This document shows, in pieces, positions 1 to 64,000 of a DNA stretch of 64,000 nt. The stretch is from Theocolax elegans (Eukaryota; Arthropoda; Insecta; Hymenoptera; Cerocephalidae). The position numbers and the translations under genes were made by a program. The notes below the pieces were generated by a model that saw only the letters and a program-made list of their open reading frames with translations, did not search any database and was not told the origin of the DNA. How positions within the stretch are numbered: the stretch's first letter is position 1; each line of letters begins with the position of its first letter. The DNA is taken from positions 40,568,711-40,632,710 of the forward strand of contig CM047425.1 of the NCBI GenBank assembly GCA_026168455.1, written 5' to 3'.

Positions 1-672
1 TAATATCCTGGTTGACGGCTACTGTGCACCACGTGTCAATGAAGACAATCATCGTGGTATTGTATTCAATTTCGCGGGTGTTTTTGACACAGTTGTCCTT
101 GCTGTTACCGAATAAACAGAGACACTGTTATGACGAACGAGTCAATGGATACCAGATACGAGAGAAAATCTCTTAACCCACGCGATGCATTTTTTTCAAA
201 ATGTATGATTGTCAGATTGGTGAAAAGACCAGATACGTTGACGTGTGTTCTCTGTTTCCATACATTTGTAAACGTGGTTGGTTTCCTGTAGGTCACCCAA
301 AAATCTATGTTGGCCAGGAAGAGTGTACACGGTTAATGGGACCACTTCACGATATCTCTCAAGTTAATGGTTTAATTGCGTGCGACATTTTACCGCCACA
401 AAATTTATTTCACCCCTTACTACCGGTAAAAATGCATGGACAATTAATATTTCCTCTGTGTAGGACATGCTGTGAGCAATTGGTACAGTGACTGCCCTCA
501 TGAAGATCCCAAGGAGCGTATGCTGTGTGGAACGTGGGTGTCTGAAGAAGTAAAATCAGCTGTTGCTGTGGGGTACATCATTGAAACTGTCTGTGAAATT
601 TGGCAGTATGAAATGATGGAATACAACCAGGATGAAAAAAGGGTTTTTGCCCAATATATTAATAAGTTTTAA
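1..672 (+). pseudogene. Maverick/Polinton family B DNA polymerase remnant
   Basis: A broken piece of the protein-primed family B DNA polymerase of Maverick/Polinton elements, the replicase that copies the transposon. Three successive reading frames carry it. Positions 2-114 (VDGYC block, ends in a stop), 201-491 and 472-672. The second block has the polymerase motif A signature (DVCSLFPYICK) followed by the family-typical FPVGHP and LFPLCRTCCEQ stretches. The third has HEDPKERMLCGTWV and the EIWQYE block. At least two frameshifts and a stop separate them, and the fragment is cut by the window edge. It lies just upstream of a Polinton-type integrase on the same strand, which supports the assignment. 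Family recognition is from memory of conserved blocks, not from a search. Confidence 0.82.
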
Positions 673-693
673 TAAGAATTTGTCGGGCATGAA

Positions 694-1291
694 ATGCAAC
701 AAGTTTTACGCGCCAACGATATTGCTCACAGAGTAACACGAAGTCTAGATACAATGTCTGCCATTGAAGAGAGATTGATACGGACAATCAAGGAGCGAGT
801 TTGGCGCTACACCTACAAAAATACACGAAGATACATCGATGTTTTGCAGAATACTGTACACGGTTATAATCAGAGTAAACATTCAGCGACAAAAATGACA
901 CCGGTATCCGTAACTTTGTATAATGTAAATAAAGCGTGGGAAAATTTACAACAACGGTATGGAAATGGCGCATCGAATCAAAGACCCAGGTCGAAAGTCG
1001 GTGAGTTAGTGCGCGTCAGTCGTGCCAGAACTGTCTTTGACTAAGATTACGAGAGTGGAAGGACTAGATACTTTTAAAATAGTTCGAATTTCAACCACAC
1101 GACAACCAGCAGTCTATTTTTTGCAAGATCTTTCGGAAGAAGACATAGACGGCTGCTTTTACGCAGAAGAATTGAGTAGAGTCCGCAAGGATTTGAATAC
1201 TGCTGCTGCACTGAAAATTTTACGCAGCTGGAAAGGATATCCAGACAAGTTCAATTCTTGGGTCAAGGCCAGTCAACTTTCAGAGAAATGA
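694..1291 (+). pseudogene. Maverick/Polinton retroviral-like integrase, C-terminal part, frameshifted
   Basis: C-terminal half of the rve-type integrase that inserts Polintons. The first block (694-1044) begins near the last catalytic acidic residue (EERLIRTIKERVWRY, the position of the DDE glutamate) and continues with the YIDVLQ/YNQSKHS region. The second block (1022-1291, other frame) ends in a chromo-type tail (KILRSWKGYPDKFNSWV), as in the F54H12.3-like integrases of arthropods. A frameshift near 1022-1044 separates them. The upstream two catalytic aspartates are not present, so the copy cannot be active. It is 22 bases downstream of the polymerase remnant. Confidence 0.85.
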
Positions 1292-1398
1292 AAGATCAAT
1301 TTCACATTATTCTACCGAGCAATGGCAGTGTGAATTATTTCTCGGAAAGCACTACAACGCATTACAATACTCAATTACCGCAACAGATCCGGTTACAA

Positions 1399-2142
1399 GT
1401 GTTGGAGATTTAAATAATTCTATATGATATTGATGAATAAATTTATTTAAACTGTGACAAGTACATAAAGTATAATATAATAAGTGCGAAAGCCAGTACA
1501 TCTGTTTATAAACAGCGCTCTCCGATATTAAGAAAGACGTGTAAAATTATATTAGACATTGTTTAACTTGCCAACAAAAAAAATTAGTTTGCGTTAAAAC
1601 TAAACAACATATCGATGGCTCCAATCCGAAAGGCCTGCGATGGCTCGGTCGGTAGGGCGTCGGGCTCGTAATCTGGATTGATACAAGCACCACTGGCGAA
1701 TGTATTTTCAACAAGTGCTTTCTTCACCAAGACATCGTATGACCTCCGTCGCTGATTAGCACCGGTTTGGGAGCATAAAAAGAGCGACGTTAAAATAATA
1801 ATAAAAAAAAAACAGCGCTCTCAACCCATCCGTATTTATGATCACTTCAGATTTATCTTTCAGTAAATAAATCTAACTTCTTCTAATGATTTATCGTTCA
1901 TTAAAGTATATTCATTCGTATAAACTAAATTAACTTATTATCTATACACTTATTTCACTTATTTTATTCACAAATTCACTTGCGCTCTTCTGGGCCCATA
2001 ACCTGTTGAAGATTTAAATAATTCTATATGATATTGATGAATAAATTTATTTAAACTGTGATAAGTACATAAAGTATAATATAATAAGTGCGAAAGCCAG
2101 TACATCTGTTTATAAACAGTGCTCTCAACCCATTCGTACTGT
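1399..2142 (+). repeat. ~130-bp direct repeat pair
   Basis: Two nearly identical copies, about 1399-1522 (continuing after the SINE at 1823-1833) and 2012-2142. They share a run from TTTAAATAATTC through GCGAAAGCCAGTACATC to the GCTCTCAACCCAT end, with only a few substitutions. They lie between the integrase and capsid parts of the Polinton fossil. They could be a local duplication or pieces of a short terminal repeat from another element. No coding content is seen in the DNA between them. Confidence 0.75.
1511..1822 (+). mobile_element. SINE insertion (family B) with 12-bp target-site duplication
   Basis: AACAGCGCTCTC occurs at 1511-1522 and again at 1811-1822, immediately after an A-rich tail, so 1523-1810 is an insertion. 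The tRNA-like head begins near 1648 with a box A match (TGGCTCGGTCGG). The 3' domain (CGTCGCTGATTAGC ... GAGCGACGTTAAA) is shared with the other SINEs of the window at 6.2, 18.3 and 47.4 kb. About 125 bp of sequence precedes the tRNA-like head inside the duplication. It includes a short Cys-pair reading (CLTCQQKK) like an integrase zinc-binding region, so the unit may be composite. Confidence 0.72.
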
Positions 2143-2308
2143 TCGAGAGTACGAACGATTCTGAGCTACAAGACCGCCTAGCCTTGGGACCGCGAACGAC
2201 GAAAATAGTGATAATATAGTTTACAACTGTATCTACGTTTCTATATATAAGAACTTAAATTAAAAGGTGTATTTTTCGTAACAACAAGGTTTCTGGAAAG
2301 TTGCACTC

Positions 2309-2952
2309 ATGGAAATTCACATTCCGGTGACATTTCAACACGTGTCAGCAGAAAATGAAGATAGATCGATTTCTCTGAAACGTATTCCTTTAACGAGAAT
2401 CGAGTCAAATCAGATTCGAGTGGAAAATTTGACGGTTACAGAATCGCGTATTCGACCGGGAAAATACAAGGATGTTTCTTCGCTGATTGAAGAGATAAAT
2501 AATCTGGAATGTCTAGATAATCATTTGATAGTGAAATTGGAACGTGGTGGTTATGTGACGATTAACCGAGTCTGCGAAGAGAGTACATAAAATTCTGGGG
2601 TTTGAGAAAGGTAGACAAATTGTCTTTATGGGTAATCAATACTCATTTGAGGGCGATAGACCAGCTCGCCTATCTAATAATTTACCATTCATATTTATGA
2701 TACAGCGACATCTGTGAACCATATGTAATGGGAGATGTCCAATCGCGATTATTAAGAGCTGTTTCCATGAATAGCGATAATTACGATTACGGTACTACCA
2801 GAATCAAAAGTTTCTCAACACCAATGTACATACCCTTGTTATTCAGTTCATTTCAGACAATCAAAATAGCTATAAGATATCAATGCGGTCAATTGATTCC
2901 ATTCGATTACGGAACAATAACGGCAACACTTTATTTCAAGAAAATCAACTAG
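2309..2952 (+). pseudogene. Maverick/Polinton minor capsid-like (penton-type) protein, frameshifted
   Basis: Two blocks in the same orientation. The first (2309-2590) starts at an ATG with MEIHIPVTFQHVS. A bridging stretch at 2592-2705 is readable in another frame. The last block ends FDYGTITATLYFKKIN at 2952 and its coding sense starts before the ATG at 2728 (CEPYVMGDVQSRLLR). The SRLLRAVSMNSDNYDYGTTRIKSF and MYIPLLFSSF regions are characteristic of the predicted minor capsid (single jelly-roll) proteins encoded beside the hexon-like protein in arthropod Polintons. At least one frameshift near 2590 and one near 2700 make it non-functional. Function is assigned from position and recalled family blocks. 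Confidence 0.7.
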
Positions 2953-2994
2953 AAATGAATTGTTACGAGGATTACTTCAACAATCAAATCGGTA

Positions 2995-3411
2995 ATGGAT
3001 ATCGAGGAGGCGGAAGAGGTCATTACACCGGAGGAGTTGGAGACATTTAAATCGGCCGAGACAATTACTCCCTACCAAAGAGGGCATGGTGGTATTGGTT
3101 CTTTCCTAGCCGGCGTATGTCGTCGTGTACTACCGCTCCTCAGTCGAGAAGCAAAAGCCGTGGGTACAGAGGCTTTTCGCACGGGATTCAATGTTGTGTC
3201 AGATGTTGCGACGCATAACACACCCATCAAAGAATCTTTTCGTAATTGTGTGAAGGAATTTGGTCAAGTTTTGAAGAGAAAGGCTGAAGAAAAATTGGAC
3301 AAATTGATGAAGGGATCGGGGTATAAAATGTCCCGCTATGGAAATCATGCTCAGTTGCAATTGCTTGGTGCACCTATCACAACATATAGAGGTAAAAATA
3401 AAGAAGTGTGA
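2995..3411 (+). CDS. Small basic Polinton virion-type protein (core/pX-like), ORF intact
   Basis: A 138-residue ORF with an ATG start, open to its stop. It has an acidic N-terminus, then QRGHGGIGSFLAGVCRRVLPLL, a KAVGTEAFRTG stretch, an RKAEEKLDKLMKGSGYK basic region and a short tail. The GIGSFL..VLPLL..AKAVG pattern recurs in small proteins placed between minor and major capsid genes of Polintons and adintoviruses, where it is compared with adenovirus core or membrane-active peptides. It sits 43 bp after the minor capsid remnant and 139 bp before the major capsid remnant, in the same orientation. It is the only uninterrupted reading frame of this fossil. With broken neighbours it is probably unexpressed or neutrally decaying. 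Confidence 0.68.
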   Translation: MDIEEAEEVITPEELETFKSAETITPYQRGHGGIGSFLAGVCRRVLPLLSREAKAVGTEAFRTGFNVVSDVATHNTPIKESFRNCVKEFGQVLKRKAEEKLDKLMKGSGYKMSRYGNHAQLQLLGAPITTYRGKNKEV

Positions 3412-3549
3412 GTAAGAAAAAAAGGAGGGTGAAAAGTGCAACAAGGAAGCAAGGTGAAACGAGGCAAAGGAAATAAATAACTTCTAAAAGCAGAAAGAAG
3501 AGAGGTAGTAGAAAAAAAGATCGACTAGAGATATTTTTAACAGTTAAAG

Positions 3550-4340
3550 GTGACCTTTCTACGCACTCATTCGTGTGAATGTTTAAAGTCAGAGTTATTG
3601 TTATTTGACATTCCGCCAACACAGTCTACAATTGAGGGCTCGCATTGGGTTCAATATAAACCAATATCATCTTTGACCGATAACTCACCGATTGGATTTG
3701 TGATACACGGAAATAGTGATGAATATCTTGATTTGGCCCATACTATGCTCAGTCTCCGTGTGAGCATTAAATCTAACGTGACAGAAGATGATGTAGCGGA
3801 AGAAAATCGAACGGCCTTTAGACATTTATCGGGTAGAGTAGGACCACTTAACAATTTAATGCATTCACTCTTTAATCAAGTGAATGTTTTTTTCAATCAA
3901 AAACCCGTGTCACCACCTACCAATGCCTATGCTTACAGAGCATACATCGAAACGTTATTAAATTTCGGACCAGCTGCTAAACCTTCACATTTATCGACCG
4001 TCTTGTGGTGTAACGATACTGCTGGTCATATGAACGATATAGCAGACGCAAATAAAGGACTGTTGACCTAATTTGACATCTCCATACAGATGTGTTTAAT
4101 CAAGAGAAACTTCTAATTAACGGTGTATAAATTAGAGTACGTTTGGTAAAATCTCGCGATAATTTTTGTATAATGGATCCGACCGATTACTTTTCACTGT
4201 ACATAGAGGAGGCAAAACTTTTAGTTCGATGAGTTAAAATCAGTCCAAGTATATTGTTAGCACATGCTCAATCGCTCTCGAAAACAACGGCTAAATATCC
4301 CTTAACACGAATAGAAGTCAAAGTTGTCGTATGCACGATT
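3550..4340 (+). pseudogene. Maverick/Polinton major capsid (hexon-like, F54H12.2-type) protein, truncated
   Basis: The N-terminal third of a double jelly-roll major capsid protein. The conserved opening (HSCECLKSELLLFDIPPTQ) and the block WVQYKPISSLTDNSP followed by DEYLDLAHTMLS are diagnostic of the F54H12.2-like capsid proteins of arthropod Polintons. The expected start codon is GTG at 3550 where an ATG is usual. The frame stops at 4071. Further family-like pieces are readable to about 4340 in other frames (NQEKLLING, then SPSILLAHAQ and TAKYPLTRIEVK), so frameshifts rather than simple truncation ended it. The C-terminal half is missing. Confidence 0.82.
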
Positions 4341-5149
4341 GTAAAAGCATTAACGTACATGAAAAGTTGTCAATACCGCTGAAACATATGTATTAATAAT
4401 ATAAACGTTTCTTCATTCGTAAAAAACAATAATTTATTCATAAATAGAATATACTTTGAAATAAACCTTTTATCCACCTATTCCTTCTCTTATAGCAATA
4501 ACATTATTTTCACTCAATAAACAAAATAAAATGTTACAATAGCCAAGAATTAAATGCGGACACCCGAGACGCCCATGTGCCCGGAATTTGCAAAGTCAAC
4601 TGCACGTGATATTCTGAGTCGCAACAATATTTGTCACCTCCCATTCTCTTGATTAAACATCAATCGAGTTCCAGTATTCGTACATCCGTTCAGTTAAGAT
4701 TTCTCCCACCGCTTGCTCTCCATCTCAGTAGGTATTGGTACGCCCCACAACCAACATCGTAGAATTCGAATCTTCCGGTATTCCCTCCGCCCTTCCCGCA
4801 GTACTGGATCATTGTCTATCCCTCCTCCCCTTCCGCAGTATTGCATCATTGTGTACACCCCCCCCATCTTTTATTTCTCCCACCGTCATTACCCCTATCT
4901 TAACTGATACCACCACCAATACTTCCCCGCAATTACTCCCACCGCCATTACCCCATCCCTCGCTATGGAGAGACACACAGGACCCAGGAGTGGGGGTTTG
5001 TTGTGTCTCCCCACATGGGGATAACTACTCACACATTTATTTGAAATATAATTTTATTTCTGATCATAATAAAATAACATATCTATAAATAATATAATTT
5101 TGGAAATATCTAATTTTTATTTATATTAAAACTATAGATTTTAAAAAAG
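4341..5149. other. Noncoding stretch with C-rich degenerate short repeats
   Basis: AT-rich DNA to about 4680, then a pyrimidine/C-rich block (4690-4970) with degenerate repeats such as CCGCAGTA(C/T)TG(G/C)ATCATTGT at 4797-4820 and 4830-4855, and CTCCCACCG(T/C)CATTACCCC at 4878 and 4936. A hairpin lies at 4968-5010 with GAGACACA paired to TGTGTCTC. The ORFs here follow the simple composition and I do not believe them. Confidence 0.5.
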
Positions 5150-7216
5150 ACTACTGACGATAAAGAGAAATTTGAGGAACGTAAAACGCTAATTAAAACT
5201 AAATTACGTGCACAGCTAGGAATTTTGGTAGACACACCAAAACAGAGTTATGGAAATACCATCAATGGCAATACTGCCAGAACTTTTTTAATAATCCTGC
5301 TGTTGTTGCTGAAACAGATACATAAATAAATTAATTAATATAATATATTTTGTTACATAAGTTCCGATAAAATTGAAGTGAAAACGCATTTTTTAATTTT
5401 AATTGGTTAACAACCAAATATTTGATTGTTAGAAACTATTACATCTACTTGATGATAGTGTGAATAGGTATTTTGTAAAATATTTATTAAAGTTTCCTAC
5501 AATTTTTAAGCCAAATTTAAGAAAGATACTTTAGTAATTTAATGGGTTCAATTTTAAGTTTCAGTTAAAACATTACTTTTTACTCTTTTTATAGTAATTG
5601 TTTCTGACTAAATATTGAACAAATTGCTAAATAGTTAGGAGTATCACTTGGGACTTCTTATTTGCTCATGTGCATTTTGGATTTGGTGCAAAATCCTTCA
5701 GGATAATATTTTTAAAAATATAATTATTAATAATTTATTTCAAGAAATAATAGATGTTATTATAAAATTTCGTGAATTAAAAGTGAAATTTTAATGCAAG
5801 TTATTAAACTTTGTAAAATTGTTAGACAAGTTTTTTTTTAGTGTTATGATGTATCAATAATAAACAGTATTATTAATAAGCGCAATATAATATAATACAA
5901 AGAATTACATATAAATAAATTTTAGATAAGATTTAAGTCAGAGAAAATCGAAAAAAAGTATTATTAAGTTGAAGATCAATCAAGTTTTTGTACATTTAAA
6001 ATATTTTATTGTAGAATCTCAAAAAAATAACAAATAAAAATAATGGAACTAATTGAAATTAAACTTGATCACAAAGATTTATATTTAAACTTATAATAAT
6101 AAAATTGTCTACATATACATTTTAATTATTCACTTATTGGTCTCATTAGGTTTCAATCAAGAATTACTTGAACGATTTCAAAAATGTAGAGCCGCGGTGG
6201 CTCATGGGTAGAGCTCCCGACTCTCACACCGAGGGTCGTGGGTTCGATCCCAGACGTGTACCTCTGAAAATTTTTTCATGTGCATTTTTCGAACACCGCG
6301 ACTCAGTGGCTCGGCGTGTCACTATAATGTGACGCCAGTTCAGGTGCGCGTGCGTTTCGTGCACTTGTCAGTGCATGAGAGGCACGGGCATCTGAACTAT
6401 AGGGAACGTTAGGGACGCGAAGATGTAAAGAGGATCGCGGTGGTTCCATCGGGAGGACAGGAAACTGTAATTATTAGACGAATTACAGTGACCGATGATA
6501 TCTTCCGATGGACACAAGCACCACTGTTTCAACTACATGTGCTTTGTTTACAGACACACCGTTCATTTCCGTCGCTGATTAGCCCTGGCAGCATAAATAG
6601 AGCGACGTTAAATAACATAAAAAAAAAAAAAAAAAAAACGATTTCAAATAATTTTAGCAACAATCTTGTGTAATGGCAATAGATATTGAATCATTTCACT
6701 ACTATTGCCAAGATACTGCCAGAAAATATGTTTCACAATATTCCTGGTATTATATGCCTCCTTCAGTACACATCGTTCTTCTATACGGACATGCAATAAT
6801 GAGACAAATTGACATTCCAATAAGGATGTTGTTGAAAGAGGCTCAAGAGTGTCGAAATAAAGAAAACAAACGATATCGTGAATACCACTCCCGAAAATTT
6901 TCGAGGTAACTATAACTGTTTGAGGAATTATCGTCAATCAATCAATTTATATAAATCTAAAAAATCTTTATTTTTATCAGTAGATATTGACATTGAATAG
7001 AAGATTTTATTAACTTTAATCATTTTTTTTCTTTGAATACATAAGTATTTTAAAACAAGTACTTTAAAGCTAATTTTGTATTAAATATTTACCAATTACC
7101 ACACAAAAAACAACTCTCATGTACAGAAGCAATGAAAAAAATTAATTTTATCAAATTGAAACGATCAGTTTGACTTAGATGAATCTAATGCTGAAAGTGA
7201 CAGTGATTCTGATTAA
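5150..7216 (+). pseudogene. Unclassified TE-like protein gene remnant, split by a SINE
   Basis: Three separated coding pieces in the same orientation look like one decayed gene. Around 5170-5330 a reading includes VDTPKQSYGNTINGNTARTF, similar to a G.TNDGNTARRFF motif I associate with uncharacterised TE-like proteins of arthropods. At 6673-6909 an ORF carries YCQDTARKYVSQYSWYYMPP and LLKEAQECRNKENKRYREYH with HSRKFSR, which fits the downstream part of the same family. Around 7165-7216 a reading ends in an acidic tail (DESNAESDSDSD) and a stop. AT-rich decayed sequence fills 5340-6170 and the SINE at 6171-6648 sits just before the second piece. I cannot name the superfamily. Confidence 0.45.
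6171..6648 (+). mobile_element. Full-length tRNA-derived SINE (family A) with 12-bp target-site duplication
   Basis: AACGATTTCAAA at 6171-6182 is repeated at 6637-6648 straight after a poly(A) tail, marking a retroposed insertion of about 450 bp. The head has box A (TGGCTCATGGGTAGAGC, 6198-6214) and box B (GGGTTCGATCCC, 6240-6251), the internal RNA polymerase III promoter of tRNA genes. The anticodon-loop area reads CTCTCAC. A unique body follows (6260-6550) and then the shared 3' domain with CGTCGCTGATTAGC and GAGCGACGTTAAATA. Mobilisation would depend on a LINE acting in trans. Confidence 0.9.
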
Positions 7217-7284
7217 AATTATAAATAAATCTGATCTGTAAAAACAATGGAAATTTTTTCATATTATTCATTATATGTATATAT

Positions 7285-7368
7285 ATTCATTCCGGTAACA
7301 ACTTTCTACAACATCCCAAAATTTTAGCAATTTTAAAATTTTCATTTACATACTTGACGTGAAATCGC
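7285..7368 (-). repeat. Orphan terminus related to the 26.9-27.9 kb foldback element
   Basis: Read on the minus strand, this segment (TTTCACGTCAAGTA ... AAAATTTTAAAATTGC ... AAAATTTTGGGATG) aligns without large gaps to the first ~85 bp of the foldback element at 26.87 kb (TTCCACGTGAAGTGG ... CAAAATTTTAAAATGC ... AATTTTGGGTAC). It ends directly against a CG/GT dinucleotide run, as the 26.9-kb element ends against a TA run. It is probably a decayed solo terminus of the same family. Confidence 0.55.
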
Positions 7369-7390
7369 GCGCGCGCGCGTGTGTGTGTGT

Positions 7391-7472
<82 letters not shown>

Positions 7473-7480
7473 ATGTGTGC
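7368..7480. repeat. (CG)n(GT)n microsatellite
   Basis: A CG run passes into an almost pure GT dinucleotide run of about 100 bp with two interruptions. The cysteine/valine and histidine/threonine ORFs over it are artefacts. Confidence 0.97.
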
Positions 7481-7800
7481 GCAATTCGTATCATAATCGC
7501 AATTAAAGTTGAAACATTTTTATTACATACGAGAAAATGCTCAATCTACCTTTCTCGTTATGTTCGCAGTGTTTCAGCAATTAAGCCGTTTCTAGTTACT
7601 TGACCGGCGAGAAAGCATTTTATTCTGGAAAGAAAAAGCTTTCTTTACATCCGGAGTAGCAATATGTGCGATATAATGCAAGTGGGATCCATATTTTTGA
7701 CGTTTTTTTTCACGTTTGGGACCATTGCGCGTCACTTTTTTTTTAATTTTAAGTTCTAAACGTTGTGTCATCTGTCGGCAAAAAAAAAAAAATAACTGCA

Positions 7801-7818
7801 GTAACTAAAGTAATCGAA
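7801..7818 (+). repeat. 18-bp direct repeat flanking the satellite array, left copy
   Basis: GTAACTAAAGTAATCGAA at 7801-7818 is repeated exactly at 14978-14995 on the far side of the array. The outer parts of the match (GTAAC and GAA) could be microhomology with satellite sequence, so a true target-site duplication would be 12-18 bp. Confidence 0.85.
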
Positions 7819-7932
7819 TAATATCGGTCTCTCTGAACCAAATGCTTTACTTTTAGATTATTGAAGGTCTATCGTACTCTTTGTCCACTATGGTTGGTGG
7901 AATTTCCCAGAGCACGGCCTTTTAAAATAATT

Positions 7933-8003
7933 AAAGGCGTTTCGTCCTCGATCTCCAGTTTGGACTCCTCAGTAAGGAACTGGAGATCTTACCTTAGACG
8001 CCT
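7933..8003 (-). ncRNA. Hammerhead ribozyme, first array unit
   Basis: Core and all three stems match the representative copy at 8321-8391. This unit is next to the left 18-bp flank and differs from the majority by T instead of C in the marker (GAAGGTCTATCG) and by CTCTCTGAACC at its border, so even the edge unit keeps the ribozyme unchanged. Confidence 0.92.
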
Positions 8004-8320
8004 GTCGCAAGATGATATGCGACGCCAGCAAGATGTTCTGCGGCTATATATATAGAAAACAGACGACGATCTCTCCAACGAGTGTAGAGAGATAGTCGTC
8101 TCCCTCTGGTGGTGGGAAAAGCCACCAGCCAGAGCGCGAATTTTTAGACCGTATCGCGAGTTATTTGTTACAAAATTTTAACGTTCGGTAATATGTATAT
8201 GTATAATAATATCGGTCTCTCCGAACCAAATGCTTTACTTTTAGATTATTGAAGGCCTATCGTACTCTTTGTCCACTATGGTTGGTGGAATTTCCCAGAG
8301 CACGGCCTTTTAAAATAATT

Positions 8321-8391
8321 AAAGGCGTTTCGTCCTCGATCTCCAGTTTGGACTCCTCAGTAAGGAACTGGAGATCTTACCTTAGACGCCT
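8321..8391 (-). ncRNA. Type III hammerhead ribozyme, representative satellite unit
   Basis: Read on the minus strand, 8391 down to 8321. Stem III 5' strand AGGCGT, then C17 giving the GTC cleavage triplet (cut between 8385 and 8384). Stem I is TAAGG paired with CCTTA (8384-8380 with 8365-8361). The core is CTGAGGA (8360-8354). Stem II is GTCC with GGAC (8353-8350 with 8335-8332). GAAA (8331-8328) is followed by stem III 3' strand ACGCCT, six perfect pairs in all. Every invariant core base of the hammerhead family is present. Loop I (14 nt) contains GATCTCCAGTT and loop II (14 nt) contains AACTGGAGATC, so 11 pairs could form between the loops. The ends are in stem III, hence type III. Identical copies occur at 7933-8003, 8709-8779, 9097-9167, 9486-9556, 9873-9943, 10462-10532, 10847-10917, 11235-11305, 11622-11692, 12011-12081, 12399-12469, 12785-12855, 13173-13243, 13561-13631 and 13949-14019. 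Confidence 0.93.
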
Positions 8392-10098
8392 GTCGCAAGA
8401 TGATATGCGACGCCAGCAAGATGTTCTGCGGCTATATATATAGAAAACAGACGACGATCTCTCCAACGAGTGTAGAGAGATAGTCGTCTCCCTCTGGTGG
8501 TGGGAAAAGCCACCAGCCAGAGCGCGAATTTTTAGACCGAATCGCGAGTTATTTGTTACAAAATTTTAACGTTCGGTAATATGTATATGTATAATAATAT
8601 CGGTCTCTCCGAACCAAATGCTTTACTTTTAGATTATTGAAGGCCTATCGTACTCTTTGTCCACTATGGTTGGTGGAATTTCCCAGAGCACGGCCTTTTA
8701 AAATAATTAAAGGCGTTTCGTCCTCGATCTCCAGTTTGGACTCCTCAGTAAGGAACTGGAGATCTTACCTTAGACGCCTGTCGCAAGATGATATGCGACG
8801 CCAGCAAGATGTTCTGCGGCTATATATATAGAAAACAGACGACGATCTCTCCAACGAGTGTAGAGAGATAGTCGTCTCCCTCTGGTGGTGGGAAAAGCCA
8901 CCAGCCAGAGCGCGAATTTTTAGACCGTATCGCGAGTTATTTGTTACAAAATTTTAACGTTCGGTAATATGTATATGTATAATAATATCGGTCTCTCCGA
9001 ACCAAATGCTTTACTTTTAGATTATTGAAGGCCTATCGTACTCTTTGTCCACTATGGTTGGTGGAATTTCCCAGAGCACGGCCTTTTAAAATAATTAAAG
9101 GCGTTTCGTCCTCGATCTCCAGTTTGGACTCCTCAGTAAGGAACTGGAGATCTTACCTTAGACGCCTGTCGCAAGATGATATGCGACGCCAGCAAGATGT
9201 TCTGCGGCTATATATATAGAAAACAGACGACGATCTCTCCAACGAGTGTAGAGGGATAGTCGTCTCCCTCTGGTGGTGGGAAAAGCCACCAGCCAGAGCG
9301 CGAATTTTAGACCGTATCGCGAGTTATTTGTTACAAAATTTTAACGTTCGGTAATATGTATATGTATAATAATATCGGTCTCTCTCCGAACCAAATGCTT
9401 TACTTTTAGATTATTGAAGGTCTATCGTACTCTTTGTCCACTATGGTTGGTGGAATTTCCCAGAGCACGGCCTTTTAAAATAATTAAAGGCGTTTCGTCC
9501 TCGATCTCCAGTTTGGACTCCTCAGTAAGGAACTGGAGATCTTACCTTAGACGCCTGTCGCAAGATGATATGCGACGCCAGCAAGATGTTCTGCGGCTAT
9601 ATATATAGAAAACAGACGACGATCTCTCCAACGAGTGTAGAGAGATAGTCGTCTCCCTCTGGTGGTGGGAAAAGCCACCAGCCAGAGCGCGAATTTTTAG
9701 ACCGTATCGCGAGTTATTTGTTACAAAATTTTAACGTTCGGTAATATGTATATGTATAATAATATCGGTCTCTCCGAACCAAATGCTTTACTTTTAGATT
9801 ATTGAAGGCCTATCGTACTCTTTGTCCACTATGGTTGGTGAATTTCCCAGAGCACGGCCTTTTAAAATAATTAAAGGCGTTTCGTCCTCGATCTCCAGTT
9901 TGGACTCCTCAGTAAGGAACTGGAGATCTTACCTTAGACGCCTGTCGCAAGATGATATGCGACGCCAGCAAGATGTTCTGCGGCTATATATATAGAAAAC
10001 AGACGACGATCTCTCCAACGAGTGTAGAGAGATAGTCGTCTCCCTCTGGTGGTGGGAAAAGCCACCAGCCAGAGCGCGAATTTTTAGACCGAATCGCG

Positions 10099-10165
10099 CA
10101 GTTTGGACTCCTCAGTAAGGAACTGGAGATCTTACCTTAGACGCCTGTCGCAAGATGATATGCGA
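10099..10165 (-). ncRNA. Truncated hammerhead in a partial satellite unit
   Basis: The partial unit fuses a neighbouring unit at GAATCGCG directly to CAGTTTGGACTCC. The stem I, CTGAGGA and cleavage-site portion is kept. The GAAA core strand, the 3' strand of stem II and the 3' strand of stem III are lost, so this copy cannot cleave by itself. Confidence 0.85.
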
Positions 10166-13100
10166 CGCCAGCAAGATGTTCTGCGGCTATATATAGAAAA
10201 CAGACGACGATCTCTCCAACGAGTGTAGAGAGATAGTCGTCTCCCTCTGGTGGTGGGAAAAGCCACCAGCCAGAGCGCGAATTTTTAGACCGTATCGCGA
10301 GTTATTTGTTACAAAATTTTAACGTTCGGTAATATGTATATGTATAATAATATCGGTCTCTCCGAACCAAATGCTTTACTTTTAGATTATTGAAGGCCTA
10401 TCGTACTCTTTGTCCACTATGGTTGGTGGAATTTCCCAGAGCACGGCCTTTTAAAATAATTAAAGGCGTTTCGTCCTCGATCTCCAGTTTGGACTCCTCA
10501 GTAAGGAACTGGAGATCTTACCTTAGACGCCTGTCGCAAGATGATATGCGACGCCAGCAAGATGTTCTGCGGCTATATATAGAAAACAGACGACGATCTC
10601 TCCAACGAGTGTAGAGAGATAGTCGTCTCCCTCTGGTGGTGGGAAAAGCCACCAGCCAGAGCGCGAATTTTTAGACCGTATCGCGAGTTATTTGTTACAA
10701 AATTTTAACGTTCGGTAATATGTATATGTATAATAATATCGGTCTCTCCGAACCAAATGCTTTACTTTTAGATATTGAAGGCCTATCGTACTCTTTGTCC
10801 ACTATGGTTGGTGGAATTTCCCAGAGCACGGCCTTTTAAAATAATTAAAGGCGTTTCGTCCTCGATCTCCAGTTTGGACTCCTCAGTAAGGAACTGGAGA
10901 TCTTACCTTAGACGCCTGTCGCAAGATGATATGCGACGCCAGCAAGATGTTCTGCGGCTATATATATAGAAAACAGACGACGATCTCTCCAACGAGTGTA
11001 GAGAGATAGTCGTCTCCCTCTGGTGGTGGGAAAAGCCACCAGCCAGAGCGCGAATTTTTAGACCGTATCGCGAGTTATTTGTTACAAAATTTTAACGTTC
11101 GGTAATATGTATATGTATAATAATATCGGTCTCTCCGAACCAAATGCTTTACTTTTAGATTATTGAAGGCCTATCGTACTCTTTGTCCACTATGGTTGGT
11201 GGAATTTCCCAGAGCACGGCCTTTTAAAATAATTAAAGGCGTTTCGTCCTCGATCTCCAGTTTGGACTCCTCAGTAAGGAACTGGAGATCTTACCTTAGA
11301 CGCCTGTCGCAAGATGATATGCGACGCCAGCAAGATGTTCTGCGGCTATATATATAGAAAACAGACGACGATCTCTCCAACGAGTGTAGAGAGATAGTCG
11401 TCTCCCTCTGGTGGTGGGAAAAGCCACCAGCCAGAGCGCGAATTTTTAGACCGTATCGCGAGTTATTTGTTACAAAATTTTAACGTTCGGTAATATGTAT
11501 ATGTATAATAATATCGGTCTCTCCGAACCAAATGCTTTACTTTTAGATTATGAAGGCCTATCGTACTCTTTGTCCACTATGGTTGGTGGAATTTCCCAGA
11601 GCACGGCCTTTTAAAATAATTAAAGGCGTTTCGTCCTCGATCTCCAGTTTGGACTCCTCAGTAAGGAACTGGAGATCTTACCTTAGACGCCTGTCGCAAG
11701 ATGATATGCGACGCCAGCAAGATGTTCTGCGGCTATATATATAGAAAACAGACGACGATCTCTCCAACGAGTGTAGAGAGATAGTCGTCTCCCTCTGGTG
11801 GTGGGAAAAGCCACCAGCCAGAGCGCGAATTTTTAGACCGTAATCGCGAGTTATTTGTTACAAAATTTTAACGTTCGGTAATATGTATATGTATAATAAT
11901 ATCGGTCTCTCCGAACCAAATGCTTTACTTTTAGATTATTGAAGGCCTATCGTACTCTTTGTCCACTATGGTTGGTGGAATTTCCCAGAGCACGGCCTTT
12001 TAAAATAATTAAAGGCGTTTCGTCCTCGATCTCCAGTTTGGACTCCTCAGTAAGGAACTGGAGATCTTACCTTAGACGCCTGTCGCAAGATGATATGCGA
12101 CGCCAGCAAGATGTTCTGCGGCTATATATATAGAAAACAGACGACGATCTCTCCAACGAGTGTAGAGAGATAGTCGTCTCCCTCTGGTGGTGGGAAAAGC
12201 CACCAGCCAGAGCGCGAATTTTTAGACCGTATCGCGAGTTATTTGTTACAAAATTTTAACGTTCGGTAATATGTATATGTATAATAATATCGGTCTCTCC
12301 GAACCAAATGCTTTACTTTTAGATTATTGAAGGCCTATCGTACTCTTTGTCCACTATGGTTGGTGGAATTTCCCAGAGCACGGCCTTTTAAAATAATTAA
12401 AGGCGTTTCGTCCTCGATCTCCAGTTTGGACTCCTCAGTAAGGAACTGGAGATCTTACCTTAGACGCCTGTCGCAAGATGATATGCGACGCCAGCAAGAT
12501 GTTCTGCGGCTATATATATAGAAAACAGACGACGATCTCTCCAACGAGTGTAGAGGATAGTCGTCTCCCTCTGGTGGTGGGAAAAGCCACCAGCCAGAGC
12601 GCGAATTTTTAGACCGTATCGCGAGTTATTTGTTACAAAATTTTAACGTTCGGTAATATGTATATGTATAATAATATCGGTCTCTCCGAACCAAATGCTT
12701 TACTTTTAGATTATTGAAGGTCTATCGTACTCTTTGTCCACTATGGTTGGTGGAATTTCCCAGAGCACGGCCTTTTAAATAATTAAAGGCGTTTCGTCCT
12801 CGATCTCCAGTTTGGACTCCTCAGTAAGGAACTGGAGATCTTACCTTAGACGCCTGTCGCAAGATGATATGCGACGCCAGCAAGATGTTCTGCGGCTATA
12901 TATATAGAAAACAGACGACGATCTCTCCAACGAGTGTAGAGAGATAGTCGTCTCCCTCTGGTGGTGGGAAAAGCCACCAGCCAGAGCGCGAATTTTTAGA
13001 CCGTATCGCGAGTTATTTGTTACAAAATTTTAACGTTCGGTAATATGTATATGTATAATAATATCGGTCTCTCCGAACCAAATGCTTTACTTTTAGATTA

Positions 13101-14126
13101 TTGAAGGCCTATCGTACTCTTTGTCCACTATGGTTGGTGGAATTTCCCAGAGCACGGCCTTTTAAAATAATTAAAGGCGTTTCGTCCTCGATCTCCAGTT
13201 TGGACTCCTCAGTAAGGAACTGGAGATCTTACCTTAGACGCCTGTCGCAAGATGATATGCGACGCCAGCAAGATGTTCTGCGGCTATATATATAGAAAAC
13301 AGACGACGATCTCTCCAACGAGTGTAGAGAGATAGTCGTCTCCCTCTGGTGGTGGGAAAAGCCACCAGCCAGAGCGCGAATTTTTAGACCGAATCGCGAG
13401 TTATTTGTTACAAAATTTTAACGTTCGGTAATATGTATATGTATAATAATATCGGTCTCTCCGAACCAAATGCTTTACTTTTAGATTATTGAAGGCCTAT
13501 CGTACTCTTTGTCCACTATGGTTGGTGGAATTTCCCAGAGCACGGCCTTTTAAAATAATTAAAGGCGTTTCGTCCTCGATCTCCAGTTTGGACTCCTCAG
13601 TAAGGAACTGGAGATCTTACCTTAGACGCCTGTCGCAAGATGATATGCGACGCCAGCAAGATGTTCTGCGGCTATATATATAGAAAACAGACGACGATCT
13701 CTCCAACGAGTGTAGAGAGATAGTCGTCTCCCTCTGGTGGTGGGAAAAGCCACCAGCCAGAGCGCGAATTTTTAGACCGTATCGCGAGTTATTTGTTACA
13801 AAATTTTAACGTTCGGTAATATGTATATGTATAATAATATCGGTCTCTCCGAACCAAATGCTTTACTTTTAGATTATTGAAGGCCTATCGTACTCTTTGT
13901 CCACTATGGTTGGTGGAATTTCCCAGAGCACGGCCTTTTAAAATAATTAAAGGCGTTTCGTCCTCGATCTCCAGTTTGGACTCCTCAGTAAGGAACTGGA
14001 GATCTTACCTTAGACGCCTGTCGCAAGATGATATGCGACGCCAGCAAGATGTTCTGCGGCTATACATATAGAAAACAGACGACGATCTCTCCAACGAGTG
14101 TAGAGAGATAGTCGTCTCCCTCTGAG

Positions 14127-14160
14127 GGAATCAGATCGAGGACGAAACGCCTTTAATTAT
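14127..14160. other. Orientation switch inside the satellite array
   Basis: The last forward unit stops inside the hairpin region after CTCCCTCTG (about 14124). A short joining sequence (AGGGAATCAG) follows, then ATCGAGGACGAAACGCC in the opposite orientation (from about 14134), which is then cut short at TTTAATTATATATT. Inverted units continue to 14977. Only the 3' half of a ribozyme is present at the junction. It looks like a head-to-head rearrangement with small deletions. Confidence 0.85.
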
Positions 14161-14369
14161 ATATTATTATACATATACATATTACCGAACGTTAAAATTT
14201 TGTAACAAATAACTCGCGATACGGTCTAAAAATTCGCGCTCTGGCTGGTGGCTTTTCCCACCACCAGAGGGAGACGACTATCTCTCTACACACGTTGGAG
14301 AGATCGTCGTCTGTTTTCTATATATATAGCCGCAGAACATCTTGCTGGCGTCGCATATCATCTTGCGAC

Positions 14370-14440
14370 AGGCGTCTAAGGTAAGATCTCCAGTTCCTTA
14401 CTGAGGAGTCCAAACTGGAGATCGAGGACGAAACGCCTTT
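14370..14440 (+). ncRNA. Hammerhead ribozyme, inverted unit 1
   Basis: Same motif on the plus strand: AGGCGTC at 14370-14376 (cut after 14376), TAAGG and CCTTA stem I, CTGAGGA core, GTCC and GGAC stem II, GAAAC, and CGCCTTT ending at 14440. A plus-strand transcript through this end of the array would cleave here, whereas the 16 forward units need minus-strand transcription. Confidence 0.92.
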
Positions 14441-14757
14441 AATTATTTTAAAAGGCCGTGCTCTGGGAAATTCCACCAACCATAGTGGACAAAGAGTACG
14501 ATAGGCCTTCAATAATCTAAAAGTAAAGCATTTGGTTCGGAGAGACCGATATTATTATACATATACATATTACCGAACGTTAAAATTTTGTAACAAATAA
14601 CTCGCGATTCGGTCTAAAAATTCGCGCTCTGGCTGGTGGCTTTTCCCACCACCAGAGGGAGACGACTATCTCTCTACACTCGTTGGAGAGATCGTCGTCT
14701 GTTTTCTATATATATAGCCGCAGAACATCTTGCTGGCGTCGCATATCATCTTGCGAC

Positions 14758-14828
14758 AGGCGTCTAAGGTAAGATCTCCAGTTCCTTACTGAGGAGTCCA
14801 AACTGGAGATCGAGGACGAAACGCCTTT
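14758..14828 (+). ncRNA. Hammerhead ribozyme, inverted unit 2
   Basis: Second plus-strand copy, 388 bp after the first, with an unchanged core and stems. It is the last ribozyme before the right 18-bp flank. Confidence 0.92.
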
Positions 14829-14977
14829 AATTATTTTAAAAGGCCGTGCTCTGGGAAATTCCACCAACCATAGTGGACAAAGAGTACGATAGGCCTTCAA
14901 TAATCTAAAAGTAAAGCATTTGGTTCGGAGAGACCGATATTATTATACATATACATATTACCGAACGTTAAAATTTT

Positions 14978-14995
14978 GTAACTAAAGTAATCGAA
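14978..14995 (+). repeat. 18-bp direct repeat flanking the satellite array, right copy
   Basis: Exact match to 7801-7818. It is followed by unique DNA containing CTACAGGTAAGTTCG (about 15003-15017), a perfect splice-donor-like sequence that I cannot tie to any exon. Confidence 0.85.
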
Positions 14996-15252
14996 CTTCA
15001 CCTACAGGTAAGTTCGTTTAATCGTTCAATTATTGAGACCGGCAATTAACTATTAATACATAAGTTTTAGGAGATTAGCAATGGATCGGTTGTTAAAGCT
15101 AGTGATGGACTTATACCCGGACGTTTTTTGGTAATTAGTTTTTGTGTTACCTTTTAGAAGTAAATTGAATTTATAATAAATTTGCAATACTATCTATTGG
15201 CATTTTGTGTAAAAAAAGTAATGAGTGTATTTATTTAAAAATTTAAGTTCTA

Positions 15253-15405
15253 GCTCAGAATCCGGTTGGAAAACACGTTAATTCAGAATTTACTTAGGGA
15301 ATACGTTAACTCAGTAATCACTTGAAGAAGACGTTAACTAAGAAATCGCTAGAGAAGATGATAATTCCAAATTCGCTTGGAGAACACGCTAGTTCAGACG
15401 ATAAT
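15253..15405 (+). repeat. Five degenerate ~29-bp repeats
   Basis: Diverged units of the type CTTGGAGAACACGTTAACTC run in tandem: GTTGGAAAACACGTTAATTC, CTTAGGGAATACGTTAACTC, CTTGAAGAAGACGTTAACTA, CTAGAGAAGATGATAATTCC and CTTGGAGAACACGCTAGTTC. The surrounding 15.0-15.9 kb is AT-rich with nothing else supported. Confidence 0.6.
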
Positions 15406-17080
15406 TTTTGGCACGGTGATTTATGTGCCAAAAGTTTTTAACATTTCACAATTGAATAAAAAATTAATTTTCATATATCATAAATTACTGTCCGGTTTAT
15501 TATATTGTCGAATAAAGTGCACATTCATTTATGCATATACGTTCTTTTTTTAATTTCCTAGAGCGCTCTTATTATAGGGTAATGCGCTCTGCTGAAAAGG
15601 GTGAAATATTCTATTGTTTAAGAAAATAGTAGAAAATAGTAATTCTCCATATCTTTATGATATCGATAGGTATACAGACTCTCCATAAATATGTGAAAGT
15701 GCAAATAAATTTCTACACAAAAACGTAGAATAAATGTTTGGAAAAATTTATATTGTAATGAGTTTGTACTTAACTTGAATGAAATTGTATACTTTCATGA
15801 TGATATTGCTTTTAAAATTTTAATTTAAAACAATTTGCTACTTATAGTTTTTACGACTATCTGAAAAATATTTTATAAGAGAGAAAATTCAAATTCATTT
15901 CCCATTGCGACGAAAAGTTAAAACACGTTTACTGGGGATCAGGGTGAACACTTTTTACATAAGCTGGATTCATTAATTATAATCAAATTAATACATGTTG
16001 AAACGTAAAATCGTCACTGTCGCCAGCCGCGTTCACGCGGCAAAATTATTTATATTACAATCGCGATTACCGCACATACACGCACACTCCACAGCTTACA
16101 CGGGAAGCTAGAGAAACCGAGAAGGAAGTCTGAAATTCTTACCTTTGGAAGCTCGAAAAACAATTAATAAGATAACCACTCTCGAGGAATATCTACTTAA
16201 CGTTTTAAAACGTATCTCTAGACGTCCCGACTCGGAATCACCGAGTTCGTCGTGTTGAGCCGATCAGCCAGTCGGCGTGCATGCACTTGACACAACAATC
16301 CCATCTCGTCCGCTAGACTCGGCCGATCCCACTCGCGTATACTGTGTGTATAGTGCAACTTCTCTCTTTCTCTCTCTCTTTCTCGCACCTTATAATCAAA
16401 ATACCATGCTGGAAGTTCGACATTAATAACGTATACAGGTACAGATTGAAAACCAAATAAGCAGGAATTGTTGCTAATATCAAACTCAAATTAATGTTGA
16501 ATTTTTCCTTGTTTTTAATATCTATTATAAGTGTAATATAACGAAAAGTCCGAGCTCCTTCCTCACGGTCTGGCTTAGCTAGATTCCGAGTGAACACTTC
16601 TTTATTTCTTATAAGCCGCGAGACTTTGGAATGCTTAACATACAAATATAAAAGTATGCTAATTAAGTGACATGCCGTTAGAACTGCCATGTTACAAAGT
16701 ACACTTTATATACACGGAGAAGAAAATGTTATAAAAATTACCAGTAAATTCATGGAAACCGTGAGGTATTCTGCACTTATGGAAATTTTTAGTATATAGT
16801 ACTTTGGTGATATAGTATAGACGAAAATAGCGATCTGTCGGTAAAAAAAATTCGTTTGTACCTGCTCTAAAAACATGCTCAGGAGCACACGTGATTGAAA
16901 GTGCCAGAGAGGTTAAATGTACGTTGGTCGGTTGTATGTTTATGTCCAACTAAGTCCAGTTTTCTGAAATATTTTTCTGCATATATGTCACGTAGACAGA
17001 CGCGACTCAGATATGTGAGGAAGTGTCGAGTGACTGATTAAATACATTACAACTATAAGCGACGCAGCACATCGCGGACA
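15406..17080. other. No supported gene; splice-donor-like site on minus strand
   Basis: AT-rich DNA with a GC-richer patch at 16020-16340 and a short TC run at 16360-16385. Around 16139-16150 the minus strand reads CCAAAGGTAAGAA, a strong donor-like signal, so a host 5' exon on that strand is possible. No coding frame supports it. The ORFs at 16.3-16.9 kb show no family features. Confidence 0.3.
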
Positions 17081-17880
17081 GTAGTTCAGTGGTCACAGAA
17101 CCTAGTTCACAATTTTCGGGCCGAATCTTCCGCCGTGTCGATTTACTTTTTCTTTCAAATATTAACCCAATAAAGACTGTAACGGTGCGGTCGGGGTTTT
17201 ATCTACAATGCACGGAAACATTGCGTAGAGTAGCCGATTCGAGGTTGTGCACGGCGAACTTATCTTCGCGCGCAACCGAACTACTGCAGCACCTCGTCGA
17301 CGGCTCGTCGTTGATATGGGACTCGAAAACGAGCCCACTTCCGGAAATACGAACTGAGAAAGAGTAGACGAGTACCGCGAGCCCATCTGCTTCCCGAATT
17401 AGGGAGTGGGAGTCCTGGGGTAATACGGGAAATCAAAATAAGTGAGAGCCGAGAAATTAAATTAAGTAATCCTTTATTACAAACTTCGCGGAAATACACA
17501 AATAACAACGCGCGATTATTAAAAGGCGTACGCAAATGCACGACCGGTTGGGGCGCGATCAACACTAAGTATTACGCGGATGCGAAGTCATGGCACGAAG
17601 AGAGCGTGCAGATTGTACGGGCACGTTGCCCTTCCCGAACGGTTCTCCGATAACAGGGTTAAAGAACGAGGAGAGCCTTACTTGTGCTCCTCTGATGACT
17701 CAGGGCGTATCCGTTCTTTCGGTCGGTTCAAAAATTCCTCGGTCGCTAATACTCCCTCGAGCGATTTAAAATTTGAATTTATTTTGATTTATCGCTATCA
17801 ATCAGTAGAAAAATATTTAAATTATATTAAGTTATTAGTTATAAGATTTACTTTACCATTCTCAAAGTTTAAGTAAATAT
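17081..17880. other. GC-richer block, possibly LTR-derived
   Basis: It contains AATAAAGACTGTAACGG at 17171, which could be a polyadenylation signal next to a TGTAACGG start, and a second motif-rich stretch (CCTTTATTACAAACTTCGCG at 17470). Similar TGTAACGG ends occur at 56.45 kb. No second copy or matched end is visible, so an LTR origin is a guess. The overlapping ORFs on both strands show nothing recognisable. Confidence 0.2.
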
Positions 17881-18042
17881 AAAATATTCATAATTGATAA
17901 TAATAATCTTACTTATTTGTTTATATTTATTATTATTTATTTTATAATATACATAAGTATAACAATAATTGTATTTTATTATTCTAAAAGAGTTTTAAAA
18001 TTTTTTTTCTTATGACATGCAATCCTAAATCGGAAGACATAA

Positions 18043-18303
18043 CTGTAAATTTAAAAGAATATGGAACTACTTTAGATAGACCAGATCTAATAGTACGAGT
18101 TTTTGATCAAAGACTAAGTATTGATGACTGACTTTATAAAATATAGGAAATTTTGGCATATTAAGGCTTTATTATGTAATAAAATTTCAAAAACCTTTCC
18201 TGATAAAGAAACATATCCGAAAATGTACAACATAGTAATACAAAATATAATTTACGTTCCTTGTGGTAATAAAAATAAGAATAGTACTTGTGTGAAAGAA
18301 ACT
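18043..18303 (+). other. Unclassified possibly coding fragment, upstream of a SINE
   Basis: An open reading at 18121-18303 includes FPDKETYPKMYNIVIQ and IIYVPCGNKNKNSTC and continues in sense after the SINE (about 18780) for a few residues before decaying. I do not recognise the family. It may be one more degraded TE gene, with the SINE inserted into it. Confidence 0.25.
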
Positions 18304-18779
18304 AAAAGGCACTCTTTTTTTATTTTTTTTGTTTGTTATTTAACGTCGCTCTATTTATGCTGCCAGGGCTAATCAGCGACGGAGGTAAACGGTGTGTCTG
18401 TAAACAAAACACATGTAGTTGAAACAGTGGTGCTTGTGTCCATCGGAAGATATCATCGGTCACTGTAATTAATCTAATAATTACAGTTTCCTGTCCTCCC
18501 GATGGAACCACCGCGATCCTCTTTACATCTTCGCGTCCCTAACGTTCCCTATAGTTCAGATGCCCGTGCCTCTCATGCACTGACAAGTGCACGAAACGCA
18601 CGCGCAACTGAACTGGCGTCACATTAAATAGTGACACGCCGAGCCACTGAGTCGCGGTGTTCGAAAAATGCACATGAAAAAATTTCCAGAGGTACACGTC
18701 TGGGATCGAACCCACGACCCTCGGTGTGAGAGTCGGGAGCTTTACCCATGAGCCACCGCGGCTCTTCAAAAGGCACTCT
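18304..18779 (-). mobile_element. SINE family A, inverted copy with 12-bp target-site duplication
   Basis: AAAAGGCACTCT at 18304-18315 and 18768-18779 brackets an insertion that is the reverse complement of the 6.2-kb SINE, with only scattered substitutions. The poly(A) tail is seen as T-runs at 18316-18340. Box B (as GGGATCGAACCC, 18700-18711) is intact. Box A carries a change (GTAAAGC where the 6.2-kb copy has GTAGAGC). Two copies with different clean duplications in one window point to fairly recent retroposition. Confidence 0.92.
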
Positions 18780-19333
18780 ACAAATAACATTGTTTCAAAG
18801 GGGGTGCCATACTAGATTACTAGCGACCGAGGCAGATGGATACATTATTACACTTAATGAACATATTATGGTTTTATTTGCAAAACGCAAATACAGAAGC
18901 ACTAGATAATCACGTAATACGCATTTGTACGAAGTTTCAAGTCAACATGTGAAGGACAAACTAAAAAAAATTTGCACGGAAAAAATAGTCATTTTTCTGT
19001 GCAGAAATATTTTAGGGTGTGCTTGTTTTATTGATCTGGAACTTTATAGTAGACATATTACACCATTATCTAATGCTTCTGTATTTGGGTTTTACATAAT
19101 ATTGTCAAAAAATACATAGTTTATATTACTGATAAAGTTTTCTTAGTACTAATTTCGACGATAGAGTGCACGACGAGCTTGGTCTGTACATTTTATTGTA
19201 TACTTAGGGTGGAAGCACATGTGCAAATAGTTGTTGCATATAATACATATAATAATATACTTTATGTAATGTAATAATAATAAATAATAATAATAAATAA
19301 ATAAATAATAATAAATAACATGACATATGTAAT

Positions 19334-19379
19334 GACATTTATTATATGTAATGTAATAACATTACATATAATAAATGTC
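19334..19379. repeat. Perfect 20-bp palindromic hairpin
   Basis: Left arm 19334-19353 (GACATTTATTATATGTAATG), 6-base spacer TAATAA, right arm 19360-19379 an exact reverse complement. It directly precedes the ~30-bp repeat cluster at 19.39 kb and may be a terminal hairpin of the element that carries it. Confidence 0.85.
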
Positions 19380-19394
19380 GTGCAAATGTCGACG

Positions 19395-19622
19395 CCTCTT
19401 ACGAAAACTAGCACAACTAGTTCTTCCGCGAAAACTAGCAACTATGAACATACTCCACGAAGACTAGCACGTTTAACGTTTCTATTTGGAAAACTAACAT
19501 GTTTGATATTTTTCCGCGAAGACTAGCACAACTCGCTTGCTCGCGAAAACTTACACATTTAATTTTCTTGGACGAAAAGTAACACGTTTCAATTTTCCGC
19601 GAAAACTAGCACGTCTCGCTAT
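19395..19622 (+). repeat. Cluster of ~8 degenerate 27-31-bp repeats (CGCGAAAACTAGCACGTT type)
   Basis: Units share CCGCGAA(A/G)ACTAGCACGTTT with variable 8-12 bp tails: for example CGAAAACTAGCACAAC, CGAAGACTAGCACGTTT, GGAAAACTAACATG, CGCGAAGACTAGCAC, CGAAAACTTACAC, CGAAAAGTAACACG and CGCGAAAACTAGCACG. A related cluster in the opposite orientation lies at 26521-26700, on the far side of the microsatellite block. Confidence 0.75.
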
Positions 19623-19625
19623 TTC

Positions 19626-20640
19626 TTTTTATTAATTAATGACCACATGATTTGGAATAAAAAAAGTGTTATTAAATAAGGTTTTTATTTAATAGGTGTT
19701 TATTTCAATTGATCAAGCTTCGCTCGCAGTTAAATAGTATTGTTAACATAATAATTCTTTACCATCAAATTACATGAAATGTAATATTCAAAAAATTACT
19801 TTTTAAAAACTATTTAGTAAAATAATTTATAGTACTAGTAATTAAATAAATATTACAATTATATAATTTGTTGGGATAAATCCGTAATAATTAATAGAAG
19901 AATGATCATTTTTACTATTTATATCATTAACAATTTTTGTTACTCCCAATAATTAATTCTAATATTATTATTTACATTAATATACCTGATAAACTTTATA
20001 TAATTCATAATAGATCGATTCATATTAATAAATTATTAATTATAACATTCCAATTAGAATTTAAAATATCACATGTACTAGGATGACAAATATTAGAAGT
20101 TCAAATAGAAATAACGATTTGTTTTTACAATTTTTGATATATTGTTTTGTTATATTATTTTTGATATATTGTTTACTTATATATATATATATCCCCATTA
20201 AAAAATCTCACTGGAGATCTCAGATCATATCCCAGGTAAGATGTCATACCAAAAACTCATTTCAGCAATTTTTCGTTCATTACACGTTTTAAACCTTCTT
20301 ATGTCGATTGATAACTTGTTTAAGTGGGTATCATACTCAATTACAAATACAAATTTCGCACCAGAAAATAGCAGACGAAAAAACAACTAATTTACTTATA
20401 ACAATTAATAAAAACAAATTTACGCAAAAACAGGAGTTACTTGCCCTCCGTTATGTAATTATCTATCATTTTACAAAGCTTCAAGTTACTATAACAACAT
20501 GTCACCGAGAAAACTTTGAAAAATGCAATATTCTTATAATTTCTTGTATGAAAAATAAAATTCAACTCTTCAGACATTTTCGAAATTTCAATGAAAACAG
20601 CTTCAGCCCGGATTTGAACCGGGGCCTAGCTTTTACTCTC
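19626..20640. other. AT-rich stretch, nothing supported
   Basis: Very AT-rich; the ORFs at 20083 and 20308 show no family features and the second runs into microsatellite. I considered a mitochondrial insertion for 19.74-20.08 kb but found no convincing gene. Confidence 0.5.
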
Positions 20641-21258
20641 GCACTCTATTACTCTAACTTTCGTTTTCTCTCTATCTCTCATTCTCTCTATCTCTCATTC
20701 TCTCTATCTCTCATTCTCTCTATCTCTCATTCTCTCCATCTATCATTCTCTCCATCTCTCATTCTCTCCATCTCTCATTCTCTCCATCTCTCATTCTCTC
20801 TATCTTTCATTCTCTCTCTCATTCTCTCTCTCTCCCTCACACAGACTCTCATTCTTACTCATTCTCACTCTCGCACTCCTTCACTCTCCCTCATTCTTAC
20901 TCGCTCTGTACCTCTCGTTCTCTATCTCTATCTCTCATACTCTCTCTCAGTCTCTCTCTCTCTCACTCTCTCTCTCTCTCTCATTCTCTCTCCCTCATTC
21001 TCTCTCTCGCTCTGTACCTCTCGTTCTCTGTCTCTATCTCTCATACTCTCTCTCATTCTCTCTCTCTCACTCTCTCTCTTTCATTCTCTCTCCCTCATTC
21101 TCTGTCTCTCGCTTTGTACCTCTCGTTCTCTGATTCTATCTCTCATACTCTCTCCCTCATTCTCTCTCTCTCGCTCTGTACCTCTCGTTCTCTGATTCTA
21201 TCTCTCATACTCTCTCTCTCTCATTCTCTCTCTCACTCTCTCTCTCTCTCTCTTTACG
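20640..21258 (+). repeat. TC-rich microsatellite/minisatellite (TCTCTATCTCTCAT type)
   Basis: Short-period TC-rich repeats with a variant unit at 20907-21190 that includes GCTCTGTACCTCTCGTTCTC repeated about four times. The serine/leucine-rich ORF over it is compositional. Confidence 0.96.
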
Positions 21259-21930
21259 TTACAAAGGCAGTTGTCTCCTTGTGCGTGCTCGAATTTTGCT
21301 GACTAATGCTTTAATTATTCCTCACTTTAACTATGCTTGTCTCGTATTTTTAGATCTTCCATCTTATCTTAATATTAAAGTTCAACGCATGTGTAATACC
21401 GTTGTTAGATTAATTTTTCATCTAAAACGTGAGGTAGCATTGCAGCCTTTCTATGATCAGCTAAACTGTCTTCTATGTATAAATTGTTGGCCACCCAAAC
21501 ACCTCAATATTTATTCGATAATCTGGCTTTTGTTGGCATTGAATTGCGTAGATCCAAACGAGTAAATACTGTTTTTAACCTACCTAATGTTAAGAATCTT
21601 GCGTGTAAATCTTCGTTTATTTATTTAGCAATGGAAACGTGGGATAATATCATATCTAGAATAAGAGAGTGCTCTAATGTAAATATTTTTAAAATGTATT
21701 ATAAAAATTTCTCCATGAGGATGGATAGCGACTTATCCAATTGTATGTCCAATGCTTGCGACGTAGATTATTTTAATTTTAATTTAGCGTGAATTATTAT
21801 TTTACATATGTATTATCGGTTATATTAATTCTTCTTTAGTTGTCTAATTTATTTTATATGTTCTATTTTATATGATTAGAGCCATCCGGTTGTATCAACT
21901 TTGGCGCAAATAAATATAGTTATCAATCGA
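21259..21930 (+). mobile_element. 5'-truncated LINE, reverse-transcriptase C-terminal region and 3' end, inside TC repeats
   Basis: The reading frames at 21281-21565 and 21475-21792 carry the post-polymerase region typical of non-LTR retrotransposons: a PHFNYACLVF..L segment with QRMCNTVVRLIF, then SSFIYLAMETWDNIISRIREC and NIFKMYYKNF, corresponding to the usual SF..a..lWN.LP..iR......FK pattern. One frameshift joins the frames. The catalytic YxDD region is absent, so this is a 5'-truncated copy. The 3' end reads AAATAAATATAGTTATCAATC and abuts TC repeats, and the 5' break also lies in TC repeats. Confidence 0.75.
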
Positions 21931-21933
21931 TCT

Positions 21934-21979
<46 letters not shown>

Positions 21980-22000
21980 CTCTAATTCTCTCTATCACCT
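21931..22000 (+). repeat. TC microsatellite between two LINE tails
   Basis: Nearly pure TC run at 21931-21997 lying between the 3' end of one LINE fragment and the 5' break of the next. Confidence 0.95.
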
Positions 22001-22430
22001 GGATATATAAGTTTAAGTTTAATCAGCATTGCTGTGTTATTCCATCTGTCATTTCTTCTGTATTTCATTGCGTCATTATACGTCATTTTTGTTACTATTT
22101 ATTTATTTATTCAATGTATTCATTATATATATTCTTTTTTATTTTATATTGCGGTTGATATGCGAACGCTAACTATTTTGTTATTTAACTATTTTGTTAT
22201 TTATTTTTAAGTTTTAATTTATTAATCTATTAATCAATTGTACATATATTTTATTTTGTTATTTTAATTCTTTACTCTGTCATGGTTTTTATTTTATATT
22301 TTTGTGATGCAAATTTATATTATTATCTAGTTTTAAAAAAGTTTTATTCTATGTATCAGTTCGCTTTAGTGCCTATGGGGTTTCTATCCCATTATTGGCC
22401 CAATAAATACATCAATCAATCAATCTCTCT
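22000..22430 (+). mobile_element. LINE 3' UTR fragment ending in (TCAA)n, inside TC repeats
   Basis: About 430 bp of T-rich sequence ends with GGGGTTTCTATCCCATTATT, GGCCCAATAAATACATCAAT and a TCAA tail, then continues directly as TCTCTCTC. The AATAAATACATCAATCAATC ending is the type seen at 3' ends of non-LTR elements. No coding block is left. The 5' break is also in TC-rich repeat. Confidence 0.7.
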
Positions 22431-24050
22431 CTCGCACTATCTCTCATTCTCTCTCTCATTCTCTCACTCTCTCAACCTCTCCCTCACGCTCCCTCACAAA
22501 CCCTCATTCATATTCACTCTCTCCCTCTTACAGTCCCTCATTCTTACTCACTCTTACTCTCGCACTCCCTCACTCTCCCTCATTCTTACTCGCTCCCACT
22601 CTCGCACTATATCACTCACTACCTCTCACAGTCCCTCATTGTTACTCACTCTTACTCTCGCACTCCCTCACTCTCCCTCATTCTTACTCGCTCTCACTCT
22701 CGCACTATATCACTCTCTCTCTCTCACAGACCCTCATTCTTACTCACTGTCACTCTCGCAATCCCTCCCTCTCTCATTCATACACGCTCTCTCTCACGTA
22801 CTATATCACTCTCTCACTCATTCCCTCTCTCCCTCCCTCTCTCTCTCTCTCTCTCTGTCTGCCTCTCACTTCTTCTCTCTCTCATTCTCTCACTCTCTCA
22901 ACCTCTCCCTCACGCTCCCTCACAAACCCTCATTCATATTCACTCTCTCCCTCTCATAGTCCCTCATTCTTACTCACTGTCACTCTCGCTCTCCCTCACT
23001 CCCTCTCATTCTCACGCACTCTCTACCTCTCACTCTCTACCTCTCATTCTCTCTCTCTCTCTCTCTACCTCTCATTCTCTCTCACTCTCTACGTCTCTTA
23101 TCCTCTCTCTCTCTCTCTCTCTAACTCTATTTCTGTCTCTCTCTCTATAACTCTCAATCATTCTCTCACTCTCTCTCTCTATTTCTGTCTCTCTGTCATT
23201 CTGTCTCTCTCTATTTCTCTCTCTCTCTCTATTTCTTTCTCTCACTCTCTCTTTCTCTCTCTCTCTCTATTTCTTTCTCTCTCTCTCTTTCTCTCATTCT
23301 GTCTCTCTCTATTTCTCTCTCTCTTTCTCTCTCTCTCTCTTTATCTCTCTCTCTTTTTCTCTCTCTCTCTTTCTTTCTTTCTTTATCTCCCTTTCTCTCT
23401 TTCTCTCTTTCTCTCTCTCACTCTATCTCTCATTCTCACTCTCTCATTATCTCCCTTTCTCTATCTCTCTACCTCTATCTCTCATTCTCTCTCTCTATCT
23501 CTCTATCTCTCATTCTCTCCCTCTCTCTCTCTCATTCTCTCCCTCTCTCTCTCTCTATCTCCATCTCTCATTCTCTCACTTTCTCTCTATGTCTCATCCT
23601 CTCTCTTTATCTATATCATTCTCTCCATCTCAATCTCTTACACATTCTCTCTCTCTGTCTCCCTAACTCTCCCTCTCTCTTCTTCACCCTCCCTCTCTCT
23701 CCCTCACACTTCCTCATTCTTCCTTACTCTCTCCCTCTCACAGTCCCTCATTATTACTCACTCTCTATCTCGCACTCTATCACTCACTCTCTCTATCTCT
23801 CATTCTCGCTCTCGCTCTCTGTCCCCATTCACTCTTTCTTCTCTCTTTCGTTCTCTCTATCTTTCATTCTCTCTCTTATTCTCTCTCTCTCTTTCTCTCT
23901 ATCTTTCAATCTCTATCTTCATTTCATTCTCTCTCTCTCTTATTCTCTCTCTTTCTCTCTCTCTCCCTCTCTCTATCTCTCATTCTCTCTCTCTCTATCT
24001 GTTTTCCTATCTCTACCTCTCACTGTCTCTCTCGCTCTGACTCATTCTCT
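22430..24050 (+). repeat. TC-rich microsatellite domain
   Basis: 1.6 kb of TC-rich short repeats. A larger unit recurs at 22431-22550, 22560-22700 and 22875-22980 (TCACGCTCCCTCACAAACCC and TCGCACTCCCTCACTCTCCC). All ORFs here are compositional. Confidence 0.96.
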
Positions 24051-24095
24051 CTGACGCCAAGATGATGTTTGTCGAACGGACGGACGGACGGAGAA
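24050..24095 (+). repeat. Strand-switch motif, first copy
   Basis: GACGCCAAGATGATGTTTGT followed by CGAACGGACGGACGGACGG marks the exact point where TC-rich sequence turns to GA-rich. A near copy with extra GGAC units lies at 26164-26230, at the right edge of the domain. Confidence 0.85.
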
Positions 24096-24162
24096 TAAGA
24101 GAATGAGACAGAGTGAGAGAGACAGTGAGAGGAAGAGAGAGAGAGACAGATAGAGAGAGAGA

Positions 24163-24199
<37 letters not shown>

Positions 24200-26045
24200 A
24201 TATAGCGTGAGGGAGAGAGAAAAAGAGAGAAACAGAGAGAGAATAAGAGAGAGAGAATGAAAGAGAGAGAATAAGAGAGATAGAAAGAAAGATAGCGAGA
24301 AAGATAGCGAGAAGGAGAGAGAGAGAATAAGAGAGAGAATGATATATAGAGAGAAAGAGAGAGAATAAGAGAGAGTGAATGAAAGATAGAGAGAAAGAGA
24401 GAGAGAATAAGAAAGAGTGAATGGGAGATAGAGAGCGAGAGCGAGAATGAGAGAGAGAGAGTGATAGAGTGCGAGAGTATGAGCGAGTAAGATAAAGGAG
24501 AGAATGAGAGATAAAGAGATAGAGAGAGAGAATGAGAGATAAAGAGATAGAGAGAGAGAATGAGAGATAGAGAGAGAGAATGAGAGATAGAGATAGAGAA
24601 CGAGAGGTACAGAGCGAGTAAGAATGAGGGAGAGTGAAGGAGTGCGAGAGTGAGAATGAGTAAGAGAGAGTCTGTGTGAGAGAGAGAATGAGGGATAAAG
24701 AGAGTGAGAGAGAAAGAATAAGATAGAGAGTAAGAGGATAGAGAGAGAAGAATGATAGATAGAGAGAGAGAGAGAGGGAGAGAATGAAAGATTGAGAGAA
24801 AGAGAAAAAGAATTAGAGAGAGAGAATGAAAGATAGGGAGAAAGAGAGAGAGAATAAGAGAGAGCGCATGAAAGATAGAGAGAAAGAGAGAGAGAATAAG
24901 AGAGAAGAATAAGAGAGAGAATGAATAGAGAGAAAGAGAAAGAAATAAGAGAGAGAGAATGAAATAGAGAGAAAGAGAAGAGAATAAGAGAGAGAATGAA
25001 AGATAGAGAGAAGAGAGAGAGAGAGATTAAGAGAGAGAGAGAATGAAAGATAGAGAGAAAGGAAAGAGAGAGAGAGAGATTAAGAGAGATAGAATGAAAG
25101 ATAGAGAGAAAGAGAGAGAGAATAAGAAAGAGTGAATGGGAGATAGAGAGCGAGAGCGAGAATGAGAGAGAGAGAGTGATAGAGTGCGAGAGTATGAGCG
25201 AGTAAGATAAAGGAGAGACATGAGAGATAAAGAGATAGAGAGAGAGAATGAGAGATAAAGAGATAGAGAGAGAGAATGAGAGATAGAGAGAGAGAATGAG
25301 AGATAGAGATAGAGAACGAGAGGTACAGAGCGAGTAAGAATGAGGGAGAGTGAAGGAGTGCGAGAGTGAGAATGAGTAAGAATGAGAGTCTGTGTGAGAG
25401 AGAGAATGAGGGATAAAGAGAGTGAGAGAGAAAGAATAAGATAGAGAGTAAGAGAGATAGAGAGAGAGAATGATAGATAGAGAGAGAGAGAGAGGGAGAG
25501 AGAATGAAAGATTGAGAGAAAGAGAAAAAGAATTAGAGAGAGAGAATGAAAGATAGGGAGAAAGAGAGAGAGAATAAGAGAGAGCGCATGAAAGATAGAG
25601 AGAAAGAGAGAGAGAATAAGAGAGAGAGAATAAGAGAGAGAGAATGAAAGATAGAGAGAAAGAGAAAGAGAATAAGAGAGAGAGAATGAAAGATAGAGAG
25701 AAAGAGAAAGAGAATAAGAGAGAGAATGAAAGATAGAGAGAAAGAGAGAGAGAGAGATTAAGAGAGAGAGAATGAAAGATAGAGAGAAAGAGAAAGAGAG
25801 AGAGAGAGATTAAGAGAGATAGAATGAAAGATAGAGAGAAAGAGAAAGAGAGAGAGAGAGAGATTAAGAGAGAGAGAATGAAAGATAGTGAGAAAGAGAA
25901 ATAGAATGAGAGAGAGAGAATGAAAGATAGAGGGAAAGAGAGAGAGAACAAGAGAGAGAGAGAGTGAAAGATAGAGAGAAAGAGATGGAGAGATAGAGAG
26001 AGACAATGATAGATGGAAGGAGAGAGAGGAAGAGAGTGAGAGAGA
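24096..26045 (-). repeat. GA-rich microsatellite domain with ~710-bp tandem duplication
   Basis: The mirror-type composition (GA on the plus strand) begins at 24096. A long unit beginning GAATAAGAAAGAGTGAATGG appears at about 24408 and again at about 25118 with the same order of landmarks (GAGCGAGAGCGAGAATGAG, GTACAGAGCGAGTAAG, GAGTCTGTGTGAG), so roughly 710 bp is duplicated in tandem. The 643-residue ORF on the minus strand is a product of GA repeat and not a gene. Confidence 0.93.
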
Positions 26046-26230
26046 TATTCTCTCTCTGTTATTCTCTCTCTCTTTCTCTCTATCTTTCATTCTCTCTCTC
26101 TCTCTCTCTATCTCTCATTCTCTCTCTCTCTCTCTCTATCTGTCTGCCTATCTCTTCCTGTCACTGTCTCTCTCACGCCAAGATAATGTTTGTCGGACGG
26201 ACGGATGGACGGACGGATGAACGGACGGTC
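26046..26230 (+). repeat. TC-rich tail and second strand-switch motif
   Basis: GA-rich sequence flips back to TC at 26046, and the block ends with CACGCCAAGATAATGTTTGT and GGACGGACGGATGGACGG units at 26164-26230, after which normal AT-rich DNA resumes. Confidence 0.93.
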
Positions 26231-26520
26231 ATTATAATTTATCGGTTTTTTTTTATATCACTTAGTAATTATAATAATAATTTTTTTGTCAGTAATATGA
26301 TGCATTAACTAATGTTACACATATTTATCATAAAATATATATGTTTTAAGTATTTTTATAAGCAAGCAAGAATAGGGGAGTTTTTACAAAATCGCTCAAA
26401 AAGATAACTTTAATATAATGTAAAATTTAAGCTTCATCAATTTTCATGTTTTAATTTATACTTAATTCCCAATGTTATCTAAAGCATTTATTAGAATTTG
26501 AAAATACTTGGGAAGAAAAT

Positions 26521-26700
26521 GTGCTAGTCTTCGCGGAGAAAAGGTCATACATGCTTGTTTTCGCGGAGCAAACCATAGACGTGTTAGTCTTCGCGGTAAA
26601 AATCCTAAATGTGCTGTTCTTCCATAAAGAAACTGATAACATACTACTTTTCGCGGAAGACGTAAAATGCGTGCTAGTCTTCGTAAGCGGCGATGATGTA
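26521..26700 (-). repeat. Inverted cluster of ~30-bp degenerate repeats
   Basis: Six units of the type GTGCTAGTCTTCGCGGA, the reverse complement of the 19.4-kb unit, spaced about 30 bp apart (26521, 26550, 26580, 26610, 26641, 26670). Two clusters facing each other enclose about 7 kb that includes the whole microsatellite and LINE block. Confidence 0.75.
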
Positions 26701-26825
26701 TTGTAGAATGACGTAATTCTTAACTTATTTATTCTGGTAAATAATGTAAAACAAAGACGACAGACGACAGAAAAAGCAAAATATTTTGATTCAGTCGCTA
26801 TGGCGGCTGGCTTGCATGCTCGCTA

Positions 26826-26826
<1 letters not shown>

Positions 26827-26872
<46 letters not shown>
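26827..26872. repeat. (TC)n(TA)n microsatellite
   Basis: TC run followed by about 30 bp of TA dinucleotide, into which the neighbouring foldback element is inserted; TA repeat resumes at 27868 on its other side. Confidence 0.95.
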
Positions 26873-26874
<2 letters not shown>

Positions 26875-27867
26875 GGTATTCCACGTGAAGTGGTCCGATC
26901 AAAATTTTAAAATGCGCCAAATTTTGGGTACACATTGCAAATGTTTTTCAGAATACACAAAAAAATTTTTAGGTACTGAAATTTATTAGTTCAAAAGTTA
27001 TTCTAACCTCAAAAAGTGAACATTTTCCAGTTTTTTTCAACACCAGCTGGGTTCATCACTATTTAACTCAAAATCTATCAACTTTTACTATAGAACATTA
27101 TATGTAACATTCGTTGCTAATTATGTCTAGAATTTATCCTTCTGGGTTAGAATTTCTAATTTCAAGGTAAATGTTAGATAAACTACATGTCAATATTCAA
27201 CTTGAAAAAAATCTAACTTCGCCACAATTGATTTTTTTATCCAAAAGTCCAAAAGAAAGCTTGGAGCAATACCTTTCAAATGATCTGTAGCATTTTTATG
27301 GCCTTCAATTCTGTAAAAAGTTATGATAATTTAAAGAAAGACGAAATTTTTTTAAAAATTTAAATGGGAAATACCATGTTAATTTTTGTGAATTTTTTGT
27401 CTTTCTTTAAATTATCATAACTTTTTGCAGAATTGAAGGCCATAAAAATGCTACAGACCATTTGAAAGGTATTGCTCCAAGCTTTCTTTTGGACTTTTGG
27501 ATAAAAAAATCAATTGTGGCGAAGTTAGATTTTTTTCAAGTTGAATATTGACATGTAGTTTATCTAACATTTACCTTGAAATTAGAAATTCTAACCCAGA
27601 AGGATAAATTCTAGACATAATTAGCAACGAATGTTACATATAATGTTCTATAGTAAAAGTGGATAGATTTTGAGTTAAATAGCGATGAACCCAGCTGGTG
27701 TTGAAAAAAACTGGGAAAAGTTCACTTTTTGAGGTTAGAATAACTTTTGAACTAATAAATTCCAGTACCTAAAAATTTTTTTGTGTATTCTGAACAACAT
27801 TTGCAATGTGTACCCAAAATTTGGGACATTTTAAAATTTTGATCGGACCACTTCACGTGGAATACCC
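26873..27867. mobile_element. ~1-kb foldback/hairpin element with ~480-bp near-perfect arms
   Basis: Left arm about 26874-27353 and right arm about 27391-27867 are reverse complements with very few mismatches, separated by a loop of about 37 bp. Ends read GGGTATTCCACGTGAAGTGG and its complement, and TATATA flanks both sides, compatible with TA target duplication. No transposase is encoded. Transcripts in either direction would form a long, near-perfect hairpin, a typical source of small RNAs. Such low arm divergence implies recent formation or ongoing conversion. Confidence 0.93.
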
Positions 27868-27984
27868 ATATATATATATCACTCAAACAGAGTACGTACG
27901 CGCATGCGCACGTGCACCAGTCTGAATACCATTGACGAACTTCACGCAGATCGAATGCCGTTGAACGTTTACCAATGTTGATCG

Positions 27985-29620
27985 GTACGGAAATCGCGAA
28001 AAATTGTCAGCTGGAGGCCTACGCGGCTGACTCGCGTGTTGGATCAACGAGGGAGCCGGCCAGAGTGACCAGTTGGCGATTTTTTTTCCTTTTCTCTCTT
28101 ACGTATATTGATGTTTATTAAGCAAGAGCAACAAGGAGAAAAAATCGCCATCTGGCAACCCTGGAGCCGGCCGCGTAGGGTATATTCGTCGGTGTGTAAG
28201 GCTAGTAATCGTATTTTTGGGGGGGATTAACACGATTTAAATATATATCGATTGACTGAACAAAGTAGCAATGGGTATTTTGTTATATTGATAAATTTCA
28301 AATAATATTTACATTAACTATTTACTAATTCATATTATTTATTCATAATTATTGTTTAATTGCATACTACACATCTATAGCATTTAGATATATTTGTTGA
28401 AATGAAAAAGAAAATGATAAAATAAAGGCATTTCAAAAACCGAAATGATACAAATATTGTTTATATTGTTTTTTTAATAAAAATAATAATTATACATGAT
28501 TATTGTTTATACAAAATCTCACTTCTATAGACTTTAGATATATTCATAAATTGACAAACAAAAATCAAGGTTTTTTTAAAAAGCGAAATTCCGGCTGCGT
28601 AGTGTATATTCGTCGCTGTGAGGCTGAAGATCGTATAATTAAAAAAAATTTCACGTAGTATTTGAATTATTTGATAATAACAGTTTTTAATCGATTCTGA
28701 TAGTTATTTAGTAGAACGCTATGCATTAATAGATGCTATAAAAATTAATTCAAAATTAATAAGAAATCAAGGCCTTTTATCAAGGCGCGAGTATCGATAG
28801 AACGGGCCGCGTCAGTCTCTTGTTTGACTAGAGCCCGTGCGCGTATGCGCAGTTGTGCTACCCGCGTCGATACTAGTATACTAGTAAAGTTCACGTCACT
28901 CGCAATCGTTTCTATTGGATAACAAAACATTGTGGTATGTAGTGACAATTTCGAGATACTGGATATTGACTTTTTTGACTACATCGATGTTGCAGAATTC
29001 ATACAATTGCTCTTGTATAAGAAAAATATCCAGCTATCCAGTGTTTGATGGCGTCCGACTTGAAGGTTACGTTTGATACCATACAGATTTTCGTCTTTGG
29101 AAATAATATCCAACGCCAAACAAATATACATAATTTTGATCTCTATCCAAGTAACTGCAAACAAATTTTGTGTCTGTGTGATGGCTTCTCTTGTAGGTGA
29201 GAAATTAACTGATTGACCGTAATTAAGAGAGTTGCGTTTGTAGATTCGGTTACTTTTCTTACTCTTCAATTATTCCATCGGTTTTTTTTATATGTGTGAA
29301 ATCTTAGTTCACGTGCAAGAAATATTTTAGGTACTTCCAGAATATTAATATCTAAGTGCATTTGTAAATCCCTGTCAGTGCTCGGATTAGGATTGCGGTT
29401 TAATACGACATTTATAGAATCCTGCACTAAATGCATATTACGATAACAATGGATCCTTTATTTGTCTGCTGTCCAATAGCCAATTAGTCCTGCATCTAAC
29501 TACTGTTTGCGATGCCCATGTGAACATCACCTAGCGGTTAGCTACGATGCCAACACAAATTTTTACTTAGCAAATTTGCGTAAAATAAGGTAATTCATAT
29601 AATGATGGAATTGGACAGCA
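27985..29620 (+). repeat. Repeat module L, inverted counterpart of 61.6-64.0 kb
   Basis: From GAAAAATTGTCAGCTGGAGG inward, the order of blocks matches the reverse complement of 61.6-63.9 kb: CCGGCCGCGTAGG terminus, GTCGGTGTGTAAGGCTAG, a G-run, GATTGACTGAACAAAGTAGC, AT-rich sub-repeats (CTATAGACTTTAGATATAT), a second terminus-like motif (28590-28640), a CpG-rich segment (28780-28930), then CTAACTACTGTTTGCGATGC. Divergence is moderate, about one mismatch per 6-10 bases by eye. Short matching ORFs occur in both (for example FCYPIETIASDVNFTSI at 28.75-28.95 kb minus strand). I do not recognise a protein family. Confidence 0.85.
28052..28172. mobile_element. 101-bp hairpin MITE with 10-bp target duplication inside module L
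   Basis: GGAGCCGGCC at 28052-28061 is repeated at 28163-28172. The 101-bp insert between them has inverted ends (AGAGTGACCAGTTGGCGATT against AGGGTTGCCAGATGGCGATT). The R module has no insert at the matching point. A 9-10 bp duplication fits Mutator-like elements, but the superfamily is not certain. Confidence 0.8.
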
Positions 29621-29869
29621 TATCAAAAGCAGAAAACGAATGTATGAACAGTGTATCAATACTGTCAAATACGTTTTTCTAAAAGAAGTTACTGAAAAAA
29701 AATTCTTCGCATCGTCTGCATGTCAGTATGCAACAAACGAGTGCACGAAAAATGTAGCATTGCAATTTATTCGTCAAAAATGATCTGCATCGGCAGCGTT
29801 TTAAAAAGCAAACAATGATTGCATGAAAAATATATAGCAATTGTTATCAAATTAATTATTGTAAAAATT

Positions 29870-32800
29870 TTTGATTAAAAATTTCTGCATAGCTGCGTAT
29901 CAATATGCAGTAAACGATTGCATGGAAAATGTATGTCAGTAGTTGTAAAACGATTATGGTAAAATTTTGTAGTAACAATTCGTCATCTTCTGGCTAACAA
30001 AATGGAGAAAACGATTGTATAGATTTATATATACAAAAAGTTGCTAAATTGATTAATGTAAAAATAATGTTTTCAAATTTCCTGCAACGTCTGCGTATCA
30101 AAATGCAAAAAGCGATTGCAGGGAATGTGTTAAGCAATAGTTATCAAATTGAATATTGTGAAAATTTTTTTAATAAATACATGCGTCGTCTGCATAACAA
30201 AATGCAAAAAACGATTGCACGAAAAGTGTATAGCAACTGATGTCAAATTGGTTATTTTAAAATTTTTTGTTTCTATATTCCTGCATCATCTGCATATCAG
30301 AAGCAGAAAACTATTGCATGAAAGGTGTATCAAAATGCAGATAACGATCGCACGGAAAGTGTGTATATATCATTGTCAAAAGCACTATTGTAAAAATTTT
30401 GGTTTAAAATTCCTGCGTCGTCTGCATATAACAATACAAAAAACGATTACACGGAACATGTATAACAATTGTTGTAAAATTGATTATTGTGAAAGTTTTT
30501 GTCTATAAATTCCTGCATCGTCTACACATCTGAATGCAGAAAACGATTGCATGGAGAGTGTATAGCGATTCTTGTCGAATTGCTCTTTGTGAAATTTTTT
30601 ATTTATATATTCCTGCATCATATGCATATCAGATTGAAAAAAATGATCTCATAATATTGTGTATAGAAATAGGTGTAACATTGACTATTGTACAAATTTG
30701 TGTTTCAAAATTCCTGCATCTTCTGCGTATTATTATGCAGAAAACTATTGCGTCGAAAATGAATCAGTAGATGTCATATTATGTTCCTAAACATTTTCGT
30801 TCAAAAATTCCTGCCCGCCTCTGAGTATCGAAATGCAGAAAACGATTACATGGGAAGTGTATAGCAATTGTTGTCAAATTGATTATTGTTAAAGGGTTCG
30901 TTTATAAATTTCTGCATCGTCTACATATCTGAATGCTGAAAATGATTGCATGGAAAGTGTATAGCAATTCTTGACAAGTTGTTCTTTGTGAAACTTTTTA
31001 TTTATATATTCCTGCATCATATGCATATCAGATTGAAAAAAATGATCTCATAATATTGTATATAGAACTAGGTGTATCATTGGCTGTTGTACAAATTTGT
31101 ATTTCAAAATTCCTGCATCTTCTGCGTAACATTATGCAGAAAACAATTACGTCGAAAATGAATCAGTAGATGTCATATTATGTTCCTAAACATTTTCGTT
31201 TAAAAATTCCTGCCCGCCTCTGCGTATCGAAATGCAGAAAACGATTACATGGGAAGTGTATAGCAATTGTTGTCAAATTAATTATTGTGAAAGGGTTCGT
31301 TTATAAATTTCTGCATCGTCTACATATCTGAATGCTGAAAATGATTGCATGGAAAGTGTATAGCAATTCTTGACAAGTTATTTTTGGGGAAACGTTTTAT
31401 TTATATATTCCTGCATTATATGCATATCAGATTGAAAAAAATGATCTCATAATATTGTATATAGAACTAGGTGTATCATTGGCTATTGTATAAATTTGTA
31501 TTTCAAAATTCCTGCATCTTCTGCGTAACATTATGCAGAAAACAATTGCGTCGAAAATGAATCAGTAGATGTCATATTATGTTCCTAAACATTTTCGTTC
31601 AAAAATTCCTGCCCGCCTCTGAGTATCGAAATGCAGAAAACGATTACATGGGAAGTGTATAGCAATTGTTGTCAAATTGATTATTGTTAAAGGGTTCGTT
31701 TATAAATTTCTGCATCGTCTACATATCTGAATGCTGAAAATGATTGCATGGAAAGTGTATAGCAATTCTTGACAAGTTGTTCTTTGTGAAACTTTTTATT
31801 TATATTCCTGCATCATATGCATATCAGATTGAAAAAAATGATCTCATAATATTGTGTATAGAACTAGGTGTATCATTGGCTATTGTACAAATTTGTATTT
31901 CAAAATTCCTGCGTCTTCTGCATATAAAAATCAAAGAACGATTACATGGGAAGTGTATAGCAATTGTTGTCAAATTGATTATTGTGAAAGGGTTCGTTTA
32001 TAAATTTCTGCATCGTCTACATATCTGAATGCTGAAAATGATTGCATGGAAAGTGTATAGCACTTCTTGACAAGTTGTTCTTTGTGAAACTTGTTATTAT
32101 ATATTCCTGTATCATATGCATATCAGATTGAAAAAAATGATATCATAATAGTTGGTATAGAAATAAGTGTAACATTGACTATTGTACAAATTTGTGTTTC
32201 AAAATTCCTGCATCTTCTGCGTAACATTATGCAGAAAACAATTGCATCGAAAGTGATCAGTAGATGTCATATTATATTCCTAAACATTTTCGTTTATAAA
32301 TTCCTGCATCGTCTACACATCTGAATGCAGAAAACGATTGCATGGAGAGTGTATAGCAATTCTTGTCGAATTGCTCTTTGTGAAATTTTTTATTTATGTA
32401 TTCCTGCATCATATGCATATCAGATTGAAAAAAATGATCTCATGATATTGTGTATAGAAATAGGTGTATCATTGCTATTGTACAAATTTTGTTTTCAAAA
32501 TTCCTGCATCTTCTGCGTAACATTATGCAGAAAACAATTGCGTCGAAAATGAATCAGTAGATGTCATATTATGTTCCTAAACATCGTTATAAATTCCTGC
32601 ATCGTCTACACATCTGAATGCAGGAAAACGATTGCATGGAGAGTGTATAGCAATTCTTGTCGAATTGCTCTTTGTGAAATTTTTTATTTATGTATTCCTG
32701 CATCATATGCATATCAGATGAAAAAAATGATCTCATGATATTGTGTATAGAACTAGGTGTATCATTGGCTATTGTACAAATTTGTATTTCAAAATTCCTG

Positions 32801-35800
32801 CATCTTCTGCGTAACATTATGCAGAAAACAATTGCGTCGAAAATGAATCAGTAGATGTCATATTATGTTCCTAAACATTTTCGTTTAAAAATTCCTGCAC
32901 GCGTCTGCGTATCGAAATGCTGAAAACGATTACATGGAAAGTGTATAGCAATAGTTGTAAAATTGATTATTGTGAAAGTGTTTGATTGTAAATTCCTGAA
33001 TCGTCTACACATCTGAATGCAGAAAACGATTGCATGGAAAGTGTATAGCAATTCTAGTCAAATTGTTATTTGTGAAATTTTTTATTTATATATTCCTGCA
33101 TCATATGCATATCAGATTGAAAAAAAATGATCTCATAATGTTGTGTATAGAAGTAGGTGTAACATTGACTATTGTACAAATTAGTGTTTCAAAATTCCTG
33201 CATCTTCTACGTAACATTATGCAGAAAGCAATTGCTTCGAAAATGAATTAGTAAATGTCATATTATGTTTCTAAACATTTTCGTTTAAAAATTCATGCAC
33301 GCGTCTGCGTATCGAAATGCAGAAAACGATTACATGGAAAGTGTATAGCAATTGTTGTCAATTTGATTATTGTGAAAGTTTTTGTTTATACATTCCTGCA
33401 TCATCTGCATATCAGAAGCAGAAAACTATTGCATGAAAGGTGTATAAAACTGCAGATAACGATTGCATGGAAAGTGTATATCTATTATTGTCAAATGCAC
33501 TGTTGTAAAAATTTTGGTTTTAAATTCCTGCGTCTTCTGCATATAAAAATCAAAGAACGATTACATGGGAAGTGTATAGCAATTGTTGTCAAATTGATTA
33601 TTGTGAAAGGGTTCGTTTATAAATTTCTGCATCGTCTACATATCTGAATGCTGAAAATGATTGCATGGAAAGTGTATAGCAATTCTTGACAAGTTTTTCT
33701 TTGTGAAACTTTTTATTTATATATTCCTGTATCATATGCATATCAGATTGAAAAAAATGATATCATAATATTGTGTATAGAAATAAGTGTAACATTGACT
33801 ATTGTACAAATTTGTGTTTCAAAATTCCTGCATCTTCTGCGTAACATTATGCAGAAAACAATTGCATCGAAAGTGAATCAGTAGATGTCATATTATATTC
33901 CTCAACATTTTCGTTTATAAATTCCTGCATCGTCTACACATCTGAATGCAGAAAACGATTGCATGGAGAGTGTATAGCAATTCTTGTCGAATTGCTCTTT
34001 GTGAAATTTTTTATTTATGTATTCCTGTATCATATGCATATCAGATTGAAAAAAATGATATCATAATATTGTGTATAGAAATAAGTGTAACATTGACTAT
34101 TGTACAACTTGTGTTTCAAAATTCCTGCATCTTCTGCGTATCATTATGCAGAAAACTATTGCGTCGAAAATGAATCAGTAGATGTCATATTATGTTTCTA
34201 AACATTTTCGTTTAAAAATTCATGCACGCGTCTGCGTATCTAAATGCAGAAAACGATTACATGGGAAATGTATAGCAATTGTTGTCAAATTGATTATTGT
34301 GAAAGTGTTCGTTTATAAATTTCTGCATCGTCTGCATATCTGAATGCTGAAAATGATTGCATGGAAAGTGTATAGCACTTCTTGACAAGTTGTTCTTTGT
34401 GAAACTTTTTATTTATATATTCCTGCATCATATGCATATCAGATTGAAAAAAATGATCTCATAATATTGTGTATAGAACTAGGTGTTATCATTGGCTATT
34501 GTACAAATTTGTATTTCAAATTCCTGCGTCTTCTGCATATAAAAATTCAAAGACGATTACATGGGAAGTGTATAGCAATTGTTGTCAAATTGATTATGTG
34601 AAAGGGTTCGTTTATAAATTTCTGCATCGTCTACATATCTGAATGCTGAAAATGATTGCATGGAAAGTGTATAGCACTTCTTGACAAGTTGTTCTTTGTG
34701 AAACTTTTTATTTATATATTCCTGCATCATATGCATATCAGATTGAAAAAAATGATCTCATAATATTGTGTATAGAACTAGGTGTATCATTGACTATTGT
34801 ACAAATTTGTGTTTCAAAATTCCTGCATCTTCTGCGTAAATATGCAGAAAACAATTGCATCGAAAGTGAATCAGTAGATGTCATATTATATTCCTCAACA
34901 TTTTCGTTATAAATTCCTGCATCGTCTACACATCTGAATGCAGAAAACGATTGCATGGAGAGTGTATAGCAATTCTTGTCGAATTGCTCTTTGTGAAATT
35001 TTTTATTTATGTATTCCTGCATCATATGCATATCAGATTGAAAAAAATGATCTCATGATATTGTGTATAGAACTAGGTGTATCATTGACTATTGTACAAA
35101 TTTGTGTTTCAAAATTCCTGCATCTTCTGCGTAACATTATGCAGAAAACAATTGCATCGAAAGTGAATCAGTAGATGTCATATTATATTCCTCAACATTT
35201 TCGTTTATAAATTCCTGCATCGTCTACACATCTGAATGCAGAAAACGATTGCATGGAGAGTGTATAGCAATTCTTGTCGAATTGCTCTTTGTGAAATTTT
35301 TTATTTATGTATTCCTGCATCATATGCATATCAGATTGAAAAAATGATCTCATGATATTGTGTATAGAAGTAGGTGTAACATTGACTATTGTACAAATTA
35401 GTGTTTCAAAATTCCTGCATCTTCTACGTAACATTATGCAGAAAGCAATTGCTTCGAAAATGAATTAGTAAATGTCATATTATGTTTCCTAAACATTTTC
35501 GTTTAAAAATTCATGCACGCGTCTGCGTATCGAAATGCAGAAAACGATTACATGGGAAATGTATAGCAATTGTTGTCAAATTGATTATTGTGAAAGTGTT
35601 TGATTGTAAATTCCTGAATCGTCTACACATCTGAATGCAGAAAACGATTGCATGGAAAGTGTATAGCAATTCTAGTCAAATTGTTATTTGTGAAATTTTT
35701 TATTTATATATTCCTGCATCATATGCATATCAGATTGAAAAAAAATGATCTCATAATGTTGTGTATAGAAGTAGGTGTAACATTGACTATTGTACAAATT

Positions 35801-38590
35801 AGTGTTTCAAAATTCCTGCATCTTCTACGTAACATTATGCAGAAAGCAATTGCTTCGAAAATGAATAGTAAATGTCATATTATGTTTCTAAACATTTTCG
35901 TTTAAAATTCATGCACGCGTCTGCGTATCGAAATGCAGAAAACGATTACATGGAAAGTGTATAGCAATTGTTGTCAAATTGATTATTGTGAAAGGGTTCG
36001 TTTATAAATTTCTGCATCGTCTACATATCTGAATGCTGAAAATGATTGCATGGAAAGTGTATAGCAATTCTTGACAAGTTATTTTTGGGGAAACGTTTTA
36101 TTTATATATTCCTGCATTATATGCATATCAGATTGAAAAAAATGATCTCATAATATTGTATATAGAACTAGGTGTATCATTGGCTATTGTATAAATTTGT
36201 ATTTCAAAATTCCTGCATCTTCTGCGTAACATTATGCAGAAAACAATTGCGTCGAAAATGAATCAGTAGATGTCATATTATGTTCCTAAACATTTTCGTT
36301 TAAAAATTCCTGCACGCGTCTGCGTATCGAAATGCAGAAATCGATTACATGGGAAGTGTATAGCAATTGTTGTCAAATTGATTATTGTGAAAGGGTTCGT
36401 TTATAAATTTCTGCATCGTCTACATATCTGAATGCTGAAAATGATTGCATGGAAAGTGTATAGCAATTCTTGACAAGTTGTTCTTTGTGAAACTTTTTAT
36501 TTATATATTCCTGTATCATATGCATATCAGATTGAAAAAAATGATATCATAATATTGTGTATAGAAATAAGTGTAACATTGACTATTGTACAAATTTGTG
36601 TTTCAAAATTCCTGCATCTTCTGCGTAACATTATGCAGAAAACAATTGCATCGAAAGTGAATCAGTAGATGTCATATTATATTCCTAAACATTTTCGTTT
36701 ATAAATTCCTGCATCGTCTACACATCTGAATGCAGAAAACGATTGCATGGAGAGTGTATAGCAATTCTTGTCGAATTGCTCTTTGTGAAATTTTTTATTT
36801 ATGTATTCCTGCATCATATGCATATCAGATTGAAAAAATGATCTCATGATATTGTGTATAGAAATAGGTGTAAAATTGATTATTGTACAAATTTGTGTTT
36901 CAAAATTCCTGCATCTTCTGCGTATCATTATGCAGAAAACTATTGCGTCGAAAATGAATCAGTAGATGTCATATTATGTTCCTAAACATTTTCGTTTAAT
37001 AATTCCTGCCCGCCTCTGCGTATCTAAATGCAGAAAACGATTACATGGGAAATGTATAGCAATTGTTGTAGAATTAATTATTTTGAAAATGTTTGTTTAT
37101 AAATTCCTGCATCGTCTACATATCTCAATGCAGAAAACGATTGCATGGAAAGTGTATTGCAATTCTTATCAAGTTGTTCTTTGTGAAATTATTTATTTAT
37201 AAATTCCTGCATCATATGCATATCAGATTGAAAAAAATGATCTCATAATTTTGTGTATAGAACTAGGTGTATCATTGGCTATTGTACAAATTTGTATTTC
37301 AAAATTCCTGCATCTTCTGCGTAACATTATGCAGAAAACAATTGCGTCGAAATTGAATCAGTAGATGTCATATTATGTTCCTAAACATTTTCGTTTAAAA
37401 ATTCCTGCACGCGTCTGCGTATCGAAATGCAGAAAACGATTACATGGAAAGTGTATAGCAATTGTTGTAGAATTGATTATTTTGAAAATGATTGTTTATA
37501 AATTCCTGCATCGTCTACATATCTCAATGCAGAAAACGATTGCATGGAAAGTGTATTGCAATTCTTATCAATTTGTTCTTTGTGAAATTATTTATTTATA
37601 AATTTCTGCATCATATGCATGTCAGATTGAAAAAAATGATCTCATAATGTTGTGTATAGAAGTAGGTGTACCATTGACTATTGTACAAATTAGTGTTTCA
37701 AAATTCCTGCATCTTCTACGTAACATTATGCAGAAAACAATTGCTTCGAAAATGAGTCAGTAAATGTCATATTATGTTTCTAAACATTATCGTTTAAAAA
37801 TTCATGCACGCGTCTGCGTATCGAAATGCAGAAAACGATTACATGGAAAGTGTATAGCAATTGTTGTCTAATTGATTATTGTGAAAGTTTTTGTTTATAA
37901 ATTCCTGCATCATCTGCATATCAGAAGCAGAAAACTATTGCATGAAAGGTGTATAAAAATGCAGATAACGTTTGCATGGAAAATGTATATCAATTATTGT
38001 CAAATGCACTGTTGTAAAAATTTTGGTTTTAAATTCCTGCGTCGTCTAATATAACAATACAAAAAACGATTGCACGGAACGTGTATAGCAATTGTTGTAG
38101 AATTAATTATTTTGAAAATGTTTGTTTATAAATTCCTGCATCGTCTACATATCTCAATGCAGAAAACGATTGCATGGAAAGTGTATTGCAATTCTTATCA
38201 AGTTGTTCTTTGTGAAATTATTTATTTATAAATTCCTGCATCATATGCATATCAGATTGAAAAAAATGATCTCATAATATTGTGTATAGAAATAGGTGTA
38301 ACATTGACTATAGTATAAATTTGTGTTTCAAAATTCCTGCATCTTGTGCGTAACATTATGCAGAAAACAATTGCGTCGAAAATGAATCAGTAGATGTCAT
38401 ATTATGTTCCTAAACATTTTCGTATAGAAATTCCTGCACGCGTCTGCGAATCGAAATGCAGAAAACGATTACATGGAAAGTATATAGCAATTGTTGTCAT
38501 ATTGATTAATGTGAAATTATAGTTTAAAAATACCTGCGCCAGCTGCGTATCAAAATGTAGAAAACGATTGCATTGATAGTTTCTAGCAAT
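29870..38590 (+). repeat. ~100-bp satellite arranged in ~400-bp higher-order repeats
   Basis: Diverged ~100-bp monomers each begin (T)TCCTGCATC(G/T)TCTGC. From about 30.5 kb four monomer types recur in fixed order (CATATCAGATTGAAAAAAAT, then TCTTCTGCGTAACATTATGC, then GTCTGCGTATCGAAATGCAG, then TCGTCTACATATCTGAATGC), giving a ~400-bp higher-order unit with local deletions and swaps. Monomers before 30.5 kb are more diverged and lack the order. Most monomers can form a TCTGCAT-loop-ATGCAGA hairpin. The many 60-130 residue ORFs are repeat products. Confidence 0.95.
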
Positions 38591-38659
38591 TATTGTCAAA
38601 GTGTTATTGTAATTTTTTTTCTTTTTATTTTGTTATTATTATTAATAAGTATTTTCTTT

Positions 38660-38960
38660 CCTTTTTCTTTTTTCAAATTGTAATGCCAGCAGATCCTTTG
38701 ATCCATCCGATACAAATCTTAATGTTGTTACTTAGACCTTTAGCCCTCGTTCTTCAATTTCTTGATCCCATGGGACTATCGCGTCTGTTTGTCTGAGTCC
38801 TGCTCGGAATGTACGACTGACTAGTGTTCTTTTCCTTCCTCTAGTTCGTAGACTATGTGAGTCATGCAGAACTATTAAATTATGTGGGTCGTTTCTACCT
38901 ATTCGTTCGAATGCTTCTAGGGCTTCCGGGCCTTTTAATATTTCTCTCAACCATAAATTA
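38660..38960 (-). other. Unrecognised short coding-like fragment
   Basis: The minus-strand frame 38732-38950 reads LKGPEALEAFERIGRNDPHN and then VLHDSHSLRTRGRKRTLVSR with a normal, non-repetitive amino acid mix, unlike the satellite to its left. It might be a piece of a retroelement protein. I do not recognise it and see no second piece. Confidence 0.3.
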
Positions 38961-39199
38961 ACTTTCCACTATATGCTTTCATATCTGCTGTTTCTATTCT
39001 ACCATTACAGGTGTTTTGAATTGATTACTCGATAAATAAGGCGTACGTATATGTAAGAAGATTCTTCAAACTTTTATGTAGTTTTATATAAAAAAATCGA
39101 AATATGCGAGGGTGCACGTTATTAGTATTCTAAAACTATTTTAAAAAAATAATTATGGGCAGATTCACAAAGAAAATACAAAATTATTAATATACACTC

Positions 39200-40330
39200 T
39201 CAAAGAACACGGAGGATTTCTTGTAAACGTAGCGCAACGAGAAAAATACGAGGGAAAACGAAAATTGGAACACGTTGTGCGCCATTGTGTAACGTGGTCC
39301 TCACTTACGTGATCCGCATACCACGCTACTCGACTCCTCTTTAATTCATTTTATTAACAATATATATAGCCCGTCAAATTCGGTAAAGACCGTATTTATA
39401 ATTTCCTGGGCGCCTAGTCTTACCTAATGATAAATATTTTTCCCGGTACAACTGCTCAGGACGTGGCTCCAACGCCAATACGGAGGTGGCGAAACCAACG
39501 ACGAAATCTGTCTCCCTCGAATAAGTGTAGCAAGAATTTATTGAGGTACAGAGTTAATAAATCAAATACTCGACAATTCAATTGGATTAAATTAAAGGTC
39601 AAGTTTATTTCCTCAAAATTAACTGGATTCCAATATTTGATCACTACGGGAAATCATCGTTACAAATTTAATGAACGCAATTATTTCTGCAATTTAAACT
39701 TTACCGGAGCTGGCCCGATCTTCCGATTACCGATAATATCGTACAACTAATTAACCCGATTCTACGACTTTGAAAACCCCCGATATAAAACAATGAATAA
39801 AATCCCAATAATTAATGCGAACAGGATTTACCTCGCGGCACGTGTTAATATGGCGGCACGGATTCGCAGGAGGTCTTTACGCGGCGCGCTAGAAATCCCC
39901 ATCTCTTCACGCGTATATTAAATTAGCGTGATGGCCGTGCAGCCCACTCACCGCAACGAAAAATCTTCTCCTCGAAATAAACGGCTTGACTACTACAACA
40001 TAATTTATGATATATGAGATCGACTTCTACAATGTGAAAATGGACTACTAAATGCTGTAACTAAAGAATGCAATCGGTATACTAAACTACTAGACAATCC
40101 GGCTATGAATGACGATCGGGACTCGTAGCATCCCGCTCGTCCTCGTAGTTCGTCGTAGCGCGGCGCTAATTATCGTCTTTTTCCTTATTTATCTACCATA
40201 ACATCCTTTGGAGTAATTAGGTAGATAAATATTACCTCCGCTCGCGCCATCTATTCTCGTACCAATCTCCATTTCCTCAGTGACGGGATAGCGAAATAAC
40301 CCGTATTCCGCTGAGGAACCTCCACCAATG
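39200..40330. other. GC-richer island, unclassified, possibly a retroelement fragment
   Basis: A stretch with higher GC and CpG than its surroundings (CACGCGTATATTAAATTAGC, CGTCGTAGCGCGGCGC). It holds an ORF at 39427-39750 without recognisable domains. No paired terminal repeat is found in the window. The short inverted pair TATTTATCTACC / GGTAGATAAATA at 40187-40233 is the only structure seen. Confidence 0.25.
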
Positions 40331-40758
40331 CAACAGATGTGTCTTCTTTCTCTCTCGTATACACATGTTGTATGCGGCTATTTCTCGCTCATTCCATCAT
40401 CATCTTGGCAAAAACCTATAAATGTAACTATAATGTATTGTATACAAACTCGATCGTGCATCATCAATAGAAGAAATGTAAACATAGGCTCTCTACCTAA
40501 CCATATATAAGTAAGCACGAATCGTATATGACTCATATATAGCAGAAAATTTCGTCGCGTATACATCTGTTTTGACGCTTCCTTATTTACAATGAGGATA
40601 AAGAAGCGAAAATTTTAAATCGATTTGCGACGAAAATATTATTATATACGGAGTTTTTTTAAATATTAGAAGGTATATATTTTCTTACTGTTTTTATACT
40701 CATTTTTTAATTATACACTGAGATGTACATGTAAACTATTGTTAATAAAAATATTATA

Positions 40759-40792
40759 GTCTGAAGAGGGTGGCATTGACCACCGAAACGTC
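40759..40792 (+). ncRNA. Penelope-type minimal hammerhead ribozyme motif
   Basis: CTGAAGA at 40761-40767 supplies the CTGANGA core. Stem II is GGTGG with CCACC (40769-40773, 40780-40784) over a 6-base loop. GAAACGTC at 40785-40792 gives GAAA with a very short self-complementary stem III (ACGT) and the GTC cut site. This arrangement is described for hammerheads of Penelope-like retroelements, thought to act as dimers because stem III is too short to close alone. Stem I pairs only at the first two positions (GT/AC), so activity is doubtful. No Penelope polymerase is seen near it. Confidence 0.7.
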
Positions 40793-41159
40793 ACAAAGAA
40801 AAAATGTATAAAATTTTTCTTTCTCACCGACACCTTTGACTCAGGAAGATCGATAAAATCAACTACATAATATTGAAAAACCACCGAGTGGTAAATTCAA
40901 CTTTAACATAAATTTTACAATTTAGTATTAATAGATAGATTATATATTTATAATTGTTAAATGCTCCGAAGTGTGTTTAAAATATTATGAGTTAGGTAAT
41001 TCAAATGAAATCCTAGCAGTGTAAAAAGTGTGTAAGAGAGCGTGTGTGAATTTTTACAGTGATTTTCCAGTTCTTTTAAGTCGAACTAGTATTCATATTG
41101 TCTTGAATGAATGTTTTTAGCTTTTAGTTTAATTTTGTAAGTATCACTGGATTTGTGCT

Positions 41160-44005
41160 GTGGAGAATACAGCAAAACTTCATTTTTTAAAAATCTAGCC
41201 AGTGTAACAAATTGAAAATCTCTACTCGTGGGTTTTTGGTGTCGCTGATCACAAATGTGAAGTCAGAAATTTGAAATTTTCAATTTAAGATAGCGGATTG
41301 GAAATGATGGTTCCGAAATTTTGAAAATATAAATGTACTAAATTTATAATCTTTATTCAGAAGTTTTCGAAGTTGCTGATTACTAATCTAAAGTCTAAAT
41401 AGTAACATTTTTAATTCAAAATAGTGAATCCGAGATGGTAGTTTATAAATTATCAAAAAATAGATACACGAGCTTAAAAATCACTACTTGATGCTCAATA
41501 AAATTCGGACTTGCTTTGTAAAAATTAAATGAAGTTTAGGTTTACATGTGAAACCTCGAAATTGTAGATTAGGTTTTAAAAATTAATTTTAATTTTGATA
41601 ATTTATCTATTATATTCATTTACGTTATTGATTTTTCTATTACAAATTTAATATTAAAATTTTACATAAAAAATAGTAAGTTGATACATTTTAAAGTAAT
41701 TTTAGATTTTTCTCACATCTTCCTGTAATAAAACAAAGAATTTACATGATAATTTTTTTATAGTCCTTAAAAATAATTTGATGAATTCCAACAATTTTTT
41801 TCATTTTGAAAATGCTATAAGTATCAATAAAAAATAAAACTAATTTTGTATTTTTACTTGTCTTCGAGAACTTATATTTTGTCTAATATAAGTAAGTTTT
41901 TGCATATTGAAAGTATCCAGTTTTACTCTTACCAAAAATTATAAACATGATAAGAAAAAAAAATGTTGCTACAACCGAAATTCCTAGCGATTCTGAATCG
42001 GTTAATGGGCTTCAAGATTCTTATAATGGAGAAGAGGTTGTGAACTCAAGTTCACTTATGGATGAATGTGTTTTAACTGCAAATAATAATGCTGACGAAG
42101 AAGAATCAATGGATGTAGACGACGTTGATAATTCAAATCAATCTCATGTTTGGGAATCTGTTAGTCGGCCAAGATATGATGTTATGTTTTCTAAAACCTT
42201 TGATCGAAACGTTCCTAATACAGTGAAATCACCAGTTGACATATTCTTTTGTTTATTTCCTTCTGATCTACTAGATTATATTATAGATCAAACCAATTTA
42301 TACATTTCCCGAAAAATGTAAGCAAAATCCCAGTACAAAAGAAGAATTAAAAATAGTTTTAGGTATTAACATTCTAATGGAATCAAAAAATTACCATCCA
42401 ATCGTGATTATTGGAGTGACAATTCTCAGTTACGAGACTCTTACATATCGTCTCTTACGACTGTCAATCGCTTTAGTTTTTTTCTGTCTCATTTGCATAT
42501 TAACAAGAAGTCTAAAGAACCAAAAAATGGTGATCCAAATTCCAATAAATTATATAAGATAAGACCACTTTTAGATAAGCTTTCGCAAACCTTCAAAGAA
42601 TGTTTCAATCCTAGTAAGTACCAGTCTGTTGACAAGACTATGATGAAATTCAAGGGAAGAAGCGCTATGAAGCAGTATATGCCAGCTAAACCTATAAAAC
42701 TCGGATGTAAGTGCTGGACTCGCGCAGATTAGTCTGGTTATGTTTGCCAGTTTCAAATCTATACTGGAAAAAGCAGACAACACTGAAAAACAATTGGAAA
42801 CACGAATTGTAAAAAACCTTACACGAGAACTTGTTGGTGGTAACCACCACGTATATATTTCGATAACTTTTTTACAAGGGTTCAACTTTTATCATCATTG
42901 AAAGAAGATAACAGATATGAGTGTGGCACAGTTCGGCAGAATCGTTCTGATCTACCAACGCATATCAGTAATAAACAATCCAAAAAAAATATGGACGTAG
43001 GGCAGTATGAATTCATGACTACTAAGACAGGTTTTACCTGGATCAAGTGGATGGATAAGAAACCGGTAAATTTTTTATCACACTATCATGATGCAGCTGA
43101 ACTCACTACCGTGAATCGTAGAGAAAAAGATGGTTCTCTAAAATGTGTCAATTGCCATGTTATCTCTACAGAATATAATAAGCATATGGGCTGTGTGGAT
43201 TATGCTGATCGACTTATTTCAGTTTATAAAATTGATCGTAAATCTAAAAAGTGGTGGTTTAGATTATTTTGACATTTTCTCGATCTCATAATAAGATATA
43301 AAAAAACGAAGTTAAATTTGAAAAAAATTCGATTAACTTTAGTAGAACAAATGGTAGGACACAAAATTCCATTTACCATAGGTCGAAAGCGCAAAGCTGA
43401 ACTACTTCGGAAGATTTTCGGTATCACAAACCACAAGTGTCTTTAGAGAAAAGACGTAATGAAGCAGCTCATATGTTTCTATTGATAGCGCAAAAAGACG
43501 TGTTTATTTCAGTACAAAAAGGGATCAAAGGAGAACAAAATGGAAATGTGTGACCTGCAATGTACCACTGTGTCTTTTGAAAGATAGAAATTGTTTCCAA
43601 GCTTACCACGCTTAGGTCAAGAATAATGCTTACCATTTCACAACTTCATGAGCAAAATCGAAGAAAAATATACGAAAAAATATTCGTAAAATGTTGAATA
43701 AACGTATAAAAACCGGAGAAAAAATTGAAACAAAAACAAAAAAAAAAGAATATAAAAAGTGTAGCTACTACTCTTTTACGTCCTCGTCGTTAGTTCTGGG
43801 TTACGCCAAGAAATAGTAAATTTTTTGAGGTCGCCAATATTCCAACCACAATTTATATCTTAGTACTCGCCGTATTAGATCTATTATGAAAAACTACAAA
43901 ATATAATAACTGATTTGTAATCAGCAACCTCAAAAACTCCTAAGTATTGATTTTTAACCGTGTACATCTATGTTTTTCGAATTTTTGGAACCACCATTGC
44001 GAATT
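41160..44005 (+). mobile_element. piggyBac-like element with subterminal inverted repeats
   Basis: The transposase pseudogene is flanked by matching subterminal sequence. The motif ATGGTTCCGAAATTTTGAAA with TTCGAAGTTGCTGATTACTA at 41300-41395 recurs as reverse complement at 43890-43990. A further sub-repeat of the left side lies at 41225-41275. The exact TTAA-bounded ends could not be fixed. Confidence 0.6.
41947..43600 (+). pseudogene. piggyBac-like transposase pseudogene
   Basis: Several frames carry successive parts of a piggyBac (DDE_Tnp_1_7) transposase. The N-terminus (41947-42321) is acidic and ends in PVDIFFCLFPSDLLDYIIDQ with TNLY. The block at 42493-42732 contains the first catalytic aspartate region (YQSVDKTMMKFKGRSAMKQY) and is cut by a TAG after CWTRAD. 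At 42720-42900 the second region reads HVYFDNFFT in sense after a frameshift. At 42898-43272 lies the third (MGCVDYADRLISVYKID) and a TGA follows at 43270. Sense continues to about 43430. All three catalytic aspartates can be found, but frameshifts and stops make it dead. Confidence 0.88.
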
Positions 44006-44006
44006 T

Positions 44007-44528
44007 TTAAGGGGATGTCGGAGCTATAGCCTCCATCAAAAGCCGCTCGATCTCGCGGCTTCGAATGGCGCTGTAGTCAAGTGTCGATTTTTACGATAAA
44101 CGTACTTAAAACATAAATTATAAATTTTGCAGCTACATAGAGCTATTGAAAGATACTTTCCCACCTAGCTATAACTAAAATTAAGGTAATTGTAATATTA
44201 CTCTTGGCAGCAAATGTTTATTTTTTTAAAGAAATGTGAAATACGTTGCGTGTAGCATTACGGCAGATATAGATTCATTGAATATGAGACGTATTTCACG
44301 TTTCTTTAAAAAAATAAACATTTGCTGCCAAGAGTAATATTACAATTACCTTAATTTTAGTGATAGCTAGGGGGGGAAGTATCTTTTAACAGCTCTATGT
44401 AGCTGTAAAATTTATAATTTATATTTGAAGTACGTTTATCGTCGAAATCGACACATGACTACAGCGCCATTCGAAGCCTCGAGATCGAGCGGCTATCAAC
44501 GGAGGCTATGGCTTCGACATCCCCTTAA
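44007..44528. mobile_element. TTAA-flanked foldback MITE, ~240-bp arms
   Basis: Arms 44007-44245 and 44290-44528 are reverse complements with roughly 5% differences, around a 44-bp loop. The outer ends are TTAAGGGGATGTCG and CGACATCCCCTTAA, so TTAA, the piggyBac target, is at both borders. It sits right after the piggyBac-like element, and mobilisation by such a transposase is plausible, though the ends have not been matched to it. Confidence 0.9.
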
Positions 44529-44529
44529 G

Positions 44530-44870
44530 GTATACCAGCATGTTTGCACTAATTACGGGATTTCTTGCGAATCTTTAAAGTATACCAGCATGTTTGCACA
44601 AATTACGGGATTTTTTGACGTATTCTGAAATTTTATGATTTCCGGGATATCTGCACTAATTGCAAGATTTATTGAGAATTTCGGGAATTTCGAAGGTTAT
44701 CGGGGATATCTGCACTAATTATGTGATTTAATGGGAAATGCTGAAGTTTTTATATTATTCCGGGATATCTGCACTTATCATGGAATTTCTTGGAAATTTC
44801 TGGAATTTTTATATTGCTGTGGGGCATTTGCACTAATCTCACTATTTTTTTGGGAAGGCTCGTAACGCAT
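44530..44870 (+). repeat. Degenerate ~65-75-bp tandem repeats (GGGATATCTGCACTAATT)
   Basis: Six units carry (G)GGATATCTGCACTAATTA or TATACCAGCATGTTTGCACT, each followed by an ATTTCTTGGGAATTTC-like stretch. Starts are near 44532, 44580, 44646, 44703, 44762 and 44820. The noncoding AT-rich DNA after it to 45110 holds nothing else supported. Confidence 0.75.
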
Positions 44871-45589
44871 TCGTCTGTTACTGAAAATTGCAATTCGGCG
44901 GGTTAACTTCTTGTACTAACTGGGGTTTTGGTTGCGCTGCACGTGCACGAGACGCAACCGAATCCTCTTGTGCATGAGAAAATGTATTCCACTTATAATT
45001 TTTGAAAATAAATATTGTGTTAATTTACTAGAGTAGAGTATAGGGTGAACGTCGTGAGCCCTTACCCTACAAAACAATTAAGATTCAATGTTTACTTTCG
45101 GATTCCTATTTAACCTTTTAAGGACGGGGATTTTGACATTGAAATTCGACTTTATCTTAACACAATATTTGTGCATAAAATGAAAACATATGTCACGTGG
45201 AGTGCCTAACAATATTAGTGGTCGATATCAGAAGACATCGTTATCCTTGAAAATTGTATTTCAAGGTCATCTTCATTACTTATAGTATTTTAATCCAAAA
45301 TGATATCCAAAAATGATATGTATTACATGCATTTTTATCACTGATGTGTTATGAAAAAAAAATAAAAGTTTTCGCTCTTAGCATGACCCAGAATCAACAG
45401 CGTGAATGTGGCGAAAATTTTATCAATTTGGAGTGCTTAATTTCTGTGAGTCCCCTTGCCTCTCACCTTTAAATATTTGACTTTATGTTAATGTCTTTTC
45501 TGTGTGATATTCTTCAAAACATGGAGCTACCTTAAGTAAGTATATGTGACACCTTCGACTTGTAGCAAACCTTGGAAAATGACGATCAA

Positions 45590-46937
45590 CTAATCGAGTA
45601 GGAGGGCTAACAAGACGAGAAATGCTATCATTAGTATTATCCAATTTCAATAATGATCTAACAACCGATATTCGGACAGAAAGGGCATTGGTCCTTCATT
45701 TTTCATTTTATATAAAGAATGAGCATTAGATAAACTAAGATCAATAAGATGGAAAAATAATTTGCTGTATCACTTCATTGTTTTTCTAACTGTTTCGGTT
45801 ATAGACAATTGTCTATCTACATTGTCAACACCACCCATATTTTGATTGTATTCATGGATGCATCGTGGTTTTATAATATCCTCATTGGTTTGATAGTGTT
45901 TTTGTCAGTGGTATAGAACTCAGGTTAGTGCACAGTTGTAGGCATGCAAACACAACGCTTATCTTGCCAGCTGATTATTATGAGCAACTTGAACTTCACC
46001 TCGCTCTAATTTATTTTCTAATTTTGGCATTTCTTTTCTATTTGTTCTTATCGTGCCACATGTTCCTACATCGCGATCATGCAAAAATTCTGCCAATATG
46101 GGAGATGTATACCGGTTATCTATGTATATGACACGACCCTTGTAAAAATAAGGTTGTAAGAAGCGACAATATCCCCAGTAACACCCATATGAAACTTCTG
46201 ATAATCAGTATCAGTGTCAGTGTAGACAATAAAACCCAAAATGAATCCAGTCTCACAGTCTACTAATTCAAAATGTTTGATGTCAAACCGATTTCTTTTC
46301 AAAGAAATATACTGCTTGAATCGAAGCCTGCCTTTCCATAATACTAGGCTTTCATCTATGCACAAATTTTTGCCTGGTATAACAGCTGCTGAGAATTTAC
46401 TTTGTAGATAGACTATTATTGGTTTTATTTTCACTAAAGGATGGTGAGCGATTTCCGAGGTATCTTCATTATCATGAAAATGTAAATTGCGTAAGATTAC
46501 AAGGAACCTATCACGAGACATTATTTGACCGAAAATGGGAGTATAAAGCTTAAGACCAATATTCTTTGAAGTCATCTTTTCGAATATGACCCATTGGAAT
46601 TGAAAGGCCAAGAAAACATTCAAATTCATCTTTTGTAAGAGGAGACCAAGTTTTCTGATGGGATTGCCGATCTTCATGATTCTGACTTTTATAGCGATTT
46701 GTCTCATCTATACTTCTTTCAATCAGAAGGGAATCAAAAAAGTATTTAGAGTAATTGATTGCTTTATTTCCCAATATAGAGACGTTAGGATTTATTTTAG
46801 AAGTACCTTGAAAATCTTTAATTGATGGATAAAAATACGCGTTTTCAAAAATTTGAGTCTCATCTTAATCATTTTCTACCAAATCCAAAACCAGGTTCAG
46901 ACTCGCCACTACTCCAAGTTTCAATATCAGCCATTTT
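45590..46937 (-). pseudogene. Second piggyBac-like transposase pseudogene
   Basis: Read on the minus strand. The N-terminus is at about 46937 (MADIETWSSGESEP, then a stop). The 46774-46550 block has SIDETNRYKSQNHE and KTWSPLTKDEFECFLGLSIP. The 46707-46120 block has the first catalytic region (GKNLCIDESLVLWKGRLRFK, then QYISLKRNRFDIK) and FILGFIVYTDTDTDY. Downstream pieces include DRDVGTCGTIRTNR and, about 45850, QNMGGVDNVDRQ, the third catalytic region. Several frameshifts and stops break it. It differs clearly from the 41.9-kb copy, so two lineages of piggyBac are present. A TTAA followed by CCTTTTAAGGACGGGGATTT at 45111 may be one terminus; the other end was not found. Confidence 0.86.
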
Positions 46938-47426
46938 ATTAAAAATAATTGCTTGAATTTTTTTGACAACTTAGTAAATGAAGAGAATGATGAAATAATA
47001 AGAATATTATCAATAAAAAATCTTCCGCAAGAAAAAATAACTATGTGTTAATCTGCCAAGAAATTAATAGTAACAAATAGTTTAAATAATCACTAAAAAA
47101 ATGTGTTTCATCAACCACTGCAGTATTTGATTCGTATTCAAAGCATTAAAATACGTTGATATACCAATTTTCAAATCAAAATACCGAATAAAAAATTTGA
47201 CCTTGAAATCATTATTACAAGGTCAAATATACTTTTTAGAATGATAACACTATGTTTGCTATATTCGACATATAATATTACCTCTGAAATAATTCCAAAT
47301 TAATATGATACTAGAGCTAGAAACGCTTGCTTCACTCGCAAATTACGTGTATTGATTGTATGATGTAATATTTATTATGATTCATGAATAATGATACATA
47401 TAAATTGCATGTTGATTTATAAAAAA
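46938..47426. other. AT-rich stretch, nothing supported
   Basis: Probably in part the distal end of the second piggyBac element. A short inverted pair (GACCTTGAAATCATTATTAC with AAGGTCAAAT) at 47201-47226 is the only structure I see. Confidence 0.4.
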
Positions 47427-47552
47427 AGTTTTTTTTTTTTTTTATTATTTTAACGTCGCTCTCTTTATGCTCCCAAACCGGTGCTAATCAGCGACGGAGG
47501 TCATACGATGTCTTCATTCGAGCCCGACGCTCTACCGACCGAGCCAATTTTT
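47427..47552 (-). mobile_element. SINE family B fragment with long A-tail
   Basis: On the minus strand it starts with TTGGCTCGGTCGGTAGAGCG (box A), passes through GACATCGTATGACCTCCGTC and TGATTAGCACCGGTTTGGGA, and ends in GAGCGACGTTAAAATAATAA plus an A-run of about 16 (seen as T-run at 47429-47444). It matches 1.65-1.81 kb closely but lacks the middle part of that copy. No clear target duplication is found. Confidence 0.8.
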
Positions 47553-47629
47553 GATATATTTCATTTAAAATAATAAACTTAATGTTGCATTTATATAAAA
47601 AGGCTAAACTAACAAGAAAAGTCAACACT

Positions 47630-47990
47630 CTTTGGGAAACGGATCTTTACCAAACTCTGGGATATGATTTCTACTACAAAAATAGGAAGAAAGCTAGAGA
47701 TTTATATTCCAATGCCCTTTTTACGATAAATATGAGCAAATAACAAAAAATCTTGCCAAGAGAAAAACCGTAAATTTGATTGCTTATAACTCGGAAACAT
47801 TTAAAGATGTACATTCAAACTAAATAAGAAAAACTGTTATCATGTAGATACATTAAAAAACAAGCTCTAATGGGTTAAATTGGTTTATTATTATAAAAGA
47901 AATAAAAATTACACGAACTACTATCCGAAATTTAGCATTAAAATCTGATGATTTCTTCGGTACAAAATTTCGTCTTATTCTTATTTCTTT
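47630..47990 (+). repeat. Diverged relative of the 59.98-60.53 kb MITE
   Basis: CTTTGGGAAACGGATCTTTA, then AAAATAGGAAGAAAGC and GATTGCTTATAACTCGGAAA, align with the left arm of the 60-kb MITE (CTTCGGGAAACGGATTTTAT, AGAATAGGAAGAAAGCC, GATTGCTTATAG). The matching right arm is not clearly preserved. Confidence 0.5.
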
Positions 47991-48044
47991 CATAACATTT
48001 GACCAAACGGCCTTTTTCAAAAATTGATACAATTTAGCCTTTAA

Positions 48045-48185
48045 TTTTTTGTTTTAATTTTTGAAAAAGGTCGTTACTCTGGGAAATTCCACCAACCATA
48101 GTAGACAAAGGGTATAATGGGCCTGCTTTATTCCAAAAATAAAGCATTTAGTTTGGAAAGACCGATAATCATCTATATTATATTA
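48045..48185 (+). repeat. Solitary diverged relative of the 388-bp satellite
   Basis: In the ribozyme-strand orientation, CTCTGGGAAATTCCACCAAC and CATAGTAGACAAAGGGTATA, then AAAATAAAGCATTTAGTTTG and GAAAGACCGATAAT follow the satellite with about 80-85% identity. Upstream AGCCTTTAATTTTTT ... AAAAAGG matches the stem next to the ribozyme, but similarity stops exactly where GAAAC should be, so the hammerhead is lost. It ends within a few bases of the 48.19-kb foldback element. Confidence 0.8.
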
Positions 48186-48386
48186 AGCTGCTTCCATCAA
48201 AAACCTTTCTCCCTTTCTGTGACGTCAATCTATTTGTATGACGTCATTGTCGAAGTGACGATATTTTTTGATAAATAGATGTATCACATGTTTTTTGACG
48301 CACTGTTGGGGGTTAATGTTTTTAGTTGCTTTTTTAAAAGGCGTAAAATTTGAAGGGGGAAGGGGTGGTGGTATAGGGTGTACCCT

Positions 48387-48770
48387 GACCACTTGGACAT
48401 CGTCTTCAGGAAGTGACAATTTTTTTTGCATATTCAAGCAGGGTGGCACACTACTTACCAGTAGACGATGTCCAGATGACCCGGAGGTCATCCTGACCAC
48501 CTGGACATCGTCTTCAGGAAGTGACAATTTTTTTTGCATATTCAAGCAGGGTGGCACACTACTTACCAGTAGACGATGTCCAGATGACCCGGAGGTCACC
48601 CTGACCACCTGGACATCGTCTTCAGGAAGTGACAATTTTTTTTGCATATTCAAGCAGGGTGGCACACTACTTACCAGTAGACGATGTCCAGATGACCCGG
48701 AGGTCACCCTGGCCACCTGGACATCGTCTTCAGGAAGTGACAATTTTTTTGCATATTCAAGCAGGTTGGC
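48387..48770 (+). repeat. 108-bp tandem repeats, left terminal array (~3.5 units)
   Basis: Unit starts at 48387, 48495, 48603 and 48711. Each unit has an internal inverted pair, GGACATCGTC and GACGATGTCC. The open frames of 172-184 codons on both strands arise because 108 is divisible by 3 and are not evidence of a gene. Confidence 0.95.
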
Positions 48771-49763
48771 AATTCAGAATCTTTTAAAGGACGATTTCAT
48801 ATCTAAAATCTCGGTAGTCTAAAGGTTAAAATGTAAAGTTTCCAAACCGAAAATATAAAAATGTGATTTGTGTTAATAGTACTTTGAGTAATAAATACCA
48901 AATACACTATAATTTTTTTCCCTTGAATGAGAATAGAGTACAATCTTGTTTCCAAATCTTTCTTTTCTAAAACAATGCAAGGTTAAGAAAATACTCATTA
49001 GGTATAAAGGAATAGATACATTCCTACCCAAACAGCACGTCATATTGCAGCGATTTTGTTGGAATAATGTCATATTGCTACAATATTCACAACATACATT
49101 GTCTGATTTTCGTATTTTATTAATTAATGAACGCATTAATGAGGATAATAATTTAAGCTAAAGAATTGTTGTATGATTAATGTCTTTAAAATTAATTGTA
49201 AACATGAAACATTTTTCTGACCAGGTGAAATTGTTAACTTTTGGTTTACTTTAGAGGTAAAAATTTTATTTTTAATATTTCATGATGTTAAGCAAAAAAT
49301 ACGGGCATGTTTTTGTGGTAATTCAGCGGTTACCCTTTTTAATGTAATTCCTCTGGTAGAGTATAATTGGAAAACTAATAAATTTTTTAAAACCAATTCA
49401 TAGAGAAAATTTCAGATAAAGTAACTGCATAAAAACAGTATTATTCCGATGTGGAATTTTTGAATGATAACGTAATAAAATTTAAAAAACAATCTATGTA
49501 ATCTCCCCTGGCCTGTAACATCCCCTGTCCAAATTTCTTTTATAACAAATAATCGATGCTGATCATTACATGCTTTACTGTTTTGACTAAAAATAAACAT
49601 TATTTCTTAACAATTGTTTTCTCCATTCAAAGGAACTATGCGAGTCCATCAATGGAAATGGAGTAGATGTGAGCCCCAAAAAATTAATTTTAATGAAGTA
49701 AGTTGTTACGAATGTAATTTGAATAGACAATGTGACCATTATTAATTAGGGTCGATCTCGTAC
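48771..49763. other. Unique AT-rich interior of the foldback element
   Basis: Present only on the left side, absent from the right half. Short ORFs at 48873-49161 and 49412-49600 show no family features. Confidence 0.5.
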
Positions 49764-50347
49764 GAAAATAAAACTCAGAAAAAGAGTAAAATTGTTATTT
49801 AAGATAAAAGAAGTCACTACTAAAAGAAATAATAAAAATATATAATTTATATTACAAATATAAAAATTATGTTAAATTGATTATAAGGAAACATTTCATA
49901 TATTTTATAAATGGAAGAAATTGTTAATTAATTTTTTTTATTATTATTATCAATTAGGTATAGTTATATTCAATGTATACTCCATAAAATATGTTTATTA
50001 AAACTTTCTATCCCTATTACAAAATCTCACGTGAGAAATTGATTTTTTATTATTTAGCAAATTTAAACACCTCTCCAATTGAAATATCACATGAAATTTT
50101 GGCATGAAATCTCACTTGAGATCTCACGTGAGATTTTGTATTAGGGATGTATTCAAGATGTTTATGTTTTATATATCAAAATATATGTAATTCCCCTGTA
50201 ATGTAAAAATTAAAAATCTTCAACACGTTGAGTACATCAACTGATCCTGTATGCCCACTGTAAACAGGTACTCTCGAAACTGTAATTGGTCCAGAGAATT
50301 CAAAAATATATAATTTTTTTCATTTTGTTTTCTTGCATATCACAACG

Positions 50348-50563
50348 TCAAATGTTCACGTTAGATGATTTCACCCATGTAGGATTGTCAGGTAGCATTA
50401 CTTTACCCATTTGACAACAACTTGAAAATAATTTATTTTTATTGTATTCACATGAAAAATGTTTTGCATGGCAATATTTACAAATTTCAGACATTGTACC
50501 TAAATAATTTTCAATTATTAAAGATTCATTAAAATAATTATTTGCTATTTTACCATCATACAT
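50348..50563 (-). pseudogene. Helitron Rep/helicase N-terminal zinc-motif fragment
   Basis: A 71-codon frame with MSEICKYCHAKHFSCEYNKN, then FSSCCQMGKVMLPDNP. The C..C.A..F..E......CC..GKV.LP pattern is the conserved Cys-rich block found upstream of the Helitron-like N-terminal domain in Helitron replication proteins. Only this block is present, with no Rep HUH or helicase motifs. It lies in arm B, so it was captured by the foldback element or is a leftover of a Helitron in which it grew. Confidence 0.65.
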
Positions 50564-50729
50564 ATTATTTTTATTTTTTTTTTGGTTACTCTTAAGTTCT
50601 GCAATAACACCTAATTTTTTTTTTTAAATGAGGAGTAGCATTTTCATTTATTGACTCATTATCATGAACTTGAGTTTTTTAAAAAGGGTTAAAATAGGGT
50701 AAGGTGAGGGAATTAAAGGAGGATGGGTA

Positions 50730-51175
50730 GTTGACCTGGAGGTCATCCTGACCACCTGGACATCGTCTTCAGGAAGTGACAATTTTTTTTGCATATTCAA
50801 GTAGGGTGGCACACTACTTACCAGTAGACGATGTCCAGATGACCCGGAGGTCACCCTGACCACCTGGACATCGTCTTCAGGAAGTGACAATTTTTTTTGC
50901 ATATTCAAGCAGGGTGGCACACTACTTACCAGTAGACGATGTCCAGATGACCCGGAGGTTACCATGACCACCTGGACATCGTCTTCTGGTAGTGACAATT
51001 TTTTTTGCATTTCAAGCAGGGTGGCACAATACTTACAAGTAGATGATGTCCAGATGACCCGAAGGTCAGCCTGACCACCTGGACATCGTCTTGAGGAAGT
51101 GACAATTTTTTTTGCACATTCAAGCAGGGTGGTATTCTACTTACCAGTAGACGATGCCCAGATGACCCGGAGGTA
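50730..51175 (+). repeat. 108-bp tandem repeats, central array (~4 units)
   Basis: Unit starts near 50748, 50856, 50964 and 51072. The last two units are more diverged (ATTTCAAGCAGG, TACAAGTAGATGATG) than those of the terminal arrays. Confidence 0.93.
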
Positions 51176-51179
51176 AAAA

Positions 51180-52340
51180 AAAAAATAATTCAACAACATA
51201 ACAATTCAAAAATTGAAGCAGCACCTTTAAAGCGTAGCGCTAATATTGCTAAGTTTTTAATAAAGCGTTAAAAATAAATTAATTAATAAAAAAAATCATA
51301 TCTAAAGTGCATACCTAATACAAATATTTACAAATATACATATAGGCAGCACCTATAAAGAGAAGCGCTCAAAATTTTAAAATAAATCATCAATAGAACA
51401 ATTCAAAAATTGAAGCAGCACCTTTAAAGCGTAGCACTAATATTGCTAAGATTTTAACAAAGCGTTAAAAATAAATTAATTAATAAAAAAGTCATATCTA
51501 AAGTGCACACATAATTCAAATATTTACAAACATACATATAAGCAGCACCTTTAAAGAGTAGCACTCAAAATTAAAAAATAAATGAACAATATAACAATTC
51601 AAAAATTGAAGCAGCACCTTTAAAGCGTAGCACTAATATTACTAAGTTTTTAACAAAGCGTTAAAAATAAATCAATTAATAAAAAAAATCATATCTAAAG
51701 TGCACACTTAATTCAAATATTTACAAATATATATATATATATATAAGCAGCACCTTTAAAGAGTAGCGCTCGAAATTTTAAAATAAATCTTCAATAGAAC
51801 AATTGAAAAATTGAAGCAGCACCTTTAAAGCGTATCGCTAATATTGCTAAGCTTTTAACAAAGCGTTAAAAATATATTAATTAATAAAAAAAATCATATC
51901 TAAAGTGCATACCTAATACAAATATTTACAAATATACATATAAGCAGCACCTTTAAAGAGTAGCACTCAAAATTAAAAAATAAATGAACAATATAACAAT
52001 TCAAAAATTGAAGCAGCACCTTTAAAGCGTAGCACTAATATTATCAAGTTTTTAACAAAGCGTTAAAAATAAATCAATTAATAAAAAAAGTCATATCTAA
52101 AGTGCACACTTAATTCAAATATTTACAAATATATATATATATAAGCAGCACCTTTAAGGAGTAGCGCTCGAAATTTTAAAATAAATCTTCAATAGAACAA
52201 TTGAAAAATTGAAGCAGCACCTTTAATGCGTTTCGCTAATATTGCTAAGCTTTTAACAAAGCGTTACAAATAAATCAGTTAATTAAAAAAATCATATCTA
52301 AAGTGTACACTTAATTCAAATATAACATCTAATAATATAA
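51180..52340 (+). repeat. ~200-bp dimeric satellite (GCAGCACCTTTAAAG)
   Basis: Landmark AATT(C/G)AAAAATTGAAGCAG recurs at about 51206, 51401, 51597, 51808, 51998 and 52199. Each unit contains two copies of GCAGCACCTTTAAAGNGTAG in different contexts, so the unit is a diverged dimer. Variable TA runs account for the length differences. Confidence 0.93.
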
Positions 52341-52707
52341 TATAATATATAAATAACAATAAATATAATTTCATTTTTAATGCAGCCATATTATGAAACT
52401 AAACAGTTTTTAAAATATGTCAGTCCCAAGCCTGTAATCGCAGAGGGAAAATGAAATTAAACAAAAAAATTATAAAACAAAAAAATAATGTCACTTCCCG
52501 AGGACGATGTCCAGGTGGTCAGGATGACCTCCAGGTCAACTACCCATCCTCCTTTAATTCCCTCACCTTACCCTATTTTAACCCTTTTTAAAAAACTCAA
52601 GTTCATGATAATGAGTCAATAAATGAAAATGCTACTCCTCATTTAAAAAAAAAAAATTAGGTGTTATTGCAGAACTTAAGAATAACCAAAAAAAAAATAA
52701 AAATAAT

Positions 52708-52923
52708 ATGTATGATGGTAAAATAGCAAATAATTATTTTAATGAATCTTTAATAATTGAAAATTATTTAGGTACAATGTCTGAAATTTGTTAATATTGC
52801 CATGCAAAACATTTTTCATGTGAATACAATAAAAATAAATTATTTTCAAGTTGTTGTCAAATGGGTAAAGTAATGCTACCTGACAATCCTACATGGGTGA
52901 AATCATCTAACGTGAACATTTGA
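52708..52923 (+). pseudogene. Mirror copy of the Helitron zinc-motif fragment with a premature stop
   Basis: Inverted-arm copy of 50348-50563. It keeps the same ATG and end, but the AAA codon inside the EICKYC segment is TAA here, a single base change. The other copy is open, so the two arms differ at a coding-relevant site. Confidence 0.7.
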
Positions 52924-53519
52924 CGTTGTGATATGCAAGAAAACAAAATGAAAAAAATTATATATTTTTGAATTCTCTGGACCAATTACAGTTTCTAGAG
53001 TGTATCATCAGTGTATCAGTGGGCATACAGGATCAGTTGATTTACTCAACGTATTGAAGATTTTTAATTTTTACATTCCAGGGGAATTACATATATTTTG
53101 ATATATAAAACATAAACATCTTGAATACATCCCTAATACAAAATCTCACGTGAGATCTCAAGTGAGATTTCATGCCAAAATCTCATGTGATATTTCAATT
53201 GGAGAGGTGTTTAAATTTGCTAAATAATAAAAAATCAATTTCTCACGTGAGATTTTGTAATAGGGATAGAAAGTTTTAATAAACATATTTTATGGAGTAT
53301 ACATTGAATATAACTATACCTAATTCATAATAATAATAAAAAAAATTAATTAACAATTTCTTCCATTTATAAAATATATGAAATGTTTCCTTATAATCAA
53401 TTTAACATAATTTTTATATTTGTAATATAAATTATATATTTTTATTATTTCTTTTAGTAGTGACTTCTTTATCTTAAATAACAATTTTACTCTTTTTCTG
53501 AGTTTTATTTTAATAAAAT

Positions 53520-53831
53520 ACATCTGGACATCGTCTAGTGGTAAGTAGTGTGCCACCCTGCTTGAATATGCAAAAAAAATTGTCACTTCCTGAAGACGAT
53601 GTTCAGGTGGTCAGGGTGACCTCCGGGTCATCTGGACATCGTCTACTGGTAAGTAGTGTGCCACCCTGCTTGAATATGCAAAAGAAATTGTGACTTCCTG
53701 AAGACGATGTCCAGGTGGTCAGGGTGACCTCCGGGTCATCTGGACATCGTCTACTGGTAAGTAGTGTGCCACCCTGCTTGAATATGCAAAAAAATTGTCA
53801 CTTCCTGAAGACGATGTCCAGGTGGTCAGGG
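53520..53831 (-). repeat. 108-bp tandem repeats, right terminal array (~2.9 units)
   Basis: Reverse complement of the left array, ending at the right inverted terminus. Array length differs between the two ends, as expected from unequal exchange. Confidence 0.94.
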
Positions 53832-54023
53832 TACACCCCATACCACCACCCCTTCCCCCTTCAAATTATACCCCTTTTAAAAAAACAACTAAAAACATTA
53901 ACCCCTAATAGTGCGTCAAAAAACATGTGATACATCTGTTTATCAAAAAATATCGTCACATCGACAATTACGTCACACAAATAGATTGACGTCACAGAAA
54001 GGGAGAAAGGTTTTTGATGGAAT

Positions 54024-54770
54024 TTAATTTTTATTTAACTTTAACTTTAATTTTTTCTATTATATATTTTTAATATTTAATTTATTTTTAAAAAAATAAT
54101 AAAAAATAAATAAATAAATAAATAAATTAAAAAATAATAAATTAACTTTAATTTTTTTTTTTTTTTATATATAGAACTTTTATCCTCCAAATGTTGAGCA
54201 ATCGATAGGTGAAAATCAATTAATAATAATTATAAATAATATTTTATTTTAAATTTTTATTTAATAAAATTTTCTATTTTTCATGATTTTTATTTTTTGA
54301 CATGATCAATTTACGAGAAATTGCCCATATATACATGTATTCATACAATTGTAATTTTATTTATTTTTTCACATATAATAATTACAAAGGAAATAAGGTT
54401 GGGCAGCGCCATAAGAATAATAATAATAATATAAAATCAAAGAGTGTTTTAATTGAAGAATAATAAAATCCAATTATTATTGTAATTATGTGCATTAAAA
54501 AATAGACAAAATAAATGTTAACAAATAAGTAAGATTATTATTACTTAGTATTAATATATTATATTTATCTAAACTTTGAAAATGAAAAATTAAATCTAAT
54601 AACTTTATATCTTCATATAGTTTAAATGTTTTCCTAATAATTAATATTGATACAACAAAATAAATCAAAAGTTTAAATCGACCGAGGGAGCGTTAGCGAC
54701 CGAGGTATTTGTTGCTAGTATATAAATTATCACCGAACGTTAAATTCATTTTGTTTCGAAAAAATCATTA
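54024..54770. other. AT-rich stretch, nothing supported
   Basis: Homopolymer and TAAA-type runs. At 54727-54741 CACCGAACGTTAAAT resembles the CCGAACGTTAAAATTTTG border region of the 388-bp satellite, too short to claim. Confidence 0.4.
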
Positions 54771-55260
54771 TTGTTATATTTCTCTACCTCTATATCCTTT
54801 GTCCCGCGCTTAATGTCTCACTTTCACTTACAGTCACTTTCTCTATTTCTCTTTATCTCTCTCTCTCTCTTATTCTCTACCCTTTCTACCCTCTGTGACA
54901 AGATTAAGCACTAGTTAATATATTTTTAAAAATAGATTGAACATAAGCATGTAAAATTTAAGTTTTTTCGGTTTTAAATAATGTTTCTTTAAATACCCTG
55001 TTGACTTAGTTACTATGTTCTTTTGCCTGCGTAATTTATTTATATTTTTATATTTTCATATTTTTATAATTATTTACTGATTGCGATTGTAAAATAATTA
55101 TTATCATATTGTATTCTTGCCTTAAGGTTGAATTCATCCTAGAAAAAAAAACATTATTCGATCAATCAATCAGTTGTCCCTCTATCTCCCTTTCACTTTC
55201 ATTCTCCCTCCCTATCCCTCTCACTCCCATTCACCTTCTCTCTCTCTCCCACTCTTATGT
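54771..55260 (+). mobile_element. LINE 3' end fragment nested in TC-rich repeat
   Basis: TC-rich repeat at 54780-54890 and at 55176-55255 brackets about 285 bp of T-rich noncoding DNA ending in ATTCGATCAATCAATCAG. The (TCAA)n-type ending again lies directly against TC-rich DNA, as at 21.9 and 22.4 kb. There is no coding part. Confidence 0.55.
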
Positions 55261-55373
55261 TTAAGCAAAATAATTACCATTGTATATATACTTAATAATT
55301 CAGTTTGATAATAATAATAGCATATGTATGAATAAAGATAAAACACGCTGTACAAAAAATTTTCATAAATCAT

Positions 55374-56456
55374 ATGTTATAACGGTAAGCGAGTTACTCA
55401 TCAGGTGAGCAACGCGAAGGAGTATGTACAGCGCGGCGCGCGCACGAACGCGCGCGAATCGTGCAGGCCCAGCTGACAGTACCGATATAGCGCGCGCACG
55501 GTGACGATATACAGACCTAGATAACGGTCTTTTTATCGTGTTAATCGGAGAAGTATGTGGATGCGGACAGGCTTCCCCCCACACGACCCTACACGCCGAG
55601 CGAAGCCGTACGCCTCCACCACTCCAGATTCCGTCCACGGAAAGGACGGAAGATCGGAGCCAGTTCGCCCAAAGTAGTGAAAGAGAAAGAGAGATAGCCG
55701 GGGAGATTTAGCGCGGCCGTTCCCGCCGATCCAACGTATTTTGAGCGGTGTCTCGTGAATACAAAGATGAGTGGTACACCACGTTGGACCCGCGTGTCCC
55801 GTTGATATTTTCCCGAGTTTCTGGTACGGTCCAGGTGAGAAAGCGTTCTTCTGTATTTTCCCCTCTCGTGACCAATCCCGCCCAGGTCGATAGGTCGGTG
55901 GTTTGCGGGAGCCACTTCACGAAAGAAGGCGCGCGTGACGTAGGCAGCTACTACGTCAGAGCTCCCTACGCCAGAGGTATATACGTCACACGGCCTGACG
56001 TAGTAGCCATCAGATTAAACAGCCGATCATTCCCGGATCGGTTGCTCATAATTCGACCGTTAATAGGTTATAACGAATTGTTTTCGCACTGACCTCGAGG
56101 GTAGTCATCGGTACGACTCCCCCTTAATTCTTGGTGTTAATTTATAATTATTTGGTTGTTTATTTCATAAATTGACTCGGCGAGACTATCTTTCTCGCCG
56201 ACTAACATAAAAATTTCAATTATTGATAACGTTTTCCCGGTGATAGTCCTATCCTACGAATACCGCCCTCTCCGGCGTATACTCTAGTTAGCACGCTATT
56301 AAAGCCAAACGAAGTGTTTGGCGTTGTTAACGGCATTGCTCGGGAATCAAATTGATTCCCGGCCGCATCATGGGACTGTATACTTAAGTTGGTAAGTTGG
56401 GACAGATTGGGCCTAACCGGGGTCTTACATTCCCCAGTATCCACCCCGTTACAATG
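55374..56456 (-). mobile_element. LTR-like block, possible solo LTR
   Basis: A GC- and CpG-rich block with sharp borders in AT-rich DNA. On the minus strand it begins TGTAACGGGGTGGATACTGG and ends CGCTTACCGTTATAACA, so both ends are TGTTAYAACGG-like in inverted orientation. Length is about 1.08 kb. No target duplication and no second LTR were found. ORFs inside overlap on both strands and show no domains. Confidence 0.35.
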
Positions 56457-57545
56457 TTAATGAAACATATTTTAATGCAGATTTTAATCCTGCTGGAAAT
56501 GCTCAGTTAATTCCGATTTATACCGACAATTTTAGAGTCTTCGATTATCTGAATTAATCAGTTTAGTAAAAAAGATGCCATATTAATATATGTAGATTCT
56601 ACTCAGATTCAGTTGAGAATATGTGCTTTATCGGATATTATTTGGGAGTATTTGATTGAAATCTATCCGCAATAATCGGTTATATAACGGTAGTCTATAA
56701 CCTCATTTTTAAGTATGGTTTTCTACGATTACAAATAATTACCGCTGGAACGTCATACAAGAACTTTACGCTGGATGTAGAAAGTTAGGACAGCTTGAAA
56801 TAACATTTTGATCTGATAACATCATATTTCGATAACAATTATTCTTTTTATAAAGAGTTTGGACGTCTTAGTAAGATTTTTCTCGAAAAACACGACTTAA
56901 GCTTTACATTGTACGGTCATAGAACAATTATCATCAACGAGAGACCAGAGTCTAATTACGATGTTATAGGAGAAAATGACATTGAATGCTAACTGAAAAT
57001 ACATCTTGTAAGAAGAAAAAGTTCGTCATAATCCACCAGCTATAGTAATAGAACAATCAACGTTTGATGGACTTCGAAACCAGAGCGGATTGATAGACTT
57101 GCATCTTTGATTACCCGAAGAAACAGTTGGTAAAGTTAATAGAACTGTTGATTGTCCACTCGAATTTTTAAAAGATATACTTGGATATGAGGGAAGTGGA
57201 ACACTAAAAGTACTTTACAAGACTTTAAAGTGTTTAAACAGTACTATTCAACCCAGTATGCTGACATAGAAGGGCTGTCATCGAGAAAATGGTCGACGAC
57301 GATAACAATGGGTTCAAGTATATATATTTACAAATTGTGTTGAGTGAAATTTACGCGTTCGACTTACCCTTGATTTCAAAAGATTTATACGCTATCATGT
57401 TTGAAGAATAGTATAAATACAAATCACTCACCCAAGTTTACTCATTCTATTTCGATACTCGCATCTACATTGGTCCACACATCAGCAATCCAGAGTACGA
57501 GCCTCTACTAGATAAACGAGAAAAAAATAACGAAAACAAATTCAA
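56457..57545 (+). pseudogene. Unrecognised multi-stop coding remnant
   Basis: Long stretches of plausible protein are separated by stops and frameshifts. Blocks include QLIPIYTDNFRVFDYLN (about 56510), STQIQLRICALSDIIWEYLI (about 56600), FYKEFGRLSKIFLEKHDLSF with LYGHRTIIINERPESNYDVI (about 56850-56970), PLEFLKDILGYEGSGTLKVL (about 57160) and YIGPHISNPEYEPLLDKRE (about 57470). The composition is globular rather than repetitive. I cannot name the family. A TE protein or a fragment of an endogenised large DNA virus are both possible. Confidence 0.5.
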
Positions 57546-57755
57546 ATCTCAAAAGAAAAAATACAGTGAAAAAGTTTTTATAAATACTTGTAGTATACCA
57601 AAAAAAAGATGGTTGTAAAAAAAAGTAATTTTTATGACAACTTTATATGTTAATAAATAACAATTCAATATTTAATCAAAAGAGAATATTCAATTAGTTA
57701 CTCTACCACTATAACCATTTTACTTTTTTCTTTCATGTATACATTTAACTAATTA

Positions 57756-57789
<34 letters not shown>

Positions 57790-58080
57790 GGGTTTTTTAA
57801 AGGTGTATATTTTGCTTGTCTAACTAATTGCATACATTTTGTAACATTGAAACATGCATCTTAAAGATATGCTTTACCTTCACTTAATAAATGAATTGAC
57901 CGACATTAATTGGTTTTTCAAATTTATCTTTTAATTTGCATATTTTTTCTAATGCATAAGTTAAGGCACATTCTATGATATGCAGCTATTGTACGTATGC
58001 TAAAACAATTTTGAAAAATAAAAATCAAACACTGTATTTAAAAAGTTAAATACAGAAATCTATAATCTGTGCGGGCCATC
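57546..58080. other. AT-rich stretch with a short (GA)n run
   Basis: GA dinucleotides at 57761-57787; otherwise AT-rich without features I can support. Confidence 0.6.
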
Positions 58081-58099
58081 CATAAACTTTGATTCGTAA

Positions 58100-59150
58100 G
58101 TGTGCCATATCGGCACGAACAGTTTCATGCTTTCAAAATTAAATATCTCCGCGTTACAACAAAGAAGCATCGGACTCCCAAGGGCGCCCTGTTCTGTTTA
58201 CAAATATATTCAGGCACATTTATCAGCGCGAGAGTTTATAATCCATTGCAAAAATTTTCACAACACGATTGAGCTTGGAACGTGGCATCGGTTTAGAGCG
58301 GAAATGTTCACGACAGTTGGCGGCAATCCGGTACCACTTCAGCGTCTCTACCAATCATCACCATCGACACGCAACCTGCTTACATTTCTTCCGAATTCAA
58401 TTCAACAATATCGACGTTAAGATACAATCATTTAGAAATATCTGCATTATTTGCAACTTAAGAATCAATAGTAAGGATCAAGCAGAAGAATGTGTAAAGT
58501 GCAGTACTATAACACATGATAATTGTTTCGCCACTATACCAGGCACTGTGCAGTATCATTGTTGCCAACTCGCAGGAGCAAACGCAAAAAGACAATTTAA
58601 TCTGTGAGCCTTGCAAGGGCAGTAGCTGCCGGACCAAGCTCGAGTGTTGAAGCACCCACTCTCACCGCGGCACAGAACACGCACATCCCCACCGCCGGGA
58701 GTTCCAAGAGACTCGCATCGCTCCAATCGCCATCATGCGTGCAGGTTACTAAGCAATCTCGCCGCGCTGCCCCTCCTTGTCAAACCACCTACCTATGCGC
58801 GGCGACTGCAGCCACCGCAGGAATGACCGTTCTCCCTGCTAAATTCGCGCATCAAATCAAGAAGAATCCAAAGCGTACAATTGAACGTTTTATTACACGG
58901 CTTCAAAGTAAGGTCGATAGGTTCTTTCGGGCAAAGTTGAGGCACAAAATAACTTCCATCCAACGGCAAAGGATACCTGCGAGATATTTGTACTCGGTAT
59001 TCTGCAGGAGATTGACCTGCCTGACAATAAAGTAACAAAACGTATTTTAAATACAATAAAACTTTCTACACTAGTCCGGCAGGTCATCAGCAATTATAAA
59101 GGTCTTGTAATTCGCCTCACGTTGCTTTAAGTCCGTGACCTGGTGCTCGA
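58100..59150 (+). pseudogene. LINE ORF1-like protein with PHD-type zinc finger, frameshifted
   Basis: Overlapping frames 58100-58420, 58269-58607 and 58604-59035. The middle one holds CIICNLRINSKDQAEECVKC then HDNCF and a late Cys pair, a C-x2-C ... C-x2-C-x4-H-x2-C arrangement of PHD fingers, seen in ORF1 proteins of CR1/L2-type LINEs. Then comes a low-complexity Ser/Ala/Pro segment and a basic region. Readable sequence near 59000-59090 (VLGILQEIDLPDNK-like) fits the end of such an ORF1. It precedes an endonuclease in the same orientation. Confidence 0.6.
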
Positions 59151-59249
59151 AAATTCGTGTCATTTCAGGTATTGATCGGTCAAAGATATCTTCATCATAG
59201 GAGGGGAAACATCTAGACTCATCACAGTTCTTTAGCCTAAGCCAATACA

Positions 59250-60010
59250 TTAATTATGGACGAAGAATCTTCGACGTTCAAACGAATTGAGTTATGCGCG
59301 GCCAATAATCTTCAAATGCAATGTCTTTTTGCGGAAGGGCAAAGGGGGTATGCAAAGCAGGATTAGAAATGAAACAGACCTCCTTTACCTTTCTCCCCGC
59401 ACTAATAACCAATCAAACAATTACTCTGGGTGAGTGGCGGGTGGCCAGGTTTCATCTAAGCATCCGTGTTCTTGCTCAATTTTTCATAGTATTATCAATA
59501 GCTTAAAAACGCATTTTTTCTCGATCGAAGCACTCATGTATACATCACATTACGACATCATAGAGTTCTCCAAAATTTTCCTTACTGAACTTGGCTCTTT
59601 CAAGAAAACTACGTCTTTCTGGATATATGCCATTTACATTAGATCTAGTAGGTAAGGAGGGTTGAGGTGTTGCAGCATGCGTTTGCGACGTTTATAGGGT
59701 TCAACCTCTTGTTCAAATAGACTCTGTTTTTTCCAACAAACCGGAGTACATCATTCTCAAAGTTATTGGCTTAACATTTAATTTGCTCCTATGTGTTGTC
59801 TGCAGGACACCCACGGCTACTTATCCATCTAAATTTTTCATAACTATCACTGAGTACCTGTTTCTTTGTGATCACATGATCATAACGAGAGACTTCAATA
59901 TTAATATGTTAGCGAAAGATGGAGCAGACGCCATGATGAGAACTAATCTGAGAGCATTTATAAGGGAAGTACTTGGTCTTCGGGAAACGGATTTTATTCT
60001 AACTTTGATA
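59250..60010 (+). pseudogene. LINE ORF2 APE-type endonuclease fragment
   Basis: Blocks in several frames follow the order of an AP-like endonuclease of non-LTR elements: a KTHFFSIEALMYTSHYDIIE segment, a VAACVCDVYRV-like strand, PEYIILKVI, LLCVVCRTPTATYPSKFF and HMIITRDFNINML, corresponding to the catalytic GDFNIN motif with G changed to R. No reverse transcriptase follows; the frame runs into the MITE at 59.98 kb. With the PHD-type ORF1 upstream this fits a CR1/L2-like element. Confidence 0.68.
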
Positions 60011-60530
60011 TGTTTTTGTAATATAAGAATAGGAAGAAAGCCATGTTATTACTTGCTAATAGCCACTTTTACAAAAGTTATTCAACATCTAACAATAATT
60101 TTAATCAAAAGTATTTCCATTTTGATTGCTTATAGCATTTGAAAGAAGAAGATATATTTTATAAAAAAAATAAGAAATCAAAGAAATTTTAACCAAAATT
60201 TAATATAAAAAATTTATTTTCTCTTTTGGCTTAAAATTCTTCAATTTCTTATTATCTCATACCTTTGCTCCAAATTGAGCAATTCAAGCTCATTTTTTTA
60301 AAACTATAACTACTTGAAATCAACTATCTTCTAGCTTTTAGTTTGAGTTCCTATAAATATTGGTTTTTGAGTTATAAGCGATAAAGTTGGAAGTAATTTT
60401 TATTGAATTTTTTGTTAAATATCGAATAACTTTTGTAAAAGTGGCTATTGGCAATTAATAACATGACTTTCTTCATATTTTTATATTACAAAGATATACC
60501 ATAGTTAGGACAAGATCCGTTTTCCGGAGG
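59978..60530. mobile_element. ~550-bp foldback MITE, ~170-bp arms
   Basis: Arms 59979-60145 and 60353-60528 are imperfect reverse complements (about 80%), with ends CGGGAAACGGATTTTATTCT and GACAAGATCCGTTTTCCGG. It interrupts the LINE endonuclease fragment. A relative lies at 47.63 kb. Confidence 0.8.
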
Positions 60531-60810
60531 TGAAAAACTTCCCTTGTAAGTCGGTTGCTGAATGCGTGTGTTAAATTTGTGTGGGGCAATGTACATTAGA
60601 GAGCTCAAGTAACTTAATATGGCTTGCATTAGAAATTCATTGTCATCACTGCATTTGATATCATCTCTCATAATTCACCACATTATCTTGCGCAACATTT
60701 CACCTTACGTATTTACTCATCAACAACTCGCATACCTGCTCGTCATCTTCCCTCGTACTTAAAGGGGTGCCATAGTGAAAAACTATCGACGAAGCGTCGG
60801 TAATGTAGTG

Positions 60811-60901
60811 AGCTGTAATGTACTAGTAGCGCCATCATCCGTCGAACAATTATATTAATCTATAACCTCACAGTAGATGGCGCCAATAGTACATTCCAGC
60901 T
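60811..60901. repeat. Short inverted repeat with 26-bp arms
   Basis: AGCTGTAATGTACTAGTAGC.. at 60811-60836 pairs with ..GCGCCAATAGTACATTCCAGCT at 60876-60901, three mismatches. It may be a very small MITE. Confidence 0.65.
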
Positions 60902-60954
60902 ATCATATTCATTCACAAATAACCTTTGTAGATTGCATTATTTAACATAAAATA

Positions 60955-61560
60955 TGCATACGATGCAGGAATATTTTAATCAGAATTTTTACAATAATCT
61001 TTTTGACAACAATTGCTATACATTTTCTGTGCAATCGTTTTCTGCATTTTGATACGCAGACGATGCAGGAATTTTGAAACCAAAATTATTACAATAATCA
61101 ATTATACAACTAATGCTATACATAATTCTATGCGATCGTTTTCTGCATTTTGTTAGGCAGACGATGCACGAATTGTTACAATAAAATTATACAATAAACA
61201 TTTAGACAACTACTGCTAGACATTTTCCATGCAATCGTTTTCTGCATTTTGATACGCAGACGATGCAGGAATTTTGAAACCAAAATTATTACAATAATCA
61301 ATTAAATAACTATTGCTACACATAATTCTATGCGATCGTTTTCTGCATTTTGTTGGGCAGACGATGCACGAATTGTTACCATAAAATTATACCATGATCA
61401 TTTTGACAACTACTGCTATACAGTTTCCATGCAATCGTTTTCTGCATTTTCATCCGCAGACGATGCAGGAATTTTAAACCAAAATTATTACAATAATCTA
61501 TTTAACAACTATTGCTATATATTTTTTTTTTTTTAGTAAAACGATTTTGACTGTATTACT
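60955..61560 (-). repeat. ~100-bp satellite, inverted copy of the 30-38 kb family
   Basis: About six monomers with GACGATGCAGGAATTTT and GACGATGCACGAATTG alternating, spaced 95-107 bp (near 60964, 61061, 61157, 61258, 61359, 61458). They match the early, unordered monomers at 29.9-30.4 kb better than the higher-order units, so this array looks like the unamplified state. Confidence 0.9.
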
Positions 61561-61599
61561 ACACTTTTTATGCATTCGTTTTCTGCATCTGATACGCTG

Positions 61600-64000
61600 T
61601 TCAATGCAATCACTATATGAATTACCTTATTTTACTCAAAGCTACTTAATAAAAATTTATGTTGGCATCGTAGCTAAGCGCTAGCTGGTGTTGACATGGG
61701 CATCACAAACAGTAGATAGATGCAGGACTAGTTGGCTAGTAGACAGCAGATAAATAAAGGATCCATTGTCATCGCAGTCTGCATTTAGTGGAAGATTCTA
61801 TGAATGTTGTACTAAACTTCAATCCTAATCCGACCACTGACAGGGATGTACATATGCACTTAGACATTAACCTGGAAGTACCTAAAAAGTTTTTTTACAT
61901 GAACTAATCATTCACACATATGAAAGAAAACCGATGCAATAATTGAAGAGTAAGAACAGTAACCTAATCTACAAACGCAACCCTCATAATTACGGTCAAT
62001 CGGTTAATTTTTCACTCACAAGATAGTCCTACATCCTTCACACATAATTTGATTGTACTTCTTTAGGTAGAGTATAAGATCTGCATAATGGTTTGACTTT
62101 GGGTATTATTTCCAGAGACAATAATATGTATGCAATCAAACATAACCTTTACTATGTGTATGCAAGGAGTACCTGAAACTTCTCGTATATGGACTGCTTA
62201 ATTACTAATATGGACAAAAGCCGTTGCACTAATTGAAGTACTTGGGTTTGGTAGATGATTAGTGGACGTAAATATGAAAAGTAACCAACTCACAGGTAGA
62301 GATCCTATGGCTACTGTAACCAGCAGTTAGATGGGAATTCCATTGCTATTGTAGACAGTTGTTCAAGGTCCAATTGGCAATTGTATTCAGCATTAGCTAG
62401 AGGATACAATGACATCATAGGTCTACTGTTAATTCGAAAATTTGATGGCTTTAGTAGCTATCTATTAGTAACAGGAGGTTACCTGGATTAAGAAAGACCA
62501 AATGAATATCAATCCGGATCCGACTACTGACAGGGATGTACAAATGCACTTTGACGCCAACCTGGAAGTATCTAAAAAGTTTTTTGTACATGAACTAAAC
62601 ATTCATACAAATAGAAAATGATCAATGCAATAATTGGAGCGAAAAAACAGCAACTTAACCTATAAACACAACTCTTATAAATACCTCACCTACAAGATAG
62701 CCCGACATCCATCATACATGATTTGTTTGCAGTTCCTTGGGTATCAAACATAATCTTTAAATCGGACGCGATCAAACACTGGATAGCTGGGTATTTATCT
62801 TATACAAGAGTAATTGTATGAGCTCGGCAACATTGAAGTAGTCAGAAAAATCAACATCCAGTATTTCGAAATTTGCACCATATACCACAAAAAACACAAC
62901 AATGTTTACAAGCCGTTTTGTTATCCAGCTGAAACGGTCACGAGCGACGTGAACCTTACTAGTATCGACGCGGGAAACACAACTGCGCATGTGCGCACGG
63001 ACTCTAGTCGAACGAGAGACCGACGCAACCCGTTTTATCGACACTCGCGCCTTGATAAAAGGCCGTGATTTCTTATTAATTTTTACTAATTTGTATAGCA
63101 TCTATTAATGCATAGCAATCTACTACATAACTATCAGAATTAATTAAAAACTATTATTATCAAGTAATTTAAATAATACGTGAAATTTTTTAAATTATGC
63201 GATATTCAACCTCACATAATGACGAATATAGCCTACGCGGCCGGCTAACTCGATGACTAGACGCGCGAGCCGGCCGCGTAGGCCTCTGGCCGACAATTTT
63301 TCGCTTTTTTAAACGTGCTTGATTTTTGTTTGTCATTTTACGAGTTTATTTAAAGTCTATGAATGTGTGCTGATGCAGAAACAATAAACATATATAATTA
63401 TTATTTTAATAAATAAACAAGATTAATATTATTTGTAATTTTTCGCATTTTAAAACGGATTTAATAATTATTTTTTGTTTCGTTTTTAAAAATGTATCTA
63501 AAGTCTATAGATATCTGGTTTTGTGTTAAACAATAATCAAGTAATATAATAATTTTTTTTATTAAATAAACAATACAAAGATTTTTGTTATTTTTGCTTT
63601 TTGAAATGCTTTTATTTATTCGTTATTTTTTTGTTTCAACTAATATAATTACTAATTCAATTATGAATTTATAATATTTATCAGTAAATAATAAATATAA
63701 ATAATATTTGTGATTTATCGATATAGAAAAACCCATTGCTACTTTGTTCAGTCAATCGACAGATATTTTAAATCGAGTTAATCCCCCACCCCCCCAAAAT
63801 GATTTCTAGCCTTACACACCGACGAACATAGCCTACGCGACCGGCTTACTCGACGACTAGACCCACCAACCGGCCGCCTAGGCCTCCGACTGACAATTTT
63901 TCACTCCTTAAAACGACCTTGATTTTTGTTTGTCATTTTACGAATAAATCTAAAGTTTATAGATGTGTAGTTTTGTACAAACAATTACCAGATATAATTA
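61600..64000 (-). repeat. Repeat module R, inverted counterpart of module L, cut by window end
   Basis: Reverse complement of module L in the same block order, from GTTGGCATCGTAGCTAAGCG near the satellite outward. It contains a duplication at 62.5-62.8 kb of the 61.8-62.1 kb part (CCGACTACTGACAGGGATGT), the CpG-rich segment at 62.95-63.07 kb, the CCGGCCGCGTAGGCCTC terminus at 63280-63300, and a second terminus copy at 63820-63915 after AT-rich sub-repeats. It continues past 64000. Confidence 0.85.

Follow-up and report, generated by a model that had tools for sequence, protein, structure and literature searches.

Animal non-LTR retrozymes, as published for coral, mussel and axolotl, consist of short non-coding tandem units of ~150–450 bp with a G+C content below 50% and a type I hammerhead ribozyme in every full unit, yield circular and linear monomer RNAs of ~170–400 nt, carry neither an LTR nor a primer-binding site or polypurine tract, and show target-site duplications (TSDs) that, when present, exceed 4 bp (PMC7229834). 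The array described here lies within the window, i.e., the whole stretch of 64,000 nucleotides that was analysed, and shares this layout in its unit length (388 bp), its G+C content (about 43%), the hammerhead in every full unit, the lack of an LTR (the flanks run straight into units), and an 18-bp direct repeat at its borders. Unlike these elements, however, its ribozyme is of type III, with a 6-bp open stem III and 14-nt loops complementary over 11 nt. The predicted fold of the array unit also hides the ribozyme, whereas most animal retrozyme circles are described as leaving it free to fold, so that any block must there be something other than self-pairing (PMC7229834). Plant LTR retrozymes resemble the array in that they are type III and non-autonomous and that base pairing in the circle is predicted to block their ribozyme, but are described as having an LTR pair, a unit of 600–1000 nt, mostly one or two units, and a 4-bp TSD (PMC7229834, PMC7761336), as opposed to many units of 388 nt and a TSD of 13–18 bp.

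Hammerheads in invertebrate tandem satellite repeats, as in this array, have been described for the cave cricket pDo500 (PMC2837043) and for Schistosoma W-elements, whose mobility has been proposed (PMC8490949). The array differs from both in its type III ribozyme and in being enclosed by a TSD. The cave cricket and Schistosoma hammerheads are of type I. Delta-like agents and the genomes of termites and flies also have type III hammerheads, but these have been reported in viral circles or, in termites, as isolated motifs (PMC7936874), whereas those of the array are tandem; the former are also described with a stem I internal loop plus an extra hairpin, a 6-bp stem II, and a short GCCR/YGGC pairing, unlike the 4-bp stem II and 11-nt loop complementarity found here. 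Penelope-like elements resemble the array in their tandem or partial-tandem copies, in reverse transcription begun inside the template, and in extension of both target strands (PMC11167929), but they encode a reverse transcriptase, usually with a GIY-YIG endonuclease, while the 388-nt unit encodes none (longest stop-to-stop frame within units, 87 aa), and their hammerheads have been called minimal type I variants (PMC7229834). A type III hammerhead in an animal retrozyme-like element would be a variant of known animal elements, which are mostly type I; a hint that insects have type III elements is already found in a review from 2020.

The block contains repeat units in two orientations. Its main part (7817..14124, minus strand, which is the ribozyme sense) holds 15 full and 3 partial units, and its inverted end (14133..14982, plus strand) holds 1 full and 2 partial units, the first of them with a 102-nt deletion; ~8 nt of filler next to a short palindrome form the inversion junction (14125..14132). 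Cutting at the predicted cleavage site gives 21 segments: 16 full units of 385–389 nt (15 on the minus strand, 1 on the plus) and 5 incomplete ones. The 388-bp unit given in the earlier note is confirmed. That note had also counted 18 intact hammerheads, 16 on the minus and 2 on the plus strand, and pattern counts of the two halves agree. The 3′ half (CTGAGGA, GTCC-loop-GGAC, GAA, ACGCCT) is present in 18 copies (16 minus, 2 plus), all exact, with no further copies of this half even at up to three mismatches, and the 5′ half (AGGCGTC, TAAGG-loop-CCTTA, CTGAGGA, GTCC) in 19 exact copies (17 minus, 2 plus). The additional 5′ half belongs to a truncated 19th ribozyme (10105..10146, minus) that lacks its 3′ half because of a 185-bp internal deletion with its junction at 10098..10099. 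Each of three motif patterns gave 0 matches in 100 dinucleotide shuffles, and none would be expected by chance.

The type III topology, core bases, perfect stems and GTC cut site claimed earlier are all correct for the 18 copies, of which the one at 8323..8391 (minus) may serve as an example. These display the invariant core CUGAGGA and GAAA, fitting CUGANGA...GAAA, a GUC cut site fitting the NUH rule, and three stems of 6, 5 and 4 perfect pairs, with both ends in the open-ended stem III; cleavage is predicted between 8385 (C17) and 8384, the very position proposed before. The two inverted copies (14370..14438 and 14758..14826, plus) were identified by both motif patterns and an RF00008 match. 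Support from covariance models was partial: RF00008 (Hammerhead_3) matched 5 of the 5 intact copies in 13000–15000, the one stretch scanned in this way, at 35.5 bits and E 2e-5, including copies identical to the example, but at the gathering threshold (48.5 bits, a curator's cut-off and not a structural feature) there was no Rfam match in the window, and RF00008 was not listed at E up to 1 when the whole window was scanned by E-value under stricter filters. The low score fits the alignment, in which each of the 14-nt loops is inserted with respect to the model.

Loops I (UAAGAUCUCCAGUU) and II (AAACUGGAGAUCGA) are complementary over 11 consecutive bases, which in the example ribozyme correspond to GATCTCCAGTT (8366..8376, minus) in loop I and AACTGGAGATC (8338..8348, minus) in loop II. 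This complementarity may represent an unusually long loop–loop contact or an off-switch, the yardstick being 20 other distinct type III-like loop pairs, all 20 from viral contigs, among at least 124 loci (at least 120 viral plus 4 genome contigs), collected by a scan that demanded a GTCC/GGAC stem II and by a script that prefers long stems and therefore short loops. Nearest-neighbour folding, with models that do not include pseudoknots, prefers an inactive hairpin (−28.6 kcal/mol) over the hammerhead stems (−13.5 kcal/mol). Owing to mutual pairing of the loops, stems I and II have a predicted probability of about 0 in the circle, and in growing prefixes that of stem I does not exceed 0.16 and that of stem II is 0 throughout; stem III stays at or below 0.06 in prefixes from 91 nt on and reaches 0.81–0.99 in the circle.

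At the outer borders, an exact 18-bp direct repeat, GTAACTAAAGTAATCGAA, encloses the whole block, inverted part included. The last 2 bases of its left copy (7801..7818, plus) and the first 5 bases of its right copy (14978..14995, plus) also fit the unit, i.e., target and unit overlap by 2 nt and 5 nt, and the unit copies at the two target ends are opposite in polarity. Of 19,903 random border pairs drawn from four stretches outside the array, none matched over more than 13, a length seen once. The borders carry no terminal inverted repeat, the ends stopping at unit positions 180 and 218, and, as a point against the reading favoured below, the target ends (..TCGAA and ..GTTAC) are without the 5′-ATT motif described for a Penelope-like enzyme (PMC11167929). 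The block enclosed by the direct repeat looks like one insertion with a TSD, in which both target ends were extended, with opposite polarity, on the repeat RNA, and not like a plain satellite. A diverged copy of unit RNA positions 62–196, without the ribozyme, lies elsewhere in the window (48053..48185, plus; 82.6% over 115 nt, E 1.25e-27). Our best reading, to which we assign a probability of roughly two in three, is a retrozyme-like retroelement of an insect-like genome, non-autonomous and of the non-LTR kind, in which a type III ribozyme takes the place of the usual type I.

Several other origins were weighed against these observations. A plain DNA satellite, in which unequal exchange or replication slippage enlarged a short seed that had been retroposed or transposed and the hammerhead is passive or merely trims satellite transcripts, would be in line with units that are ~99% alike and with the distribution of unit variants. 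G129A is common to units 1, 5 and 14 and A233T to units 3, 7, 16 and the inverted unit 20, and the variant pairs (1/3, 5/7, 14/16) recur with intervals of 4 and 9 units for both variants, as a segmental duplication inside the array would give. We nevertheless regard this origin as improbable, since expansion alone leaves unexplained both the 18-bp duplication around the two orientations and the separate diverged copy; expansion may, however, have acted after insertion, and would then be compatible with a retrozyme-like reading. Insertion of an extrachromosomal circular DNA could likewise yield head-to-tail units, but neither this nor an array-carrying DNA transposon agrees with borders that lack a terminal inverted repeat and end at two different unit positions. 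To our knowledge, end-joining of DNA circles normally leaves no long exact duplication, and we consider either route very unlikely. An equally faint prospect is that a resident retroelement copied into the genome an infectious circular RNA of the viroid-like or delta-like kind. Type III hammerheads of atypical form, with loops that are pseudoknotted, have been reported in delta-like agents of termite and toad and in the genomes of termites and flies (PMC7936874), and the predicted fold of the unit is compact; yet that fold is branched and not rod-like, the hammerhead occurs in one polarity only within the 2 kb scanned, an older, diverged copy sits inside the same 64 kb, and the hammerheads of delta-like agents differ in stems and loop consensus.

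A further alternative concerns activity and not origin, namely that the RNA is trapped in a non-hammerhead hairpin by the 11 bp between its loops, leaving the ribozyme inactive or nearly so while the element spreads without self-cleavage. The near-zero predictions for stems I and II and the Rfam score under the curated cut-off both point this way, and a Penelope-like enzyme has been reported to insert unprocessed RNA in vitro (PMC11167929). The programs used, however, cannot score the pseudoknot, a pairing worth −18.1 kcal/mol as a plain duplex, and loop I–loop II base pairing is described as common in natural hammerheads and as required for fast cleavage in those tested (PMC3088659). In addition, 0 of 15 variant events fall in the ribozyme against 2.7 expected, a count from which the columns beside the unit 7 deletion and the unit 19 filler and deletion were dropped; at P about 0.05 this is weak, and we do not claim selection on the ribozyme from it. 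On this balance, we judge an inactive ribozyme to be unlikely.

Under the preferred retrozyme-like reading, read-through transcription of an array would produce multimeric RNA, in which each unit would fold into its type III hammerhead, aided by loop I–loop II pairing, and be cut after GUC into 388-nt pieces that a host ligase may circularise. A reverse transcriptase acting in trans, most probably that of a Penelope-like element or a LINE, would then make a staggered target cut and extend both target 3′ ends on the repeat RNA, as the junctions suggest. The first target end would start at about RNA position 180 and pass through many units, the second at about 214–218 and copy ~2 units in the other polarity, and the two copies would join at 14124, after which gap filling would leave a duplication of 13–18 bp, consistent with the 18-bp repeat. 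A Penelope-like enzyme has been described to cleave and extend both target strands and to start inside the template, with no strand difference (PMC11167929). The retrozyme-like origin proposed in the earlier note is thus favoured by the TSD, the opposite-polarity ends and the diverged copy, none of which that note mentions, but one part of it is not borne out in the form given: a single 388-nt monomer circle as sole template is excluded without later exchange. The fixed order of some shared unit variants makes it probable that the template was multimeric or that units were exchanged once the array had been inserted.

A 2011 survey assigned the vast majority of eukaryotic repeat-associated hammerheads to type I and suggested that this layout might be needed for repeats to spread (PMC3088659). 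Plant LTR retrozymes already speak against such a need, and that counterexample would extend to the non-LTR kind with an animal array that is young, enclosed by a TSD and equipped with a type III ribozyme. The 11-nt pairing inside the array ribozyme would also be a directly testable block. We tentatively propose, as a possible but rather doubtful scenario, an animal retrozyme lineage whose type III hammerhead has its own latch, with the loop I/II complementarity clamping the active fold during transcription or, relaxed to a plain hairpin, switching the ribozyme off and so protecting the template RNA for the reverse transcriptase extending both target ends. The two junctions, in turn, predict that the reverse transcriptase primes from each target end in an AU-rich region of the RNA around 180–218.

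Exact matches to the core with the GCC of stem III, or to the block GGGAAATTCCACCAACCATAGT, were absent from viral contigs, and phages and plasmids gave no blastn match to a 776-bp two-unit stretch, though neither kind of collection would be expected to contain an insect element; 4 core matches in bacterial or archaeal contigs were used only in the loop yardstick. The search for a reverse-transcriptase gene covered four reading frames of the window, scanned against Pfam. A coding role was rejected for 14 frames of 72–87 aa on the strand opposite the ribozyme because 388 is not a multiple of 3, and so was an internal Pol III promoter, neither of whose patterns, GWTCRANNC and TRGCNNAGYNGG, was found exactly on either strand. 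A match to RF04174 (MIR4208) across the inversion was likewise rejected (35.8 versus 140 bits) and taken as an inverted-repeat effect. Finally, and counting against the preferred reading, the unit has a strong fold in both strands (z −7.57 minus, −6.93 plus), which is thus not strand-specific.

The 388-bp tandem array occupies positions 7817-14982, and cutting it at the predicted cleavage site gives 21 segments, of which 5 are partial and 16 are full units that measure 385-389 nt (15 on the minus strand, 1 on the plus strand). In minus-strand RNA, each full unit reads AGGCGUC/UAAGG-(14)-CCUUA CUGAGGA GUCC-(14)-GGAC GAA ACGCCU (slash, predicted cleavage site), which by sequence makes a complete type III hammerhead, as the earlier note had claimed for every full unit; stem III has 6 bp, stem I has 5, and stem II has 4. 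The note's count of 18 intact copies was likewise right: the array contains 19 copies of the 5' half (17 minus, 2 plus) and 18 of the 3' half (16 minus, 2 plus), hence 18 intact hammerheads, and neither half pattern was matched in any of 100 shuffles. In the Rfam check proposed with that claim, all five intact copies in the stretch 13000-15000 matched RF00008 with an E-value of 2e-5, but at 35.5 bits they fall under its curated cut-off of 48.5 bits; at gathering threshold the window gave no Rfam match, and RF00008 was not among the matches of a whole-window scan with E up to 1. The alignment suggests that the low score arises from the two loops, each of which the model treats as a long insertion. 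Within 7837-14939, the units also contain 14 open frames (72-87 aa) on the strand that does not carry the ribozyme sense; a coding role was considered for these and set aside, the frames being taken as chance.

Two identical 18-bp copies of GTAACTAAAGTAATCGAA sit precisely at the outer borders of the array (7801-7818 and 14978-14995). Among 19,903 random position pairs from four non-array stretches, the longest near-register match was 13, found once. The repeat shares AA (2 bases) with the unit at the left border and GTAAC (5 bases) at the right one, so that the duplicated target measures anywhere from 13 to 18 bp according to how the shared bases are assigned, and the flanks joined without the array form a plausible empty site. 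At the left border (RNA position 180, counting the first base after the cut as 1), the plus-strand target end ..TCGAA runs on into sequence copied from the minus-sense RNA, and at the right border (RNA position 218) the minus-strand target end ..GTTAC runs on into a copy of that same RNA. Such borders suggest that both target 3' ends were each extended on the repeat RNA, the left by ~6.3 kb and the right by ~0.85 kb, with the two copies meeting at 14124. At this join, a short palindrome adjoins ~8 nt of filler, with a 102-nt deletion nearby, and a further 185-nt deletion is found at 10098/10099. The two borders are 38 nt apart in the RNA, a spacing that is only suggestive since it would occur by chance about one time in five. 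In LINE twin priming, a second priming event yields inverted pieces. In one report, a purified Penelope-like protein cleaved and extended both target strands, starting inside the template and with the strands alike (PMC11167929). Unlike the preference for 5'-ATT described there for this enzyme, the target ends of the array do not show that motif.

If a single 388-nt circle had been copied repeatedly, differences between units would be private, and most of them are indeed private to one unit. However, G129A is common to units 1, 5, and 14, A233T to units 3, 7, and 16 and to unit 20 of the inverted part, and a TA deletion to units 8 and 9, with A233T following two units after each of the three G129A units. 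These ordered shared variants point to a multimeric template with ordered variants, to block exchange in the array after insertion, or to both; an assembly error in the tandem array is also a possible source of the pattern. None of the 15 variant events, counted after leaving out the columns that adjoin the unit 7 and unit 19 deletions, falls inside the 70-nt ribozyme, against 2.7 expected (P about 0.05), which is weak evidence of constraint.

Over 11 consecutive nt, loop I (UAAGAUCUCCAGUU) is Watson-Crick complementary to loop II (AAACUGGAGAUCGA); taken as a plain duplex, this run is worth -18.1 kcal/mol. Shuffled loops gave a run of 11 in 1 of 20,000 trials, and the longest run was 2 in a further 20 distinct loop pairs of type III-like motifs among the matches listed, all from viral contigs, with a GTCC/GGAC stem II required and a selection that favored short loops. 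Pairing between the loops is a familiar feature of hammerheads: a 2011 survey predicted it in about 40% of them and found slower cleavage when a 6-bp pairing was shortened (PMC3088659). From helix geometry, eleven pairs between two 14-nt loops with both stems closed are probably too many at once. The loop bases can also form a plain nested hairpin that breaks stems I and II, and predicted energies without a pseudoknot term are -28.6 kcal/mol for this hairpin plus stem III vs -13.5 kcal/mol for the hammerhead stems. For the 388-nt circle, the hairpin fold is predicted at -126.4 vs -111.3 kcal/mol for the hammerhead fold, with pairing probabilities of 0 for stems I and II and 0.81-0.99 for stem III. 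In growing prefixes, stem I stays at or below 0.16 and stem II at 0 throughout, and stem III reaches 0.97 at 71 nt, then at most 0.06 from 91 nt on. These modeled folds would argue against easy ribozyme activity, or for a switch. Compared with shuffled sequences, the complete unit has a much stronger fold on both strands (z of -7.57 for minus and -6.93 for plus), so that this fold does not point to one strand.

Taken together, the observations favor reading the array as a single retrotransposed block from a retrozyme-like family whose type III ribozyme is unusual; cleavage and RNA circles are predictions. The array resembles animal non-LTR retrozymes in size, tandem layout, G+C, absence of LTRs, and long target-site duplication, but lacks their type I hammerhead (PMC7229834), and is thus a type III variant rather than a member of that group as defined. 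In that study, metazoan genomes were searched for motifs of both types, I and III, and the elements reported are of type I (PMC7229834). With plant LTR retrozymes the array shares the type III ribozyme, but not the LTRs, unit size, or 4-bp target-site duplication. Animal type III hammerheads with pseudoknots are reported in another study from delta-like agents and from termite and fly genomes, and hymenopterans, hemipterans, and a cockroach gave no match there in searches for the delta-like architecture; the termite motifs are isolated, and the stems and loops differ from those of the array hammerhead (PMC7936874). A 2020 review hints that elements of type III may occur in insects. Among the papers brought up by our literature searches, none, as far as they were read, reports a type III hammerhead in a tandemly repeated retroelement of animals.

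Outside the array, the window contains one clear diverged piece of a unit, at 48053-48185 (82.6% over 115 nt, E 1.25e-27), which begins at the ribozyme 3' end. A stretch at 54695-54766 on the plus strand, which includes ACCGAACGTTAAA, weakly resembles the part of the unit that starts at RNA position 165 (BLAST E 0.012) and is possibly a further decayed copy. Viral contigs gave zero matches to the exact array patterns, and phages and plasmids zero blastn matches to the array sequence.

The diverged piece ends just left of a large foldback-like structure (48192-54022), with outer inverted arms at 48192-48694 and 53521-54022 (96.6%) and inner ones at 49765-50790 and 52480-53511 (97.8%). Its arms contain tandem subrepeats of 108 bp, and its middle has a tandem array with periods of 197 and 402. 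Between the arms, at 52374-52451 on the plus strand, the model of the self-cleaving twister-P1 ribozyme (RF03160) matches below threshold at 44.8 vs 67.2 bits (E 1.2e-6 over the whole window, 7.4e-8 in 4 kb), with core strings GCAGCC, GUCCCAAGCC, and GCAGAGGG. Elsewhere, a ~100-bp satellite forms two blocks (30328-38612 and 60952-61525), oppositely oriented as judged by their printed consensus units. Nearly 4 kb of microsatellite (22451-26141) is CT-rich then GA-rich, with a strand switch near 24050 (GC skew -0.79 to +0.85), and draws many sub-threshold microRNA models. A piggyBac-type transposase fragment lies at 46120-46707 on the minus strand (PF13843, E 1.2e-28); Pfam gave no match for the other three frames scanned. 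Among 62 relatives of this frame, the 7 rows that name an organism are four ants, one wasp, one beetle, and one rotifer, which hints at an insect-like host but does no more than hint, since piggyBac-like elements can move between species.
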